Below are positions 1-48,800 of a stretch of DNA of 48,800 nucleotides, piece after piece. Both the position numbers and the translations under genes were made by a program. Numbering within the stretch: position 1 is the stretch's first letter; every line of letters begins with the position of its first letter. Source of the stretch: a virus; IMG/VR virus record IMGVR_UViG_3300033182_000908, positions 1 through 48,800 of that record; one strand, written 5' to 3'. The notes beneath the pieces were generated by a model. The model was not told where the DNA came from and did not search any database. It saw only the letters and a list, made by a program, of their open reading frames with translations.

Positions 1-18
1 AGTAATATTACAACAACG

Positions 19-46
19 AAAAAAGGGCACTTCGGTGCCCTTTTTT
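19..46. terminator. Rho-independent terminator, symmetric
   Basis: A perfect 12-bp stem (six A, GGGCAC; then GTGCCC, six T) closes on a TTCG tetraloop. Because the arms end in A-run and T-run, it can terminate transcription in either direction. It probably ends the unit lying left of the window and insulates the promoter at 65. Confidence 0.92.
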
Positions 47-64
47 ATTATCTAAAGAATATTG

Positions 65-72
65 ATAAATAC
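65..72 (+). promoter_or_regulatory. T4-type late promoter motif ATAAATAC
   Basis: ATAAATAC lies just after a terminator and 84 nt before the first gene. It matches the T4 late-promoter core TATAAATA, which is read by the phage sigma factor gp55. Near-identical octamers sit at 3134, 21673, 35188, 35450 and 48561, each close upstream of a plus-strand gene. Recognition by gp55 is inferred; no other -35-like element is needed for this promoter class. Confidence 0.7.
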
Positions 73-80
73 TTGTGTCA

Positions 81-125
81 AAGAGGAGTGCCTCTTGATG
101 AGGACTTATGCGGTACCCACCGCGT
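81..125 (+). other. Structured 5' leader with two hairpins
   Basis: Two small hairpins follow the promoter motif. The first (81-96) pairs AAGAGG with CCTCTT around AGTG. The second (108-125) pairs six positions, one of them G-T, with core GCGG/CCGC around TACCCA. A Shine-Dalgarno-like AGAGGAG (82-88) is partly buried in the first stem and precedes a 9-codon mini-ORF (98-127). A GTG-initiated 18-codon frame (88-144) also runs to just before the real ribosome site. Whether either is translated is unknown. Confidence 0.4.
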
Positions 126-155
126 AGACTTAGAACGTCAATAAAGGAGAAAACA

Positions 156-554
156 ATGGGACGTCCAATTAACAAAAACAAAATCGGCGAAGGTACTGGT
201 AAAATTTTATGCTCTGCATATTACTTTTCAGGTGCTTCTGAAGTAAACGGTGCTACAACTCCAGCATGGATTGTATCACAACGTTCAACAAATAAATTTA
301 AAGTTACAGACGGAACTACTACAGAAATTTTAACTTTAACCAATAAAAACGCAGGATCATTATCAGCAGGCGAGTTTATTATTAATGCTGTGCTAGATGA
401 TTCTAGTACTGTTCAAATTACTAAACTACGTAACAGAACTGTTCAGTATGAAGGCGGAACTGCTAACGTTGCTAATATTAAGTATAATATTGGACACGGT
501 TTAGTTGTTGGTTCAACATCTGATGATGCTGCTGAAGTAGAAGGTCAGGACTAA
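156..554 (+). CDS. Small virion-type beta protein, hypothetical
   Basis: This 132-aa protein begins at MGRPINKNKIGEGTG. That start is chosen because AAAGGAGA (144-151) sits directly before ATG 156; an in-frame upstream start at 108 has no ribosome site. The sequence is rich in Ser, Thr, Gly and short beta segments with no helix or signal peptide. It ends in an acidic tail. No catalytic motif is visible. It heads the first late-type transcription unit, and the genes after it are fibre-like, so a structural role (decoration or fibre accessory) is likely but inferred. Confidence 0.75.
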   Translation: MGRPINKNKIGEGTGKILCSAYYFSGASEVNGATTPAWIVSQRSTNKFKVTDGTTTEILTLTNKNAGSLSAGEFIINAVLDDSSTVQITKLRNRTVQYEGGTANVANIKYNIGHGLVVGSTSDDAAEVEGQD

Positions 555-560
555 TACATA

Positions 561-580
561 GGGGGAGGTAATACTCCCCC
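561..580 (+). other. Intercistronic GC-rich hairpin
   Basis: GGGGGAG (561-567) pairs perfectly with CTCCCCC (574-580) around GTAATA. No T-run follows, so it is unlikely to be an intrinsic terminator. It sits between two co-directional genes and could protect or process the mRNA end, or attenuate reading into the next gene. Confidence 0.6.
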
Positions 581-598
581 TAATTTAGGAACCTAATA

Positions 599-1891
599 AT
601 GTCAAGAGTTTTAAAAGTCTACAACAGTGATTACAAAGTTTCCGTACAAGATGGCGGCACGATTACACTTGATACTGGCAATTTAACTGGTACTACCGTT
701 ATTACTGGCGATCTTGAAGTTAAAGGAACTACAACAACTGTTGAGTCAACTGAAGTTACGATAAACGATAATATCATTGTACTAAGTGACGGAACGGTAG
801 GAACTGGTTTACCATCGTCTGTAGGGTATAAATCAGGCATTGAAATAGATCGCGGAAGTTTAGCAAATGCACAGTGGTTGTTTTACGAACAAATATCTTG
901 GACGCTAGGCGGAACAAGCGGTCAAGGAACATTTTATGCTACGCGAACAGATGGTCAAACATTACCTGTTGCAACTTCCGGACTTGTATTAAACGGTGCT
1001 AGTAACTTATATGTTAATACTGGCAATGGTGTAATCAGTGTTACGAATACTTCTGACTACGAAGAAAAGATTTTTAACTACGTAGGAGGAGTTATTACTC
1101 CTGATGGCACTGGTACTATCGTTATCGATGATGATCATATTCCAAATGCTAAAGCAGTTAAAGATTTTATTGATTATACATATTCAAACGTTACCTTCCC
1201 TTCAATATCAGAAGGCGACACTAGCGTCAAAGCAATTGATGAATATCATAACATAAATGCTATATTGGCAGTCGGTTTAGAAACAACTATACAAACTATA
1301 GGGCAACATGGCTTTGAAGTATCTGATACTGTTGATATCAGCGGAATCAGTGCAGGCGGTAATGCAATCGAAAATCTCAATGGTACTGGAGCAACAGTTA
1401 CTGAAATTATAAGTGCAACAGCATTTAAAGTTAACGTTGACACCACAGGAGGAAATGTAGCATTATATGTTGGCGGAGGAATTGTTGCTAAAACGAATTA
1501 TTTAATATCTCGTGTAGCAATAACAACTTCAGGAAATAATATCAGCAATTTCTATGAAGATTATGTTGATATTGCAGATATAAGAATACAATCAAATGAA
1601 ATTTCTTCTACAGTTAGTGGAGGAGATTTAGTATTAAAGGCACCAGGCAGCGGCAGTGTTTTTGTTGACGACATTCTTCAATTAGGTCCTACTCCATGGA
1701 CTGATGATATTTTAAGTCAACCTACTGCACCTGCAGACGGCGTCAAAATATATACTACTGTAACAACTGATTCAAGTGGATTTGAAGGTCAGACTCCGGG
1801 CAACACTGGAATTTATTATGTAAATAGTAATGAAGTTAGAGATGAATTAATCGCTAAAAATAGAGCATTGCTTTACAGTATGTTATTTTAA
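599..1891 (+). CDS. Tail-fibre-like structural protein (430 aa)
   Basis: The N-terminal ~70 residues hold the beta-repeat style common to marine T4-like fibres (TGDLEVKGTTTTVESTEV, then INDNIIVLSDG). Around residues 310-355 comes a segment (IADIRIQSNEI, then GDLVLKAPGSGSV) that matches the repeated DIRI-N-I module of the 2191-aa fibre at 3282, so the two proteins share building blocks. No enzyme motif is seen. AGGA at 587-590 supports the ATG at 599. It probably forms part of a tail fibre or its attachment to the baseplate; the exact position in the virion cannot be told. Confidence 0.8.
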   Translation: MSRVLKVYNSDYKVSVQDGGTITLDTGNLTGTTVITGDLEVKGTTTTVESTEVTINDNIIVLSDGTVGTGLPSSVGYKSGIEIDRGSLANAQWLFYEQISWTLGGTSGQGTFYATRTDGQTLPVATSGLVLNGASNLYVNTGNGVISVTNTSDYEEKIFNYVGGVITPDGTGTIVIDDDHIPNAKAVKDFIDYTYSNVTFPSISEGDTSVKAIDEYHNINAILAVGLETTIQTIGQHGFEVSDTVDISGISAGGNAIENLNGTGATVTEIISATAFKVNVDTTGGNVALYVGGGIVAKTNYLISRVAITTSGNNISNFYEDYVDIADIRIQSNEISSTVSGGDLVLKAPGSGSVFVDDILQLGPTPWTDDILSQPTAPADGVKIYTTVTTDSSGFEGQTPGNTGIYYVNSNEVRDELIAKNRALLYSMLF

Positions 1892-1902
1892 AGGTATAAA
1901 AC

Positions 1903-2256
1903 ATGGCAATAAAAAACGAAAGATTAACAACAACTCAACTAGACTTACTTGAAGTTCCTGCTGGAAAAAGTTATGCTATTACAAATGTAATTGTATGTAA
2001 TACAAATGCAAACAATTCTGGTTTAGATGCATATTTTGATATGCACTTAATAGCAAATGGCGATGCGCTATCAGATATTAAAACTATGATAGTTGCTAAT
2101 TTAAATTTACCTGCAGGTGAGTCTTTTACTTTTGATTCAGAAAGAATTGTTTTAGAAGCAGGCGACAAGATAAGTTTTGTTGCAGGTCCTGATAATGGTG
2201 GCGGCGACGCCGGCAACACAAATTTATCAGCAACGGTAAGTTTCTTGGAAGTATAA
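1903..2256 (+). CDS. Small beta-sandwich virion protein, hypothetical
   Basis: This 117-aa protein has an AAAGG ribosome site just before ATG. Its pattern (RLTTTQLDLLEVPAGKSYAI, NVIVCNTNAN, then a VLEAGDKISFVAG turn) reads as a compact all-beta domain. It resembles the 110-aa protein at 9862 in size, order of strands and the 'PAG....I' and 'EAGDKISFVA / LPDQEVCVRSN' segments, so the two may be distant paralogues. It has no signal peptide or membrane segment. Its place between fibre genes suggests a fibre or tail accessory protein, which is an inference. Confidence 0.72.
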   Translation: MAIKNERLTTTQLDLLEVPAGKSYAITNVIVCNTNANNSGLDAYFDMHLIANGDALSDIKTMIVANLNLPAGESFTFDSERIVLEAGDKISFVAGPDNGGGDAGNTNLSATVSFLEV

Positions 2257-2259
2257 TAA

Positions 2260-3111
2260 ATGAGATTACTTAAAGCACAGAATACAAATTTAAGAAACAT
2301 CTATGGAAAAGGTGTTAAGTATGACATCGATGATCAAGTGATCATGGATAGCACCAATTCTGTGCTAGTTCCTAAAGGAACGACAGCACAACGACCAACA
2401 AATGCTGCAACCGAAAACGGAGGACATTTTCGTTACAATACTACACTAGATGGTAGCGGAAATGAAATCGGATTTGAAGTATACTATGACGGTTCTTGGA
2501 GAAGGGTAAGATTTAAAGAACCAAACGCAAACCCAGGAATTGTAGTACAAACAACTGGTTTTGGTTCTATTGCTATGGAAGGCGATGCAAACGAAGTATA
2601 CTTTGGTCCTTTAGACAGCCAAGATCCAGATTATCCAGTTCCTACCGCTGCTCAACATATTCTTGTGTTTGTTGAAAACGTATATCAATTACCAACAACA
2701 AACTATGTTTTAGAACAAAATCCTGCAAGAACAAATACCATTGCAAGCATCGTAAGTACAGGCACAACAACAGTTATTCAGACAGCAACAAATCACACAT
2801 ATTCAACAGACGATTTAATTTATATTGAAGGTGTTGAATGTGATCCAGATGATAATATCGAAAACTTAAATAACGGTGATAGCTCATCGCCGGTAAGTTT
2901 TAATATTGCAAGCATTCCGGCTGCAAATCAAATTGAAGTAGAAGTAGACACTTCAGGCGGCAACATAGCAAACTATATTGCAAGTTCAGGAATTTGCAAA
3001 CGAGCAAGTTCAATTGATGGTCAATACTACCCAGATGGCTGGTACATTAAGTTTACTTCAGCAGTAGACTTGGGTAAACCAGTTACAGTTCTACACAACT
3101 TTGACAAGTAA
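2260..3111 (+). CDS. Tail-fibre-like protein (283 aa)
   Basis: Residues ~37-82 carry the widespread phage-fibre motif VPKGTTAQRP, FRYNTT, FEVYYDGSWRRV. The same motif is found in the fibres at 3282, 10436, 18219, 22079, 27206 and 35481. Residues ~98-150 (VYFGPL, HILVFVENVYQLPTTNYVL) resemble the C-terminal domain of the 2191-aa fibre, where 'MVFVENIYQDP' occurs. It starts three bases after the preceding stop, so it is co-transcribed. It lacks enzyme motifs and is probably a short fibre or fibre-tip component. A promoter motif follows 22 nt after its stop, so it ends the first gene group. Confidence 0.8.
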   Translation: MRLLKAQNTNLRNIYGKGVKYDIDDQVIMDSTNSVLVPKGTTAQRPTNAATENGGHFRYNTTLDGSGNEIGFEVYYDGSWRRVRFKEPNANPGIVVQTTGFGSIAMEGDANEVYFGPLDSQDPDYPVPTAAQHILVFVENVYQLPTTNYVLEQNPARTNTIASIVSTGTTTVIQTATNHTYSTDDLIYIEGVECDPDDNIENLNNGDSSSPVSFNIASIPAANQIEVEVDTSGGNIANYIASSGICKRASSIDGQYYPDGWYIKFTSAVDLGKPVTVLHNFDK

Positions 3112-3133
3112 TCCACGTTTATTTTAAAATTGC

Positions 3134-3141
3134 ATAAATAC
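3134..3141 (+). promoter_or_regulatory. T4-type late promoter motif ATAAATAC
   Basis: ATAAATAC stands 141 nt before the start of the largest fibre gene, in the longest gene-free stretch of the window (3112-3281). It is identical to the motifs at 65, 35188, 35450 and 48561. It would start a transcript carrying an unusually long leader. Confidence 0.68.
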
Positions 3142-3281
3142 TATTAATGCAACGCAAGACCAATGTTTGTGGACCGACATCCTAGACATGCTGAGCAGGA
3201 CAAACTGTGGTTCGCCAGCAAAGAGCATATGCTGAAAATTTAGGCGAGAGGGACAGGATCCCCGCATGCTAAGGAGAAGAG
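3142..3281 (+). other. Long structured leader of the giant fibre gene
   Basis: These 140 nt are visibly richer in G+C than the genes around them. A hairpin at 3244-3265 pairs GCG/CGC and GGG/CCC with an AGA bulge and an ACAGGAT loop. It ends 5 nt before the strong ribosome site AAGGAG (3271-3276) and so could affect ribosome access. A 26-codon ATG frame (3163-3243, MFVDRHPRHAEQ...) lies inside without a Shine-Dalgarno sequence. No tRNA cloverleaf fits. It may be a translation-control leader; the evidence is structural only. Confidence 0.4.
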
Positions 3282-6200
3282 ATGGCTGTTGGTCGTATTA
3301 GTGGTCCGCTCTTAAAGTCAAATCTGTTACGTAACGGAATAGATCTGGCATTTGAGACCGACCTTTTATATCTGGATGTTAATAACGGGCGCATCGGTGT
3401 TAAGACAAACACTCCTGGCTGCGATCTTCAAGTAAACGGCACATTCTGTGCAACAAGTGTAAATTCAGAATTACTTACTGTAGATAATGTAGAAATTGAC
3501 GGCAGTACTATTCGTACCCTTTCAGGCGATTTAAATGTTCAAGCAGCAACAGCGTTTGACAAAGTTTACATTCCTAGAGTACAAATTCCTGACGTACAAG
3601 GTGATGTTACGATTACTGGTAGTTTACATGCTACTGGTAACATAACAGCAGATGGTACAATTACTTTAGGCGATGCTGATACCGATAACGTAGTCTTTAA
3701 TGCAGATATTAATTCAGATATCTTACCAAACATAACTGATCAATATTTTATAGGTAATCCTAGTAAACGTTGGAGATCAGGACACTTTCACAATATTAAT
3801 GTTGGTAACGTACAAATACAAGACAACATCATTGAACCTGTTACAACAAATGACGACTTAATAATTCGTGCAAACGGAACAGGTATCGTAGATATTTACG
3901 GATTACAAATTGATGCTGGCGGCGATGTAAGTCTAGCAGGTACTGAACTGCGTTTTGGAAATATAAGAATCGATGGTGATGGTGACGCTACTGGTATATA
4001 TTCTCTAGAATCAAATACAAACATGTATGTTGAGTCTCACGGCACTGGTAGAGTATATATCAATGGCGTTGATATTTTACTAGAAGAAGGCAATACATAT
4101 TATGTTACTCCAAATGGCGATGATGGAAATTCAGGAACTGCGCCAAATGATGCATTTGCTACGATAGCATACGCATTAACGCAAGCATCATCGGGTGATA
4201 TTGTTTTAATTTCTTCAGGTACATTTGAAGAAGTAGCACCATTAACCGTTCCTGTAGGAGTTACTATACGTGGACAAGGCATTAGAGCAACACAATTAAA
4301 GCCAACCGCAGCAACAAGAACGAATGATTTTTTCCGTCTAAACGGAGAAACAACCATTGAAAGTTTAACAGTAAGAGAAATTGAATACGACTCGTTAAGT
4401 GATACAGGTTATGCGTTTACTTATGCTCCGGGAGCAGTAATAACAACACGCTCAGCATACATTAAAGATTCATCAGTTATTAACTTTGGTTCAAGCGTAA
4501 GACTTGGAACCAATCCAGCAGATGATCCTTATGGTTATAACGCAGGCGATGCTGGTCGCGGTGTTAAGATGGACGGTAGCATCTTAGGTACTTCAATAGA
4601 AGCAGCGATGTTATTTGATAGCGTAACATTTATAACGCCAAACAGTGTTGGTATGTACATTACGGAAGGCGGCCGTGTTGAATGGTTAAATTCATTTATA
4701 TACTTTGCATCACAAGGTATTTTAGGCGAAGCAGGCACAACAGGTTTATACGGAGATGGTAAAACATACATTACACTAGGCGGCGTTGCAAGCGGACCAT
4801 TCCAGGCTGAAACAGTAAGATTTACGTCAACTGATGGTTCTACAGTCATTGACGCAACGGTTGAAAGCGTAGACGGAAATACACTGGTCATTGATGGACG
4901 TTTTGATGATCTTGACGGTGAAGATTTAACATATACATCAAACAATCCTGGTGCTGGCATAGTAGGTTTAACCAGTGGAGCAACAGCAACACACGTTATC
5001 TCGTATAACAGAAAAGAGTTTGCTGCAGAATTGCGTTCTATAGCATCCGCAAACATTTACGGCATTGCAGGCGTTAAAGCAGATGGTCCTGATGTACGTT
5101 TAAGATTAAGCTCACATGACTTTGGTTACATCGGTTCTGGTAAAGAATTTGATAACGACGACACAAATGTAATCCAGGCAAACGAAGTAGACGAGCAAAA
5201 CGGTGGTAGAGTTTTCTACAGTTCGACAGACCAATTTGGCGATTATCGTATTGGTGATCTGTTCCGTGTTGATCAGGACACTGGTGCAGTAACATTTACT
5301 GGCGGTAGTTTTGATGTTACGTCTTTAACAGGTATTACATTTAGTGACGGTTCAAATACAACTATTGTAGATCCTACTAAATTACAAACAGGTAACATTA
5401 TAATTGCAGGTAACAGTATTATTACAACTACCGGCGGTATTACCATCGACCCTGTTCTTAACGAAGCAATTACATTAAACAGTCCTACAAATATTGTAGG
5501 CAATACAACAGTAAACGGAACATTTGATGTAAGCGGACAAACAGAAATAGCAAGTCTAAATGTTGAAGATTTAACTGACGGCAGAGTAGTACTTGCTGGC
5601 ACGGACGGCGAGCTTGAAGATAGTGCAAATTTAACATTTGACGGAACATTATTAACAGTTACAGGCAATCAATACATTACTGGAAACTTAACAGTTGATG
5701 GCGACATTACCTTAGGAGGTAATATACAAATAGGTGACCAAGACACTGATAGCATTACTGTTGCTGCTGATTTTGAAAGCCATCTTATTCCAAATGCTGA
5801 TGTATCATATAACCTAGGTTCTACTTCTAAAAGATGGAATCAACTATATTCAGATAAAATAACATCTAGTTTAGTTACACTAGATACTATTCAAACTGAC
5901 GATATTAGAATTGCTAGTAATAGAATTGAAACAACAGCATCAAATGCAAACTTAGAAATTTTAGCAAACGGTTCAGGCGTAGTAAACATTTTAGATGCAG
6001 TTGATATTGACGGTACATTAAATGTTGACGGAGTGGTTACATTTAATAATGATTTTAATGCTACCGGAACATATACACATACTGGTACGATCAGCGTTAG
6101 TAATAATCTTCTTGTATACGGAGAAATATTTGGCGGACCAGTAAACACAGATGACATTAGAATTGCTAGTAATAGAATTGAAACAACTGCTTCAAATGCA

Positions 6201-9200
6201 GATTTAGAACTACTAGCAAACGGTTTAGGTATAGTTCGCATACTTGATGATTTAGCAATAGTAGGTGATGTAACTATCACTGATAATTTAAGTGTATCAG
6301 GCGATATAACCGTAAACGGAGATACTGTAAACGCAGGTAACTTATCAGTAACTGATGATTTATTCGTTACTGGCGAAATATACGGCGGTCCATTAAACAC
6401 CGATGATATACGCATTGCTGGTAATAGGATTGAAACTACTGCATCAAATAGTAATCTAGAATTAGATACCGTTGGAACAGGTACCATAGAATTATTAACC
6501 GATACAAATATTACAGGTAATCTAGATGTATCCGGAAATATTAACTTAGGCGGAAATTTAACAATTGGTAATCAAGATGTTGACACTGTAACTGTTGTTG
6601 CAGACTTTACATCGAATTTAATACCAGACGCCCCAAATTTATATGATTTAGGTTCTTCTACTAAGGGCTGGAGAACATTACACATTGGACAAATTGAAGT
6701 TGATTCTATAGAAATCAACGATAACTATATTCGCACACAAGAGTCAAATGCAAATTTAGAACTTCGTCCAAATGGCACCGGCACAGTTGTTATTGATAGC
6801 GACCAAGCAATCCAAATACCAGTAGGTAGCACAGGAGTTCGCCCGAGTGGTATTACTGGACAGATACGTTTTAATACTGATACCCAACAATTTGAAGGAT
6901 ATCAAGGTACTGCTTGGAGTTCTTTGGGCGGGGTTCGAGATGTTGATGGTGATACATACATTCAACCAGAAACTGGTCCAGGCACTGACGAAGATACATT
7001 ATATTTTTACACTGGCGGCAATTTAAGTGCCGCACTTGATAGTAGTTTATTCCAACTTAATACAAACTTTAGTGTCGTAGGCGATATTAATGGCGGAGCA
7101 TTAAACACCGATGATATACGCATCGCCGGCAATAGAATTGAAACAACTGCTTCAAACGCAAACTTTGAAATTGAGGTTAATGGTACAGGAACCATTGAAT
7201 TACTAGCAAATACCAATGTTACTGGAACATTTGATGTAAACGGACAAACTGAACTTGCAAGTGTAAATGTAGAAGACTTAACCGCTGGTAGGGTTGTACT
7301 TGCTGGCACTGATGGTGAACTAGAAGATAATGGAAACTTAACATTTGGAAATGTAGGCGGAGTAGACACATTAACTATCACCGGTAATGCTAAGGTTACT
7401 GGCGACATCGATGTAAGCGGAGATATCTACTTAGGCGGTAACATTAGAGTTGGCGACCAAGATGTTGACACTATAGAAGTTATTGCAGATTTTACTTCGG
7501 ACTTAATTCCAAACGGTCCAAACCTATACAACTTAGGTAGTGCAATTAAGGGTTGGAAAACTTTATATACTGGACAAATTGAAGTTGATTCTATAGAAAT
7601 TAATGACAACTACATACGCATACAAGATTCAAACGCTGATTTAGAATTACGTCCTCAAGGGACAGGAACTGTATATATTGATACAGATCAAGCATTACGC
7701 ATACCAGTAGGTAGTAATGCAGTACGTCCTGCAGGTATTACAGGGCAAATACGTTTTAATACCGATACCCAGCAATTTGAAGGATATCAAGGTACTGCTT
7801 GGAGCTCATTAGGTGGCGTTCGAGACGTTGACGGTGATACATACATTCAACCAGAAATCGGACCCGGTACTGATGAAGATACATTATATTTTTACACTGG
7901 TGGGCAACTAAGTGCTACATTAAATCAAGACGAATTTAATGTGCTTAAAGTTGTTGTTGACGACATTACTATCGAAGGTAATAGAATTCAAACAGAAATT
8001 TCAAACAGCAACTTAGAATTTAATGCAAACGGTACCGGATACATTGATTTTGTTAACACCAACTCAATTAAATTACCAGTTGGTGATAGTGCTCAAAGAG
8101 GCTCTGGCACAACGGGCCAGATTAGATTTAATACTGACAGCACACAGTTTGAAGGTTTTAACGGTAGCGCCTGGAGCTCATTAGGTGGTGTTCGAGATGT
8201 TGACGGCGACACATACATTGCTCCTGAATTATCATCAGGCTCAGACGAAGATACATTGTATTTTTATAATGCTGGAAATTTAAACGCTACTCTTGACAAT
8301 GGAACATTTAAAGTTTTTGATAATAATATCGAAAACAATGAGTTACGTATTAACGATAACACTATTAGAACTATACAATCAAATGCAGACTTAGTACTAA
8401 GCGGCAACGGAACAGGCATTGTATACCTAGACGGTACTAGTGCAGTTAGAATTCCAGCAGGTAATGTTGCAGATAGACCTGCATCAGGCGTAGCAGGTAT
8501 GATACGTTACAATACTGCTACAAATACCATTGAAGCATGGAATGGTTCAACATTTGCAAGCGTAGGTGGCGGAAGTTTAACTGATACTGACGCAGATACA
8601 TATGCTACGGTCGAAACAGCAGGTAACGATGAAGATACATTTAAATTCTTCGTAGGCTCAAATAACCCTGAAGACTCACCGCAAAGTAAAGAAATGATGA
8701 GCATTAGCCGTAACGGTGTGTTAATAGATGATACCATTCAAATTAGAGGAAATGTAATTGAATCAGTTAACACAAACGAAGATTTAATCTTACGTGCTGC
8801 TGGTACTGGTAGAGTTATTATTGAAGGTAGTCCTGCAGAAGGCGCAAGTTCGGGTAATGTGTTCTTTAGCGATCCGTTAACAACCTTAAACTACAATGCT
8901 ATAGGCAATAACCAAGTTGATATAGGTTTAATATTTGAGCGTGGCATTGATATTAACAAAGGTATTATTTACGACGAATCGGCAGATGAGTTTGCATTTA
9001 TCAGTACGATTGAACAAGGTACTGTTAAAGGTAATGTAGCAATAACAGATTATCAAGACGTAAGCGTAGCAAGCGTTAAACTTAATAGCGAAACGGCAAA
9101 TAAAGTTACGTTTACAGATGCAGATAAGATTGTAAGATCTATTGATAGCGGTGATGCAGCAGAAGTTGATGGTGAAATAGCATTTAGCTCAACTGGTAAT

Positions 9201-9857
9201 TTAGAAATACCAACAGGTACTACATTACAACGACCATCAACACCAGATGCAGGATCAATACGTTATAATACAGACTTAGAATATTTTGAAGGTTTTGATG
9301 GTGCTGCTTGGAGCGGATTAGGAATCAGCACAGGTACCCCGGCAGACTTCCAAAAATTTATAGGCGACGGCGCAACATTTGAATTCTTATTAAAGAAAGA
9401 ACCGTATGGCACCGGCGCTATAATGGTAAGCATTAACGGTGTTGTTCAAGAGCCCGACTTTGCTTATACAATTGATGGAAGAATATTAAGATTTATTGAT
9501 GAATCTAGTTCGGTTGTTGCTCCGGAAGATGAAGCACGTATTGATGTTAGATTCTTAAGTGCTCCAAGTTATCAAGGTGTTAGAAGATATGAGTATACCG
9601 GCGACGGAAGTAATCAGTCATTTGATGTAGATCTTGAAATAACTGATGGCGGAACATTAATGGTATTTGTTGAAAACATTTACCAAGACCCGGCAGTATA
9701 TAATGCTTCCGGAAAAACGGTTACGTTTACTGATGATACGCCAGCAGATGGAGATAGAATAAGTATAGTACAGTTTGCGACAATTATTAGTCCAAACGTT
9801 ATTACAAGACAAGAAGCAGAAGACGCAGCAATCGTCTATGCAATCGCATTAGGATAA
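3282..9857 (+). CDS. Giant repetitive tail fibre (2191 aa)
   Basis: A strong AAGGAG fixes the start. The N-terminal ~60 residues (MAVGRISGPLLKSNLL..., GRIGVKTNTPG) look like a marine T4-like fibre head. Residues ~272-640 form a parallel beta-helix-like region opening with YYVTPNGDDGNSG, the same module found in the three ~1700-aa fibres. GGRVFYSSTDQFGDYRIGDL follows at ~640-660. A repeated shaft then dominates: TDDIRIASNRIETTASN-type units near residues 873, 956, 1040 and 1276 (the first three ~84 aa apart), four 'GDQD-D...LIPN...LG' units, and three 'WSSLGGVRDVDGDTYI' units near 1212, 1507 and 1630. The C-terminal ~180 residues form a tip-like domain (QKFIGDGATFEF, VFVENIYQDP). No enzyme motif is visible. 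It is probably a long host-recognition fibre. Confidence 0.88.
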   Translation: MAVGRISGPLLKSNLLRNGIDLAFETDLLYLDVNNGRIGVKTNTPGCDLQVNGTFCATSVNSELLTVDNVEIDGSTIRTLSGDLNVQAATAFDKVYIPRVQIPDVQGDVTITGSLHATGNITADGTITLGDADTDNVVFNADINSDILPNITDQYFIGNPSKRWRSGHFHNINVGNVQIQDNIIEPVTTNDDLIIRANGTGIVDIYGLQIDAGGDVSLAGTELRFGNIRIDGDGDATGIYSLESNTNMYVESHGTGRVYINGVDILLEEGNTYYVTPNGDDGNSGTAPNDAFATIAYALTQASSGDIVLISSGTFEEVAPLTVPVGVTIRGQGIRATQLKPTAATRTNDFFRLNGETTIESLTVREIEYDSLSDTGYAFTYAPGAVITTRSAYIKDSSVINFGSSVRLGTNPADDPYGYNAGDAGRGVKMDGSILGTSIEAAMLFDSVTFITPNSVGMYITEGGRVEWLNSFIYFASQGILGEAGTTGLYGDGKTYITLGGVASGPFQAETVRFTSTDGSTVIDATVESVDGNTLVIDGRFDDLDGEDLTYTSNNPGAGIVGLTSGATATHVISYNRKEFAAELRSIASANIYGIAGVKADGPDVRLRLSSHDFGYIGSGKEFDNDDTNVIQANEVDEQNGGRVFYSSTDQFGDYRIGDLFRVDQDTGAVTFTGGSFDVTSLTGITFSDGSNTTIVDPTKLQTGNIIIAGNSIITTTGGITIDPVLNEAITLNSPTNIVGNTTVNGTFDVSGQTEIASLNVEDLTDGRVVLAGTDGELEDSANLTFDGTLLTVTGNQYITGNLTVDGDITLGGNIQIGDQDTDSITVAADFESHLIPNADVSYNLGSTSKRWNQLYSDKITSSLVTLDTIQTDDIRIASNRIETTASNANLEILANGSGVVNILDAVDIDGTLNVDGVVTFNNDFNATGTYTHTGTISVSNNLLVYGEIFGGPVNTDDIRIASNRIETTASNADLELLANGLGIVRILDDLAIVGDVTITDNLSVSGDITVNGDTVNAGNLSVTDDLFVTGEIYGGPLNTDDIRIAGNRIETTASNSNLELDTVGTGTIELLTDTNITGNLDVSGNINLGGNLTIGNQDVDTVTVVADFTSNLIPDAPNLYDLGSSTKGWRTLHIGQIEVDSIEINDNYIRTQESNANLELRPNGTGTVVIDSDQAIQIPVGSTGVRPSGITGQIRFNTDTQQFEGYQGTAWSSLGGVRDVDGDTYIQPETGPGTDEDTLYFYTGGNLSAALDSSLFQLNTNFSVVGDINGGALNTDDIRIAGNRIETTASNANFEIEVNGTGTIELLANTNVTGTFDVNGQTELASVNVEDLTAGRVVLAGTDGELEDNGNLTFGNVGGVDTLTITGNAKVTGDIDVSGDIYLGGNIRVGDQDVDTIEVIADFTSDLIPNGPNLYNLGSAIKGWKTLYTGQIEVDSIEINDNYIRIQDSNADLELRPQGTGTVYIDTDQALRIPVGSNAVRPAGITGQIRFNTDTQQFEGYQGTAWSSLGGVRDVDGDTYIQPEIGPGTDEDTLYFYTGGQLSATLNQDEFNVLKVVVDDITIEGNRIQTEISNSNLEFNANGTGYIDFVNTNSIKLPVGDSAQRGSGTTGQIRFNTDSTQFEGFNGSAWSSLGGVRDVDGDTYIAPELSSGSDEDTLYFYNAGNLNATLDNGTFKVFDNNIENNELRINDNTIRTIQSNADLVLSGNGTGIVYLDGTSAVRIPAGNVADRPASGVAGMIRYNTATNTIEAWNGSTFASVGGGSLTDTDADTYATVETAGNDEDTFKFFVGSNNPEDSPQSKEMMSISRNGVLIDDTIQIRGNVIESVNTNEDLILRAAGTGRVIIEGSPAEGASSGNVFFSDPLTTLNYNAIGNNQVDIGLIFERGIDINKGIIYDESADEFAFISTIEQGTVKGNVAITDYQDVSVASVKLNSETANKVTFTDADKIVRSIDSGDAAEVDGEIAFSSTGNLEIPTGTTLQRPSTPDAGSIRYNTDLEYFEGFDGAAWSGLGISTGTPADFQKFIGDGATFEFLLKKEPYGTGAIMVSINGVVQEPDFAYTIDGRILRFIDESSSVVAPEDEARIDVRFLSAPSYQGVRRYEYTGDGSNQSFDVDLEITDGGTLMVFVENIYQDPAVYNASGKTVTFTDDTPADGDRISIVQFATIISPNVITRQEAEDAAIVYAIALG

Positions 9858-9861
9858 AGCA

Positions 9862-10194
9862 ATGGCAAATACATTTACAAATACATTAAACAGTCAAGTA
9901 GGTACAGGTGATGTAACAGTATACACATTACCTGCCGGAGGCGTGTATTCAACTATTATAGGATACACAGTTGCAAATGTTATCGATAGCAATATTGCCG
10001 TTGACTTATTCATAAGAGATACAGATTCTACAGAAGTTTACTTATTAAAAGGAACTACTATAGAACCAGGACAGGCACTCGTTCCAGTAGGAGGAGAACA
10101 AAAATTAGTCGTGCTTCCAGATCAAGAAGTATGTGTTCGATCAAATACCGCAGCAAGTGCAGACGTTACTATTAGTGTATTGGAGATTAGTTAA
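9862..10194 (+). CDS. Small beta-sandwich virion protein, hypothetical
   Basis: This 110-aa, all-beta protein starts 4 nt after the giant fibre's stop and ends 2 nt before the next gene, so it is translated from the same message. Features are the TGDVTVYTLPAGGVYSTI opening and a LPDQEVCVRSNTAASADV turn near the end. The layout resembles the 117-aa protein at 1903. There is no signal peptide. It may be a fibre accessory or capping protein; this is inferred from position only. Confidence 0.72.
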   Translation: MANTFTNTLNSQVGTGDVTVYTLPAGGVYSTIIGYTVANVIDSNIAVDLFIRDTDSTEVYLLKGTTIEPGQALVPVGGEQKLVVLPDQEVCVRSNTAASADVTISVLEIS

Positions 10195-10196
10195 TA

Positions 10197-10439
10197 ATGG
10201 CAGTCATACCTAAATATATTGGTAATCCTGTACAATCAGGTAAAAGTTGTTTTTACGGATTTACAAAAAACTCAAACGGTGATTTAATTTATACAAAAGT
10301 TCACAGTGCAGAAGTTATGTTAAAAGACGGAAACGGCAATGATTTGTATACGGAAAAGTATATAGGAACTGATGACGGCACATATTCAATAAATAGTAAT
10401 GGACAGTTAATTTATACGTTTAGTGAGAATCCGCAATGA
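10197..10439 (+). CDS. Small fibre-cassette protein A (80 aa)
   Basis: The core CFYGFTKNSNGDLIYTK, with a C-terminal YSINSNGQLIYTF, matches the first genes of the other two cassettes (FHGFNVDSEGNLVYTK at 35214; FHGFFRDSEGKLIWTK at 21704). The shared design and the constant position immediately before each giant fibre suggest it works with that fibre, for example as an attachment or assembly partner. The stop overlaps the next start by 4 nt (ATGA), which favours coupled translation. The family is not one I can name. Confidence 0.75.
   Translation: MAVIPKYIGNPVQSGKSCFYGFTKNSNGDLIYTKVHSAEVMLKDGNGNDLYTEKYIGTDDGTYSINSNGQLIYTFSENPQ
10389..10396 (+). promoter_or_regulatory. Possible late promoter motif ATAAATAG
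   Basis: ATAAATAG lies inside the end of the small cassette gene, 40 nt before the giant fibre start. In copies B and C a similar octamer (CTAAATAC at 22048, ATAAATAC at 35450) occupies the equivalent place, 24 nt before the giant fibre. The conserved position raises the odds that it is real, although one mismatch and an intragenic site leave doubt. Confidence 0.35.
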
Positions 10440-13400
10440 CAGTTATTAATCTAGGTAACCTTAAATTTACATGGAAAGGCGATTGGGCCGCCAGTACAGC
10501 ATATAATAAAGACGATATTGTAAAGTATGGTCCAACAGCATATGTCTGTATTGACGCACACACTTCAGGAGCAGCGTTTGCTGACAATTCTGCTAAGTTT
10601 GAAGTAATGGCAGAAGGTTTAGAAAATACCGGAACATGGAACCAATCAACACTGTATAAGAAAGGCCAAACAGTTACTTATGGTGGTGCTGTTTATATTG
10701 CCTTAAGAGAAAATCAAAATGCTAATCCATATACAAACCCTGCGGATTGGGAAAAGTTTGTAGACGGACAACAATTTGAAGGTGACTGGACTGTAAACAC
10801 AACATATCAAAAAGGCGACATTGTTGTCTACGGTGGATACTTATATGTTGCTAAACAAAATTCTACAGCAAACAATCCAACAAACACTACATACTTTGAT
10901 GTTTACGTAAAAGGTTACGAACAGCGCGGAACTTTTGATGCCGGAGTTCAGTATCGTCCGGGTGATGTAGTTGAGTATGGTGGTAACAAATATTATGTAA
11001 AAGAAGGTTTTAGACCACTAGGTTCGCTACCTACCAATACGGCGTTTTGGGGACTGTTTGTAGGCGGATTTAATTATAGAAACGACTGGGCAGAAGGTAC
11101 AGAATATAAGCCAGGCGATTTAGTTAAGCATGGCGGAAACATGTACCTATGTACAGGAGAAACAAATAGCAATCAACCAGATGTAAACATTAACTTTACT
11201 ATCTTTAGTGAAGGCGTTCGATTTAGAGGCGTATGGACTGACCAACAAGAATATCTACCAGGCGATATTGCTAAATTTGGCGCTAGAAATTACATTTGTA
11301 TCGAAGGACATGACAATGACGGATCGTCAGTAACCCAGCCGCCAAATGCTACATATTGGACATTATACAGCGACGGCTTAAAATGGCAAGGAACATATAA
11401 TGCTGGAACAACCTACCAATATGGCGATGTTGTTGAATATAGTCAAAGTTCTTATGTTTGTATAGATGACGATGTTACAGGTATAACTCCTGGAACAGAT
11501 CCTACAAGATTTGAAGTATTAGCATACGGCGATATGAGCTCGCCAATGACTACTACAGGTGATATGATTTATCGCAATGCTAGTGGTGCTACAACAAGAT
11601 TAGGTATCGGAGATGATGGTTCGTTCTTGATCGTTAATAATGGTATACCTAGTTGGGGTCATAGAACGCCACAGAACGATTACTATGTATCATTAGACGG
11701 AAGCGATTTAAATGATGGCCGCACACCAACAACTTCTTGGCGCACAATTAAACACGCACTAGAACAAACGTTTAGTTTAGGACAATGCCGTATTAACGTA
11801 CATGCAGGTACGTATGAAGAACAGTGTCCTATGCGTGTAGGCAGAAATGTTGTAATGGAAGGTAACGGTCTTGGAGCAGTTACTATATCTCCAAATACTA
11901 CTAGAGATGAAGGATTTGGTGTAGGTATTTCAGACGACGGTTCCACTCCAAATGCGAACTCATATGTGTTCCATATGAACAATGGTGCTAGACTACGTAA
12001 CTTTGTATTCCGCAACTTTAGTACTGGTTCTGTGCTAGTATCGCTTGATCCGGGTACCGGTCCAGATGACACAAGTGTTTGGATTACTTCGCAGTCACCT
12101 TATGTACAAAACTGTACTTCATTTACTCCAGGTGGTACTGGATTTAAGATTGACGGATCGTTGCACAACGGTGGCTATAAGTCAATGGTTGCAAACGACT
12201 GGACACAGATTAACTCGGATGGTATTGGTATCCATGCATTAAATGATGGTAGAACTGAAATCGTTTCTTGCTTTACATATTACTGTAACATTGGTTATCT
12301 AGCAGAAAGTGGTGCCAAGATACGTGGTATCGTTGGTAATAACTCATACGGTGAATATGGTTGTGTAGCAAGAGGTTATTCAGAGGCAGAAACTCCATTA
12401 TTAGGTAAATTAAGATTAAATGACAAAACTATTGATAGCGTACAGCAGTTAGCATCAAGTGTTCATGTGTTTACGTCTTATAGAGATACCGTTGGTAATA
12501 GATTCTTTGTAGGCCATACTGCTCCAACAGGAACAGATGTAACATCAAGTTGGAACAATGCTGCATCGTATCCATTTGTTGCTAAGTTTAATTCAGCAGG
12601 ATCATTGGATTGGATTTACACATACGAAAGTGCTTATGGTGCTATACATAGTGCCGTTGAAGTAAGCGACAGAATCATGTGTGGTGGTGTCGTGTATGAC
12701 GGTACAAACAAAGGTTTCATCCTTTCGATATCAAAAGCAGGTGAAATCCAGTGGCAAAAGACCATCGGTAATACCACAGAAATCGTTGATGTTACAACAG
12801 ACGGCAATAACTTATATGCAGTTGGTACGCACTCTACAGCAGGTTCAAGCGTAATTAAATTAAATCCGGCAGGTGTAGAACAATGGAGCACAACTATTGA
12901 ATATAATGATAGTTCTGCTACAAATACACTAGTTGCTACGGCATGTACATTTGCAGGATCACCTACTACTTCTATCGATACATATGCATTGGCAGGAGAT
13001 GCAACAGCAGAAGATAACTTATATGTATCAAGTTATGATTCAACTGTAAACCAGTCATTGGTTACAAGAATAACTTCAACTGGTAGTTATGTTGCTACAT
13101 ATCAATACGGTGATGTAAGAATTAATAGTTTAAAACTTGACACAGGTAACGGCGATGGCATTTACTTAATGGCCGCTGGTTATTATGACGCTGGTGCAGT
13201 TAACAAGAATCCTATAATGTTTAGACTGTCAGTAGACGGTGCAGTGCAGTGGCAAAAACAATTTGCGCTAAGTACCGAAGAAGGCGAGTTTAAAGATATA
13301 CTACCATATGGTAATGATGTTTACGCAGTCGGTTATATAAACGAAAGTTCAAATAATAATAACACAGCATTATTAATACGATATACATCGAGTGGTGCTG

Positions 13401-15442
13401 CGGTATGGGCTGCAATCTTTGATAATGGAACAAACAATTTATCATTTAATGGTATAATGCTCGATGGTGTTAACGTAATTGCAGCAGGTATTGAACAAGG
13501 CAATGCTGTTATCCTAAACGTACAAAGAGACCAAGTAGGCGATATAGGAACGGTAACTTCGGGCTCGTATAACTTCAACGGAACAGCAAGCCTAACCGTT
13601 ACAAGTAATACCATTGTTGAACAAGCAATCAACGACATTGACTCAAATTCAGTTACTTTAGGATTGTCAGATACGACATTAACATTAAATCAAACACCTA
13701 GCCAAGCAAGAACGGTAGTTGCTACTCGTGACGGTTTTGCTGGCATTGGTACAGGTGTACAGTTTACCGTTGATTCGTTGAATCGTATACCTAAGGACGG
13801 TTCTGTATTGCAAATTGATGGTGATTCAGAAACGTACTTTGTGATTGGCGTTGCAAATTACGTGGCACCTAGTTACACAACTGGTAATAATCCAAATGCA
13901 CAAAATATTTTAACACAAAACAAAGCATTCCTTCAAAAAGAAGTTATTGGTTGGATTGCAAATGCAATCAGTACAGGCATTGTTCCATTCGTCGGATTTA
14001 CATACGATGCGGTAACATGCGAACGTGATGTAGGATTAATCATTGACGCTATTATTGATGATTTAGATCATGCATCAAACGGTAATACCATTGATGCTGC
14101 TTACACATATTGGAATAATGCAAGTGGTCTTTATTCTTTAACTACCGAAAAAGCACAAAATGTAGCAGCCTGGACATATGTTAAGTCAATAATCGATGAC
14201 GTTTTAAATCAATCATCAGTAAGTCCAAGTTATGCATCTGGTGCAAGTCAGGTTACAGGACTAACTGCTACAGAAGCAGGAGCAGTTACTCTTGCAGAAA
14301 ACAATGTACAAGCACTTATTGACATTCTTAACGGTGGATTAAGCAATGCTCCGTCTAAGACAAACTACGGTACGTGTTCAATATCTATTGATCCATCAAT
14401 TCCAAGCAACAAGACACCAGATAATTTGACACACTTAACGTTCCGTGAAGCATTTAGCCAGGTACGCATGAGCGGACACGACTTCCTAGACATTGGTACT
14501 GGTGGCTTTGCTGATACAAACTATCCGGTAATCATTGCTAGTGATTACACGCAAGCACCAAGTCAAGACAGAGAAGTATTAAGCGAAAATGGTGGCCGTG
14601 TGTTCTACGTAACCACTGACCAAGATGGTAACTTCCGAGTTGGCGACTACTTTAAGGTTGAACAAGCAACTGGCCGTGCTACGTTGAGTTCTGAAGAATT
14701 TGACCTTGCAGGCTTGAATGAATTACAATTAGGATCAATCACAGCAGGCAAACAGGGTGCTACTATTAATGAGTTCTCAACAGATGGTACGTTTGCTGAT
14801 AATTCAGACACTGCTGTACCAACAGAAAAGGCAGTTAAGACATATGTAGACAATGAAATTGCACAAGCAGTAGCAGGCGCTGGATCGATCGTAGCAGGTA
14901 ATGCTCCTACACAATCACAGGTAGAAGTAAGTGGTACAGGTATTGCTACAGACACAATTAACTTTGATATTGCCGGTGTAACAGTAGCGCAAATTGGCAA
15001 GGAATACATATTAGTTCCTCAAGGTGCAACTGCTGATAGACCATCTGGCCCTGCACTAGCAGAAGGACAGATTAGGTATAATACTGATCTTAGCATGTTT
15101 GAAGGTTATTCAAACGGCCAATGGAGCGGCATTGGTGGTGGTAATCCTTGGATAACCAAAGCCGTGGGCGATTCGCCGTACACGGCACTTAATAATGATA
15201 GATTATTCATTGATACTAGCGGAGGCGCAGTAACGGTAACATTACCTGCATCACCTAGCGCAGGCGATAATGTAAGAATTATGGATGTTGCAAGTAACCT
15301 TGCAACAAACAATTTAACAATAGCAAGAAACGGAGAAAAACTGTTAGGAGATACAAACGATTTAACAGTTGATACAGATGATGCAGCATTCCAGTTAATT
15401 TATACTGGCTCAACTTACGGATGGAAACTAGCAGAGGTATAA
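10436..15442 (+). CDS. Giant multidomain tail fibre A (1668 aa)
   Basis: Residues ~1-360 hold seven ~50-aa repeats of the type W-G-W...Y..GD-V-YGG-Y-C (e.g. QKGDIVVYGGYLYVAKQN), which look like carbohydrate-binding modules of the CBM5/12 class. A linker (IGDDGSFLIVNNGIPSWG) leads to a parallel beta-helix-like region (~410-655, DYYVSLDGSDLNDGRTP; HAGTYEEQCP). Residues ~665-1040 repeat W-I-Y / G-I-QW units with 'DGNNLYAVGTHS', suggesting a beta-propeller. A helical stretch (~1162-1265), a GGRVFYVTTDQDGNFRVGDY module (~1385), the ATADRP...IRYNTD motif (~1530) and a C-terminal domain ending YGWKLAEV complete it. It is a paralogue of the genes at 22079 and 35481. It is probably a host glycan-binding long fibre; enzymatic activity of the beta-helix is not shown. 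Confidence 0.87.
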   Translation: MTVINLGNLKFTWKGDWAASTAYNKDDIVKYGPTAYVCIDAHTSGAAFADNSAKFEVMAEGLENTGTWNQSTLYKKGQTVTYGGAVYIALRENQNANPYTNPADWEKFVDGQQFEGDWTVNTTYQKGDIVVYGGYLYVAKQNSTANNPTNTTYFDVYVKGYEQRGTFDAGVQYRPGDVVEYGGNKYYVKEGFRPLGSLPTNTAFWGLFVGGFNYRNDWAEGTEYKPGDLVKHGGNMYLCTGETNSNQPDVNINFTIFSEGVRFRGVWTDQQEYLPGDIAKFGARNYICIEGHDNDGSSVTQPPNATYWTLYSDGLKWQGTYNAGTTYQYGDVVEYSQSSYVCIDDDVTGITPGTDPTRFEVLAYGDMSSPMTTTGDMIYRNASGATTRLGIGDDGSFLIVNNGIPSWGHRTPQNDYYVSLDGSDLNDGRTPTTSWRTIKHALEQTFSLGQCRINVHAGTYEEQCPMRVGRNVVMEGNGLGAVTISPNTTRDEGFGVGISDDGSTPNANSYVFHMNNGARLRNFVFRNFSTGSVLVSLDPGTGPDDTSVWITSQSPYVQNCTSFTPGGTGFKIDGSLHNGGYKSMVANDWTQINSDGIGIHALNDGRTEIVSCFTYYCNIGYLAESGAKIRGIVGNNSYGEYGCVARGYSEAETPLLGKLRLNDKTIDSVQQLASSVHVFTSYRDTVGNRFFVGHTAPTGTDVTSSWNNAASYPFVAKFNSAGSLDWIYTYESAYGAIHSAVEVSDRIMCGGVVYDGTNKGFILSISKAGEIQWQKTIGNTTEIVDVTTDGNNLYAVGTHSTAGSSVIKLNPAGVEQWSTTIEYNDSSATNTLVATACTFAGSPTTSIDTYALAGDATAEDNLYVSSYDSTVNQSLVTRITSTGSYVATYQYGDVRINSLKLDTGNGDGIYLMAAGYYDAGAVNKNPIMFRLSVDGAVQWQKQFALSTEEGEFKDILPYGNDVYAVGYINESSNNNNTALLIRYTSSGAAVWAAIFDNGTNNLSFNGIMLDGVNVIAAGIEQGNAVILNVQRDQVGDIGTVTSGSYNFNGTASLTVTSNTIVEQAINDIDSNSVTLGLSDTTLTLNQTPSQARTVVATRDGFAGIGTGVQFTVDSLNRIPKDGSVLQIDGDSETYFVIGVANYVAPSYTTGNNPNAQNILTQNKAFLQKEVIGWIANAISTGIVPFVGFTYDAVTCERDVGLIIDAIIDDLDHASNGNTIDAAYTYWNNASGLYSLTTEKAQNVAAWTYVKSIIDDVLNQSSVSPSYASGASQVTGLTATEAGAVTLAENNVQALIDILNGGLSNAPSKTNYGTCSISIDPSIPSNKTPDNLTHLTFREAFSQVRMSGHDFLDIGTGGFADTNYPVIIASDYTQAPSQDREVLSENGGRVFYVTTDQDGNFRVGDYFKVEQATGRATLSSEEFDLAGLNELQLGSITAGKQGATINEFSTDGTFADNSDTAVPTEKAVKTYVDNEIAQAVAGAGSIVAGNAPTQSQVEVSGTGIATDTINFDIAGVTVAQIGKEYILVPQGATADRPSGPALAEGQIRYNTDLSMFEGYSNGQWSGIGGGNPWITKAVGDSPYTALNNDRLFIDTSGGAVTVTLPASPSAGDNVRIMDVASNLATNNLTIARNGEKLLGDTNDLTVDTDDAAFQLIYTGSTYGWKLAEV

Positions 15443-15443
15443 C

Positions 15444-18209
15444 ATGGCAAATTATTCAAAAAGTAAAAATAAAAACACAACATTTGGCGGCGAAGCTGGT
15501 GTAACTATACCAAACGGGGCAACAGCGGCTAGAGGGGCAGACGTCTTAGGAAAATTGCGTTATAATACATCTAGCGGCTTACCTGAATTTTTTACAGCAA
15601 ATGGTTGGGCAGCAGTTGCTCCACCACCAGTAGTAAGCAGCATATCCGGAATAATTAATGAAGATACAGATTCAACTATTACCGTAACCGGATCAAATTT
15701 TAGTAGCGATGCTATTGTTTATATTGAAGGTGCTGCTGTAAGTGGAACTCCAAGGGCATTGGTTACAACATTTGTAAGTTCTACGGAATTAACAGCAGCG
15801 ACAAATGCAAGTAGTGTAGGATACATTGGCGCACAGAGTTTTAATGTTAAGGTAACAAACGGTTCTGGATTATCTTCAGTATTAGAACCAGCAGGAACAA
15901 TAGATCGCGACCCAGTGTGGTCAACTGCTGCAGGCAGTTTAGGCACATTTTATGACAGACAAGATTTGCCTGGAGCAGAAACTTACCAATATACTTCGGG
16001 CGCAACCACTTACCAAGTAATTAAATTTTTAAGTCCTGCTACATATACTTGGACATCACCTGTTTCAGGAACCGTTGACGTACTAGTAGTAGGCGGTGGC
16101 GGTGCTGGCGGCGGTAATTTAGGTGGAGGTGGCGGTGCTGGTGGTGTCATCGAAACAACAGCATCAGTAAGTGCCGGTACAAACTATACCATTACAGTCG
16201 GCCGTGGCGGATACCCAATTGTAGCGGGACAAAATGGCGTAACAGGAACATCTTACAATAATGGTACATCATCAAGTGCGTTCGGAAACACAGCAGTTGG
16301 CGGCGGCGCAGGCGGTGGTGGCTCTTCTAGTGTAGCAGCACAAAGTGGTGGCTCTGGCGGCGGCGCCAGCGGCTATGGAACCTCAAGCGGAGGCTCTGGT
16401 ACTTCAGGTCAAGGAACTTCAGGAGGCTCTGGAGGCGGCGGCAGTCCAGCATATCCCGGCGGTGGCGGTGGTGGTGCAGGCGGATCTGGATCAGCTGGTT
16501 CAAATTCAACAGGAGCCGGTGCTGGTGGACCCGGAATAGTAAGCGGAATTACGGGACTTAACCTCTATTATGGCGGAGGCGGCGGAGGTGGCGCATATAC
16601 CTCGTTATCCGGCGGCAATGGCGGCATTGGTGGTGGTGGTGGCGGTGCCTCAAATAATGCAAATCCAGGTTCGGGCGGTGGAACAGCAGAAAACAGCGGA
16701 AAGCCAGGCGCACCATTTTACCAAGTATTCAGCGGACATCTTGGACAAGGTGGTACTGGCGGCGGCAATGCTGGTGAGAATACCGGTGGTGGTGGCGGAG
16801 GTGCAAGTCACCAAACGTTTGCATCAGGTGCTGGTGGTAGTGGAATAGTAGTCATTCGATATGATGCTGCTTTAGGAACCGGATCAGGAATTATATCAGT
16901 AAGCGCAAGCGATCCAGACGGCACCTCTGTAAGTTACTCATTGGCAAGCGGAACATTACCTGCAGGAACAGCATTGTCAGGTAATTCTATCTCAGGATAC
17001 CTAGCAGACGTAGCGTCAAACACAAATTATAGTTTTTCATTAAACGCAACATCAAACGGTCAAAGCGAAACTAGAGCATTTTCTGCAACAGTAGCGCCAA
17101 CACCAGAAAGAATTCTAGTTGCAGCACTTACTGACGCAGGAAGTTCGACTGTTACTAGTCCTGACTTAGTAACTTGGGATAATATCAGCGAGTCGTCAAC
17201 TGGCGGTGTTGTAATGGTAGACAAGAATAATTATCCGTTCTGGAATGACTGGACATATGTAACATTTACTAGTAAAAATAAACCAGGTGTTCGTTGGAGA
17301 TTTAGAAGAGATTCTATAATTGAAAACATTGTAACTTGCTTTATGAGACCATATTCTAGTTGGCCGTTAAGTGTAAACGGTGGTTATGCTGTAACACCTG
17401 CACCAGGATCAACTAACTGGACAAATGTACAAGGTAAGATGCAATTCCAACACAACAACGCTGGTGGTGAAAAACTGGACGTACCAACACTAGGTTATGT
17501 TGGCGGCTCTGTATGGGCTACAGGCATGTTATGGGGTAACATTGATTCTCCAGGTAACTATGGCGGACTTTTAAATACACCATATGCAGCCGTTGGTCCA
17601 GGCGGTGGCAACACCGGTGATACATTGTTGGTATATTTGGAAACTGGAGACGTAGACGCATCTGATTACACAAATTACTTAACTCCGTCAGGACCATTAG
17701 GTGATGCTAGATCATTTAGTTGGAGTTATAACAATGCTAGTGGTTTGGGAGGCAGTCCATCACATCTTGCTGACGCAATTGATAGAGGTACTACTAGTAG
17801 TTGGACATCATACGGATTCCAACATAATGGCAATGATTCATATATTCAAGTAGATCTAGGATCAGCAGTAGCATTTGATTACACATATGTAATTGGCTAT
17901 CCTGGCGGATCTCACATGAGTAATCAAAATCTTATACAGGCCTCAAACGATGCTTCAAACTGGTATACCATTTGCGAATGGAGTTATCACCCAGGTCAGC
18001 ACGAAGATTATGGTGGTTATTTGTATTGGAATGCGTATGGCGGCGCCGGATACAATTACTCAAGGATTCTTACACGCCCTGATTTTTGGATACCTATGGA
18101 TCAAAATCTTAACAGAACCGCATATAGGTATTATAGACTGAGAGGAACAAACTTTAGTAGTACAAACAATTATCAACTAGTGTTTAACTGGGCTTTATTG
18201 AAGAAGTAA
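15444..18209 (+). CDS. Glycine-rich fibre tip/adhesin A with discoidin-like end
   Basis: This 921-aa protein follows the giant fibre by 1 nt. The N-terminal 60 residues carry the fibre motif (TIPNGATAARG, LRYNTSSGLPEFF). Residues ~63-150 look like an IPT/TIG Ig-like fold. Residues ~211-474 are extremely glycine-rich with runs of five to seven Gly, of the kind that packs as polyglycine-II helices in T-even gp38-type adhesins. Residues ~478-550 resemble a putative Ig domain (SASDPDGTSVSYSLASGTLP). After an unassigned ~200 residues, ~765-921 resemble a discoidin/F5-8C carbohydrate-binding fold (YIQVDLGSAVAFDYTYVIGY, then QASNDASNWYTI). It is probably the receptor-binding partner of fibre A. The glycine-rich part lies before the Ig domain, unlike in copies B and C. 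Confidence 0.82.
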   Translation: MANYSKSKNKNTTFGGEAGVTIPNGATAARGADVLGKLRYNTSSGLPEFFTANGWAAVAPPPVVSSISGIINEDTDSTITVTGSNFSSDAIVYIEGAAVSGTPRALVTTFVSSTELTAATNASSVGYIGAQSFNVKVTNGSGLSSVLEPAGTIDRDPVWSTAAGSLGTFYDRQDLPGAETYQYTSGATTYQVIKFLSPATYTWTSPVSGTVDVLVVGGGGAGGGNLGGGGGAGGVIETTASVSAGTNYTITVGRGGYPIVAGQNGVTGTSYNNGTSSSAFGNTAVGGGAGGGGSSSVAAQSGGSGGGASGYGTSSGGSGTSGQGTSGGSGGGGSPAYPGGGGGGAGGSGSAGSNSTGAGAGGPGIVSGITGLNLYYGGGGGGGAYTSLSGGNGGIGGGGGGASNNANPGSGGGTAENSGKPGAPFYQVFSGHLGQGGTGGGNAGENTGGGGGGASHQTFASGAGGSGIVVIRYDAALGTGSGIISVSASDPDGTSVSYSLASGTLPAGTALSGNSISGYLADVASNTNYSFSLNATSNGQSETRAFSATVAPTPERILVAALTDAGSSTVTSPDLVTWDNISESSTGGVVMVDKNNYPFWNDWTYVTFTSKNKPGVRWRFRRDSIIENIVTCFMRPYSSWPLSVNGGYAVTPAPGSTNWTNVQGKMQFQHNNAGGEKLDVPTLGYVGGSVWATGMLWGNIDSPGNYGGLLNTPYAAVGPGGGNTGDTLLVYLETGDVDASDYTNYLTPSGPLGDARSFSWSYNNASGLGGSPSHLADAIDRGTTSSWTSYGFQHNGNDSYIQVDLGSAVAFDYTYVIGYPGGSHMSNQNLIQASNDASNWYTICEWSYHPGQHEDYGGYLYWNAYGGAGYNYSRILTRPDFWIPMDQNLNRTAYRYYRLRGTNFSSTNNYQLVFNWALLKK

Positions 18210-18218
18210 GGTAACGAT

Positions 18219-20129
18219 ATGGCAAAGACTCGTGCCGGCCGCGGCCAAATACAAGAAAATTTGCAGATATCAGGTACTAAGGGTATTACTATACCCCGTG
18301 GTACTACCGCAGAAAGAAATCCTACTCCATTAGAAGGCGAAATTCGTTATAATACTGAGTTAGATATATTTGAAGGATATGCTGCTGGTATTTGGGCAGG
18401 TATGGGACCATTTCCTAGCGTCTTTGTTGATACCTTTTACGGAGACGGAACAACATATGAATTTCCGTTAAGTGCTAGTGTAGCAAATGGAGACTTTTTA
18501 ATTGTTACAGTTAATGGTGTAACCTTAACAAAGGATTTAGACTGGAGACTCATTGACCAGAATATTGTATCATTTACCGAAGACGATTCAACAGTAAATG
18601 CTCCAATTTCCGACTCAGAGATAACCGTAAGAGGTTTTAGTCCTGTAACATCGTCAAGCATTGCAGCAGGATCAATTGGCTTATCGGAATTGGTATTTTC
18701 CGACGGAACAGTTGGTCAGGTATTAACCACCGACGGTGCAGGCACACTTAGTTTCCAATCAATTCCTACACAGGATCCTGTTGTCGGCGGCGATATTGAA
18801 GGTACAGCAAGCAATGCACAAATAAAAGAAAATACAATAAGTGTTAGAGAATTAAATGTATCCGATGGATCAATTGGCCAGGTACTTGCTACTGATGGTT
18901 CTGGAAATCTCTCATTTATTTCAGTATCCGGAGGCGGCGGCGGAGCAGCAGTTACAAACTTTTTTGACTTAACAGGCCAAATAGCATACAGTCAAGTGCC
19001 CGATAACTTCATTGACATACAAAAATTAGATGTCACTGACGGAACTTCAGGACAGGTATTATCAACCAACGGCTCAGGCACGTTAAGTTTTATAACCATA
19101 CCAACCGGTGGAGAAACAAATACTGCAAGTAACTTAGGTGCAGGAACCGGAATATTTGCACAAAAAAGCAGCGTAGATTTACAATTTAAATCTTTAGTAG
19201 CAGGCTCAGGAATTACATTGAGTGCAAGCTCAAATGAAATTACAATTACAGGAACACCAACGGTTAATTCTTTTTCAAACATTGCAGTAAGTGGACAAAC
19301 GACAGTTTCTGCAGATGCTAGTGCAGATACATTAACTCTAGTTGCAGGAACAGGCGTAACTATTACAACCAATTCTACAACAGACACCATTACGATCGCA
19401 AGCTCAGCAGCAGCATCAGACGTGTGGTACACTATTAATTCTGATTCAGGTTCTACAACAGCAGTAGGTAACACAGATACATTAACTATCGCAGGCGGCA
19501 CTGATATTTCTACATCGATATCAGGCGATACACTTACGATTAACTACACTGGATCGACTAGTGGTGCAACTGAAGCATTTAAGAACATTGCTGTATCAGG
19601 ACAAAGCAATATCGTCGCAGATTCTGCAACTGATACACTTACATTTGTTGCAGGAACTGGCATTACCATAAGCACAAACGCATCTACCGACGAAATAACA
19701 ATCAACGCAACAGGTAGTGGTTCTGGTACTGTTAATTCAGGTACTGCAAATAGACTCGCATATTATTCATCTACAGGTACTATTGTATCAGAAACAACAG
19801 ATATAACATGGAACGAAGGAACTGATGTATTAGCAGTAGCAGGAGAAGTACAAGCAGAAACTCTTACATCAACTGGTGCAGGGGTTCCAACATTTACGTC
19901 CGGTAGTGATATCGTTTTAAATGCCGCAAGTGGTGCCGGTGAAGTTCAAGTTACTGGTGCTGTAACTATTTCTAAATGGTTAGAATTAACTCCGTTAACT
20001 AGCGCACCAACAGTAGTTGCAGGAACCATTGCAGTAGCAGACGGCACAACTTGGGATCCAGGAAGCAAAGGAGGAGCAGTTCCATATCCAGTATTCTACG
20101 ATGGATCTAGTTGGAATGCATTATACTGA
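18219..20129 (+). CDS. Tail-fibre-like protein (636 aa)
   Basis: Residues ~20-65 carry the fibre motif (TIPRGTTAERNPTPLEGEIR, DIFEGYAAGIWAGMG). Residues ~68-140 repeat the 'YGDGTTYEFPLS...VTVNGV' domain seen at the C-terminus of the 2191-aa fibre. Three SDGT-GQVL-T-G-G-LSF units follow near 165, 220 and 265. The shaft repeats 'FSNIAVSGQ...ADTLTLVAGTGVTI' two or three times between ~350 and 500. The end (PYPVFYDGSSWNAL) is a compact fibre terminus. No enzyme site is visible. It lies between cassette A and the protease, whose start overlaps its stop (TGATG), so the two are translationally coupled. Confidence 0.82.
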   Translation: MAKTRAGRGQIQENLQISGTKGITIPRGTTAERNPTPLEGEIRYNTELDIFEGYAAGIWAGMGPFPSVFVDTFYGDGTTYEFPLSASVANGDFLIVTVNGVTLTKDLDWRLIDQNIVSFTEDDSTVNAPISDSEITVRGFSPVTSSSIAAGSIGLSELVFSDGTVGQVLTTDGAGTLSFQSIPTQDPVVGGDIEGTASNAQIKENTISVRELNVSDGSIGQVLATDGSGNLSFISVSGGGGGAAVTNFFDLTGQIAYSQVPDNFIDIQKLDVTDGTSGQVLSTNGSGTLSFITIPTGGETNTASNLGAGTGIFAQKSSVDLQFKSLVAGSGITLSASSNEITITGTPTVNSFSNIAVSGQTTVSADASADTLTLVAGTGVTITTNSTTDTITIASSAAASDVWYTINSDSGSTTAVGNTDTLTIAGGTDISTSISGDTLTINYTGSTSGATEAFKNIAVSGQSNIVADSATDTLTFVAGTGITISTNASTDEITINATGSGSGTVNSGTANRLAYYSSTGTIVSETTDITWNEGTDVLAVAGEVQAETLTSTGAGVPTFTSGSDIVLNAASGAGEVQVTGAVTISKWLELTPLTSAPTVVAGTIAVADGTTWDPGSKGGAVPYPVFYDGSSWNALY

Positions 20130-21670
20130 TGAGTACTGAAGATCAAAACAGATGTGTAGTTACCTTACACAAGGGCGTAGACACGGAACAATTTGTAAAC
20201 CAAATGTTAGATTCTGGATACGAACTATGGGATGAGAAGCCAGGAAGTCGTAGAAATTTTGATTTTGTAATGACTCGAGAGCAGGCAACTGCTCTTAAAG
20301 ACGACCCAAGGGTTATTGATGTTCGATATGGATCTAAACAAGATAATGGAATCTTTCTTATAAGGGCAATCTTAGAAACTTCAAAAGTATATACCAAACA
20401 AACTACACTTGACAACACACATTATAACTGGGGTATGGCTAGTTGTAGCACTTCAAACGATCCGTTTGGCGGCAGCTCTACAGCAGAATATTCTTATCAG
20501 TTTCCGTATACACTTGATGGCGAGGGTGTTGATGTAGTCGTACAAGATAGCGGAATAGATCCAAATCATCCTGAATGGCTTAATAGAGCCGGTGACGATA
20601 CTAGATTACAACAGATTGATTGGCCCTCTGCTGCCGGCCTGTCAGGAACATATACGCAACCTGTAAATCATTATAGAGATGTTGACGGCCATGGAACCCA
20701 TGTTGCTGGCACAGCAGCAGGACGTTTGTACGGATGGGCTAAAAGTTCAAAAATTTATTCTATAAAAATACTAGACGACCCAGGCCAAACATATGGTGTT
20801 TCTGCAAGTTTTAACTTAATACGAGGTTGGCATAATGCTAAGGTTGACGGTAGACCAACAGTTGTTAACATGAGTTGGGGATATTTTGCCAATTATGCTG
20901 ATATTGCTGGCGGAAGTTATAGAGGAGCATCATGGACCGGTACTTCAATGGACGCTACAAAAGGAATGGTTCAAGGGTTACAGAGTAGTACAGGATTTTG
21001 GACATATCCAGTTAGGGTTACATCAGTAGATGCAGACATCCAAGACTGTTTAGACGATGGTATTATACTTGTCGCTGCGGCAGGAAATGACAGCCATAAA
21101 GCAGATGTAACTACAGGGTTAGATTATAACAATTATTGGGAATCAACTGTTGGCGCAATAAACTATTATCATAGAGGATCTACACCAATGGGACAACCTG
21201 GCGTTATATCCGTTGGTAATATTAGTTATGTTTATCAAAGCAGTCAAGAACCATTGTTTAACAGTTCAACAAAAGGACCTAGGATAGATATTTGTGCTCC
21301 GGGTGGATACATCATGAGTGCTATTCCCGATGGTTCGACCATTGCAAATAATACAGGGTCTGTTGATTATCCATTAAACTCGAATTATAAAGCAACTAAG
21401 ATATCAGGAACATCAATGGCAAGTCCACAGGTTGCTGGTATAATAGCATGTTGGTTACAAGCAAGACCGGATATGTCTTACACAGAAGTATTAAAATGCA
21501 TACAAAGATATGGCGAAACAGGAAGATTGTACGATCCTACAACTGGCACACCGAGTATTGATTATCAAAACGGCCGGGCTCTACAAGGTGCTGCAAATTT
21601 ATATCTTAAAACTCCATTCACTAGTCATAATCCACAGATTTTTAGTGGAGGCATTAGTGTTTCAAAATAA
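20129..21670 (+). CDS. Subtilisin-family (S8) serine protease
   Basis: This 513-aa protein has a full S8 catalytic set: Asp140 (VVVQDSGIDPNHPEW), His188 (DVDGHGTHVAGTAAG), oxyanion Asn320 (LVAAAGND) and Ser429 (SGTSMASPQVAGI). The first ~70 residues end in 'FVMTREQATALKDDPRVIDV', which resembles an inhibitor-I9 propeptide and suggests self-maturation. No signal peptide or membrane segment precedes it, so it would act in the host cytoplasm or be built into the virion. ATG 20129 is chosen because it overlaps the previous stop; the frame also opens with a TTG at 20111, which is unlikely. It sits inside a fibre operon under the same late-type control. Maturation of fibres or attack on host surface proteins are both plausible; neither is shown. 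Confidence 0.93.
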   Translation: MSTEDQNRCVVTLHKGVDTEQFVNQMLDSGYELWDEKPGSRRNFDFVMTREQATALKDDPRVIDVRYGSKQDNGIFLIRAILETSKVYTKQTTLDNTHYNWGMASCSTSNDPFGGSSTAEYSYQFPYTLDGEGVDVVVQDSGIDPNHPEWLNRAGDDTRLQQIDWPSAAGLSGTYTQPVNHYRDVDGHGTHVAGTAAGRLYGWAKSSKIYSIKILDDPGQTYGVSASFNLIRGWHNAKVDGRPTVVNMSWGYFANYADIAGGSYRGASWTGTSMDATKGMVQGLQSSTGFWTYPVRVTSVDADIQDCLDDGIILVAAAGNDSHKADVTTGLDYNNYWESTVGAINYYHRGSTPMGQPGVISVGNISYVYQSSQEPLFNSSTKGPRIDICAPGGYIMSAIPDGSTIANNTGSVDYPLNSNYKATKISGTSMASPQVAGIIACWLQARPDMSYTEVLKCIQRYGETGRLYDPTTGTPSIDYQNGRALQGAANLYLKTPFTSHNPQIFSGGISVSK

Positions 21671-21672
21671 AG

Positions 21673-21680
21673 ATAAATAA
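21673..21680 (+). promoter_or_regulatory. T4-type late promoter motif ATAAATAA
   Basis: ATAAATAA begins 3 nt after the protease stop and 31 nt before the first gene of cassette B. The seven leading bases equal those of the motif at 65. It would let cassette B be transcribed independently of the long upstream operon. Confidence 0.6.
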
Positions 21681-21703
21681 CAATAACGGAGTTAAATCTT
21701 ATA

Positions 21704-22051
21704 ATGACAACATCTAGAGCCAGACAATTAGCAGACGGCGGTGGCGGCGGTGGCGGCGGCACTTATGCTGGGCAAGCGTTCCACGGATTTTTTAGAGATT
21801 CTGAAGGAAAATTGATCTGGACTAAGACGTCTTTATATGATGGAAACGCAAGAATAGAATTAACTGATGGATCTAGATTGGATGATGCTGTAGATTTTAC
21901 AGCAGGCGGACGTAATGATGCTGATCGTAAAGACGGTGAGAATTATGATCAATGGTTAATAGATAGTTTACAATTAAATTTTTACATTGATAACTTAGGG
22001 TTTTTAGTAGCAACTGTCAATGAACCATACACATATGCAGGGCCAAACTAA
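21704..22051 (+). CDS. Small fibre-cassette protein B (115 aa)
   Basis: The core AFHGFFRDSEGKLIWTK aligns with the small genes of copies A and C. It differs by an N-terminal extension with a run of eight glycines (nt 21737-21760, all GGC/GGT codons) and a longer acidic middle (DAVDFTAGGRNDADRKDG). The end (LNFYIDNLGFLVATVNEPY) matches the closing 'G-L' strand of the others. ATG 21704 has only a distant GGAG, so translation may be modest. It probably has the same fibre-partner role as its paralogues. Confidence 0.72.
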   Translation: MTTSRARQLADGGGGGGGGTYAGQAFHGFFRDSEGKLIWTKTSLYDGNARIELTDGSRLDDAVDFTAGGRNDADRKDGENYDQWLIDSLQLNFYIDNLGFLVATVNEPYTYAGPN

Positions 22052-22055
22052 ATAC
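22048..22055 (+). promoter_or_regulatory. Possible late promoter motif CTAAATAC
   Basis: CTAAATAC overlaps the stop of the small cassette gene and lies 24 nt before the giant fibre start, the same spacing as the perfect ATAAATAC in copy C. The first base departs from the motif. Confidence 0.35.
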
Positions 22056-22078
22056 AAGTGGATTACAAGGATTAACAA

Positions 22079-25000
22079 ATGGCAGAACTAGTACTTGGTA
22101 GATTAAAATTTCATTGGGCAGGCGATTGGACACCAACCACTGAATATATCAAAGATGATGTAGTAAAATACGGTCCTTCCGCTTATGTATGTACCGCAAA
22201 TCATACTTCTACATCAGAATTTGATTTCACCAAATTTGAATTAATGGCTGAAGGTGTTGCGTGGGCCGGCGAGTGGAATGATTCTACAAGTTATCAAGTT
22301 AACGACATCGTAAATTACGGTGGTGCGATTTATATTTGTATATTAGATCACGGTCCTGGAGATTCTACAGACACTTCGCCAAACAGTCAAGATTTTTGGT
22401 CAAGACTAGTAGGAGGCGTTGAATGGGACGGTAACTACGATAATTCTACAGAATACCAACGTGGAGACATCGTTAGATACGGTGGCTACACTTACATTAA
22501 TTTACAACCATCTACCGGTAACGCACCAACGGATACATTATACTGGGATATCTTAAATAGAGGATATCGCCATGTTGGTACATATCAGTCGTCTACAACG
22601 TATCTACCAGGTGAGCTTGCAAACTTTGGTGGAAGAATTTACGCTTGTCATACTACTTCACAAGGAAATGAACCAACGGAAGTTGCTTATTGGTTCTTGT
22701 TTGCAGACGGTACTAAATGGCGCGGCGACTTTGACGACAATAGCGTAGAGTATGCAATCGGTGACATAGTTAAGTATGGTCCGCGTACATACATTAATAT
22801 CTTAGGTTATACTAGCACAGGTTTATTGCTTGCAGATAACCCTACATATTGGACATTACATACAGATGGTCAAGCATGGGAAGGTACTTATAGCCATGTA
22901 ACAACTTATAAGCCTGGCGAAATCGTTAACTACGGTGCTAGAAACTATATCTGTACAGCAACAAGTTATCAACACTATCCTACAGATGCTAGTTACTGGG
23001 ATTTGTTCAGTGACGGACAACAATGGGCAGACAATTGGGCATCAGGCGTAGCATATAAGATTGGTGATATAGTTCGATATGGTGCTCGTAGTTATATTTG
23101 TATAGATGGTCATACCAGTGCAAGTAATGTGTTACCTACAGATAGTCTATTATGGGGTCTATTAAACAAAGGTCTTGATTGGAAGGGCACATGGATCAAT
23201 GGTGCAGAATATAAACTTGATGACGTTGTAGAATATAGCGGTTCTAGTTATGTTTGTATACAACCTCATAACACTTCTCTTGCTGGTAACCCAAGCACTG
23301 AAGCAACTTATTGGGAAAGTTTAGCACAAGGTGATATTAGCTCGCCAATGACTGCAACCGGTGATATCATTTATCGTAATGCAGGTGGCGCAGTAGAAAG
23401 ATTACCGATTGGTGGTGCTGGATCTTTCTTAGTTGTTAATAATGGGTTACCTAGTTGGGGTGTAAGAGCACCTGAACAAAACTTCTATGTTTCATTAACA
23501 GGTGATGATGCAAATGATGGCCGAACTCCTGCAACTGCGTGGAGAACGTTGCATAAAGCAGCAACAGAAACTTATAATTATGGACAATGTAAAATTTCTG
23601 TGTTCTCAGGAACATACGAAGAACAATGTCCTATTAAACTTGGTCGTGCAGTAGTTGTTGAAGGTGACGGTCTTGGTGCTGTAACAGTTAGTCCAAACAA
23701 CACAGTAGACAATGGTTTTGGTGTAGGTATTTCAGATGACGGATCTACTCCAAACGCAAACTCATTTGTATTCCATGTAAACAACGGCACACGTATTCGT
23801 AACATAGTATTCCGCGGATTTAGCAATGGTGCAGTTTGTGTATCACTTGATCCAGGTTCGGGTCCAGATGACACAAGCGTTTGGATTACTTCGCAATCAC
23901 CATATGTACAAAACTGTACATCATTTACTGATGGCGGCACCGGTATGATCATTGATGGTGCATTGCATAACGGTGGTTATAAGTCTATCGTTGCAAACGA
24001 CTGGACACAGATCAACTCAGACGGTTACGGAATGATCGTAAGAAACGATGGACGTTCAGAACTTGTATCATGCTTTACATACTATTGTGATATTGGTTAT
24101 CTAGCAGAAAGCGGCGGCAAGATCCGTGCTATCCAAGGTAACAACTCGTACGGTACATATGGATCTGTTGCTAAAGGTTACTCGCAAGCAGAAACACCGT
24201 TAGTTGGATTGTTACAACTTGACGACGATACTCTTAATTCTATTGCTACGTTTGGATCAAACGTACAACTTAATGCATCATATAAAGGTGCTGGAGGCGA
24301 AACATACTGGGTAGGTCACACAAATCCTACGAGCACTGGACCAACAAGTTCTTGGAATAACGCAGCATCTTATCCGTTCATTACAAAACTAGATTCGGGT
24401 GGTGGTGTAAGTTGGATTTATACATATGAATCAGCATACGGAAGTTTAAATTCTATTGTTGAATTCGATGATCAGGTATATTGCGGTGGTGTAGTTTATG
24501 ATGCGGCAACGAATAAAGGTTTCTTATTAAAAATTAACACAGCAGGTGAAATTGGTTGGCAAAAAACACTTGGCGACACCGATAAGGTTATCGATCTAAC
24601 AACTGACCAAACAACATACTTGTATGCATTATCTAATCACACAACATACGGAACATCGGTTTCTAAGGTTCAGCCAAGCGGCATCATCAGTTGGTCAAAG
24701 GCACTAGACTACAATGACAGTTCTGTAGATACTGTTGCAGGTACTAGTATATGTTATGCAGTTCCAGCAACTTCATCTACAGAGACATATACTGCCGAAG
24801 GTGATGCGACAGCAGAAGACGATTTATTCATATCACTTTATGACAGCACAGCAGGCGAAGCGATAATTGCTAGAATGACTGATCAAGGTTCATTCGTTAC
24901 ATCGTATACCTATGGTGATTTTTACATCAATAAATTAAGATTAGACTCAGGTAATGGTGATGGCATCTATATGCTGGCAGCAGGTTATTATGATGCTGGT

Positions 25001-27202
25001 GCAGTTAATAAAAATCCACTTGCAATGAGAATAAGCATAGATGGTGAAGTTGAATGGCAAGCACAATCTGCATTAACTACTTCTGAAGGCGAATTTATTG
25101 ATGTATTACCGTTGGGCGGTGATATTTATTTTGCAGGTTACATTAACGACTCTACAAATGCTTACAGTAGAGGCATGGCAGCAAGATACACATCTACCGG
25201 TAGCCAAGTCTGGAATGACTATGTTACAAACAGCACAAACGATGTTTGGTTTAATAGTGTCATACTTGACGGTGTTAACGTAGAATTAGGCGGTAATGAT
25301 GATAGTAATGGTTTACTAGTTAACATTCAACGCGATCTAGAAAACGGAATAGGTACAGTTACTTCTGGTTCCTATGCCATTGCGCAGACTAATCCAACAG
25401 TAACAAGTACAACGATTGCAACCAAAGCAATACAAGCAATTGACGATGCGAGCGTAAACATTGCAACTTCAGATACTAGTTTAACACTGAATCAAAGTCC
25501 AAGTATTACAAGAACCGTTGCTGCAACTAGAGCAGGTTTTGCTGGTATTGGTACAGGTGTTAACTTTACAGTTAATAGTGTATACCGTCAACCAAAACAA
25601 GGGTCTGTTGTTCAAATTTATGGCGATGAAGAAACTTACTTCTGTATCGGTGTAGAAAAATATCTAGCACCAACAATAACTAGTGGCAACTATCCAAATG
25701 CTATTGCTTTGTTAGATGCAAACAGAACATTCTTGCAGGCAGAAGTTATTGCATATGTTAACAATACATATAGTGGTTTAGTATATAACGAAGAATTATG
25801 TTATCGTGACGTTGGTTTAATCGTAGATGCACTATCACACGATTTAGATTACAACACAAACGGCGAAACAGTTGATGCAGCATTAACATATTACAATAAT
25901 GCTAGTAGTTTAGTTGCAATTACTACACAACAAACAGAGACGCTTGCTGCAATAGCACACCTTAAATCAGTAGCGTTGGATGTTATACAAGATAACGCAG
26001 TAACACCAACTACTGGTAACGGAGTATCTCAAGTTAGAGGTACCGCAGGCGAGGCAGGAGCAGTTACATTACTTGGTAACAATGTAGATATCATAACAAA
26101 TGTCATCAACGAAGGAGAAGCAGTTGCACCAGATAAAACTGGATACGGAAGTTGTACCATTGCACTTGACCCAGCAATTCCAAGTAACAAGACACCATCA
26201 GATGGTACTAGAGTAATATTCCGTGAGGCGTTCTCGCAGGTACGTATGACAGGACACGATTTCCTAGACATCGGTACTGGCGGCTTCGCATTAACAAATT
26301 ATCCAGTAATCATTGCTAGTGATTACTCGCAGGCTCCAGACCAGACCAGAGAAACACTTTCTGAAGATGGAGGTCGTGTGTTCTACGTAACCACTGACCA
26401 AGATGGTAACTTCCGAGTTGGTGACTACTTTAAGGTTGAACAGGCTACTGGTAGATCAACGATTAACGCACAAGAATTTAACTTGAGCGGATTGAACGAA
26501 CTGCAACTTGGTAGTATTACAGCAGGTAGACAAGGTGCTACAGTAAACGAATTTAGTACTGACGGTACGATGAGTGGTAACTCAGACACTGCTGTACCAA
26601 CTGAACGTGCTGTTAAAACTTATGTTGATACTAAGATTGGAGGAGCATCACAACTTAAAGCAGGATCTGCACCAAATGAGTCTACCTTAGAAATTACAGG
26701 TGACGGATCTGTTACTGACACTATTGACTTTAATATTGCAGGTACATTGGTTGCACAGATTGCATCACAATATCAACTTGTTCCTAAAGGTAACGGAACA
26801 ACAGATAGACCTAGTTCACCAGTTTCAGGTTGGTTAAGATTTAATACAGACATTAATGCACTTGAAGTGTACAATGGTAGTGCATGGGTTCCGGCAGGCG
26901 GACTAAGTAATGTATCTGTTGACCACACTGCTAGTCCGTATACAGCGGCTACATTCCAATTCTTATATGTTGACACTAGTGTTAATGCTGTTACGGTTAA
27001 CTTGCCATCCTCAGCAAATCAAGGTGATCAAATAAGATTTATCGACGTTGCAGGATCGTTTGCTACAAATAATTTAACAATTGGACGTAACGGATTGAAG
27101 ATTTTTGGTCTGCTAGACGACATAACTGTAAATACTACAGACGCATCATTTAGTTTAGTTTACACTGGTGCTACATATGGTTGGAAACTAATGGAGTTAT
27201 AA
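22079..27202 (+). CDS. Giant multidomain tail fibre B (1707 aa)
   Basis: It is a paralogue of the fibres at 10436 and 35481. Residues ~1-420 hold eight CBM5/12-like repeats (e.g. YQRGDIVRYGGYTYI, YKPGEIVNYGARNYIC), one more than copy A. The beta-helix-like region starts near 465 (FYVSLTGDDANDGRTP; SGTYEEQCPIKLGR). A propeller-like stretch follows (VSWIYTYESAYGS, IGWQKTLGD, LYALSNHTT). Then come a helical stretch, the GGRVFYVTTDQDGNFRVGDY module, the fibre motif (TDRPSSPVSGWLRFNTD) and a terminal domain ending YGATYGWKLMEL-like (TGATYGWKLMEL). AGGA precedes the ATG. It probably binds a different host glycan from A and C, since the repeats differ most in loop residues. Confidence 0.86.
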   Translation: MAELVLGRLKFHWAGDWTPTTEYIKDDVVKYGPSAYVCTANHTSTSEFDFTKFELMAEGVAWAGEWNDSTSYQVNDIVNYGGAIYICILDHGPGDSTDTSPNSQDFWSRLVGGVEWDGNYDNSTEYQRGDIVRYGGYTYINLQPSTGNAPTDTLYWDILNRGYRHVGTYQSSTTYLPGELANFGGRIYACHTTSQGNEPTEVAYWFLFADGTKWRGDFDDNSVEYAIGDIVKYGPRTYINILGYTSTGLLLADNPTYWTLHTDGQAWEGTYSHVTTYKPGEIVNYGARNYICTATSYQHYPTDASYWDLFSDGQQWADNWASGVAYKIGDIVRYGARSYICIDGHTSASNVLPTDSLLWGLLNKGLDWKGTWINGAEYKLDDVVEYSGSSYVCIQPHNTSLAGNPSTEATYWESLAQGDISSPMTATGDIIYRNAGGAVERLPIGGAGSFLVVNNGLPSWGVRAPEQNFYVSLTGDDANDGRTPATAWRTLHKAATETYNYGQCKISVFSGTYEEQCPIKLGRAVVVEGDGLGAVTVSPNNTVDNGFGVGISDDGSTPNANSFVFHVNNGTRIRNIVFRGFSNGAVCVSLDPGSGPDDTSVWITSQSPYVQNCTSFTDGGTGMIIDGALHNGGYKSIVANDWTQINSDGYGMIVRNDGRSELVSCFTYYCDIGYLAESGGKIRAIQGNNSYGTYGSVAKGYSQAETPLVGLLQLDDDTLNSIATFGSNVQLNASYKGAGGETYWVGHTNPTSTGPTSSWNNAASYPFITKLDSGGGVSWIYTYESAYGSLNSIVEFDDQVYCGGVVYDAATNKGFLLKINTAGEIGWQKTLGDTDKVIDLTTDQTTYLYALSNHTTYGTSVSKVQPSGIISWSKALDYNDSSVDTVAGTSICYAVPATSSTETYTAEGDATAEDDLFISLYDSTAGEAIIARMTDQGSFVTSYTYGDFYINKLRLDSGNGDGIYMLAAGYYDAGAVNKNPLAMRISIDGEVEWQAQSALTTSEGEFIDVLPLGGDIYFAGYINDSTNAYSRGMAARYTSTGSQVWNDYVTNSTNDVWFNSVILDGVNVELGGNDDSNGLLVNIQRDLENGIGTVTSGSYAIAQTNPTVTSTTIATKAIQAIDDASVNIATSDTSLTLNQSPSITRTVAATRAGFAGIGTGVNFTVNSVYRQPKQGSVVQIYGDEETYFCIGVEKYLAPTITSGNYPNAIALLDANRTFLQAEVIAYVNNTYSGLVYNEELCYRDVGLIVDALSHDLDYNTNGETVDAALTYYNNASSLVAITTQQTETLAAIAHLKSVALDVIQDNAVTPTTGNGVSQVRGTAGEAGAVTLLGNNVDIITNVINEGEAVAPDKTGYGSCTIALDPAIPSNKTPSDGTRVIFREAFSQVRMTGHDFLDIGTGGFALTNYPVIIASDYSQAPDQTRETLSEDGGRVFYVTTDQDGNFRVGDYFKVEQATGRSTINAQEFNLSGLNELQLGSITAGRQGATVNEFSTDGTMSGNSDTAVPTERAVKTYVDTKIGGASQLKAGSAPNESTLEITGDGSVTDTIDFNIAGTLVAQIASQYQLVPKGNGTTDRPSSPVSGWLRFNTDINALEVYNGSAWVPAGGLSNVSVDHTASPYTAATFQFLYVDTSVNAVTVNLPSSANQGDQIRFIDVAGSFATNNLTIGRNGLKIFGLLDDITVNTTDASFSLVYTGATYGWKLMEL

Positions 27203-27205
27203 TAA

Positions 27206-28828
27206 ATGGCTATAAATTACGAACGTAAAAAAAATACAGATACCAAGTTTGGTGGAACTGAAGGTATTACAGTTCCGTCAGGAGATAACAGTGAGCGTAA
27301 CGGAGCAGTTGGCGAAATACGTTACAATTCAGAGCTTGGTTATGCAGAAGTTTACGGTTCTTTAGGTTGGGGCGTATTTGGTGCACCGCCTCCGACTATT
27401 ACTTCCGTAAATCCTACAACATATAACGGTGAAGTTGGAACAACTATTACTATTAATGGCAGTAACTTTGATGCAAGTTCCATAGTATCATTTACTACAC
27501 AAGGAGCAGTAGAAACAAATGCTACAGTTACTACATATGTAAATTCTAACCAATTAACAGCCACAACTCCTCAAGATTATCTAGCAACAGACGGACCATT
27601 GACTATTAAAGTTACACAAAGCAGTGGCGATGCAACGTTAAGTGACGCATTGTCAACTGGTTCGGGGCCTGCCTGGCAAACAGCAGCAGGATCATTAGGT
27701 ATCTTTTATAGTAGCGCAAGTGCAAGTATTACATTATCAGCGACAGACCCAGATGCAGGAGCAACAGTTTCTTATGCTATTACATCAGGTGCATTACCGT
27801 CTGGCGTATCAATGAGCAGTGCTGGCGCAATTACAGGAACGTACCCAAGTGTTGGTTCTAGTACAAACTATAACTTTACCGTAAGAGCTACTGACAATGC
27901 CGGCAACACTTCTGATCGTAGTTTTAGCATAACAGTAAGTCCTGCTTATATGACAGCATCAGGCGGCAATACTATAGGTACTGATGGTGATTATAAATAT
28001 CATATTTTCAACGGTAACGGAACATTTACCGTAAATGCAGTAGGCGGCGATGCAACGTATGGCAATAAGGTTCGTTACTTAATCATCGCAGGCGGTGGCG
28101 GCGGTGGTGGCTTTGGTTCTACCGATAACTTTGGATCTGCCGGAGGCGGTGGTGCAGGTGGCTATTTGACCACTGGCAACGATGATACTTCTGGTTCTTA
28201 CAATGTTACTGTTACTGCAACAGGATATCCGATATCTGTTGGAGGCGGAGGTGCCGGTGGTGTGGGTACAGGACAAGGAAGCAATGGAGGAAACTCTAGT
28301 GCATTTAGTGTAACTGCTACTGGTGGCGGTGGTGGCGGACGCCAAGACTTAGCAGGCAATCCGGGCGGTTCAGGCGGCGGATCAGGAACTGACGGACAAG
28401 GTCGTGACGCAAATAGTTCAGGAACACCTGGACAAGGCAACCCAGGCGGCCGCGGCGCTCCTACCCAAACAGGTATGGGCGGTGGCGGTGGTGGTGCAGG
28501 CGGTGCCGGCCAAACCGGTAACCAAAACAAAACTGGCGGAGTTGGTGGACCAGGCCTAGCATCAAATATCACTGGTACTAGCATATATCGTGCAGGCGGT
28601 GGCGGTGGAGCAAGTTATCCAGGCGGACCGCATCCAAATACGGCGCCACCAAACAGTGCAGGCGGCGGAACTGGAAACACTAGTCCGGAAGGTAACGGAA
28701 CACCTGGAACTGCGAATACAGGCGGTGGCGGTGGAGCCGCTAATGACCAGGACCCGCGTAACTCTCCACAGTTTTTTGGCGGAACTGGCGGTTCGGGTGT
28801 AGTTATCGTTAGGTATAAGTATCAATAA
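27206..28828 (+). CDS. Glycine-rich fibre tip/adhesin B (540 aa)
   Basis: Starting 3 nt after the giant fibre stop, it opens with the fibre motif (TVPSGDNSERNGAVGEIRYN). An IPT/TIG-like Ig domain (~60-150) and a putative Ig domain (~172-247, SATDPDAGATVSYAITSGAL) follow. Residues ~255-540 are glycine-rich with many Pro-Gly pairs (SSGTPGQGNPGGRGAP) and end VVIVRYKYQ, equal in style to 'IVVIRYD' after the glycine-rich part of copy A. There is no cysteine in the glycine-rich part. It is probably the receptor-contacting partner of fibre B. High G+C in the glycine stretch makes several long but spurious frames on the other strand. Confidence 0.82.
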   Translation: MAINYERKKNTDTKFGGTEGITVPSGDNSERNGAVGEIRYNSELGYAEVYGSLGWGVFGAPPPTITSVNPTTYNGEVGTTITINGSNFDASSIVSFTTQGAVETNATVTTYVNSNQLTATTPQDYLATDGPLTIKVTQSSGDATLSDALSTGSGPAWQTAAGSLGIFYSSASASITLSATDPDAGATVSYAITSGALPSGVSMSSAGAITGTYPSVGSSTNYNFTVRATDNAGNTSDRSFSITVSPAYMTASGGNTIGTDGDYKYHIFNGNGTFTVNAVGGDATYGNKVRYLIIAGGGGGGGFGSTDNFGSAGGGGAGGYLTTGNDDTSGSYNVTVTATGYPISVGGGGAGGVGTGQGSNGGNSSAFSVTATGGGGGGRQDLAGNPGGSGGGSGTDGQGRDANSSGTPGQGNPGGRGAPTQTGMGGGGGGAGGAGQTGNQNKTGGVGGPGLASNITGTSIYRAGGGGGASYPGGPHPNTAPPNSAGGGTGNTSPEGNGTPGTANTGGGGGAANDQDPRNSPQFFGGTGGSGVVIVRYKYQ

Positions 28829-28837
28829 GGACAGAAT

Positions 28838-29293
28838 ATGGCTCATTTTGCAAAATTAAATCATCTAGGTATAGTTATTGATGTTGTTGTTGTCGACAAT
28901 GACGACATGCTTGACGAGACTGGACATGAAAACGAACAAACTGGAATAGAATTTTTAAAAAACTGGTCCGGTGGGCACGAACGTTGGGTACAAACTTCTG
29001 TTAATACTATGAGAAACACACACAGATTTGGTGGGACTCCGTTGCGTTTAAATTATGCAAGCATAGGTGGTACTTATGATAAGGTTAGAGACGCTTTCAT
29101 TGAATGGCGCCCAAATAATCTAGATGTTATCTTAGATGAAGATAATGGAATATGGTTATTTCCACATCATCAAAATGTTCCTCAAGATCCAGAAGACACT
29201 GCCGATACATACCCACAGCCAAACATAGATCCTACATCTTATTACGATTGGGATTCAACAAATTGGACATGGGTTAAGAAGGCTCGTACTTAA
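28838..29293 (+). CDS. Conserved-type hypothetical phage protein (151 aa)
   Basis: AAGGACAG precedes the start. The opening MAHFAKLNHLGIVIDVVVVD, the WVQTSVNTMRN segment and the LRLNYASIGGTYDKVRDAF segment are typical of a small protein that recurs near fibre and structural genes in marine phages. The function of that group is not known to me. The C-terminal third is rich in Asp, Pro and Trp. It closes the cassette B operon; its last 20 nt overlap the oppositely oriented oxygenase gene. Confidence 0.78.
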   Translation: MAHFAKLNHLGIVIDVVVVDNDDMLDETGHENEQTGIEFLKNWSGGHERWVQTSVNTMRNTHRFGGTPLRLNYASIGGTYDKVRDAFIEWRPNNLDVILDEDNGIWLFPHHQNVPQDPEDTADTYPQPNIDPTSYYDWDSTNWTWVKKART

Positions 29294-29849
29294 TAGAAGT
29301 ATAATCATCGATTAATAAATTAAAAGCGATGGAGATTCTTTCTTCATCGCTTTTGTTTGGTTCAACATCATGTTTAACCCATCCAGGAAAGATTAACAAT
29401 AAGTTTGGTTCTGGAATAAACGAATGGTAATTATTTCCATCGTTGTAATATTTCATATCAGGTGCACTTGTTATGTAAGGCCGAGGATCGAATAATCTTA
29501 TTCTTCCGCAATCTTTAGGTGCAGCAACATAAAAAACTCCGCTTAAAAATGTACCTGCATACGGATTATGATCGTGTATATCATTGTATTCATTTTTATT
29601 ATTAATATTAACCCAGTACTCTAAACTTAAATTTATATCAGGTTTATCGTTTCTCGACGGAATGTTGTCTATGATAATTTGTTCTAAAGGTTCGTAATAA
29701 AATCCGTGTCCTTGATATCCACCCCTGTTAGATATAGTTATACCTTTTGTAGATTTTTGAAATTCTTTAACCTTAGTATACATATCATCAATGTCTAAAT
29801 TACAATTTATGCTGTATACACGAGTTGAAAACAAATCTAACGTTGTCAT
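29274..29849 (-). CDS. 2OG/Fe(II) oxygenase-like protein 1 (191 aa)
   Basis: This is the last gene of the ten-gene array. The double-stranded beta-helix signature reads H92-D-H94 followed by AGTFLSGVFYVAA, distal His160 (LIFPGWVKHDVEP) and Arg171 (EERISIAFN), the residue expected to hold 2OG. Where classic enzymes have H-x-D, this one has H-x-H-N, so the carboxylate ligand is not obvious. It most resembles the TIGR02466-type putative 2OG oxygenases. The substrate is unknown. Start and upstream stop overlap as ATGA. The coding of residues 166-176, including Arg171, doubles as a terminator for the opposite strand. Confidence 0.82.
   Translation of the reverse strand: MTTLDLFSTRVYSINCNLDIDDMYTKVKEFQKSTKGITISNRGGYQGHGFYYEPLEQIIIDNIPSRNDKPDINLSLEYWVNINNKNEYNDIHDHNPYAGTFLSGVFYVAAPKDCGRIRLFDPRPYITSAPDMKYYNDGNNYHSFIPEPNLLLIFPGWVKHDVEPNKSDEERISIAFNLLIDDYTSIKYEPS
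29322..29358 (+). terminator. Rho-independent terminator inside the opposing gene
   Basis: A 14-bp stem (29322-29335 with 29341-29354, one G-T pair) closes on TTCTT and ends in TTTTGTTT. It lies 28 nt after the stop of the plus-strand gene at 28838 and would end the cassette B transcript before it runs further antisense to the oxygenase genes. The opposite strand also ends in TTTTAATTT, so weaker termination in the other direction is possible. Confidence 0.8.
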
Positions 29850-30472
29850 AATTTAACTGCCCTGTGTAACGGATCTAACGGATTATTGTTATTGCTTCGA
29901 AATTGTTCCATTCCTTCTTTGGTTATAATATCAATGCCTATTGTATAACGTGAATCGTCCTTTAATTCTTTTACCGAATGAGGAACATAAGAAGGAAAAA
30001 ATGCTATACGACCCATTTTATTTTCTAATTCAAATAATCCATCATTTGCAGAAATATACGGAATATCAAAGTCTGTTGTAGTTTCATTTCTTGTCAATAC
30101 AATGTTCGCGCTTAAATATGAATTTTCATGTATAGCATGATTATGTCTTTTTAAAATCATTCCTTTTTTCTGCGGATACACCCAACCATTGATCCAGAGT
30201 TCTTTCGGTACAGGCAAGTTTAATGCAGATAAAAATTCATCGTGCATCCTACGTACTTCTTGCTTTAGCACAGAAAGTGATACATTAGGCCAAGTAAATA
30301 TATTATACTCTGTCCAATGCATTGGTATTATATCTTCTTCTTTATGTAAAATAGAATTTAGTATCTTATACGTTAAGGTTTCGTCTAGCTCGTCGACCCA
30401 AATAGGTAAATCTAAGACAGGAGCGAATGGTGAATTTGGTTTTAGTGTTTTCCATTGATATAACTTATCCAT
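29846..30472 (-). CDS. 2OG/Fe(II) oxygenase-like protein 2 (208 aa)
   Basis: The core is H110-N-H112-AI-H115-E-N-S followed by YLSANIVL, distal His165 (AFFPSYVPHSV) and Arg175 (DSRYTIGIDI). The metal-binding carboxylate is ambiguous (H115-x-N or Glu116). The N-terminal half (ILHKEEDIIP, RRMHDEFLSALNL) matches that of oxygenase 4 (ILTREKDIIS, RYMHDQFVEGLGF), so these two form a subfamily. The start overlaps the upstream stop (TAATG). The substrate is unknown. Confidence 0.8.
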   Translation of the reverse strand: MDKLYQWKTLKPNSPFAPVLDLPIWVDELDETLTYKILNSILHKEEDIIPMHWTEYNIFTWPNVSLSVLKQEVRRMHDEFLSALNLPVPKELWINGWVYPQKKGMILKRHNHAIHENSYLSANIVLTRNETTTDFDIPYISANDGLFELENKMGRIAFFPSYVPHSVKELKDDSRYTIGIDIITKEGMEQFRSNNNNPLDPLHRAVKL

Positions 30473-31056
30473 TATGATATCCTAAAATTAATATTAAATG
30501 AGATGATAATCTTATCTTCACCCGGCGGCTGTTTTGGAGTTCCGTGCTGTAAGTTGCTTTTCCACATTAATAATCTTCCAGGTATACACTCATATGCGGT
30601 AAATGTATAACTTAATTGGGTAGGATATTCCGGAACCATAGACATATCACTATGATCATAAAAAATAATCTTAGAACCTTTAGGAGCCTGAATATAAAAC
30701 ACGCCCGACAGAAAACTGTTCTGGTGTATATGCGATTCAAGAAAGTCGCCTTCTTTACTAATGTTTGCCCACATATTAGTTACACATAACTTGTCTATGG
30801 TATCATCTGTATATCCAAATTCTACAGCAAATTGCTTTGCTTTGTCTAATATTTTTACTGTCAGGTCATTAAACATCGGGTCTAAGTGCATACGATTATC
30901 AGTTAAGTGTGTGCTGTTAACTTCAAAGATTTCTTGCCTAATGCTGCCTGCTTTTTCGACCCACAAAGTTACATTAGATGCAATAGTTTGTAAAGAATCT
31001 TTTTCAAAATCCTCACACACAAGTATTGATTTTGGAAACCAGGATTCTATCTTCAT
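30472..31056 (-). CDS. 2OG/Fe(II) oxygenase-like protein 3 (194 aa)
   Basis: The signature is H109-I-H111-Q-N-S-FLSGVFYIQAP, distal His171 (SNLQHGTPK) and, at the 2OG-binding place, Lys182 (EDKIIISFN) instead of Arg. It belongs with oxygenases 1, 6 and 12 (the SGVFY / TIGR02466-like group). Lys in this place is tolerated in some 2OG enzymes, so activity is possible. It overlaps both neighbours by 1-4 nt, so it is co-translated. Confidence 0.82.
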   Translation of the reverse strand: MKIESWFPKSILVCEDFEKDSLQTIASNVTLWVEKAGSIRQEIFEVNSTHLTDNRMHLDPMFNDLTVKILDKAKQFAVEFGYTDDTIDKLCVTNMWANISKEGDFLESHIHQNSFLSGVFYIQAPKGSKIIFYDHSDMSMVPEYPTQLSYTFTAYECIPGRLLMWKSNLQHGTPKQPPGEDKIIISFNINFRIS

Positions 31057-31706
31057 AACTTAATCCAATGTTCCTTCTTGTTTACAAATATATCTTCATC
31101 AAAGACAATTTGAGGAATAATATCAAATGCTATTGTAATTCGTTCATTATTGCCTTGATGAACGTCAGTATAATGCTCTATCCAGTTTGGAAATAATGTT
31201 AACTTTCCTGGAATGTTTTCTGACGCATAAGGTTCGTTTGTATATGGATTAACATAATTTGTATGTGTGTTTGATTGTTGTACACATACATGGCCTCCTA
31301 GATATGTATAAGGACTTTTCCAATGCTGATGTAATTTAATTTGTTCACCTTTGCGCATTACGTTTGCCCAGCACTGAGCATAGATATTACCATCAGTAGT
31401 AAATCCTAAACCTTCAACAAATTGATCGTGCATATATCTTATTGCATTTTTTAACTGTTGTGCCTCAGACCAAAATAATAAATTATAAGAGTCTGAACGA
31501 GATGTTATGCTAGTGCTACCTAAACCAGTACCCCAATCAGAAGTATAATTGTAGCGAGAAATAATATCCTTTTCTCGTGTCAATATGACATCTTTCAATT
31601 CATCTAAATCTACCATAGAAGAAATATCCGCCTCAAAAATTGAATAGTTCCATTGCGGCGCAAAGATTGTTTTTGGTAGATCATTTACAAAATTTAAAAT
31701 ATTCAT
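31053..31706 (-). CDS. 2OG/Fe(II) oxygenase-like protein 4 (217 aa)
   Basis: The longest of the array apart from number 10. The signature is H126-Q-H128 (EQIKLHQHWKSPYTYLGGHV), distal His178 (LFPNWIEHYTDVH) and Arg189 (NERITIAFDI). It pairs with oxygenase 2 through its N-terminal half. The position normally holding Asp/Glu is His or Trp, so the metal site may be of a two-histidine kind. The substrate is not known. Confidence 0.8.
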   Translation of the reverse strand: MNILNFVNDLPKTIFAPQWNYSIFEADISSMVDLDELKDVILTREKDIISRYNYTSDWGTGLGSTSITSRSDSYNLLFWSEAQQLKNAIRYMHDQFVEGLGFTTDGNIYAQCWANVMRKGEQIKLHQHWKSPYTYLGGHVCVQQSNTHTNYVNPYTNEPYASENIPGKLTLFPNWIEHYTDVHQGNNERITIAFDIIPQIVFDEDIFVNKKEHWIKL

Positions 31707-31707
31707 A

Positions 31708-32205
31708 TCAAAAATAATTAAAGTTAACTGTTATCCTGTATTTTTGATCACTACATGTAGTACTATGATGAGGTATTTGAGGATCAAATAATAACACTCT
31801 ATTTTCTATAGATTCTACTTCTATCTTATTATCTAAAACTGTCACTCCGTTATTTGTATTAACGAATAACAATGCTGCCTTATGATTAAAATCGTAGTCC
31901 TTATGATCTCTATGGTGTACAACTTCTGATGTTGATGGATATAAGTTGCCCTTTATCCTAATAAGAGATTTACATTCAACCATAGTTAAAAATTGTTCAA
32001 ACATCAAAAAGTTATCTGACCTTACTCTATGATCAGCATAGAATAGATGTGTAAAATAATAATCTTTTGGATTTGTTACTAAATCGTCCTCTGAAGATAT
32101 AAAATTATTAAGATACCACGCCAAATTTTGGCTCTCCATGATTCCATATTGAATCATTTTAAAATCATCTTCTGGTAAAAAATTATCTATTATTTCGTAG
32201 TTCAT
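31708..32205 (-). CDS. 2OG/Fe(II) oxygenase-like protein 5 (165 aa)
   Basis: The shortest member, with a canonical-looking H98-R-D100 (EVVHHRDHKDYDF), distal His146/147 (QIPHHSTTCSD) and Arg157 (KYRITVNFNYF). The opening YEIIDNFLPEDDF is typical of phage 2OG oxygenases of the prolyl-hydroxylase-like fold. It has all residues expected of an active enzyme. It is 1 nt from the upstream gene and overlaps the downstream message layout as one operon. Confidence 0.83.
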   Translation of the reverse strand: MNYEIIDNFLPEDDFKMIQYGIMESQNLAWYLNNFISSEDDLVTNPKDYYFTHLFYADHRVRSDNFLMFEQFLTMVECKSLIRIKGNLYPSTSEVVHHRDHKDYDFNHKAALLFVNTNNGVTVLDNKIEVESIENRVLLFDPQIPHHSTTCSDQKYRITVNFNYF

Positions 32206-32768
32206 TTGCGTTCTCTAACTTTGGTATCTATGGCAATAGATATACGATCTTCATTGCTATTGTTTTTGTTGACAAAGTGCCACAGCCACGATGGAAATAT
32301 TACTAACTTCCCTGGTTCAGGATCAACCCACCATGTAGGCGACAAGTATTTGTTATATGTATCTATCATTTTATGATTAACCACAGGCAACATCTGGTTA
32401 ACTGGTGTTAAAAATTCTAGTCTACCTGATTCTTCTCCTTCTCCCGTTACAAAATATACGCACGAAAAAAATGATTCTGGATGACAATGCGGGGCAACAA
32501 TGTCTTTAGTACAATTTAAATTTGCCCAATACCTCCATATGTATTGTTCCCATTTAGTAGATAACCCTATGTGTGCATGAACAGCATTTACTCGATTAAT
32601 GACTTTGGACAGTAAAGGTTGTAGTTCGTCCGCACTAAGGTCTAGACTTCCGGTATTGGTATTGTCACCTTTTGTTATATGCCGCAAGCAATAATCTTTA
32701 ATAGACGTGTTATCTAAATCAAGATTATCGAAAACTAAAAATGATGTAAATATTTCCTCAATTTGCAT
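32202..32768 (-). CDS. 2OG/Fe(II) oxygenase-like protein 6 (188 aa)
   Basis: The signature is H94-C-H96-P-E-S-FFSCVYFVTG, distal His164 (IFPSWLWHFVNK) and Arg175 (EDRISIAIDTK). It belongs to the SGVFY/TIGR02466-like group with 1, 3 and 12. Glu98 lies two residues after the second His, so H96-x-E98 could supply the usual carboxylate. The substrate is unknown. Confidence 0.83.
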   Translation of the reverse strand: MQIEEIFTSFLVFDNLDLDNTSIKDYCLRHITKGDNTNTGSLDLSADELQPLLSKVINRVNAVHAHIGLSTKWEQYIWRYWANLNCTKDIVAPHCHPESFFSCVYFVTGEGEESGRLEFLTPVNQMLPVVNHKMIDTYNKYLSPTWWVDPEPGKLVIFPSWLWHFVNKNNSNEDRISIAIDTKVRERK

Positions 32769-33313
32769 TAAAGATCTAACTCCTCAGCAGGTTTAGTACC
32801 GTACCACATAGATAAGGTATACCGTGAACCTTTAACAACGTCCATAACACAATGATTTTCTGTCTTGCCTTTAAAATAAACAGTCCTACCTACTAGCGGT
32901 TCAACAGTCACGCCGTTAATAACTGTTTGTCCCCCAACAAAATCGTCATTTAAATATGTAATTGAACTAGCAGTTGTTGTATCTCTAGCAACATCAAAGT
33001 GAAAGGGTTTTGAAACTCCTTGCGGGTACTCTGTTAAATCTATGTAATGAATGTATTGATAATCGGGATCGTGTGCTACTGCTTGTTTTACTACATCTGC
33101 AAGAGCAAGAATAGCACGATAGTCTTTTCCAGAAAGGTGCCCAGGAATTTGATAATATTCAGCCTCGCCTTTATCGTTAAGTCTTTCCTTGCCATCCTTG
33201 ACTCTTAAAATATTTGTACCGTGCCATTGGTCAAGTTGAGGTGCCGACTTAAAAAGATTTAAAATAAAATCAATGTAGGTTTGATGTACAACGGTGTTGC
33301 TTATATAAATCAT
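32768..33313 (-). CDS. Prolyl-4-hydroxylase-like 2OG oxygenase 7 (181 aa)
   Basis: This is a canonical enzyme layout: H105-F-D107 (SKPFHFDVARD), a SSITYLNDDFVGGQTVI strand typical of the prolyl 4-hydroxylase alpha-subunit-like family, distal His154 (KTENHCVMDV) and Arg164 (SRYTLSMWYG). Of the array, this and number 8 are the best candidates for protein (prolyl) hydroxylation, by family resemblance only. Confidence 0.88.
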   Translation of the reverse strand: MIYISNTVVHQTYIDFILNLFKSAPQLDQWHGTNILRVKDGKERLNDKGEAEYYQIPGHLSGKDYRAILALADVVKQAVAHDPDYQYIHYIDLTEYPQGVSKPFHFDVARDTTTASSITYLNDDFVGGQTVINGVTVEPLVGRTVYFKGKTENHCVMDVVKGSRYTLSMWYGTKPAEELDL

Positions 33314-33891
33314 TTAAATGGTTTTCCTAACGCCCACATCACCAAAGTATACCTTGTACCAAATGTAACCGGATGTACTCTATGATATAAAAACGATGGA
33401 AACACTACTATAGATCCTTGAGGTCTTAATTCAGGGGCTAGTTTAGTATCTGTCAGTCTTCCTAGATCAAATTCTAATTCTCCACCGCCAAATGTATCTG
33501 GATCACTTAAATGCAATATAGTGGTCAACTTTCTATACATTCCATCAAAGTTACCATTGGTGTAAGTTTTTGCATTTTGATCTGAATGCCAATGATAATA
33601 TTGACCGGGCTTGTATATAGTAAATTGCATCTCTTCGCACCATTCCCAATCAAAGTTCCATTCAGCACGTTGATTTGCTTCGTCCATTCGTGCTTGCATT
33701 ATTTCATATAGCCATTTATCATTCATCCAAGTAACTTCTGAATTCCTCCATTGCTTTACCTTGTCTGGATCTTTTTCTCCGTGTATGGCTCCTGTATTTG
33801 CTTCTTTTTGTAGACCCATTTCAATAATGCTTTCGCAGGTTTCCTTAGGTACCTCTGATTGAAAATACCAATAACTATGTGTTAAAATCAT
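33310..33891 (-). CDS. PKHD/PiuC-type 2OG oxygenase 8 (193 aa)
   Basis: Canonical H102-S-D104 (GQYYHWHSDQNAK), a LTTILHLSDPDTFGGGELEF strand pair, distal His170 (VFPSFLYHRVHPVT) and Arg180 (TRYTLVMWALG). The 'FPS..HRV.PVT.G.R' stretch is the hallmark of the PKHD-hydroxylase branch of the prolyl-4-hydroxylase family, common in marine T4-like phages. The substrate is unknown. Confidence 0.9.
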   Translation of the reverse strand: MILTHSYWYFQSEVPKETCESIIEMGLQKEANTGAIHGEKDPDKVKQWRNSEVTWMNDKWLYEIMQARMDEANQRAEWNFDWEWCEEMQFTIYKPGQYYHWHSDQNAKTYTNGNFDGMYRKLTTILHLSDPDTFGGGELEFDLGRLTDTKLAPELRPQGSIVVFPSFLYHRVHPVTFGTRYTLVMWALGKPFK

Positions 33892-34469
33892 TCTTCGTTC
33901 TCCATGTCATAAGAGTACCAACCTGTAGTTATATATTTTGTTTGTGTATTTGATACAACTCCTCTATGGAGATGTGTCCAGTCAACCGGCCATATGACCG
34001 TTAACCCTTTTTTTGGACTGATTGATAAGTTCTGATGCAACCATTCTGTCTGTCCAGCATCAGTGACGTCATTAAGGTACGTCATGAATACTAGATGTCG
34101 TGTCGCTGGAATAAGCGATGGTCCAGAACGTTCACAATGCCATGACTTAAACCCTTGTCCGGGCAAATATCGTTGTATATTAAAGTTTTGAGTAATGCTC
34201 CACTTTGCTTGATTCAGTGATGACCAAGGATATCTTTCTATGTATTTGTTACAAACAAATTTGACATATGACAAATATTCTTGTATTATAGGGTCTGGAT
34301 CTCTAGGATTTACTACAACATCTGTAGAATCTTTTTGAGAAGTGTCTACTCGTATAGGTCCGCCAACCTTCCCTGCATTCTTATGCGGAGATTCTTCAAA
34401 ATAGTTAATCATCTTATCACATATTTGATGATCAATTTCTAACCCAAATATAAACGGTGCATATTCCAT
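33888..34469 (-). CDS. 2OG/Fe(II) oxygenase 9, HxE type (193 aa)
   Basis: The signature is H111-C-E113 (GFKSWHCERSG), LVFMTYLNDVTDAGQTEW, distal His168 (PVDWTHLHRGVV) and Lys178 (QTKYITTGWYS) at the 2OG place. The 'WTH.HRG' and 'TGWY' patterns mark a known phage oxygenase subgroup distinct from its neighbours. Asp/Glu exchange in the triad is accepted in this superfamily. It overlaps both neighbours (ATGA and TAATG). Confidence 0.86.
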   Translation of the reverse strand: MEYAPFIFGLEIDHQICDKMINYFEESPHKNAGKVGGPIRVDTSQKDSTDVVVNPRDPDPIIQEYLSYVKFVCNKYIERYPWSSLNQAKWSITQNFNIQRYLPGQGFKSWHCERSGPSLIPATRHLVFMTYLNDVTDAGQTEWLHQNLSISPKKGLTVIWPVDWTHLHRGVVSNTQTKYITTGWYSYDMENEE

Positions 34470-35116
34470 TAATTTAATCCTGATGCTACCCCGAGCAAAT
34501 CCCTTCCATCAAACAGTTCTTCTTTGTATCTGCCATTTGCATCAGTGAAATGTAAAAACATCTGAGCATGGTTAATACCTTTAAAAGCATCTCGCCAATG
34601 GCTTAAATCACAACCCCTATACACCAACATGTCTCCGGGGTTAAGTATTACAGATACTTCGTCGTCACTTCTAAATTTTCTAAGATTAATAGGCCAACTA
34701 TAATTACCTGCAAGATTACTGATATCATACCCTAAACATATAGTCGATGATATTTCGCAACTTGGTCGATCGGTATGCTTATGCAATTCTGCATTTGTGT
34801 AATATAACCTCCAATAACTGTAATTTGGCAATAATGTTTTTCCAGTAAAGGACTCCATATCAGGTAACATCATTTCAAGTATAGAATCACCTAAAGGATC
34901 TCCATAGTACGCAAATGAATGTTCACCAAACGAATCGCCAAATTTTCCGTCCCACTCCTTGTCATATTTGTCAGGACTTTTTTCCATCTTATAACGAGTA
35001 GCCTCTGAATGCATTATGAAATATCTATACAATATTGTACACATCTCCTGACTTAAAAATTCACGTATCACAACATAACGCTCTTTTTCAAAATGTTTTT
35101 GGATGTCTTTAACCAT
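34469..35116 (-). CDS. 2OG/Fe(II) oxygenase 10, first gene of the array (215 aa)
   Basis: The start is set at 35116 (MVKDIQKHFEKERYVVIREF) because AGGA lies 7 nt before it; an in-frame ATG at 35140 has no ribosome site. Triad: H114-T-D116 (ELHKHTDRPSCEI), a CLGYDI strand, and distal His173 (DLSHWRDAF). The usual Arg is not clear (HAQMFLHFTD instead). The YVVIREFLSQEMC opening is typical of a phage oxygenase group. As the promoter-proximal gene it would be transcribed first; no late-promoter motif is visible on this strand in the 97-nt gap to 35214. Confidence 0.86.
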   Translation of the reverse strand: MVKDIQKHFEKERYVVIREFLSQEMCTILYRYFIMHSEATRYKMEKSPDKYDKEWDGKFGDSFGEHSFAYYGDPLGDSILEMMLPDMESFTGKTLLPNYSYWRLYYTNAELHKHTDRPSCEISSTICLGYDISNLAGNYSWPINLRKFRSDDEVSVILNPGDMLVYRGCDLSHWRDAFKGINHAQMFLHFTDANGRYKEELFDGRDLLGVASGLN

Positions 35117-35187
35117 TCTATTTCCTATTATCTTATACATACATAATTATCAAAGAAATACAAGATTTTTTTAGATTCTGATATTGG

Positions 35188-35195
35188 ATAAATAC
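35188..35195 (+). promoter_or_regulatory. T4-type late promoter motif ATAAATAC
   Basis: ATAAATAC lies in the divergent gap between the oxygenase array and cassette C, 19 nt before the small cassette gene, with AGGAG after it. It faces only the fibre side. Confidence 0.7.
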
Positions 35196-35213
35196 TAACA
35201 ACAGGAGTATTCT

Positions 35214-35453
35214 ATGGCAAAAATCCGTAAAATAGCATATGGTACTGGAAGTTATTCTAGTACGGGCTTTCATGGTTTCAATGTAGATTCTGAAGGTAAT
35301 CTTGTTTACACAAAAGCCACAAATGGTGATATAGATGTACAAGATGGCGACCAGGTTGAACAATATGTTATGTACGAAGTAGGTGTTGCCGGTTCTACTT
35401 ACAAGATTGACACTGATGGTGAGTTAGTGATAGAATACGAAACAGAAGAATAA
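35214..35453 (+). CDS. Small fibre-cassette protein C (79 aa)
   Basis: The core TGFHGFNVDSEGNLVYTK and the close YKIDTDGELVIEY match the small genes of copies A and B. An acidic tail follows. The ribosome site is AGGAG about 7 nt before ATG. Its stop codon is part of the next promoter motif (35450-35457). It is probably a partner or assembly factor of the giant fibre that follows; the family is not named. Confidence 0.76.
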   Translation: MAKIRKIAYGTGSYSSTGFHGFNVDSEGNLVYTKATNGDIDVQDGDQVEQYVMYEVGVAGSTYKIDTDGELVIEYETEE

Positions 35454-35457
35454 ATAC
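35450..35457 (+). promoter_or_regulatory. T4-type late promoter motif ATAAATAC
   Basis: The octamer contains the TAA stop of the small gene and lies 24 nt before the giant fibre start. Together with 35188 it gives cassette C two nested late-type starts. Confidence 0.6.
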
Positions 35458-35480
35458 ACTATAAGAATGTAGGATAAAAA

Positions 35481-38400
35481 ATGGCCATTAGTACTATATC
35501 ACTTGGTAAAGTTAAATTCAATTGGAAGGGCGATTGGGCTACTTCCACAGCATATGTGAAGGACGACGTAGTAAAATACGGTCCGAACGTTTACACTTGC
35601 TTAACAGCACACACTTCACAAGGAACCTTTGCGCCTGATATTGCTAAATGGGATTTAATGGTTGCTGGTTTGGAAAATGCTGGCGTCTGGGGTAGCGGAA
35701 CACTTTACCAACTCGGACAGACAGTAACATATGGTGGTGCTGTTTATATTGCAATACAAGAATCAACAAATCAAAATCCGTACACAGAAACAGCATACTG
35801 GCAGCGTTTTGTAGATGGTCAACAGTTTGAAGGTGAATTTAATCCTGCAACTAATTATCAGAAAGGTGATATTATCACATACGGTGGTTATTCGTATGTA
35901 GCAAAACAAAATACTCTTAGTAATAATCCAACCAATACAACGTACTGGGACATTTATATCAAAGGTTTTAACTTGTCAGGCGATTATAATGCAGCAGTAC
36001 AATATAAACCCGGTGATGTTGTAATATATGGCGGAAACAGATATATTGTTAATGAAGGAGAGCGTCCGCTAGGTGTTCTTCCTACGGTAACTGCAAGTTA
36101 TACATTATTAGTTTCAGGATTTAATTATTCAGGTACTTGGAACTCTGCAACAGAATACCAACCAGGTGATGTTGTACGCTATGGCGGTAGAGTATATGTT
36201 GCATCATCTACCAGCACAAATAGTAAACCATCAGTAGGTCTTAATTTTGGTTTATTAGCCGACGGCTTTACTTGGAGAGGCGTTTGGTCTTCAAGCACGG
36301 CATATGCTGTAGGCGAGATTGTTAGATTTGGCGGAAAGACTTATCTTTGCACAGCAGACACTAGCGGAAATGCTCCAGATGTAAATGGTTCGTTTACATT
36401 ATTTGCCGATGGCATACAATGGGCAGGTGTTTATTCAGATAGTTCAAGTTATCTAAAAGGCGACGTTGTAAGATTCAGCGGTAGATCATTTATTTGTATC
36501 GAATCGTATGACAACGACGGATCGACAACTCCTGAACCGCCAAACTCAGATTTCTGGGAATTATTTGTTGACGGTATGTCGTGGAAAGGCGTATGGTCAA
36601 ACGGAACACAATATGAATATGGTGATGTTGTTGAATACAGTCAAAGTTCATATATCTGTGTAGGCAATGATGTTACGGGAGTAACTCCTGGCACCGATCC
36701 TGCAAGTTGGAATTTAGTTGCGCAAGGCGATATTAGCTCACCGATGACTACTACAGGTGACATCATTTATCGTAATGCAAGCGGTAACGTAGATCGTTTA
36801 GGTATCGGAGATGATGGTTCATTCTTGATCGTTAATAATGGTATACCTAGTTGGGGTCATAGAACGCCACAGAACGATTACTATGTATCATTAGATGGTG
36901 ATGATGCAAACGATGGACGTACTCCTACATCGTCATTTAGAACAATTAAACATGCTGCAGAAGTAACTTACAATTTAGGACAATGCCGTATTAACGTACA
37001 TGCAGGTACGTATGAAGAACAGTGTCCTATTAAGATCGGCCGCAGCGTAGTTGTAGAAGGTAATGGTCTTGGAGCAGTTACTATATCTCCAGACACTACA
37101 AATGATAACGGATTTGGTGTAGGTATTTCAGACGACGGTTCCACTCCAAATGCAAACTCGTACATATTCTTAATGAATAACGCTGCAAGATTGCGTAACT
37201 TTGTATTCCGTAACTTCTCAACTGGCTCAGTTTGTGTATCACTTGATCCAGGTTCAGGACCTGATGATACATCAGTATGGATCACATCACAGTCACCTTA
37301 TGTACAAAACTGTACTTCGTTTACCCCAGGTGGTACTGGTATGAAGGTCGATGGTGCACTGCATAACGGTGGTTATAAGTCTATCGTTAACAATGACTTT
37401 ACACAAATCAACTCGGATGGTATCGGTGTACACTGTTTAAATGATGGTAGAACTGAAATCGTTTCTTGTTTTACATATTACTGTAACATTGGCTATTTGG
37501 CAGAAAGTGGTGCTAAGATACGTGGTATCGTTGGTAATAACTCATACGGCGAGTACGGATGTGTTGCCCGTGGTTATTCTGCTGCTGAGGATCCATTGAC
37601 TGGTAAACTAAGACTAAATGATGCTACAATCGAATCAGTAATACAACTAGGTTCAAGCGTCCATGCATATACTTCATATAGAGATAGTGTCGGTAATAGA
37701 TTCTTTGTAGGCCATACAAACCCAACAGGTACCGATATATCTAGTACTTGGAATAACGCTGCATCAGAACCATTTATTGCAAAGTATAATTCAGCAGGTT
37801 CGCTTGATTGGATATATACCTACACAGGATTATACGGTTCTATACATAGTGCCGTTGAATTAAGTGATAGAATTTATGCATGTGGTTGTGTATACGATGG
37901 CGGTGCAAATAAAGGTTTCATCCTTTCGATATCAAAAGCAGGTGAAATCCAATGGCAAAAGACAATTGGCAATACCACAGAAATCGTTGATGTTACAACA
38001 GACGGTGATTACTTGTATGCAGTTGGTACCCATAGTACAGCCGGAATATCTCTTATTAAATTAAACCCGGCAGGTGTAGAACAGTTCTCAAGAACTTTAG
38101 AATATAACGACAGTTCGGCAACAGGTACACTTGCACCTACTAGTTGTTGTTTTGCAGATAGTCCAACTTCGTCTATCGATACATATGCATTGGCAGGCGA
38201 TGCTACCGCAGAAGATAATATCTTTATTGCAGCATATGATAGCACAGTTAATGAAGGTTTAATTATTAGAGTTAACAAACTAGGCGGCTTCGAACAAGCA
38301 TATCAATATGGCGATGTTAGAATTAACGCACTTAACATTGACTTAGGTAATGGCGATGGCATTTACTTAATGGCAGCAGGTTATTACAATCCTACCCCAG

Positions 38401-40826
38401 GCACTAATAATCCTCTAGCATTTAGAGTAGCGGTAGACGGTTCAGTGCAGTGGCAAAATCAACTTGCATTATCTAGTGAAGAAGGTGAGTGGAGAGATGT
38501 ATTACCATTTGGTAACGACATTTATCTTGTAGGTTACTTAAACGAAAGTTCAAATAACAATAACACAGCAATAGTATCACGTTATACATCTAGCGGCGTT
38601 GAATCTTGGACTTGGAAGTTTGATAACGGTACAAATAACATAGCATTGACGGGTGTGATGATTGACGGTGTTAACGTAATTGCAGCAGGTATTGAACAAG
38701 GCAATGCTGTTATCCTAAACGTACAAAGAGACACACTCAATGAAATAGGTACTGTTACTTCTGGTTCGTATGCATATGCATCGCTGAGTGGCGAAACATG
38801 GACTACAAATACAGTAGCATCACAAGAAATTAATGCTGTTGACATCAACACAGTTACGCTAGGTAGTTCAGATACTGCGTTAACATTAAATCAAACACCT
38901 AGCCAAACTGCTACAGTTGCAGCAACTAGAAATGGTTTCTTAGGTATCGGTGTTGGCGTACAATTTACCATAGACTCATTGAATCGTGTTCCTAAGGATG
39001 GTTCTATACTACAAATTGATGGCGATTCAGAAACCTACTTTGTGATTGGTGTTGCAAACTATGTAGCACCTAGTTACACAACTGGTAATAATCCAAATGC
39101 ACAAAATATTTTAACACAAAACAGAACCTTCTTACAGGAAGAAGTTATTGCATACGTTAATTCTGCATTTCCAGGTTTAGTGTATAATGAAGCATTGTGT
39201 TACCGAGATGTTGGATTAATTGTTGATGCACTTATAACAGATTTAGATCATAACTCAAATGGCGAATCAATTGATGCAGCATATAGTTACTGGAATAATG
39301 CAAGTGGACTAGTTGCTATTACTACACAAAAGGCAGAAACCGTTGCAGCCATTGGTTACTTAAAATCAATTGTAGATGATGTATTAAACCAATCACCGTT
39401 AGGAGCACCATATTCGGGTGCAACACAGATTACAGGGTTAACTGCTACAGAAGCAGGCAGTGTTACTCTTACTGAAAATAATGTACAAGCAATCTATGAT
39501 ACACTTAACAGCGGATTAAGTGGTGGTCCTGCTAAGATTAACTACGGTACGTGTTCAATATCTGTTGACCCAGCAATTCCAAGTAACAAAACACCAAACG
39601 ATATTACAAGGGTAACATTCCGTGAGGCGTTCTCGCAGGTACGCATGAGCGGACACGACTTCCTAGATATAGGTACTGGTGGCTTTGCTGACACAAACTA
39701 TCCAGTCATTATCAGCTCAGACTATACACAAGCACCAAGTCAGGATAGAGAAGTATTAAGCGAAAACGGCGGTCGTGTGTTCTACGTAACCACTGACCAA
39801 GATGGTAACTTCCGAGTAGGTGATTACTTCAGAGTTGAGCAAGCCACAGGTAGAGCAACTCTTTCATCTGAAGAGTTTGACTTGGCTGGTTTGAATGAGT
39901 TACAGTTGGGTAGTATTACAGCAGGTAAGCAAGGTGCTACGATCAATGAATTCTCAACAGATGGTACGTTTGCTGACAACTCAGATACTGCTGTGCCAAC
40001 TGAGAAAGCAACAAAGACATACGTTGATGGACAAATTGCAATCCTAAGTGCAACCCAAGGAACTATTGTTGCAGGTACTGCACCTAGCCAATCAAAAGTA
40101 GAAGTTACTGGATCTGGTGCAAATACAGATACCATTGATTTTGATATTAATGGTGTAGAAGTATTCCAAGTTGACAATTCAGGATTTACCGCTACACCAG
40201 GCGGTACGCAAATACTAGATGTTGATTCTAGCACAGGATTACAATTATCACAAAGCGGCTCAATTATATTTGAAGCAGATGCTAGTGACTTAACTTATAA
40301 ATCTGGTAGCAATACAGTATTCAATGTTGATAACACAAGTTTACAAGTGTCGCCAGGAGGCACATTAAAGTTTGAAGCAGCAGCACAATATGTACTAGTG
40401 CCAAAAGGAGCAACTGCTGATAGACCAACTGGCCCTGCACTAGCAGAAGGTCAATTTAGATACAATACAGATACTTCAACATTTGAAGGTTATGATGGAA
40501 CACAATGGAGCGGAATTGGAGGAGGCAATCCTTGGATGACCAAGGACTGGAACGACTCACCATTTACTGCGTCAAACAATGATAGAATTTTTGTTAACAC
40601 CTCAGGTGGAGCAGTAACCATTAACTTACCAGCAACTCCAAACGTAGGTGATCAAGTTAAGTTTGTTGACTTAGCAGGAACGTTTAACGGAAACAATTTA
40701 ACAGTAGGAAGAAACGGCGAAGAGATTATGAATAATGCAGGTGACATGGTCGTAGATGAAAACAACTCAGCATTTACGTTAATATATTCAGGCGCAACAT
40801 ATGGTTGGGTACTAGGAGAGAATTAA
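35481..40826 (+). CDS. Giant multidomain tail fibre C (1781 aa)
   Basis: It has eight CBM5/12-like repeats at ~1-420 (e.g. YQKGDIITYGGYSYVAKQN), the DYYVSLDGDDANDGRTP beta-helix-like region, the propeller-like stretch, the helical stretch, the GGRVFYVTTDQDGNFRVGDY module and a terminal domain ending YGWVLGEN. It is longer than A mainly because of an extra ~80-residue segment near 1550-1630 with three internal strand repeats (FTATPGGTQILDVD, LQLSQSGSIIFEAD, LQVSPGGTLKFEA). Patches of near-identical DNA with fibre A point to recombination between the copies. It probably binds host surface glycan. Confidence 0.87.
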   Translation: MAISTISLGKVKFNWKGDWATSTAYVKDDVVKYGPNVYTCLTAHTSQGTFAPDIAKWDLMVAGLENAGVWGSGTLYQLGQTVTYGGAVYIAIQESTNQNPYTETAYWQRFVDGQQFEGEFNPATNYQKGDIITYGGYSYVAKQNTLSNNPTNTTYWDIYIKGFNLSGDYNAAVQYKPGDVVIYGGNRYIVNEGERPLGVLPTVTASYTLLVSGFNYSGTWNSATEYQPGDVVRYGGRVYVASSTSTNSKPSVGLNFGLLADGFTWRGVWSSSTAYAVGEIVRFGGKTYLCTADTSGNAPDVNGSFTLFADGIQWAGVYSDSSSYLKGDVVRFSGRSFICIESYDNDGSTTPEPPNSDFWELFVDGMSWKGVWSNGTQYEYGDVVEYSQSSYICVGNDVTGVTPGTDPASWNLVAQGDISSPMTTTGDIIYRNASGNVDRLGIGDDGSFLIVNNGIPSWGHRTPQNDYYVSLDGDDANDGRTPTSSFRTIKHAAEVTYNLGQCRINVHAGTYEEQCPIKIGRSVVVEGNGLGAVTISPDTTNDNGFGVGISDDGSTPNANSYIFLMNNAARLRNFVFRNFSTGSVCVSLDPGSGPDDTSVWITSQSPYVQNCTSFTPGGTGMKVDGALHNGGYKSIVNNDFTQINSDGIGVHCLNDGRTEIVSCFTYYCNIGYLAESGAKIRGIVGNNSYGEYGCVARGYSAAEDPLTGKLRLNDATIESVIQLGSSVHAYTSYRDSVGNRFFVGHTNPTGTDISSTWNNAASEPFIAKYNSAGSLDWIYTYTGLYGSIHSAVELSDRIYACGCVYDGGANKGFILSISKAGEIQWQKTIGNTTEIVDVTTDGDYLYAVGTHSTAGISLIKLNPAGVEQFSRTLEYNDSSATGTLAPTSCCFADSPTSSIDTYALAGDATAEDNIFIAAYDSTVNEGLIIRVNKLGGFEQAYQYGDVRINALNIDLGNGDGIYLMAAGYYNPTPGTNNPLAFRVAVDGSVQWQNQLALSSEEGEWRDVLPFGNDIYLVGYLNESSNNNNTAIVSRYTSSGVESWTWKFDNGTNNIALTGVMIDGVNVIAAGIEQGNAVILNVQRDTLNEIGTVTSGSYAYASLSGETWTTNTVASQEINAVDINTVTLGSSDTALTLNQTPSQTATVAATRNGFLGIGVGVQFTIDSLNRVPKDGSILQIDGDSETYFVIGVANYVAPSYTTGNNPNAQNILTQNRTFLQEEVIAYVNSAFPGLVYNEALCYRDVGLIVDALITDLDHNSNGESIDAAYSYWNNASGLVAITTQKAETVAAIGYLKSIVDDVLNQSPLGAPYSGATQITGLTATEAGSVTLTENNVQAIYDTLNSGLSGGPAKINYGTCSISVDPAIPSNKTPNDITRVTFREAFSQVRMSGHDFLDIGTGGFADTNYPVIISSDYTQAPSQDREVLSENGGRVFYVTTDQDGNFRVGDYFRVEQATGRATLSSEEFDLAGLNELQLGSITAGKQGATINEFSTDGTFADNSDTAVPTEKATKTYVDGQIAILSATQGTIVAGTAPSQSKVEVTGSGANTDTIDFDINGVEVFQVDNSGFTATPGGTQILDVDSSTGLQLSQSGSIIFEADASDLTYKSGSNTVFNVDNTSLQVSPGGTLKFEAAAQYVLVPKGATADRPTGPALAEGQFRYNTDTSTFEGYDGTQWSGIGGGNPWMTKDWNDSPFTASNNDRIFVNTSGGAVTINLPATPNVGDQVKFVDLAGTFNGNNLTVGRNGEEIMNNAGDMVVDENNSAFTLIYSGATYGWVLGEN

Positions 40827-42472
40827 TGGCAAATAGTAATAGAAGAGATTTTACTAAGAAAAATCCAAACTTTACAGGTGTCGAAGGTGCAATAGTACCG
40901 TCAGGCACTACACTAGAAAGACCGTCGCAGGCTACACTCGGTACTGTAAGATATAACAGCGACCTAGGACTTGCAGAATTTTACACATCTACTGGTTGGG
41001 CAGCAGTTGCTCCACCGCCAAGTGTTTCTTCAATTTCTGGTATAATCAATGAAGATACAGACACTACAATCACTATTACAGGTTCGGGTTTTGATTCAGG
41101 AGCAGTAGTTTCTATCGAAGGTGCCGGTGTAAGCAATGTATCACGTAATTTAACAACAACATATGTAAGTTCAAGCGAATTAACTGCTGCAACAAATGCA
41201 GCAAGTGTTAACTACATAGGTGGAGCATCATTTAACGTTACAGTAACAAATACTACAGGTTTAACATCAACACTGACACCAGCAGGAACAGTAGACCGAG
41301 ACCCGGTGTGGAGCACCGGTTCAGGTAGTTTAGGTACATATTATGATACTCAACGTTCAGGGATAAGCATATCATTAAGTGCAAGCGATCCAGATGGAGG
41401 ATCAGTAACTTATAGCGTGGCATCAGGAAGTCTCCCATCAGGCCTATTATTGAATGGTAGTACGGGAGAAATTACCGGCAATGCCAATGCTGTAGGGAGC
41501 GACACAACATCATCTTTTACTATACGAGCAACAGGTGATAATAGCCAAAGCGAAGATAGATCATTTACCATTACCATTAAAGCACCAGTAGTAACAACAT
41601 TTACAGCACAAGTAGGAACGTATTCAGCACAAACTTGGTCTAAGCCATTGGGTATTACACAATTTAGCGCATACCTATGGGGTGCAGCAGGCGGTTGCGG
41701 TGCAAATGCACCTAATAGTATTTCAGGTGCAGGCGGGTATGCAGAAGTAACTGTTACTGCTCCGAGTGCTGCAACTAACTTTGGTGTGTTTGTTGGACAG
41801 GGTGGATTTTATTCTGACCAAAATGGTGGTGGTGGTGGATACACTGGATTGTTTGTAGGAACATCTGAATCCGCAAGTAACTGTCTTGCTATTGCCGGTG
41901 GTGGCGGTGGTATGGGCACATATCAAGTAAACATAAACGGTGGAGGATCAACCACGCCCAATAACTCATATTCATACGGTGCAACCCAGAGCACCGGCGG
42001 AGCCCAACCATCATGTGGCGGGTCATGTTCGACTGACGGTTCATGGCCGTTTGGCTCGCCAACATTTGTAGGATTACAATTCCGAGGCGGTTGGGGTTGT
42101 GGTGGTAACATCCGCGGCAATGGTGGTTGGCCGGGCGGTGGACACGCCGGCGGTGGTAATGGTTGTAATGGAGCAGCCGGCGGCGGCGGTTGGTACGGTG
42201 GCGGTGGCGCCGGCGACCGTGGTGCTAACGGAGGTACCGGTAATGGTGGTTCAGGTTATGTTGCAGGGCAGACATCTGGAAGTGCAACAGTAAGTACTTG
42301 TACAGTTACTTCAGGATCGACAACACGTAGCGGAACAGATGGAACACCACCAAATACAGGAAGTTCGTACTATGCAAATGGTGTAGGTTACGGTTGTAAC
42401 AGAAGCGGCGCCCACGGTACATATGCTGGTACTGATCGAGCCGGACCTGGACGTCTTGTTATTATTTACTAA
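40826..42472 (+). CDS. Glycine- and cysteine-rich fibre tip/adhesin C (548 aa)
   Basis: ATG 40826 overlaps the giant fibre stop (TAATG); an upstream in-frame TTG at 40805 is unlikely. The N-terminus has the fibre motif (IVPSGTTLERPSQATLGTVR). An IPT/TIG-like domain (~64-150) and a putative Ig domain (~178-250) follow. Residues ~258-548 form a glycine-rich domain of a different type from A and B: it opens TWSKPLGITQFSAYLWGAAG and carries eight Cys (GGCG, SNCLA, SCGGSC, GCGG, GCNG, STCTV, GCNR). This resembles the 'Gly_rich' domains of phage and animal receptor proteins. It ends RLVIIY, as 'VVIRY' ends in the others. It is probably the receptor-contacting partner of fibre C. Confidence 0.83.
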   Translation: MANSNRRDFTKKNPNFTGVEGAIVPSGTTLERPSQATLGTVRYNSDLGLAEFYTSTGWAAVAPPPSVSSISGIINEDTDTTITITGSGFDSGAVVSIEGAGVSNVSRNLTTTYVSSSELTAATNAASVNYIGGASFNVTVTNTTGLTSTLTPAGTVDRDPVWSTGSGSLGTYYDTQRSGISISLSASDPDGGSVTYSVASGSLPSGLLLNGSTGEITGNANAVGSDTTSSFTIRATGDNSQSEDRSFTITIKAPVVTTFTAQVGTYSAQTWSKPLGITQFSAYLWGAAGGCGANAPNSISGAGGYAEVTVTAPSAATNFGVFVGQGGFYSDQNGGGGGYTGLFVGTSESASNCLAIAGGGGGMGTYQVNINGGGSTTPNNSYSYGATQSTGGAQPSCGGSCSTDGSWPFGSPTFVGLQFRGGWGCGGNIRGNGGWPGGGHAGGGNGCNGAAGGGGWYGGGGAGDRGANGGTGNGGSGYVAGQTSGSATVSTCTVTSGSTTRSGTDGTPPNTGSSYYANGVGYGCNRSGAHGTYAGTDRAGPGRLVIIY

Positions 42473-43211
42473 TTCCATATAGGTTATTCTCTATTTGAGA
42501 ATAACCGTTTTTAGAAAGCAAATCTAAGATTTCATTTGTGGTGCTATTGTATAACGATAATTTATCGTTAAACGGATTAACATAGATATAAGGAGCATTC
42601 TTTTTTATAGTTTCTGCGGCCCCAAGCAACACCCGTAACTCAAATCCGTTTACATCAATATAAATTAAATCTACATCAGTAAACCCAAAATGATCTAACC
42701 TATGCTGTTTTGTTAATGTGTATTCTACTTCACTGCCCATTTTTTCTGTTCCTAGCGCAGGAGTAGATATGCAGGATTGCGCATAATCTCCTAGGTCATC
42801 AATCGTTTCAATGCAATACTTGTCACTATCAGTAATGGCATAATGATACGGGTTTATGGTTATATTATTATTGTTATGCCATGCGTTTTCTGCATTTGCC
42901 TTAAGCAGTTTAACTGATCTTGGATTGCAATCAAATGATTCTACAACTTCTGATATCTTGCTTAATTCTACGGTAGTTTTCCCCACCATTGCACCTATGT
43001 CAATAGTTCTCCGTAACGATTTATCCTTAAAAAAATCTAAATGTAGTATCTGAGAATTTAAGTATTTGACCATATTTGCATCGCTGTTTGGAACCCAATA
43101 GCATTCTTCGTCATCAGTTTGTAAAAGTTTATAATTTAAATTATCAAAGAGTTGACTACCTTCTTCAACATCATATAATTCTTCAAAATCTTTTGGAGTT
43201 AAAAATCTCAT
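42462..43211 (-). CDS. FkbM-type SAM-dependent methyltransferase (249 aa)
   Basis: The start is placed at 43211 (MRFLTPKDFEEL) because GAGGAATA precedes it and it abuts the upstream stop; a longer frame reaching 43265 would overlap that gene by 53 nt. SAM-binding motif I is TIDIGAMVGKTT (71-77), an acidic residue follows at Asp95 (ESFDCNP), and LIYIDVNGFELRVLLGA (182-198) matches the FkbM signature, with Asn188 where Glu is usual. FkbM enzymes O-methylate sugars or small molecules. A role in modifying phage or host glycans is possible. Its last codons form the opposing terminator at 42482. Confidence 0.85.
   Translation of the reverse strand: MRFLTPKDFEELYDVEEGSQLFDNLNYKLLQTDDEECYWVPNSDANMVKYLNSQILHLDFFKDKSLRRTIDIGAMVGKTTVELSKISEVVESFDCNPRSVKLLKANAENAWHNNNNITINPYHYAITDSDKYCIETIDDLGDYAQSCISTPALGTEKMGSEVEYTLTKQHRLDHFGFTDVDLIYIDVNGFELRVLLGAAETIKKNAPYIYVNPFNDKLSLYNSTTNEILDLLSKNGYSQIENNLYGISK
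42482..42512 (+). terminator. Rho-independent terminator inside the opposing gene
   Basis: A perfect 10-bp stem, GGTTATTCTC (42482-42491) with GAGAATAACC (42497-42506), closes on TATTT and is followed by GTTTTT. It lies 10 nt after the cassette C stop and ends the plus-strand operon. The same bases code the last residues (NGYSQIENNLYG) of the minus-strand methyltransferase. No T-run follows on the minus strand, so it acts in one direction. Confidence 0.88.
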
Positions 43212-43212
43212 A

Positions 43213-43767
43213 TTATTCCTCGATAATATATCCGTTGCTTTTATATACATTGATATTTCCTGCAATGGTAATTCTATTATTTTTAGAATTATTAGGTAAT
43301 ACTTTATGCCATGCCCATCCTGGAAAGAAAACTATTTCATTTTCTTTTTCAAATATAGGTTGTAATTGATTGGATCCGTAATACCAACAAAAATTTGATT
43401 CTTCTAGCGGCTGTATAAAATGGCACCAACTGATAGTAAAACGACAGTCTGTAGAGTGAGAATGGGGAAGAAATCCAGGACTGCCTGGTTCGTATACCTG
43501 AAACCACCATTCCCAACCATACTCGGCATGATCGTAATTAATAGAGTTCATAAAGTCTGCAATTATCTCATTGTAGTATGGATTTAATGTATTGTATAAC
43601 TCCATTTCTTCCTCAGTTCTTAGGTGATTACCAAAGTTGGTATACCCCGGAAACCCATTCTGATCAGTCTTATATTGAGAATAAAACCTCGGAGTGTTTA
43701 ATAAATTTTTTATGACGGTGGAGAAGCCAACAACTTCTCTAGCAATACAATTATAATGTGGTTTCAT
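43213..43767 (-). CDS. 2OG/Fe(II) oxygenase-like protein 11 (184 aa)
   Basis: The signature is H102-S-H104-S-T-D107 (GFLPHSHSTDCRFTISW), distal His154 (VFFPGWAWHKVLPNN) and Arg165 (NNRITIAGNINV). The spacing of the histidines and Asp is unusual. The N-terminal part (AREVVGFSTVIKNLL) does not resemble the array genes, so it is a separate lineage. It lies upstream of the methyltransferase and follows the zinc-ribbon gene by 3 nt, forming one minus-strand unit. The substrate is unknown. Confidence 0.82.
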   Translation of the reverse strand: MKPHYNCIAREVVGFSTVIKNLLNTPRFYSQYKTDQNGFPGYTNFGNHLRTEEEMELYNTLNPYYNEIIADFMNSINYDHAEYGWEWWFQVYEPGSPGFLPHSHSTDCRFTISWCHFIQPLEESNFCWYYGSNQLQPIFEKENEIVFFPGWAWHKVLPNNSKNNRITIAGNINVYKSNGYIIEE

Positions 43768-43770
43768 CTG

Positions 43771-43944
43771 TTAACCCCAACTACTCTTACCCCATTTTCC
43801 GACAGGACAAGATACACTTTCTAGTTTTGTTTTTAATGGCATCACACAGTTACATAATTTACATGTTTTAGTAGTCTTGCGCAAATGCTCGCATTGTTTA
43901 CAAAGATCGTATCGTCTTTTTTGTTCTTCGCTAGATACAAACAT
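43771..43944 (-). CDS. 57-aa zinc-ribbon-like protein
   Basis: This short gene starts at ATG 43944, overlapping the stop of the thioredoxin-like gene (TAATG), and ends 3 nt before the next ATG. Its cysteines are spaced C15-x2-C18, C28-x2-C31-x-C33 and C46 (YDLCKQCEHLRKTTKTC, then KLCNCVMPLKTKLESVSCP, GKW). That is the pattern of small phage zinc ribbons ending 'CP-GKW'. It is basic and may bind nucleic acid or a protein partner. Reading frame, overlaps and cysteine pattern all support it as a real gene. Confidence 0.82.
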   Translation of the reverse strand: MFVSSEEQKRRYDLCKQCEHLRKTTKTCKLCNCVMPLKTKLESVSCPVGKWGKSSWG

Positions 43945-44321
43945 TAAAATCTCGGAGTATCGCTGTTTAAATCTAATCCAGTTTTCATTGATTCGATTGA
44001 CCTTTTTATATCCGCATCAACTGCTGCATATTCTGCTGCTCCTGGTCTGACTAAAGGCATCTCATTTGGGCACTGCCCAGGAACAAATACATACGCTATC
44101 GGTGTTATTTGCATTGGAAAGTGTTGACCTTTTTTATCAGGAACTAGATAAAAATCAACATCGGAGTGATATTTGTCGGATATTTTTTCAACAACATTTG
44201 GTATAAATTCAGCACAATACGGACAATGTTCATCTTTGAATAGAATAACCGTGATCTTATCTCGATCCTTGTACGTTGATGCAAGATCTACTGCTTCATT
44301 GTAATTAATTTCTCTAATCAT
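43944..44321 (-). CDS. Thioredoxin-fold protein with CPYC active site (125 aa)
   Basis: The start at 44321 (MIREINYNEAVDLA) has GGAGG directly upstream; a frame opening at 44348 has none. The redox motif is C33-P-Y-C36 (DEHCPYCAEF), the glutaredoxin-type dithiol. An 'MQITPIAYVF' segment supplies the expected cis-proline (Pro74). Two strands and helices fit a minimal thioredoxin fold with a C-terminal tail. Marine T4-like phages often carry such proteins for ribonucleotide reductase; the reductase is not in this window. Its neighbours are 2OG enzymes, so keeping Fe enzymes or cysteine proteins reduced is another possibility. Confidence 0.86.
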   Translation of the reverse strand: MIREINYNEAVDLASTYKDRDKITVILFKDEHCPYCAEFIPNVVEKISDKYHSDVDFYLVPDKKGQHFPMQITPIAYVFVPGQCPNEMPLVRPGAAEYAAVDADIKRSIESMKTGLDLNSDTPRF

Positions 44322-44354
44322 AATACCTCCGGTATAATTAGTTATCAATTAAAT

Positions 44355-44996
44355 ATGACTATGGAAGATAAATTAGAAAACGCAAACTTAATAGCATTAT
44401 TCGGAACACCTGTATTTTCAAATATAATTGACGTATCGCATCTTAAAGACAACTTTAAGAAATTAGAATATGTTCGTAATGATGCAGAGAATGGTTATAT
44501 TACTACAGATAAAGATGTATTATCGCTAGATGACTTTTCTAATTTAAAAACTGCCATAGAAGAAAATATTGAATATTATGTTAGAGAAGTATTGTTTGTT
44601 AACGCTGATATAGACTTTTATGTTACAACTAGTTGGGTTAACAAACATGCACCTGGTGATAAGGCACAAGAACATGACCACGTTAATTCATTGATCAGTG
44701 GTATTGTTTATTTAGAATGTCCTGTATTAAGTGGCGATGTTATATTCCATAAAGATAGAATGCTACAAAATCTATTTCCAAGAAGCACACAATTTGATTT
44801 TACTGCTTTACAGCCTTGGAATACCGAAGCGTGGAGATTCACACCGAACGCCGGTGACATTGTTTTATTTCCGTCAATATTGACGCATAGTGTAATGACA
44901 AATAAGAGTTTTTCAGACCGATATAGTCTTGCATTTAATTGTTATGCTAAGGGCGAGCTAGGAAAGAACAATCCTACATCAAAAGTAACTATCTAA
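44355..44996 (+). CDS. 2OG/Fe(II) oxygenase-like protein 12 (213 aa)
   Basis: It is the only oxygenase of the window on the plus strand, divergent from the thioredoxin-like gene 33 nt away. Signature: H107-D-H109-V-N-S-LISGIVYLECP, distal His178 (LFPSILTHSVMTN) and Arg189 (SDRYSLAFN). It belongs to the SGVFY/TIGR02466-like group with 1, 3 and 6. As in those, the position of the usual Asp is His. No clear Shine-Dalgarno sequence precedes ATG 44355 or the ATG two codons later. Its end overlaps the next minus-strand gene by 8 nt. Confidence 0.83.
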   Translation: MTMEDKLENANLIALFGTPVFSNIIDVSHLKDNFKKLEYVRNDAENGYITTDKDVLSLDDFSNLKTAIEENIEYYVREVLFVNADIDFYVTTSWVNKHAPGDKAQEHDHVNSLISGIVYLECPVLSGDVIFHKDRMLQNLFPRSTQFDFTALQPWNTEAWRFTPNAGDIVLFPSILTHSVMTNKSFSDRYSLAFNCYAKGELGKNNPTSKVTI

Positions 44997-45273
44997 GTAT
45001 CTTTTCTGCGAGCTTAACTTCTTTATCTAGTTTTAATCGGATAGTTTTAAGTTCGTCAACGTATGTGCTGTGCTGTAATCCTACAGCAACAAAACCACTT
45101 ACAATATCTTCTATAGAATTATCAACAGCCTCAACCTTTAAACGAAAATCTTGATACATTGTGTTTATTTTTTTAGATCTCGTTTCGTCGATAGGTTGTA
45201 ACTTAGAAATAATTGATTCATAGTAATCACAATCATCTTTAAATCTAGGTAAGTCACGTATCAACGCTGTCAT
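44989..45273 (-). CDS. Small helical protein, hypothetical (94 aa)
   Basis: This gene begins directly after the NUDIX stop (TAAATG), so it is co-transcribed. The protein is charged and probably all-helical (MTALIRDLPRFKDDCDYYES, then a Lys/Glu/Leu-rich C-terminal helix). One cysteine is present, with no membrane segment or known motif. I do not recognise the family. Confidence 0.72.
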   Translation of the reverse strand: MTALIRDLPRFKDDCDYYESIISKLQPIDETRSKKINTMYQDFRLKVEAVDNSIEDIVSGFVAVGLQHSTYVDELKTIRLKLDKEVKLAEKILR

Positions 45274-45714
45274 TTAATTATCCTCCAAAAGTTCTATTAA
45301 CTGGAATACTGTTTCCAACTTATTTAAGTTGACCTTTTTATTTAATGTATTTTGTAGTCCATGGTGTAGTGGTTTTGGCCACTTACTGAAACTTACCCAA
45401 GCATATCCGTCGTGTTCATCATTAAGTTGTGGAATAAATTCCTTTTTAGTAACACAAAGATATGTGTGAAACAAAAAATGTGCATCATTAGACACGAATG
45501 TTTCCAAAGGCAAGGTTTTCTTGATTTCTATCTCACCAATTTCTTCAGCAATTTCTCGTTGCAAACCTTCCCATGGAGTTTCGCCTTCCTCGTTTCCACC
45601 ACCAACAAGGCCCCACAGTTCTTTTTGCTTACTACTACCTGTGCGGTGTAAGAAAAGAAAACGTTTTGTATCTAGTGCGTAGAAGAGAGCACCACTACAG
45701 ATTATCTTATCCAT
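45274..45714 (-). CDS. NUDIX hydrolase (146 aa)
   Basis: The NUDIX box G-x5-E-x7-REUxEExG is complete: G39 ... E45 ... R53-E54-I-A-E57-E58-I-G60 (GETPWEGLQREIAEEIGE), preceded by 'KELWGLVGGG'. Length and fold are typical of small phage Nudix enzymes that cleave nucleoside diphosphates linked to another group (nucleotide sugars, ADP-ribose, oxidised nucleotides); the substrate is not readable from the sequence. It lies in the gp14-gp15 operon, 13 nt after gp15. Confidence 0.92.
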   Translation of the reverse strand: MDKIICSGALFYALDTKRFLFLHRTGSSKQKELWGLVGGGNEEGETPWEGLQREIAEEIGEIEIKKTLPLETFVSNDAHFLFHTYLCVTKKEFIPQLNDEHDGYAWVSFSKWPKPLHHGLQNTLNKKVNLNKLETVFQLIELLEDN

Positions 45715-45727
45715 ACAAATAATTATC

Positions 45728-47164
45728 TTAAAGTGCTAGGCGCCAAGTGCCTCTTGGATATTCGCCATCAACGGATTTGAGCCAATCTTCACCGTCCCAA
45801 CGATATTGAACACCGGTATTAAGATTGGTAGTGTATACTGTTCCGTATATGCTCGTGTCTGTATCTGCTTCGAATACCACGTTCCAGTTAGAACCATCCC
45901 ATTCGATGATATCATTTGCTTCTGCATAAAAATCAGAATTATCAGAATTTTTCCAAGCATCAGGCCCATCATCGTTGCTAGGATCACCTATACCATTAAG
46001 TAATAACAATCTAATGCCTGTTGCTTTAACACTGGTAGGATTAAATGTAATAGGATCAATTATATAATCTACTTTGTTTCTTGTTCCTGCAGGACCTGTA
46101 ATATCCGTATCCTGAGGTAGGGTGTCCTCGTCCCAGTTAACATATAACTGGGTTTCGTCTGCTCCAATAGCAACAGTACCTACGATGTTGTAATCTTGAT
46201 CAGCATAATCTAAACGTCTAATATGTAATTGACTTATACCTTCTTGATAAACGTTATCTGTTAATGCTTCAAATATGGTTCTCCAGTTAACTTCACCTAC
46301 CTTACCATTTTGTATCAATCTAACGACATTGCCATCGACATAAATGCCTTGATTTTGATATGTTGTTGTTACAACTGATGTAGCATTAGATGTTTCATAA
46401 ATTTCATTTCCGTCTCTATCCACACGCCCGACAACAATTCCGTCGTCCCATGCATCTAATGACGGAGTACTTACTCCTAAGTCAATGGTTCCTTTTGATT
46501 CGTCAAAGATACTTGTAATGATATTTGTAATAACACCTAAACGTTTAACTTTAACAGGTGCGCTTATGTATACAGGCACACTAAACGTTAATGATGAAAC
46601 ATCGATGTCGGAATCGGTTCCTACAGGAATACTTCTGCTACTAAAGTTTACAGTGTCTAGATTTACTACAGATAAACTTGCCCAATCGATATAGTTGTCT
46701 GTGGTTTGTATTTCTAAACTAGGGTTAAACAACGTAAGTATTTGTTCTAGTATTTGTAATTTTTGATCAGTATTTGAAGTCCAGATGTCAACATTTGCTG
46801 TTAATTTATAAGGAGAAGGCATTAAACGCTCTACGGTATAATTTTTGCCTTCGGTGTTTAGATACTCTTGACCTGTTGCGTCCCATGCCCTTTCTCTAAT
46901 GTTTACTTTATGGGTATAACTAGCATCTGATGTGCGATCTCTATCTTGTTCTAAACTAGTTATGTATAAGCCCATTCTTGGAACACTAGGAATCTTGTTT
47001 TCTGAATTGTCACGTAAAATATGACCAACTTGACGTGTGATATCGCCGTACATAACAGGAACGGTTACTAGTTGATCTTTTCCGTCTTTATACGAAAAGT
47101 TACTCATTAATCTAATTAATTGCGTAACATATCGTCTTATTTGTCCGTCATAAAAATGTATCAT
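45728..47164 (-). CDS. 15: Proximal tail sheath stabilisation protein gp15-like (478 aa)
   Basis: Residues 1-~215 match T4 gp15 in the marine-phage form: MIHFYDGQIRRYVTQLIRLM, then VPVMYGDITRQVGHILRD, VNIRERAWD, LEIQTTDNYIDWASLSVV. In T4, gp15 caps the tail and joins sheath and tube to the neck. The product is much longer than T4 gp15 (272 aa); the extra ~260 residues (from ~225) hold beta-rich units such as 'EDWLKSVDGEYPRGTWRLAL'. The extension may be exposed or bind a neck partner. The start overlaps the gp14 stop (TAATG). Confidence 0.88.
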   Translation of the reverse strand: MIHFYDGQIRRYVTQLIRLMSNFSYKDGKDQLVTVPVMYGDITRQVGHILRDNSENKIPSVPRMGLYITSLEQDRDRTSDASYTHKVNIRERAWDATGQEYLNTEGKNYTVERLMPSPYKLTANVDIWTSNTDQKLQILEQILTLFNPSLEIQTTDNYIDWASLSVVNLDTVNFSSRSIPVGTDSDIDVSSLTFSVPVYISAPVKVKRLGVITNIITSIFDESKGTIDLGVSTPSLDAWDDGIVVGRVDRDGNEIYETSNATSVVTTTYQNQGIYVDGNVVRLIQNGKVGEVNWRTIFEALTDNVYQEGISQLHIRRLDYADQDYNIVGTVAIGADETQLYVNWDEDTLPQDTDITGPAGTRNKVDYIIDPITFNPTSVKATGIRLLLLNGIGDPSNDDGPDAWKNSDNSDFYAEANDIIEWDGSNWNVVFEADTDTSIYGTVYTTNLNTGVQYRWDGEDWLKSVDGEYPRGTWRLAL

Positions 47165-48543
47165 TAATTATCCGCCTGTAACCCTCTTGGACGCAATACT
47201 TTAGACAAACTATTGCGTTTGGCTTCTCTGTTGTTATAAAGACCAATTTCCCATTGTCCTGTATGTCCAATTTGGTCAGCATCAGGCAACGTGATTATAA
47301 TCCTTCCGGCGCCATCATCTGTTAAGATTCCTGCATGGTCAGCAATGACATAATCCATTGTAATTGTATTATGTTTAAGTTCGATATATTTTGCAGTAGT
47401 TGAGTCAGCAATGTCAGTTAATATAGTTGTGTCACCTTCAGTTAACTGTACATAATCAACTGCTACCCTATCATTATACATATAACCTGTATTGTTAATA
47501 AAGGAAGTTCTTTGTGTCATGCGCTCGTTGGTATTTGTTAATGTCATGCGTACATCTTCTTCAACTTTAACCCAACGTGTTCCGTCATATCTAAATAAAC
47601 GTTTAGGAAAAAAGTCTGTTCGCAAAAAGTAATCTCCGTCAACGCTTCCGGTAGGAAATGAAATTCCATGACCAAAGTTTGCTCCATTTGGAGCATCGGG
47701 AACAGCACCTAATAAGTACCCTTGGTAACCTAATTTATTTGGCTTTGCTTCAATTCCGCCCGAGCTGTCAGACGTTTCTGTAATTTCTACATTACCTTTA
47801 TCGTCTGTTTCTAGAGTATAAAAATGTCCTACATCATAACCTGATTTAGCAGCATCTGATTCTGCTTGAGCGATAACTGCTTCATTAATCTGCATTTCTT
47901 GCTCATAGGTAGATAATATGTCGCGAAGAGTATCGCCATTTGGTTCTTCTTCATTAACAGGAAGATCAAGTATTTCTTTAAACTCTTGACTATCAACTAT
48001 TTGTTTTAATTTTAGTCTGTATAAGTGTGGATACCAAGTCGGACTAAAACCTTCAGAAGCACGATTTACGTCTTCTACAACATAAAATCTTTTAAGTGCA
48101 ACAGCATAATCGTTTGCAGCATATTCGTCTTTCAGGTGAGGCATTTCTAGTACATCACCTGCCATTATCTTTCTGCCAATTGTCTTAACGGAACTGTTAA
48201 TGTGTACCGTTAAAAATAGTGTATCGTTTTCTAAAAACAATCCAAACTGTGATAAATTAAAATCTACATCCTGTACGCTGTAGATTCCTCTAATGGTATA
48301 AATGTCTGGATCGTACTTGCGATCTCTGTTTTCCATAAACAGCAAGTCTTGTATGTTAGTTTCCTTTACGGCGTCATACTGAGGCTTATCAGCAGTAGCG
48401 TCCGCATCGTCTGGGTTAACAGGGCCTAGATATTTATGAACGTTAATATCTGTACCACCTACTGTAAACATTTCATTAATCGATCGATCTAAAAATGCGT
48501 AGTCTTGTCCCTTTTCTGGTTTGTATAAACTTAATCTTGGCAT
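47164..48543 (-). CDS. 14: Neck protein gp14-like (459 aa)
   Basis: MPRLSLYKPEKGQDYAFLD, followed by INEMFTVGGTDINVHKYLGP, is the characteristic opening of gp14 of marine T4-like phages, so the start is set at 48543 although the frame stays open to 48606. gp14 forms the head-tail neck with gp13 in T4. The C-terminal half beyond ~220 residues is longer than in T4 (256 aa) and holds a fibre-style unit (GDYFLRTDFFPKRLFRYDG). No Shine-Dalgarno sequence is visible before the ATG. Confidence 0.88.
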   Translation of the reverse strand: MPRLSLYKPEKGQDYAFLDRSINEMFTVGGTDINVHKYLGPVNPDDADATADKPQYDAVKETNIQDLLFMENRDRKYDPDIYTIRGIYSVQDVDFNLSQFGLFLENDTLFLTVHINSSVKTIGRKIMAGDVLEMPHLKDEYAANDYAVALKRFYVVEDVNRASEGFSPTWYPHLYRLKLKQIVDSQEFKEILDLPVNEEEPNGDTLRDILSTYEQEMQINEAVIAQAESDAAKSGYDVGHFYTLETDDKGNVEITETSDSSGGIEAKPNKLGYQGYLLGAVPDAPNGANFGHGISFPTGSVDGDYFLRTDFFPKRLFRYDGTRWVKVEEDVRMTLTNTNERMTQRTSFINNTGYMYNDRVAVDYVQLTEGDTTILTDIADSTTAKYIELKHNTITMDYVIADHAGILTDDGAGRIIITLPDADQIGHTGQWEIGLYNNREAKRNSLSKVLRPRGLQADN

Positions 48544-48547
48544 ATAC

Positions 48548-48555
48548 ATATTTAT
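48548..48555 (-). promoter_or_regulatory. Possible late promoter motif for gp14-gp15
   Basis: Read on the minus strand this is ATAAATAT, back to back with the plus-strand motif at 48561. It is only 4 nt from the gp14 ATG, so a transcript started from it would be nearly leaderless. Either the start of gp14 or the motif needs caution. Confidence 0.3.
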
Positions 48556-48560
48556 CGTAG

Positions 48561-48568
48561 ATAAATAC
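48561..48568 (+). promoter_or_regulatory. T4-type late promoter motif ATAAATAC
   Basis: It lies 19 nt before the gp13-like gene, in the 44-nt gap to the divergent gp14. Sequence and spacing equal those of the motif at 35188. Confidence 0.68.
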
Positions 48569-48587
48569 AATACGGAGAACTTTATAT

Positions 48588-48800
48588 ATGGCATCATTAG
48601 TAACACAAAAACAAGAAGTATTTGATTATGTTCATACTATGCTAGGTGGTGGAATGGTCGATGTTGAACTTGACCCAATACACTACGAAACAGCACTGAC
48701 TAAAGCACTTACTAAGTTTAGACAACGTAGTGAGAATGCTGTTGAAGAGTCATATTTGTTTATGCCAACGGTCATAGACCAAAACGAATATACCTTACCA
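48588..48800 (+). CDS. 13: Neck protein gp13-like, N-terminal part
   Basis: Seventy-one residues are present and the frame runs off the window. ATG follows GGAG by 10 nt. The segment MLGGGMVDVELDPIHYETAL, then FRQRSENAVEESYLF and DQNEYTLP, is the form of the gp13-type neck protein that I associate with marine T4-like phages. With gp14 it should form the portal-tail connector. The identification rests on family memory and on its position next to gp14. Confidence 0.72.
   Translation, partial: MASLVTQKQEVFDYVHTMLGGGMVDVELDPIHYETALTKALTKFRQRSENAVEESYLFMPTVIDQNEYTLP

Follow-up and report, generated by a model that had tools for sequence, protein, structure and literature searches.

What does a virus do with ten different oxygenase-type genes in a row, and on what might their products act? 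Few unexplained genes are as common in ocean phages as those of 2OG-type oxygenases, for which published guesses at a role concern nitrogen signaling, DNA repair, or heme. Here we describe a block of such genes in a viral stretch of 48,800 nucleotides (IMGVR_UViG_3300033182_000908, positions 1 to 48,800), referred to as the window, in which the ten genes are numbered g1–g10 from left to right. Their conserved order beside tail-tip genes in related phages provides a testable address, namely, the adhesion apparatus of the phage or the surface to which it binds.

Gene Organization of the Block

The window contains ten consecutive minus-strand open reading frames (29274–35140, 165–223 aa), in which neighbors overlap by 1–4 bases or are separated by 1-base gaps (Table 1). 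This confirms the ten adjacent oxygenase-type genes proposed from a sequence-only reading, and two further genes, g11 and g12, were found elsewhere in the window. The most upstream gene, g10, could start at 35140 (223 aa) or at an internal ATG at 35116. Family matches and conserved residues of g1–g10 rule out chance open reading frames.

Table 1. Oxygenase-type genes and neighboring genes of the window
Feature	Coordinates	Strand	Matches	Site residues (orthologs with residues kept)
Giant tail fiber, left of block	22079..27202	+	phrog_9851 tail fiber 8.4e-201; C-terminus like Mosig tail fiber	
Glycine-rich/Ig-like tail-tip (adhesin-type) protein, phrog_2295	27206..28828	+	Pfam Gly_rich_2, He_PIG, TIG; phrog_2295 2.1e-53	
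phrog_7759 gene	28838..29293	+	phrog_7759 2.1e-29	
g1, PF13759/TIGR02466-type oxygenase fold	29274..29849	-	Pfam 1.3e-22; TIGR02466 1.4e-23	HxH(92,94)...H160...RxS(171) (invariant in 9)
g2, PF13759-like, phrog_81	29846..30472	-	phrog_81 2.9e-17; below Pfam cut-off	HxH(110,112)...H165...R175 (28/28)
g3, PF13759/TIGR02466-type	30472..31056	-	Pfam 6.5e-18; TIGR02466 2.3e-20	HxH(109,111)...H171...K182
g4, PF13759-type	31053..31706	-	Pfam 3.4e-10	HxH(126,128)
g5, phrog_274 ("DNA endonuclease V" label), prolyl-hydroxylase-type fold	31708..32205	-	phrog_274 1.6e-39; AlphaFold2; Foldseek	HxD(101,103)...H146...R157 (H, D, H 61/61)
g6, PF13759/TIGR02466-type	32202..32768	-	Pfam 8e-22; TIGR02466 3e-19	HxH(94,96)...H164...RxS(175)
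g7, PF13640-type, phrog_2297 ("DNA endonuclease" label)	32768..33313	-	Pfam 1.1e-9	HxD(105,107)...H154...RxT(164) (H, D, H, R 55/55)
g8, PF13640-type, PiuC/PKHD-like	33310..33891	-	Pfam 1.4e-14; PiuC structures 2.9e-8	HxD(102,104)...H170...RxS/T(180) (H, D, H, R 130/130)
g9, PF13640-type	33888..34469	-	Pfam 4e-8	HxE(111,113)...H168...K178 (first H 111/111, E 110/111, distal H and K 111/111)
g10, phrog_2954 ("ferrochelatase" label), P4H-type fold	34469..35140	-	AlphaFold2; Foldseek	HxD(122,124)...H181 (H, D, H 119/119)
Second giant tail fiber, paralogue of first, other side of block	35481..40826	+	phrog_9851 2.5e-203	
Ig-like (He_PIG) tail-tip-type protein after second fiber	40805..42472	+	Pfam 3.2e-13	
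FkbM-type methyltransferase	42462..43265	-	Pfam PF05050 3.4e-11	
g11, further PF13759/phrog_81-type gene	43213..43767	-	Pfam/phrog match	
g12, further PF13759/phrog_81-type gene	44355..44996	+	phrog_81 1.1e-37; Pfam 1.2e-20	

The block is flanked by two paralogous giant tail fibers, the second of which carries CBM_5_12 repeats (Pfam PF02839), and the tip and phrog_7759 genes converge on it. The phrog_7759 gene, which in relatives lies between the tail-tip gene and the cassette, overlaps the 3′ end of g1. Beyond the second fiber, the He_PIG protein resembles Mosig 7132-8682, which adjoins the Mosig tail fiber, and the FkbM-type methyltransferase gene overlaps g11. Because the cassette lies on the strand opposite to the fibers, it is not cotranscribed with them. 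Scans for promoters and terminators, like a search for the T4-late-type TATAAATA, gave nothing above shuffled sequences and thus allow no inference on the timing of expression.

Family and Fold Assignment

The sequence-only reading had placed all ten proteins in the double-stranded beta-helix superfamily, and a family or a fold was indeed found for each by HMM searches and, for g5 and g10, structure prediction. In Pfam, g1, g3, g4, and g6 score above the curated cut-off for PF13759 and g7, g8, and g9 above that for PF13640. The g2 protein reaches 25.5 bits against a PF13759 cut-off of 27 (27.9 bits with its neighbors in frame) and is assigned through phrog_81 and cross-HMMs. No usable Pfam match was obtained for g5 or g10. 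Their AlphaFold2 models (pLDDT 89 and 93.6, respectively) match PHD/PHD2 prolyl hydroxylases and Pseudomonas putida P4H, respectively, with a Foldseek probability of 1.0, supporting a double-stranded beta-helix (cupin-like) fold. Iterated HMMs of g1–g8 and g12 recovered all or most other members, with fewer for g5; that of g10 recovered g10 alone, and those of g6 and g12 do find g10.

The closest solved folds or sequences of g5, g8, and g10 are protein hydroxylases or PiuC: PHD2 and P. putida prolyl-4-hydroxylase (4j25/4iw3) share the fold of g5 and g10, respectively, and PiuC is similar to g8 in sequence. Identities by fold alignment are ~10–16%, and the Foldseek likeness to protein hydroxylases is one of fold, which does not fix the substrate.

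These assignments conflict with two existing labels. No ferrochelatase Pfam match was found at E ≤ 1 for g10 and four relatives, and the best 50 Foldseek matches of g10 are almost all 2OG oxygenases and include no ferrochelatase; the Pfam result and the P4H-type fold rule out the phrog_2954 label. Similarly, PF03013 (Pyr_excise) matched neither g5 nor three relatives, while a genuine Pyr_excise protein of S-CREM1 matches it at 4.4e-13; this null and the prolyl hydroxylase fold rule out DNA endonuclease V, the phrog_274 label. Hundreds of genes probably carry one or the other of these labels wrongly, and because two member families bear these names, the oxygenase clusters have been obscured. 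Such labels have also led to a heme/iron reading in print, in which the 2OG and "ferrochelatase" genes of HTVC023P-type pelagiphages are taken as iron/heme partner genes (PMC9599517). The HTVC023P "ferrochelatase" gp67 belongs to the g10 family, whose fold is instead that of a 2OG-type hydroxylase, and it adjoins 2OG genes as in the window, although these pelagiphages carry smaller oxygenase sets.

Metal Site and 2OG-Anchor Residues

The sequence-only reading had given every gene an N-proximal His pair or an H-x-D/E motif. The latter stands for g5, g7, g8, g9, and g10, in which the 2-His-1-carboxylate HxD/E...H is present (55–130 orthologs per gene). It does not stand for g1–g4 and g6, which lack the classical HxD/E and have HxH...H instead, as do g11 and g12. 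Across 9–130 aligned orthologs per gene, the metal-site residues are invariant or nearly so, except for g6, which has no orthologs to align, and the three histidines of HxH...H are invariant in all 137 aligned sequences of the PF13759 group.

A basic residue ~10–11 positions past the distal His is present in orthologs of g1, g2, g3, g5, g7, g8, and g9. At this 2OG-anchor position, the PF13759 group has Arg in 118 of 137 sequences and Lys in 8. In g10, the usual anchor region instead holds a near-invariant Gln, with an invariant Arg two residues past the distal His. Proteins g1–g4 and g6 are filed under PF13759/TIGR02466, a family named "putative 2OG-Fe(II) oxygenase", and are best regarded as putative 2OG oxygenases on the basis of sequence. 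A literature search for a three-histidine 2OG site found EgtB alone and not the PF13759/TIGR02466 family. The papers found that name this family are genome surveys, with no biochemical characterization seen in their titles and abstracts.

Divergence and Lineage

Pairwise identity among the ten proteins is 16–30%, whereas orthologs elsewhere are 32–58% identical for most of them. Examples are g4 (50–56% to orthologs of S-RSM4, S-SM1, and the contig locus L013) and g9 (55% to that of S-SM1); the g2 clade includes genes of S-RSM4, S-SM1, and L014. An exception is g6, which has no close ortholog and is missing from the S-RSM4-type cassette. These values rule out recent tandem duplication and agree with the earlier view that several subfamilies are present rather than one duplicated gene.

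The comparison with T4-like marine phages made at first is weakened by the two virion genes compared: both most resemble jumbo phages (Phosso, Atu_ph07, PA5oct), and a T4-like cyanophage is not supported by them as the source. The core cassette genes are ~40–58% identical to cyanophage-type ones. The cassette and the backbone therefore have different histories, and the cassette seems, from these sequence comparisons, to move between phage lineages.

Conserved Order and Linkage to Tail-Tip Genes

We located related loci in marine viral contigs, for which alignment queries worked better than single-protein scans, which gave few relatives; a g5 alignment including distant rows was too variable as a query. 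These sets consist of similarity-chosen fragments that share ancestry, so that counts are not independent events. The order g9-g8-g7-g5-g4-g2 is retained by 68 of the 74 loci that contain four or more of these genes. Of 48 loci that extend far enough, 44 have phrog_2295 (~1.6 kb upstream) and/or phrog_7759 (~0.6 kb upstream) before the cassette, and a virion or tail protein lies at most three genes away in 58 of 80 contigs of a differently chosen set. The remaining six loci of the first set have an extra g5-like copy, and in the other four of the second the tip gene sits after a first oxygenase gene. The retained order supports the selected gathering of genes that had been proposed, and a search for the same block in other marine phages found it with a like core order.

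The window has the S-RSM4-type order, with the tip and phrog_7759 genes next to the cassette but converging on its 3′ end rather than lying upstream, an arrangement shared, with a tip gene, by one contig locus (L128). Its block is the longest run without interruption among 254 loci. Cassettes or smaller versions lie near tail genes in isolates from different lineages, namely, S-RSM4, S-SM1, Mosig, HTVC023P, HTVC033P, and 023Pt_psg01. Some relatives of g10 occur away from tail genes, between dam and gp62 in P-SSM7 and near nrd genes in ACG-2014f, and the clusters of syn9 and S-CREM1 come after tryptophan halogenase genes rather than an annotated fiber.

Proposed Function and Alternatives

The cassette probably edits either the phage's own fibers or the host surface. 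Between these, we tentatively favor a mobile adhesion-linked cassette whose enzymes may hydroxylate the phage's own adhesion or virion proteins. About ten diverged, probably iron-dependent, double-stranded beta-helix oxygenases would be made from one transcript, beside the tail-fiber and tail-tip genes, and would most likely act late in infection. Their targets would be side chains of fiber, tip, or further virion proteins, hydroxylated or otherwise oxidized at a residue or site that differs from enzyme to enzyme, and such oxidation would tune receptor binding or fiber stability. We infer all four of the single transcript, the late expression, the use of 2OG, and the virion substrate. We know of no multienzyme oxidative tailoring of phage tail proteins, and a literature search on prolyl hydroxylase, tail fiber, and collagen in phages found no paper. 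If virion modification occurs, post-translational oxidation would be a new layer in how phages set host range. A more elaborate version, rather doubtful at this stage, is a swappable finishing line for adhesins, in which as many as a dozen oxygenases, half with an unusual three-histidine metal site, would write a pattern of oxidized residues on the phage's own receptor-binding proteins and travel with these between unrelated lineages.

The tight linkage to tail-tip genes would also suit enzymes that modify the host surface (lipopolysaccharide, O-antigen, S-layer, or outer membrane proteins), leaving an infected cell unable to bind sibling or rival phages; the linkage would then reflect coevolution of receptor binder and receptor editor. 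LpxO, a 2OG/Fe oxygenase whose substrate is lipid A, is a precedent; the FkbM methyltransferase gene overlapping an oxygenase gene points the same way, as does g6, which weakly matches a sporadic carbohydrate cluster oxygenase model. However, among solved folds or sequences the three genes tested are closest to protein hydroxylases or PiuC, and the annotations of the S-RSM4, S-SM1, and Mosig cassettes include neither glycosyltransferase nor glycan genes; we consider this reading unlikely. Modification of nucleic acids (hypermodification or repair of DNA), or synthesis of a small molecule jointly with the tryptophan halogenases that neighbor such genes in S-CREM1, syn9, and S-H38, appears less likely still. 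DNA repair has been suggested in the literature and two families are labeled DNA endonuclease, but the endonuclease V label is unsupported by Pfam or fold, none of the ten matches a TET/JBP or AlkB-type Pfam model at E ≤ 1, and the S-RSM4, S-SM1, Mosig, and window loci examined showed no halogenase.

Two further explanations are, in our view, very improbable. For cyanophages, the many 2OG oxygenases and NtcA sites led to a published proposal that draw-down of 2-oxoglutarate shifts host metabolism by altering the nitrogen-status signal (NtcA) or making succinate (PMC3037559). To consume 2OG, however, a phage would not need ten diverged enzymes whose sites and order are conserved, and the tail-tip linkage is left without explanation. 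Related sets also occur in phages of SAR11, hosts that to our knowledge lack the cyanobacterial NtcA system. Alternatively, many of the proteins, above all the HxH group, could be beta-helix proteins that bind metal and serve fiber assembly structurally or as chaperones, instead of functioning as 2OG oxygenases. The invariant HxH...H in place of HxD/E...H in g1–g4, g6, g11, and g12 and the tail-gene neighborhood would fit such a role, whereas the basic residue that normally anchors 2OG is retained in most sequences, and the invariant histidines suggest a working metal site.

Comparison with Known Clusters

Cyanophage S-SCSM1, with 24 2OG-Fe(II) oxygenase genes, resembles the window in having many diverged PF13640/PF13759 genes in one genome; these lie genome-wide in short groups by ORF number and, as far as the available part of the source goes, are not described as an adhesion-linked cassette (PMC9602691). 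In S-CREM1 (OP535465), ORFs 72-80 are nine adjacent 2OG-Fe(II) oxygenase or JmjC genes by deposited annotation. This cluster ends with a g10 relative but differs from the window in its members and in adjoining a tryptophan halogenase; the accessible part of its description counts ten such genes and does not remark on their adjacency (PMC9964418).

Closest to the window are S-RSM4 (NC_013085, SRSM4_132-142) and S-SM1 (NC_015282, SSM1_051-061), which have nine such genes in eleven-gene loci. Seven or eight window families (g3, g9, g8, g7, g5, g4, g2, g10) form one run there, with g3 not seen in the S-SM1 locus. As in the window, the run lies beside a tail fiber, a phrog_2295 tip gene, and a phrog_7759 gene, and the core order is identical. 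The ends differ: g10 comes last rather than first, and S-RSM4 begins with g3. These loci also contain two non-oxygenase spacers and one extra PF13640-type gene, lack g1 and g6, and, unlike the window, have the cassette on the fiber strand of a T4-like genome. Together with the S-CREM1 cluster and marine viral contigs holding up to 12 such genes (with spacers), they overturn the initial impression that ten in tandem is far beyond what is known. What looks new is the conserved order, with a glycine-rich tail-tip gene and its partner alongside in nearly all cases.

Layout of the Oxygenase-Family Genes

An open reading frame check of the window confirmed that the ten minus-strand genes proposed in the sequence-only reading (g1–g10, from 3′-most to most upstream) are real and lie where it had placed them. 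Each junction is an overlap of 1 or 4 bases or a 1-base gap, and this tight spacing suggests that the genes would be carried on one transcript with translational coupling. Two further members, g11 and g12, lie outside the block. The record is a linear virus sequence of 48.8 kb, with no bigger genome behind it.

Coordinates of the genes and associated features in the window and in loci gathered by similarity (L-numbers)
Feature	Source	Position	Strand	Remark
g1	window	29274-29849	-	
g2	window	29846-30472	-	
g3	window	30472-31056	-	
g4	window	31053-31706	-	
g5	window	31708-32205	-	
g6	window	32202-32768	-	
g7	window	32768-33313	-	
g8	window	33310-33891	-	
g9	window	33888-34469	-	
g10	window	34469-35140	-	
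g11	window	43213-43767	-	PF13759/phrog_81-type; overlaps FkbM gene
g12	window	44355-44996	+	PF13759/phrog_81-type
FkbM methyltransferase	window	42462-43265		
Giant tail-fiber-like gene	window	3282-9857		
Giant tail-fiber-like gene	window	10436-15442		
Giant tail-fiber-like gene	window	22079-27202		paralogue flanking block
Giant tail-fiber-like gene	window	35481-40826		paralogue flanking block; carbohydrate-binding CBM_5_12 repeats
Subtilase-type (S8) peptidase	window	20111-21670		within tail-fiber region
Jumbo-like virion proteins	window	45728-48606		
Small post-g5 gene	L008 (S-RSM4)	13345-13581		
Small post-g5 gene	L128	3676-3996		
Small post-g5 gene	L129	4468-4839		
Small post-g5 gene	L177	7710-8066		
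phrog_33749 gene	L008 (S-RSM4)	14796-15497		between g4 and g2
phrog_33749 gene	L009 (S-SM1)	15530-16231		between g4 and g2
g10-type/PF13640-like fusion	L036 (S-T4)	9983-11143		
g10-type/PF13640-like fusion	L122 (ACG-2014f)	7974-9062		
Tryptophan halogenase genes	L035 (syn9)	355-3460		few genes upstream of cluster
Tryptophan halogenase genes	L121 (S-CREM1)	402-2006		few genes upstream of cluster

Family, Fold, and Active Site

In Pfam searches, g1, g3, g4, and g6 passed the curated cut-off for PF13759, and g7, g8, and g9 passed the one for PF13640. On its own, g2 scored slightly under the PF13759 cut-off; it passed in a second search with its neighbors in frame and matches phrog_81 (2.9e-17). 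Neither g5 nor g10 has a usable Pfam match, and PHROG labels them "DNA endonuclease V" and "ferrochelatase", respectively. Their AlphaFold2 models (mean pLDDT 89.2 for g5 and 93.6 for g10) have as best Foldseek matches, at probability 1.0, PHD2 together with the Dictyostelium PHD (g5) or the P. putida prolyl-4-hydroxylase (g10). Because the folds are of prolyl-hydroxylase type and no Pfam match to ferrochelatase or Pyr_excise turned up in either family (the genuine pyrimidine-dimer glycosylase of S-CREM1 does match Pyr_excise), both labels are most likely wrong. When HMMs iterated from each single gene were run against the other members, those of g1–g8 and g12 recovered all or most of them (fewer for g5); the g10 HMM recovered only itself, and g10 was recovered by the HMMs of g6 and g12.

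The sequence-only reading had described an N-proximal His pair or H-x-D/E in the ten genes. The metal signature is HxD...H in g5, g7, g8, and g10 and HxE...H in g9, with Arg (g5, g7, g8) or Lys (g9) about 10 residues past the distal His; g10 is exceptional in having a near-invariant Gln in that region and an invariant Arg 2 residues past the distal His. Across 55–130 orthologues per gene, these positions show little or no variation. The signature differs in g1–g4 and g6, which with g11 and g12 form an HxH group: HxH...H occurs in 137/137 aligned rows, the distal His of g4 included, with a downstream Arg in 118 of them and Lys in 8. In the alignment, the two relatives with solved structures, 2rg4 and 3bvc, have HxH too. 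By sequence, then, half of the ten genes fall outside the textbook 2-His-1-carboxylate motif.

The claim that the array is not one duplicated gene held up. Pairwise identity among all twelve genes is 16–30%, and in trees g2, g3, g4, g5, g7, and g9 group not with each other but with genes of S-RSM4, S-SM1 (except g3), and viral contigs; g8 falls inside a clade of phage homologues. The first locus set contained no close relatives of g1, g6, g11, or g12, and L129 holds a g1 relative (49% identical).

A Conserved Cassette beside Tail Genes

The window's transcription order g9, g8, g7, g5, g4, g2 recurs exactly in 68 of the 74 loci that have four or more of these orthologues; the remaining 6 deviate only by an extra, later g5-like gene. 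Upstream of this cassette, related loci carry a glycine-rich tail-tip gene (phrog_2295, ~1.6 kb) and its partner (phrog_7759, ~0.6 kb): among the 48 loci whose upstream sequence extends for 1.5 kb or more, 44 have one or both, and the remaining 4 place the tip gene after a first oxygenase gene. In the window, both genes are on the opposite strand, next to the cassette's 3′ end, and the whole sits between two paralogous giant tail fibers. Contig L128 is arranged likewise: g10 comes first, and its tip gene is convergent. In a separately collected g10 set, dominated by related contigs, a phrog_3287-type virion structural homologue lies directly downstream in 47 of the 78 loci that cover this position, and a virion, tail, or phrog_7759 protein lies within three genes in 58 of 80.

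Some relatives have a small gene of 78–124 aa after g5, with no family assigned, that is absent from the window. The phrog_33749 gene could represent either an oxygenase that has diverged or a partner. S-T4 and ACG-2014f carry fusions of a g10-type domain with a second, PF13640-like oxygenase domain.

The tail-sheath-type and head-type virion proteins of the window are closest to those of the jumbo phages Phosso, Atu_ph07, and PA5oct (33–40% identity), so the window is probably a piece of a much larger phage genome. In contrast, the cassette genes reach 58% identity to T4-like cyanophage-type loci. The tail-tip protein is closest to Pelagibacter, Methylophilales, and Roseobacter phage proteins. 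Smaller sets including g10 occur in T4-like (Mosig, HTVC008M) and short-genome (HTVC023P, HTVC033P) pelagiphages. Given these differing backbones, the simplest reading is that an adhesion-plus-oxygenase module may have been exchanged between phage lineages.

Possible Functions

The tail-gene neighborhood and the protein-hydroxylase-type folds point to adhesion proteins, or the surface that they bind, as the putative target. We tentatively prefer, over all rivals, a role in which the enzymes would modify the phage's own virion proteins. We consider modification of the host surface rather unlikely. Two observations count against any single reading: g10 relatives in P-SSM7 and ACG-2014f lie away from tail genes, and the clusters of syn9 and S-CREM1 come after tryptophan halogenases.

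A role on nucleic acids or small molecules seems improbable. Slightly less probable still is a draw-down of 2OG; a nitrogen-signal role has been proposed for the many 2OG genes of cyanophages in PMC3037559. We give similarly little weight to a non-catalytic role for the HxH group, which lacks the carboxylate but mostly retains the downstream Arg or Lys.

Comparison with Known Phages

Published work describes 24 such 2OG genes in S-SCSM1 (PMC9602691), ten in S-CREM1 (PMC9964418), and PHD-like folds among marine phage proteins (PMC12774648). In pelagiphages, PMC9599517 reports 2OG genes co-located with "ferrochelatase", nearby and not adjacent, and with a 2OG gene always beside "ferrochelatase". 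An ordered, tail-tip-linked cassette, its mislabeled members, and the HxH group were not found described in the literature covered, which excludes most subscription papers and preprints.

The sequence-only reading had judged ten tandem genes far beyond what is known. Applying the same fixed HMMs to 254 loci chosen for similarity to the g-genes (many of them short contigs, some present twice through overlapping fetches, so that counts describe this set and not the ocean), we found the longest uninterrupted run in the window (10 genes), followed by 9 (L257), 8 (L085, L251), 6 (four loci), and 5 (61 loci). With spacers of up to 900 bases allowed, three loci reach 12 genes, five reach 10, and 24 reach 9. 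Among isolated cyanophages, S-RSM4 and S-SM1 have nine such genes within eleven-gene loci, and S-CREM1 has nine adjacent by its own annotation. The gene number of the window is therefore at the top of the known range, not beyond it.

Follow-up and report, generated by a model that had tools for sequence, protein, structure and literature searches.

Linkage of 2OG-Fe(II) oxygenase arrays to glycine-rich receptor-binding fibre tips in marine phages, and their possible role in tip hydroxylation

Genes for 2OG-Fe(II) oxygenases led by a predicted protein prolyl hydroxylase, here termed ox8, are tightly linked to genes for glycine-rich fibre tips in marine phages of two unrelated groups. This genomic link is far stronger than a first reading based on Pro-Gly pairs could show; it is, as far as we know, new, and it is testable. 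Tentatively, and with somewhat less than even confidence, we propose that in two unrelated marine phage lineages a dedicated prolyl-hydroxylase operon hydroxylates the phages' own glycine-rich receptor-binding tips and in this way tunes host binding.

The oxygenase array and fibre cassettes of the window

The window, the whole 48.8 kb stretch of a virus record that was analysed, is, judged by its genes, part of the genome of a marine T4-like myovirus. Its right end matches a tail sheath family, and its closest DNA matches are Synechococcus, Prochlorococcus and Pelagibacter phages. Three fibre cassettes, each made up of a long shaft and a glycine-rich tip, lie on the plus strand (A, 10436–18209; B, 22079–28828; C, 35481–42472), with a subtilase (Peptidase_S8) gene at 20111–21670 between A and B. 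Between B and C, ten consecutive minus-strand ORFs, separated by gaps of −4 to +1 bp, occupy positions 29274–35140. All ten have 2OG-Fe(II) oxygenase family matches in Pfam and/or PHROGs, which bears out the preliminary description of an oxygenase array flanked by two fibre cassettes. Two outlying oxygenases, ox11 and ox12, are also identified by family matches. The oxygenases are numbered from left to right along the window, and the relevant features are as follows.

22079–27202, plus strand: fibre B shaft, CBM_5_12 repeats
27206–28828, plus strand: tip protein B, TIG, He_PIG and Gly_rich_2 (PF21722), amino acids 248–540 (27947–28825); proposed substrate
28838–29293, plus strand: phrog_7759 protein, MAHFA start; between tip and array in relatives
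29274–29849, minus strand: ox1, 2OG-FeII_Oxy_5 / TIGR02466 / phrog_81
29846–30472, minus strand: ox2, phrog_81 type oxygenase
30472–31056, minus strand: ox3, 2OG-FeII_Oxy_5 / TIGR02466
31053–31706, minus strand: ox4, phrog_81; about 50% identity to array members of S-SM1 and S-RSM4
31708–32205, minus strand: ox5, phrog_274 (labelled 'DNA endonuclease V'); HxD..H..R invariant in 5 relatives
32202–32768, minus strand: ox6, 2OG-FeII_Oxy_5 / TIGR02466
32768–33313, minus strand: ox7, 2OG-FeII_Oxy_3 / phrog_2297; weak match to prolyl 3-hydroxylase 1
33310–33891, minus strand: ox8, predicted protein prolyl hydroxylase fold; lead enzyme of tip-linked operons
33888–34469, minus strand: ox9, P4H-like by profile
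34469–35140, minus strand: ox10, phrog_2954 ('ferrochelatase' in PHROGs); weak match to a Tet-like dioxygenase
35214–35453, plus strand: small protein heading cassette C
35481–40826, plus strand: fibre C shaft
40823–42472, plus strand: tip protein C, He_PIG and a glycine-rich end; Gly domain without match to array-linked tips
43213–43767, minus strand: ox11, outlying, phrog_81 type oxygenase
44355–44996, plus strand: ox12, outlying, TIGR02466 / phrog_81 type oxygenase

The labels 'DNA endonuclease V' (31708–32205), 'DNA endonuclease' (32768–33313) and 'ferrochelatase' (34469–35140) look wrong, because the proteins that bear them carry the 2OG oxygenase signature or sit in oxygenase arrays; all three PHROG/GenBank labels are widespread in cyanophage annotation. 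A defence-system library returned nothing beyond generic '2OG' CRISPR-associated labels. An FkbM-type methyltransferase gene (42462–43265, minus strand) shares 11 bp with the end of the tip C gene, and the outlying oxygenases adjoin a gene (43944–44348) whose small product has a thioredoxin-like CPYC motif and no PHROG match.

Linkage of oxygenases to glycine-rich tips in relatives

Sequence comparison shows that in S-RSM4 and S-SM1 the array is headed by a homologue of tip B and not of tip A or C. The glycine-rich domain of tip B shares 51–57% identity over approximately 300–350 residues with tips located directly upstream of arrays in S-RSM4, S-SM1 and several IMG/VR contigs; for tips A and C, no Gly-domain match to array-linked tips was found. 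The phrog_7759 protein is a homologue of the product of the gene that lies between tip and oxygenases in relatives, and is possibly a chaperone or partner of the tip. Many relatives encode a further protein of 167–190 amino acids between the phrog_7759 gene and ox8 (L033:2328–2879, L017:17549–18052 and L043:295–849); it has no clear family match and, by eye, resembles an oxygenase that lacks its histidines. Three or four tandem glycine-rich tip genes precede a single oxygenase operon in loci L047, L221 and L345.

Among named phages, the arrays of S-RSM4, S-SM1, Mosig and HTVC008M (all Kyanoviridae) are placed between fibre and neck genes or adjoin fibre genes, and those of S-RSM4 and S-SM1 have the common order ox9-ox8-ox7-ox5. 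A trio of ox8, an ox4-like gene and ox10 is found among tail genes in two Pelagibacter phages that are not T4-like, HTVC023P and HTVC033P, as well as in 023Pt_psg01; ox10 is the usual final gene of the operon in relatives.

The linkage was quantified in approximately 230 IMG/VR loci retrieved with ox8, ox9 and ox10 profiles, with phoH loci serving as the control. In a first count, which scored a fibre-like ORF within 1.5 kb of the oxygenase run across all array loci, 89 of 136 loci had such an ORF upstream, always co-oriented with the run, and 15 of 127 had one downstream; the phoH control gave 0 of 65 and 0 of 70. A second count, made for each enzyme with a 2 kb limit and a slightly different Gly-rich threshold, found a co-oriented glycine-rich tip upstream in 53 of 54 ox8 loci and a tip downstream in 0 of 31, these loci being drawn from the best 80 ox8 profile matches and not all independent of one another. 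The corresponding upstream values were 20 of 55 for ox9 and 14 of 36 for ox10, which places the link with ox8 and its close relatives. In ox9 loci that lack ox8, a tip was present in just 5 of 36, and ox9 was rejected as the tip-linked enzyme.

The association was also seen from the tip side. A tip-profile search yielded 31 new loci, in 20 of which co-oriented oxygenases lie downstream, a proportion that becomes 20 of 23 where at least 1.6 kb of sequence follows the last tip; the profile, itself derived from tips linked to arrays, is biased in favour of tips of that kind. The closest ox8 proteins occur in seven complete genomes, T4-like and not, where the nearest PF21722 match lies 0.2–3.4 kb from ox8, and the chance probabilities of these distances have a product of 1.2e-9 if the genomes are taken as independent. 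A control scan with an S-CAM1 oxygenase gave nine loci, too few for use.

In the window itself, the array lies on the strand opposite to tip B and forms an inverted block relative to the tip-co-oriented arrays of relatives. The same layout occurs in the SAR11 phage HTVC008M, in which the glycine-rich gp65 and gp66, with its MAHFA start, are followed by a minus-strand array. The idea that the array is an invertible segment was rejected, the longest inverted match between the array ends being 10 bp, which is at chance level. The motif ATAAATA, which resembles T4-type late promoters, is rarer than chance across the whole window; on the plus strand it occurs just 5′ of fibre-side genes, at positions 65, 3134, 10389, 21673, 35188 and 35450, and these sites are possible late promoters. 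No ATAAATA was found on the minus strand near the start of the array. The opposite orientation of the array, together with this absence, counts against a tip module in the window.

Folds, catalytic residues and tip composition

The AlphaFold2 model of ox8 (pLDDT 94, from an alignment of 43 sequences) has its best structural matches in PHD2 (Z 19.7), the Pseudomonas putida P4H with EF-Tu (4iw3; Z 19.6) and the PBCV-1 vCPH (5c5t; Z 18.6), all of which are enzymes that hydroxylate prolines in proteins. From this model, ox8 is predicted to have the protein prolyl hydroxylase fold of the PHD / P4H type, and residues H102, D104, H170 and R180 are invariant in its alignment. The preliminary description had likened two array members to prolyl hydroxylases; the fold supports this for ox8, and for ox7 (32768–33313) the likeness is confined to a weak match to prolyl 3-hydroxylase 1 (E 0.002). 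The neighbouring ox9, which had gone unnamed, appears P4H-like by sequence profile, matching the Bacillus anthracis P4H at approximately 2e-9 and vCPH at 4e-8, with H111, E113, H168 and K178 invariant.

The 2OG-Fe(II) oxygenase signature (HxD/E...H plus a basic, 2OG-binding residue) is invariant in alignments of ox5, ox8 and ox9, and nearly so in ox10, where H122, D124 and H181 are conserved at 90% or more. Although ox5 matches PHROG 274, with its DNA endonuclease V label, it shows the HxD..H..R pattern. In the TIGR02466-type members ox1, ox3, ox4, ox6 and ox12, HxH takes the place of the HxD/E of the usual triad; the metal site of these enzymes may be of a different kind, and their chemistry is less certain as a result.

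The glycine-rich domain of tip B, modelled with a pLDDT of 85.5 and a pTM of 0.87, has the Pam3 fibre (7ypx; Z 15.9) as its closest structural match, followed by the tail tip of Bxb1 (Z 14.1) and then the glycine-rich domain of ALK / LTK (Z approximately 7). The model, in which the Gly_rich_2 domain (PF21722) carries the stacked glycine-rich loops of a Pam3-type tip, identifies it as a predicted receptor-binding Gly-rich fold of the Pam3/Bxb1 kind; the likeness comes from the fold, a sequence search of the PDB with tip B having given no significant match. The glycine-rich domain of the Pam3 fibre has been proposed to recognize the host receptor (PMC9608196).

Tip B had been described as full of Pro-Gly pairs, and this description does not stand. 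Its glycine-rich part contains 6 PG pairs against 5.4 expected from shuffled sequences, 47% of which reach 6. In 95 array-linked tips, PG occurs 549 times against 658 expected (0.83) and GP 315 times against 660 expected (0.48). Pro-Gly pairs are not enriched, there is no collagen-like repeat, and neither tip B nor the 95 tips have the X-Pro-Gly-rich composition of a collagen-type P4H substrate. The tips contain few Lys and Arg residues. Among non-glycine residues, proline accounts for approximately 10% in array-linked tips and for a smaller share in tips that have no array, a weak excess (P = 0.001 in the first split and 0.04 after reclassification) measured against a comparison set of unlinked tips that is small and consists in part of misclassified or truncated operons. 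Because several of the tips called 'unlinked' are situated at the ends of contigs, the comparison is sensitive to class calls; proline enrichment was accordingly set aside as proof of a substrate, being weak and dependent on which tips count as unlinked.

Proposed function and alternatives

The gene order and co-orientation in relatives, the homology of tip B, the conserved catalytic residues and the predicted folds of ox8 and the tip are the observations to be explained. On a reading that we hold at about even confidence, tip B, the phrog_7759 protein and the oxygenase array would form a single functional module in which ox8, probably with ox7, ox9 and ox10, hydroxylates the glycine-rich receptor-binding tip during or before fibre assembly. 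The linkage is observed; linkage and fold together point to the tip as the likely substrate. The best candidate residues would be prolines in the loops between glycine runs, candidates in tip B by inspection being those in YPGGPHP, DQDPRNSP and GTPGQGNPGG. Their hydroxylation would stabilize the tip loops or change what the loops bind, and the diverged paralogues among the other nine enzymes would act on other residues or other fibre parts. What holds of the earlier suggestion of a fibre-modifying system is the association of oxygenases with a tip, strongly supported by conserved gene order in two unrelated phage groups, and the likeness of ox8 to protein prolyl hydroxylases in its predicted fold; the Pro-Gly reason given for it does not hold.

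Several observations weigh on the other side. Ten enzymes are many for one substrate, and the family has other settings: ox8 paralogues of approximately 30% identity adjoin uvsW in many cyanophages, ox9 occurs alone, Melnitz has glycine-rich fibre genes with its ox8 relative approximately 16 kb away, and related arrays also lie behind 600-residue proteins that are not glycine-rich (phrog_27227). This second array type, seen in loci L182, L197, L200, L208, L237, L239, L241, L243 and L246, consists of an ox1/ox11/ox12-like gene, a diverged ox8, one or two more genes and ox10, downstream of phrog_27227 proteins with GQVWYN and WSTGGNLNTGR repeats. In several loci it lies just upstream of a virion structural protein gene, with a sulfotransferase gene ahead.

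The strongest alternative is modification of the host receptor or surface (a glycan, lipid or outer-membrane protein), for example in superinfection control, where it would block a second infection, or in freeing progeny from debris. Enzymes that modify a receptor would be carried along with the tip that binds this receptor, so the same linkage is expected, and the specificity of the linkage for the receptor-binding part of the fibre is in keeping with this explanation, as are the sulfotransferase and FkbM methyltransferase genes near arrays and the arrays behind a second, unrelated fibre-like protein. It is nevertheless improbable, given that the nearest structures to ox8 are protein prolyl hydroxylases and not glycan or lipid enzymes, and that the order tip, phrog_7759, ox8 is tight, as with an assembly partner.

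An action inside the host cell is similarly unlikely: here the oxygenases would hydroxylate proteins of the host, such as EF-Tu or those of the ribosome, or change 2OG or nitrogen signalling, and their position beside fibre genes would be a convenient late-operon site. Such targets would fit the presence of the P. putida P4H bound to EF-Tu among the best fold matches, the paralogues elsewhere in the genome and the 2OG / NtcA and DNA repair roles proposed for cyanophage oxygenases (PMC3037559), but they leave unexplained the linkage to one tip fold in 53 of 54 loci from the best 80 ox8 matches, the 20 of 23 loci found from the tip side, and the recurrence in T4-like and non-T4-like phages.

Under hitchhiking, recombination would be concentrated in a hot spot at the fibre genes, and oxygenases would be swapped along with the tip without acting on it; this would account for the strong variation in number of both fibre and oxygenase genes and for the inversion of the array as a block in the window and HTVC008M. 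A hot spot would gather mixed cargo in both orientations, however, whereas the same family is co-oriented in all 53 linked loci from the best 80 ox8 matches, and we regard this explanation as quite improbable. DNA or nucleotide chemistry, suggested by the names 'DNA endonuclease V' and 'ferrochelatase' and by the weak match of ox10 to a Tet-like dioxygenase (E 0.002), is very improbable, as the sequence pattern of ox5 is that of the 2OG oxygenase triad and not of an endonuclease, and the linkage is to fibre genes and not to replication genes.

Several known systems resemble parts of the proposed tip-hydroxylation module. The viral protein-prolyl-hydroxylase type is represented by vCPH of the chlorovirus PBCV-1, which shares the ox8 fold; ox8 differs in being phage-encoded and in lying beside a fibre protein that is glycine-rich and not collagen-like. 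Mimivirus L230, a lysyl hydroxylase / glucosyltransferase, may hydroxylate the virus's own collagen-like surface proteins, but there the virus is a giant virus of amoebae, the residue lysine and the target collagen repeats. The P. putida prolyl-4-hydroxylase that acts on EF-Tu and the PiuC / PKHD hydroxylases share fold and sequence profile with ox8 but are cellular enzymes, and we know of no linkage of these to fibre genes. On the tip side, the cyanophage Pam3 fibre (gp24) and the tail tip of Bxb1 have the same fold; the word 'hydroxyl' is absent from the text of the Pam3 fibre paper (PMC9608196).

Multiple 2OG-Fe(II) oxygenases are already known in cyanophages, and those of T4-like cyanophages (T4-GC 104, 240, 412 and 611; PHROG 61 and 81) belong to the same families as the array of the window. 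DNA repair and 2OG signalling have been proposed for them (PMC3037559, PMC9146016), and a 2026 report likens phage PHROG 61 proteins to human EGLN3 without giving a substrate (PMC12774648); the passages of these papers on the enzymes deal with repair, signalling or a benefit to marine phages in general, and none of them names fibre tips as a target. No report of phage fibre hydroxylation was found in the open-access literature. For the many oxygenases of cyanophages and SAR11 phages, for which DNA repair and 2OG signalling have been put forward, the tight, directional link of one subfamily to the receptor-binding tip offers a concrete and testable candidate substrate. If the proposal is true, it would describe an unreported route by which phages tune host binding, and hydroxylation would add a new layer to the biology of host range in phages that are among the commonest in the ocean.
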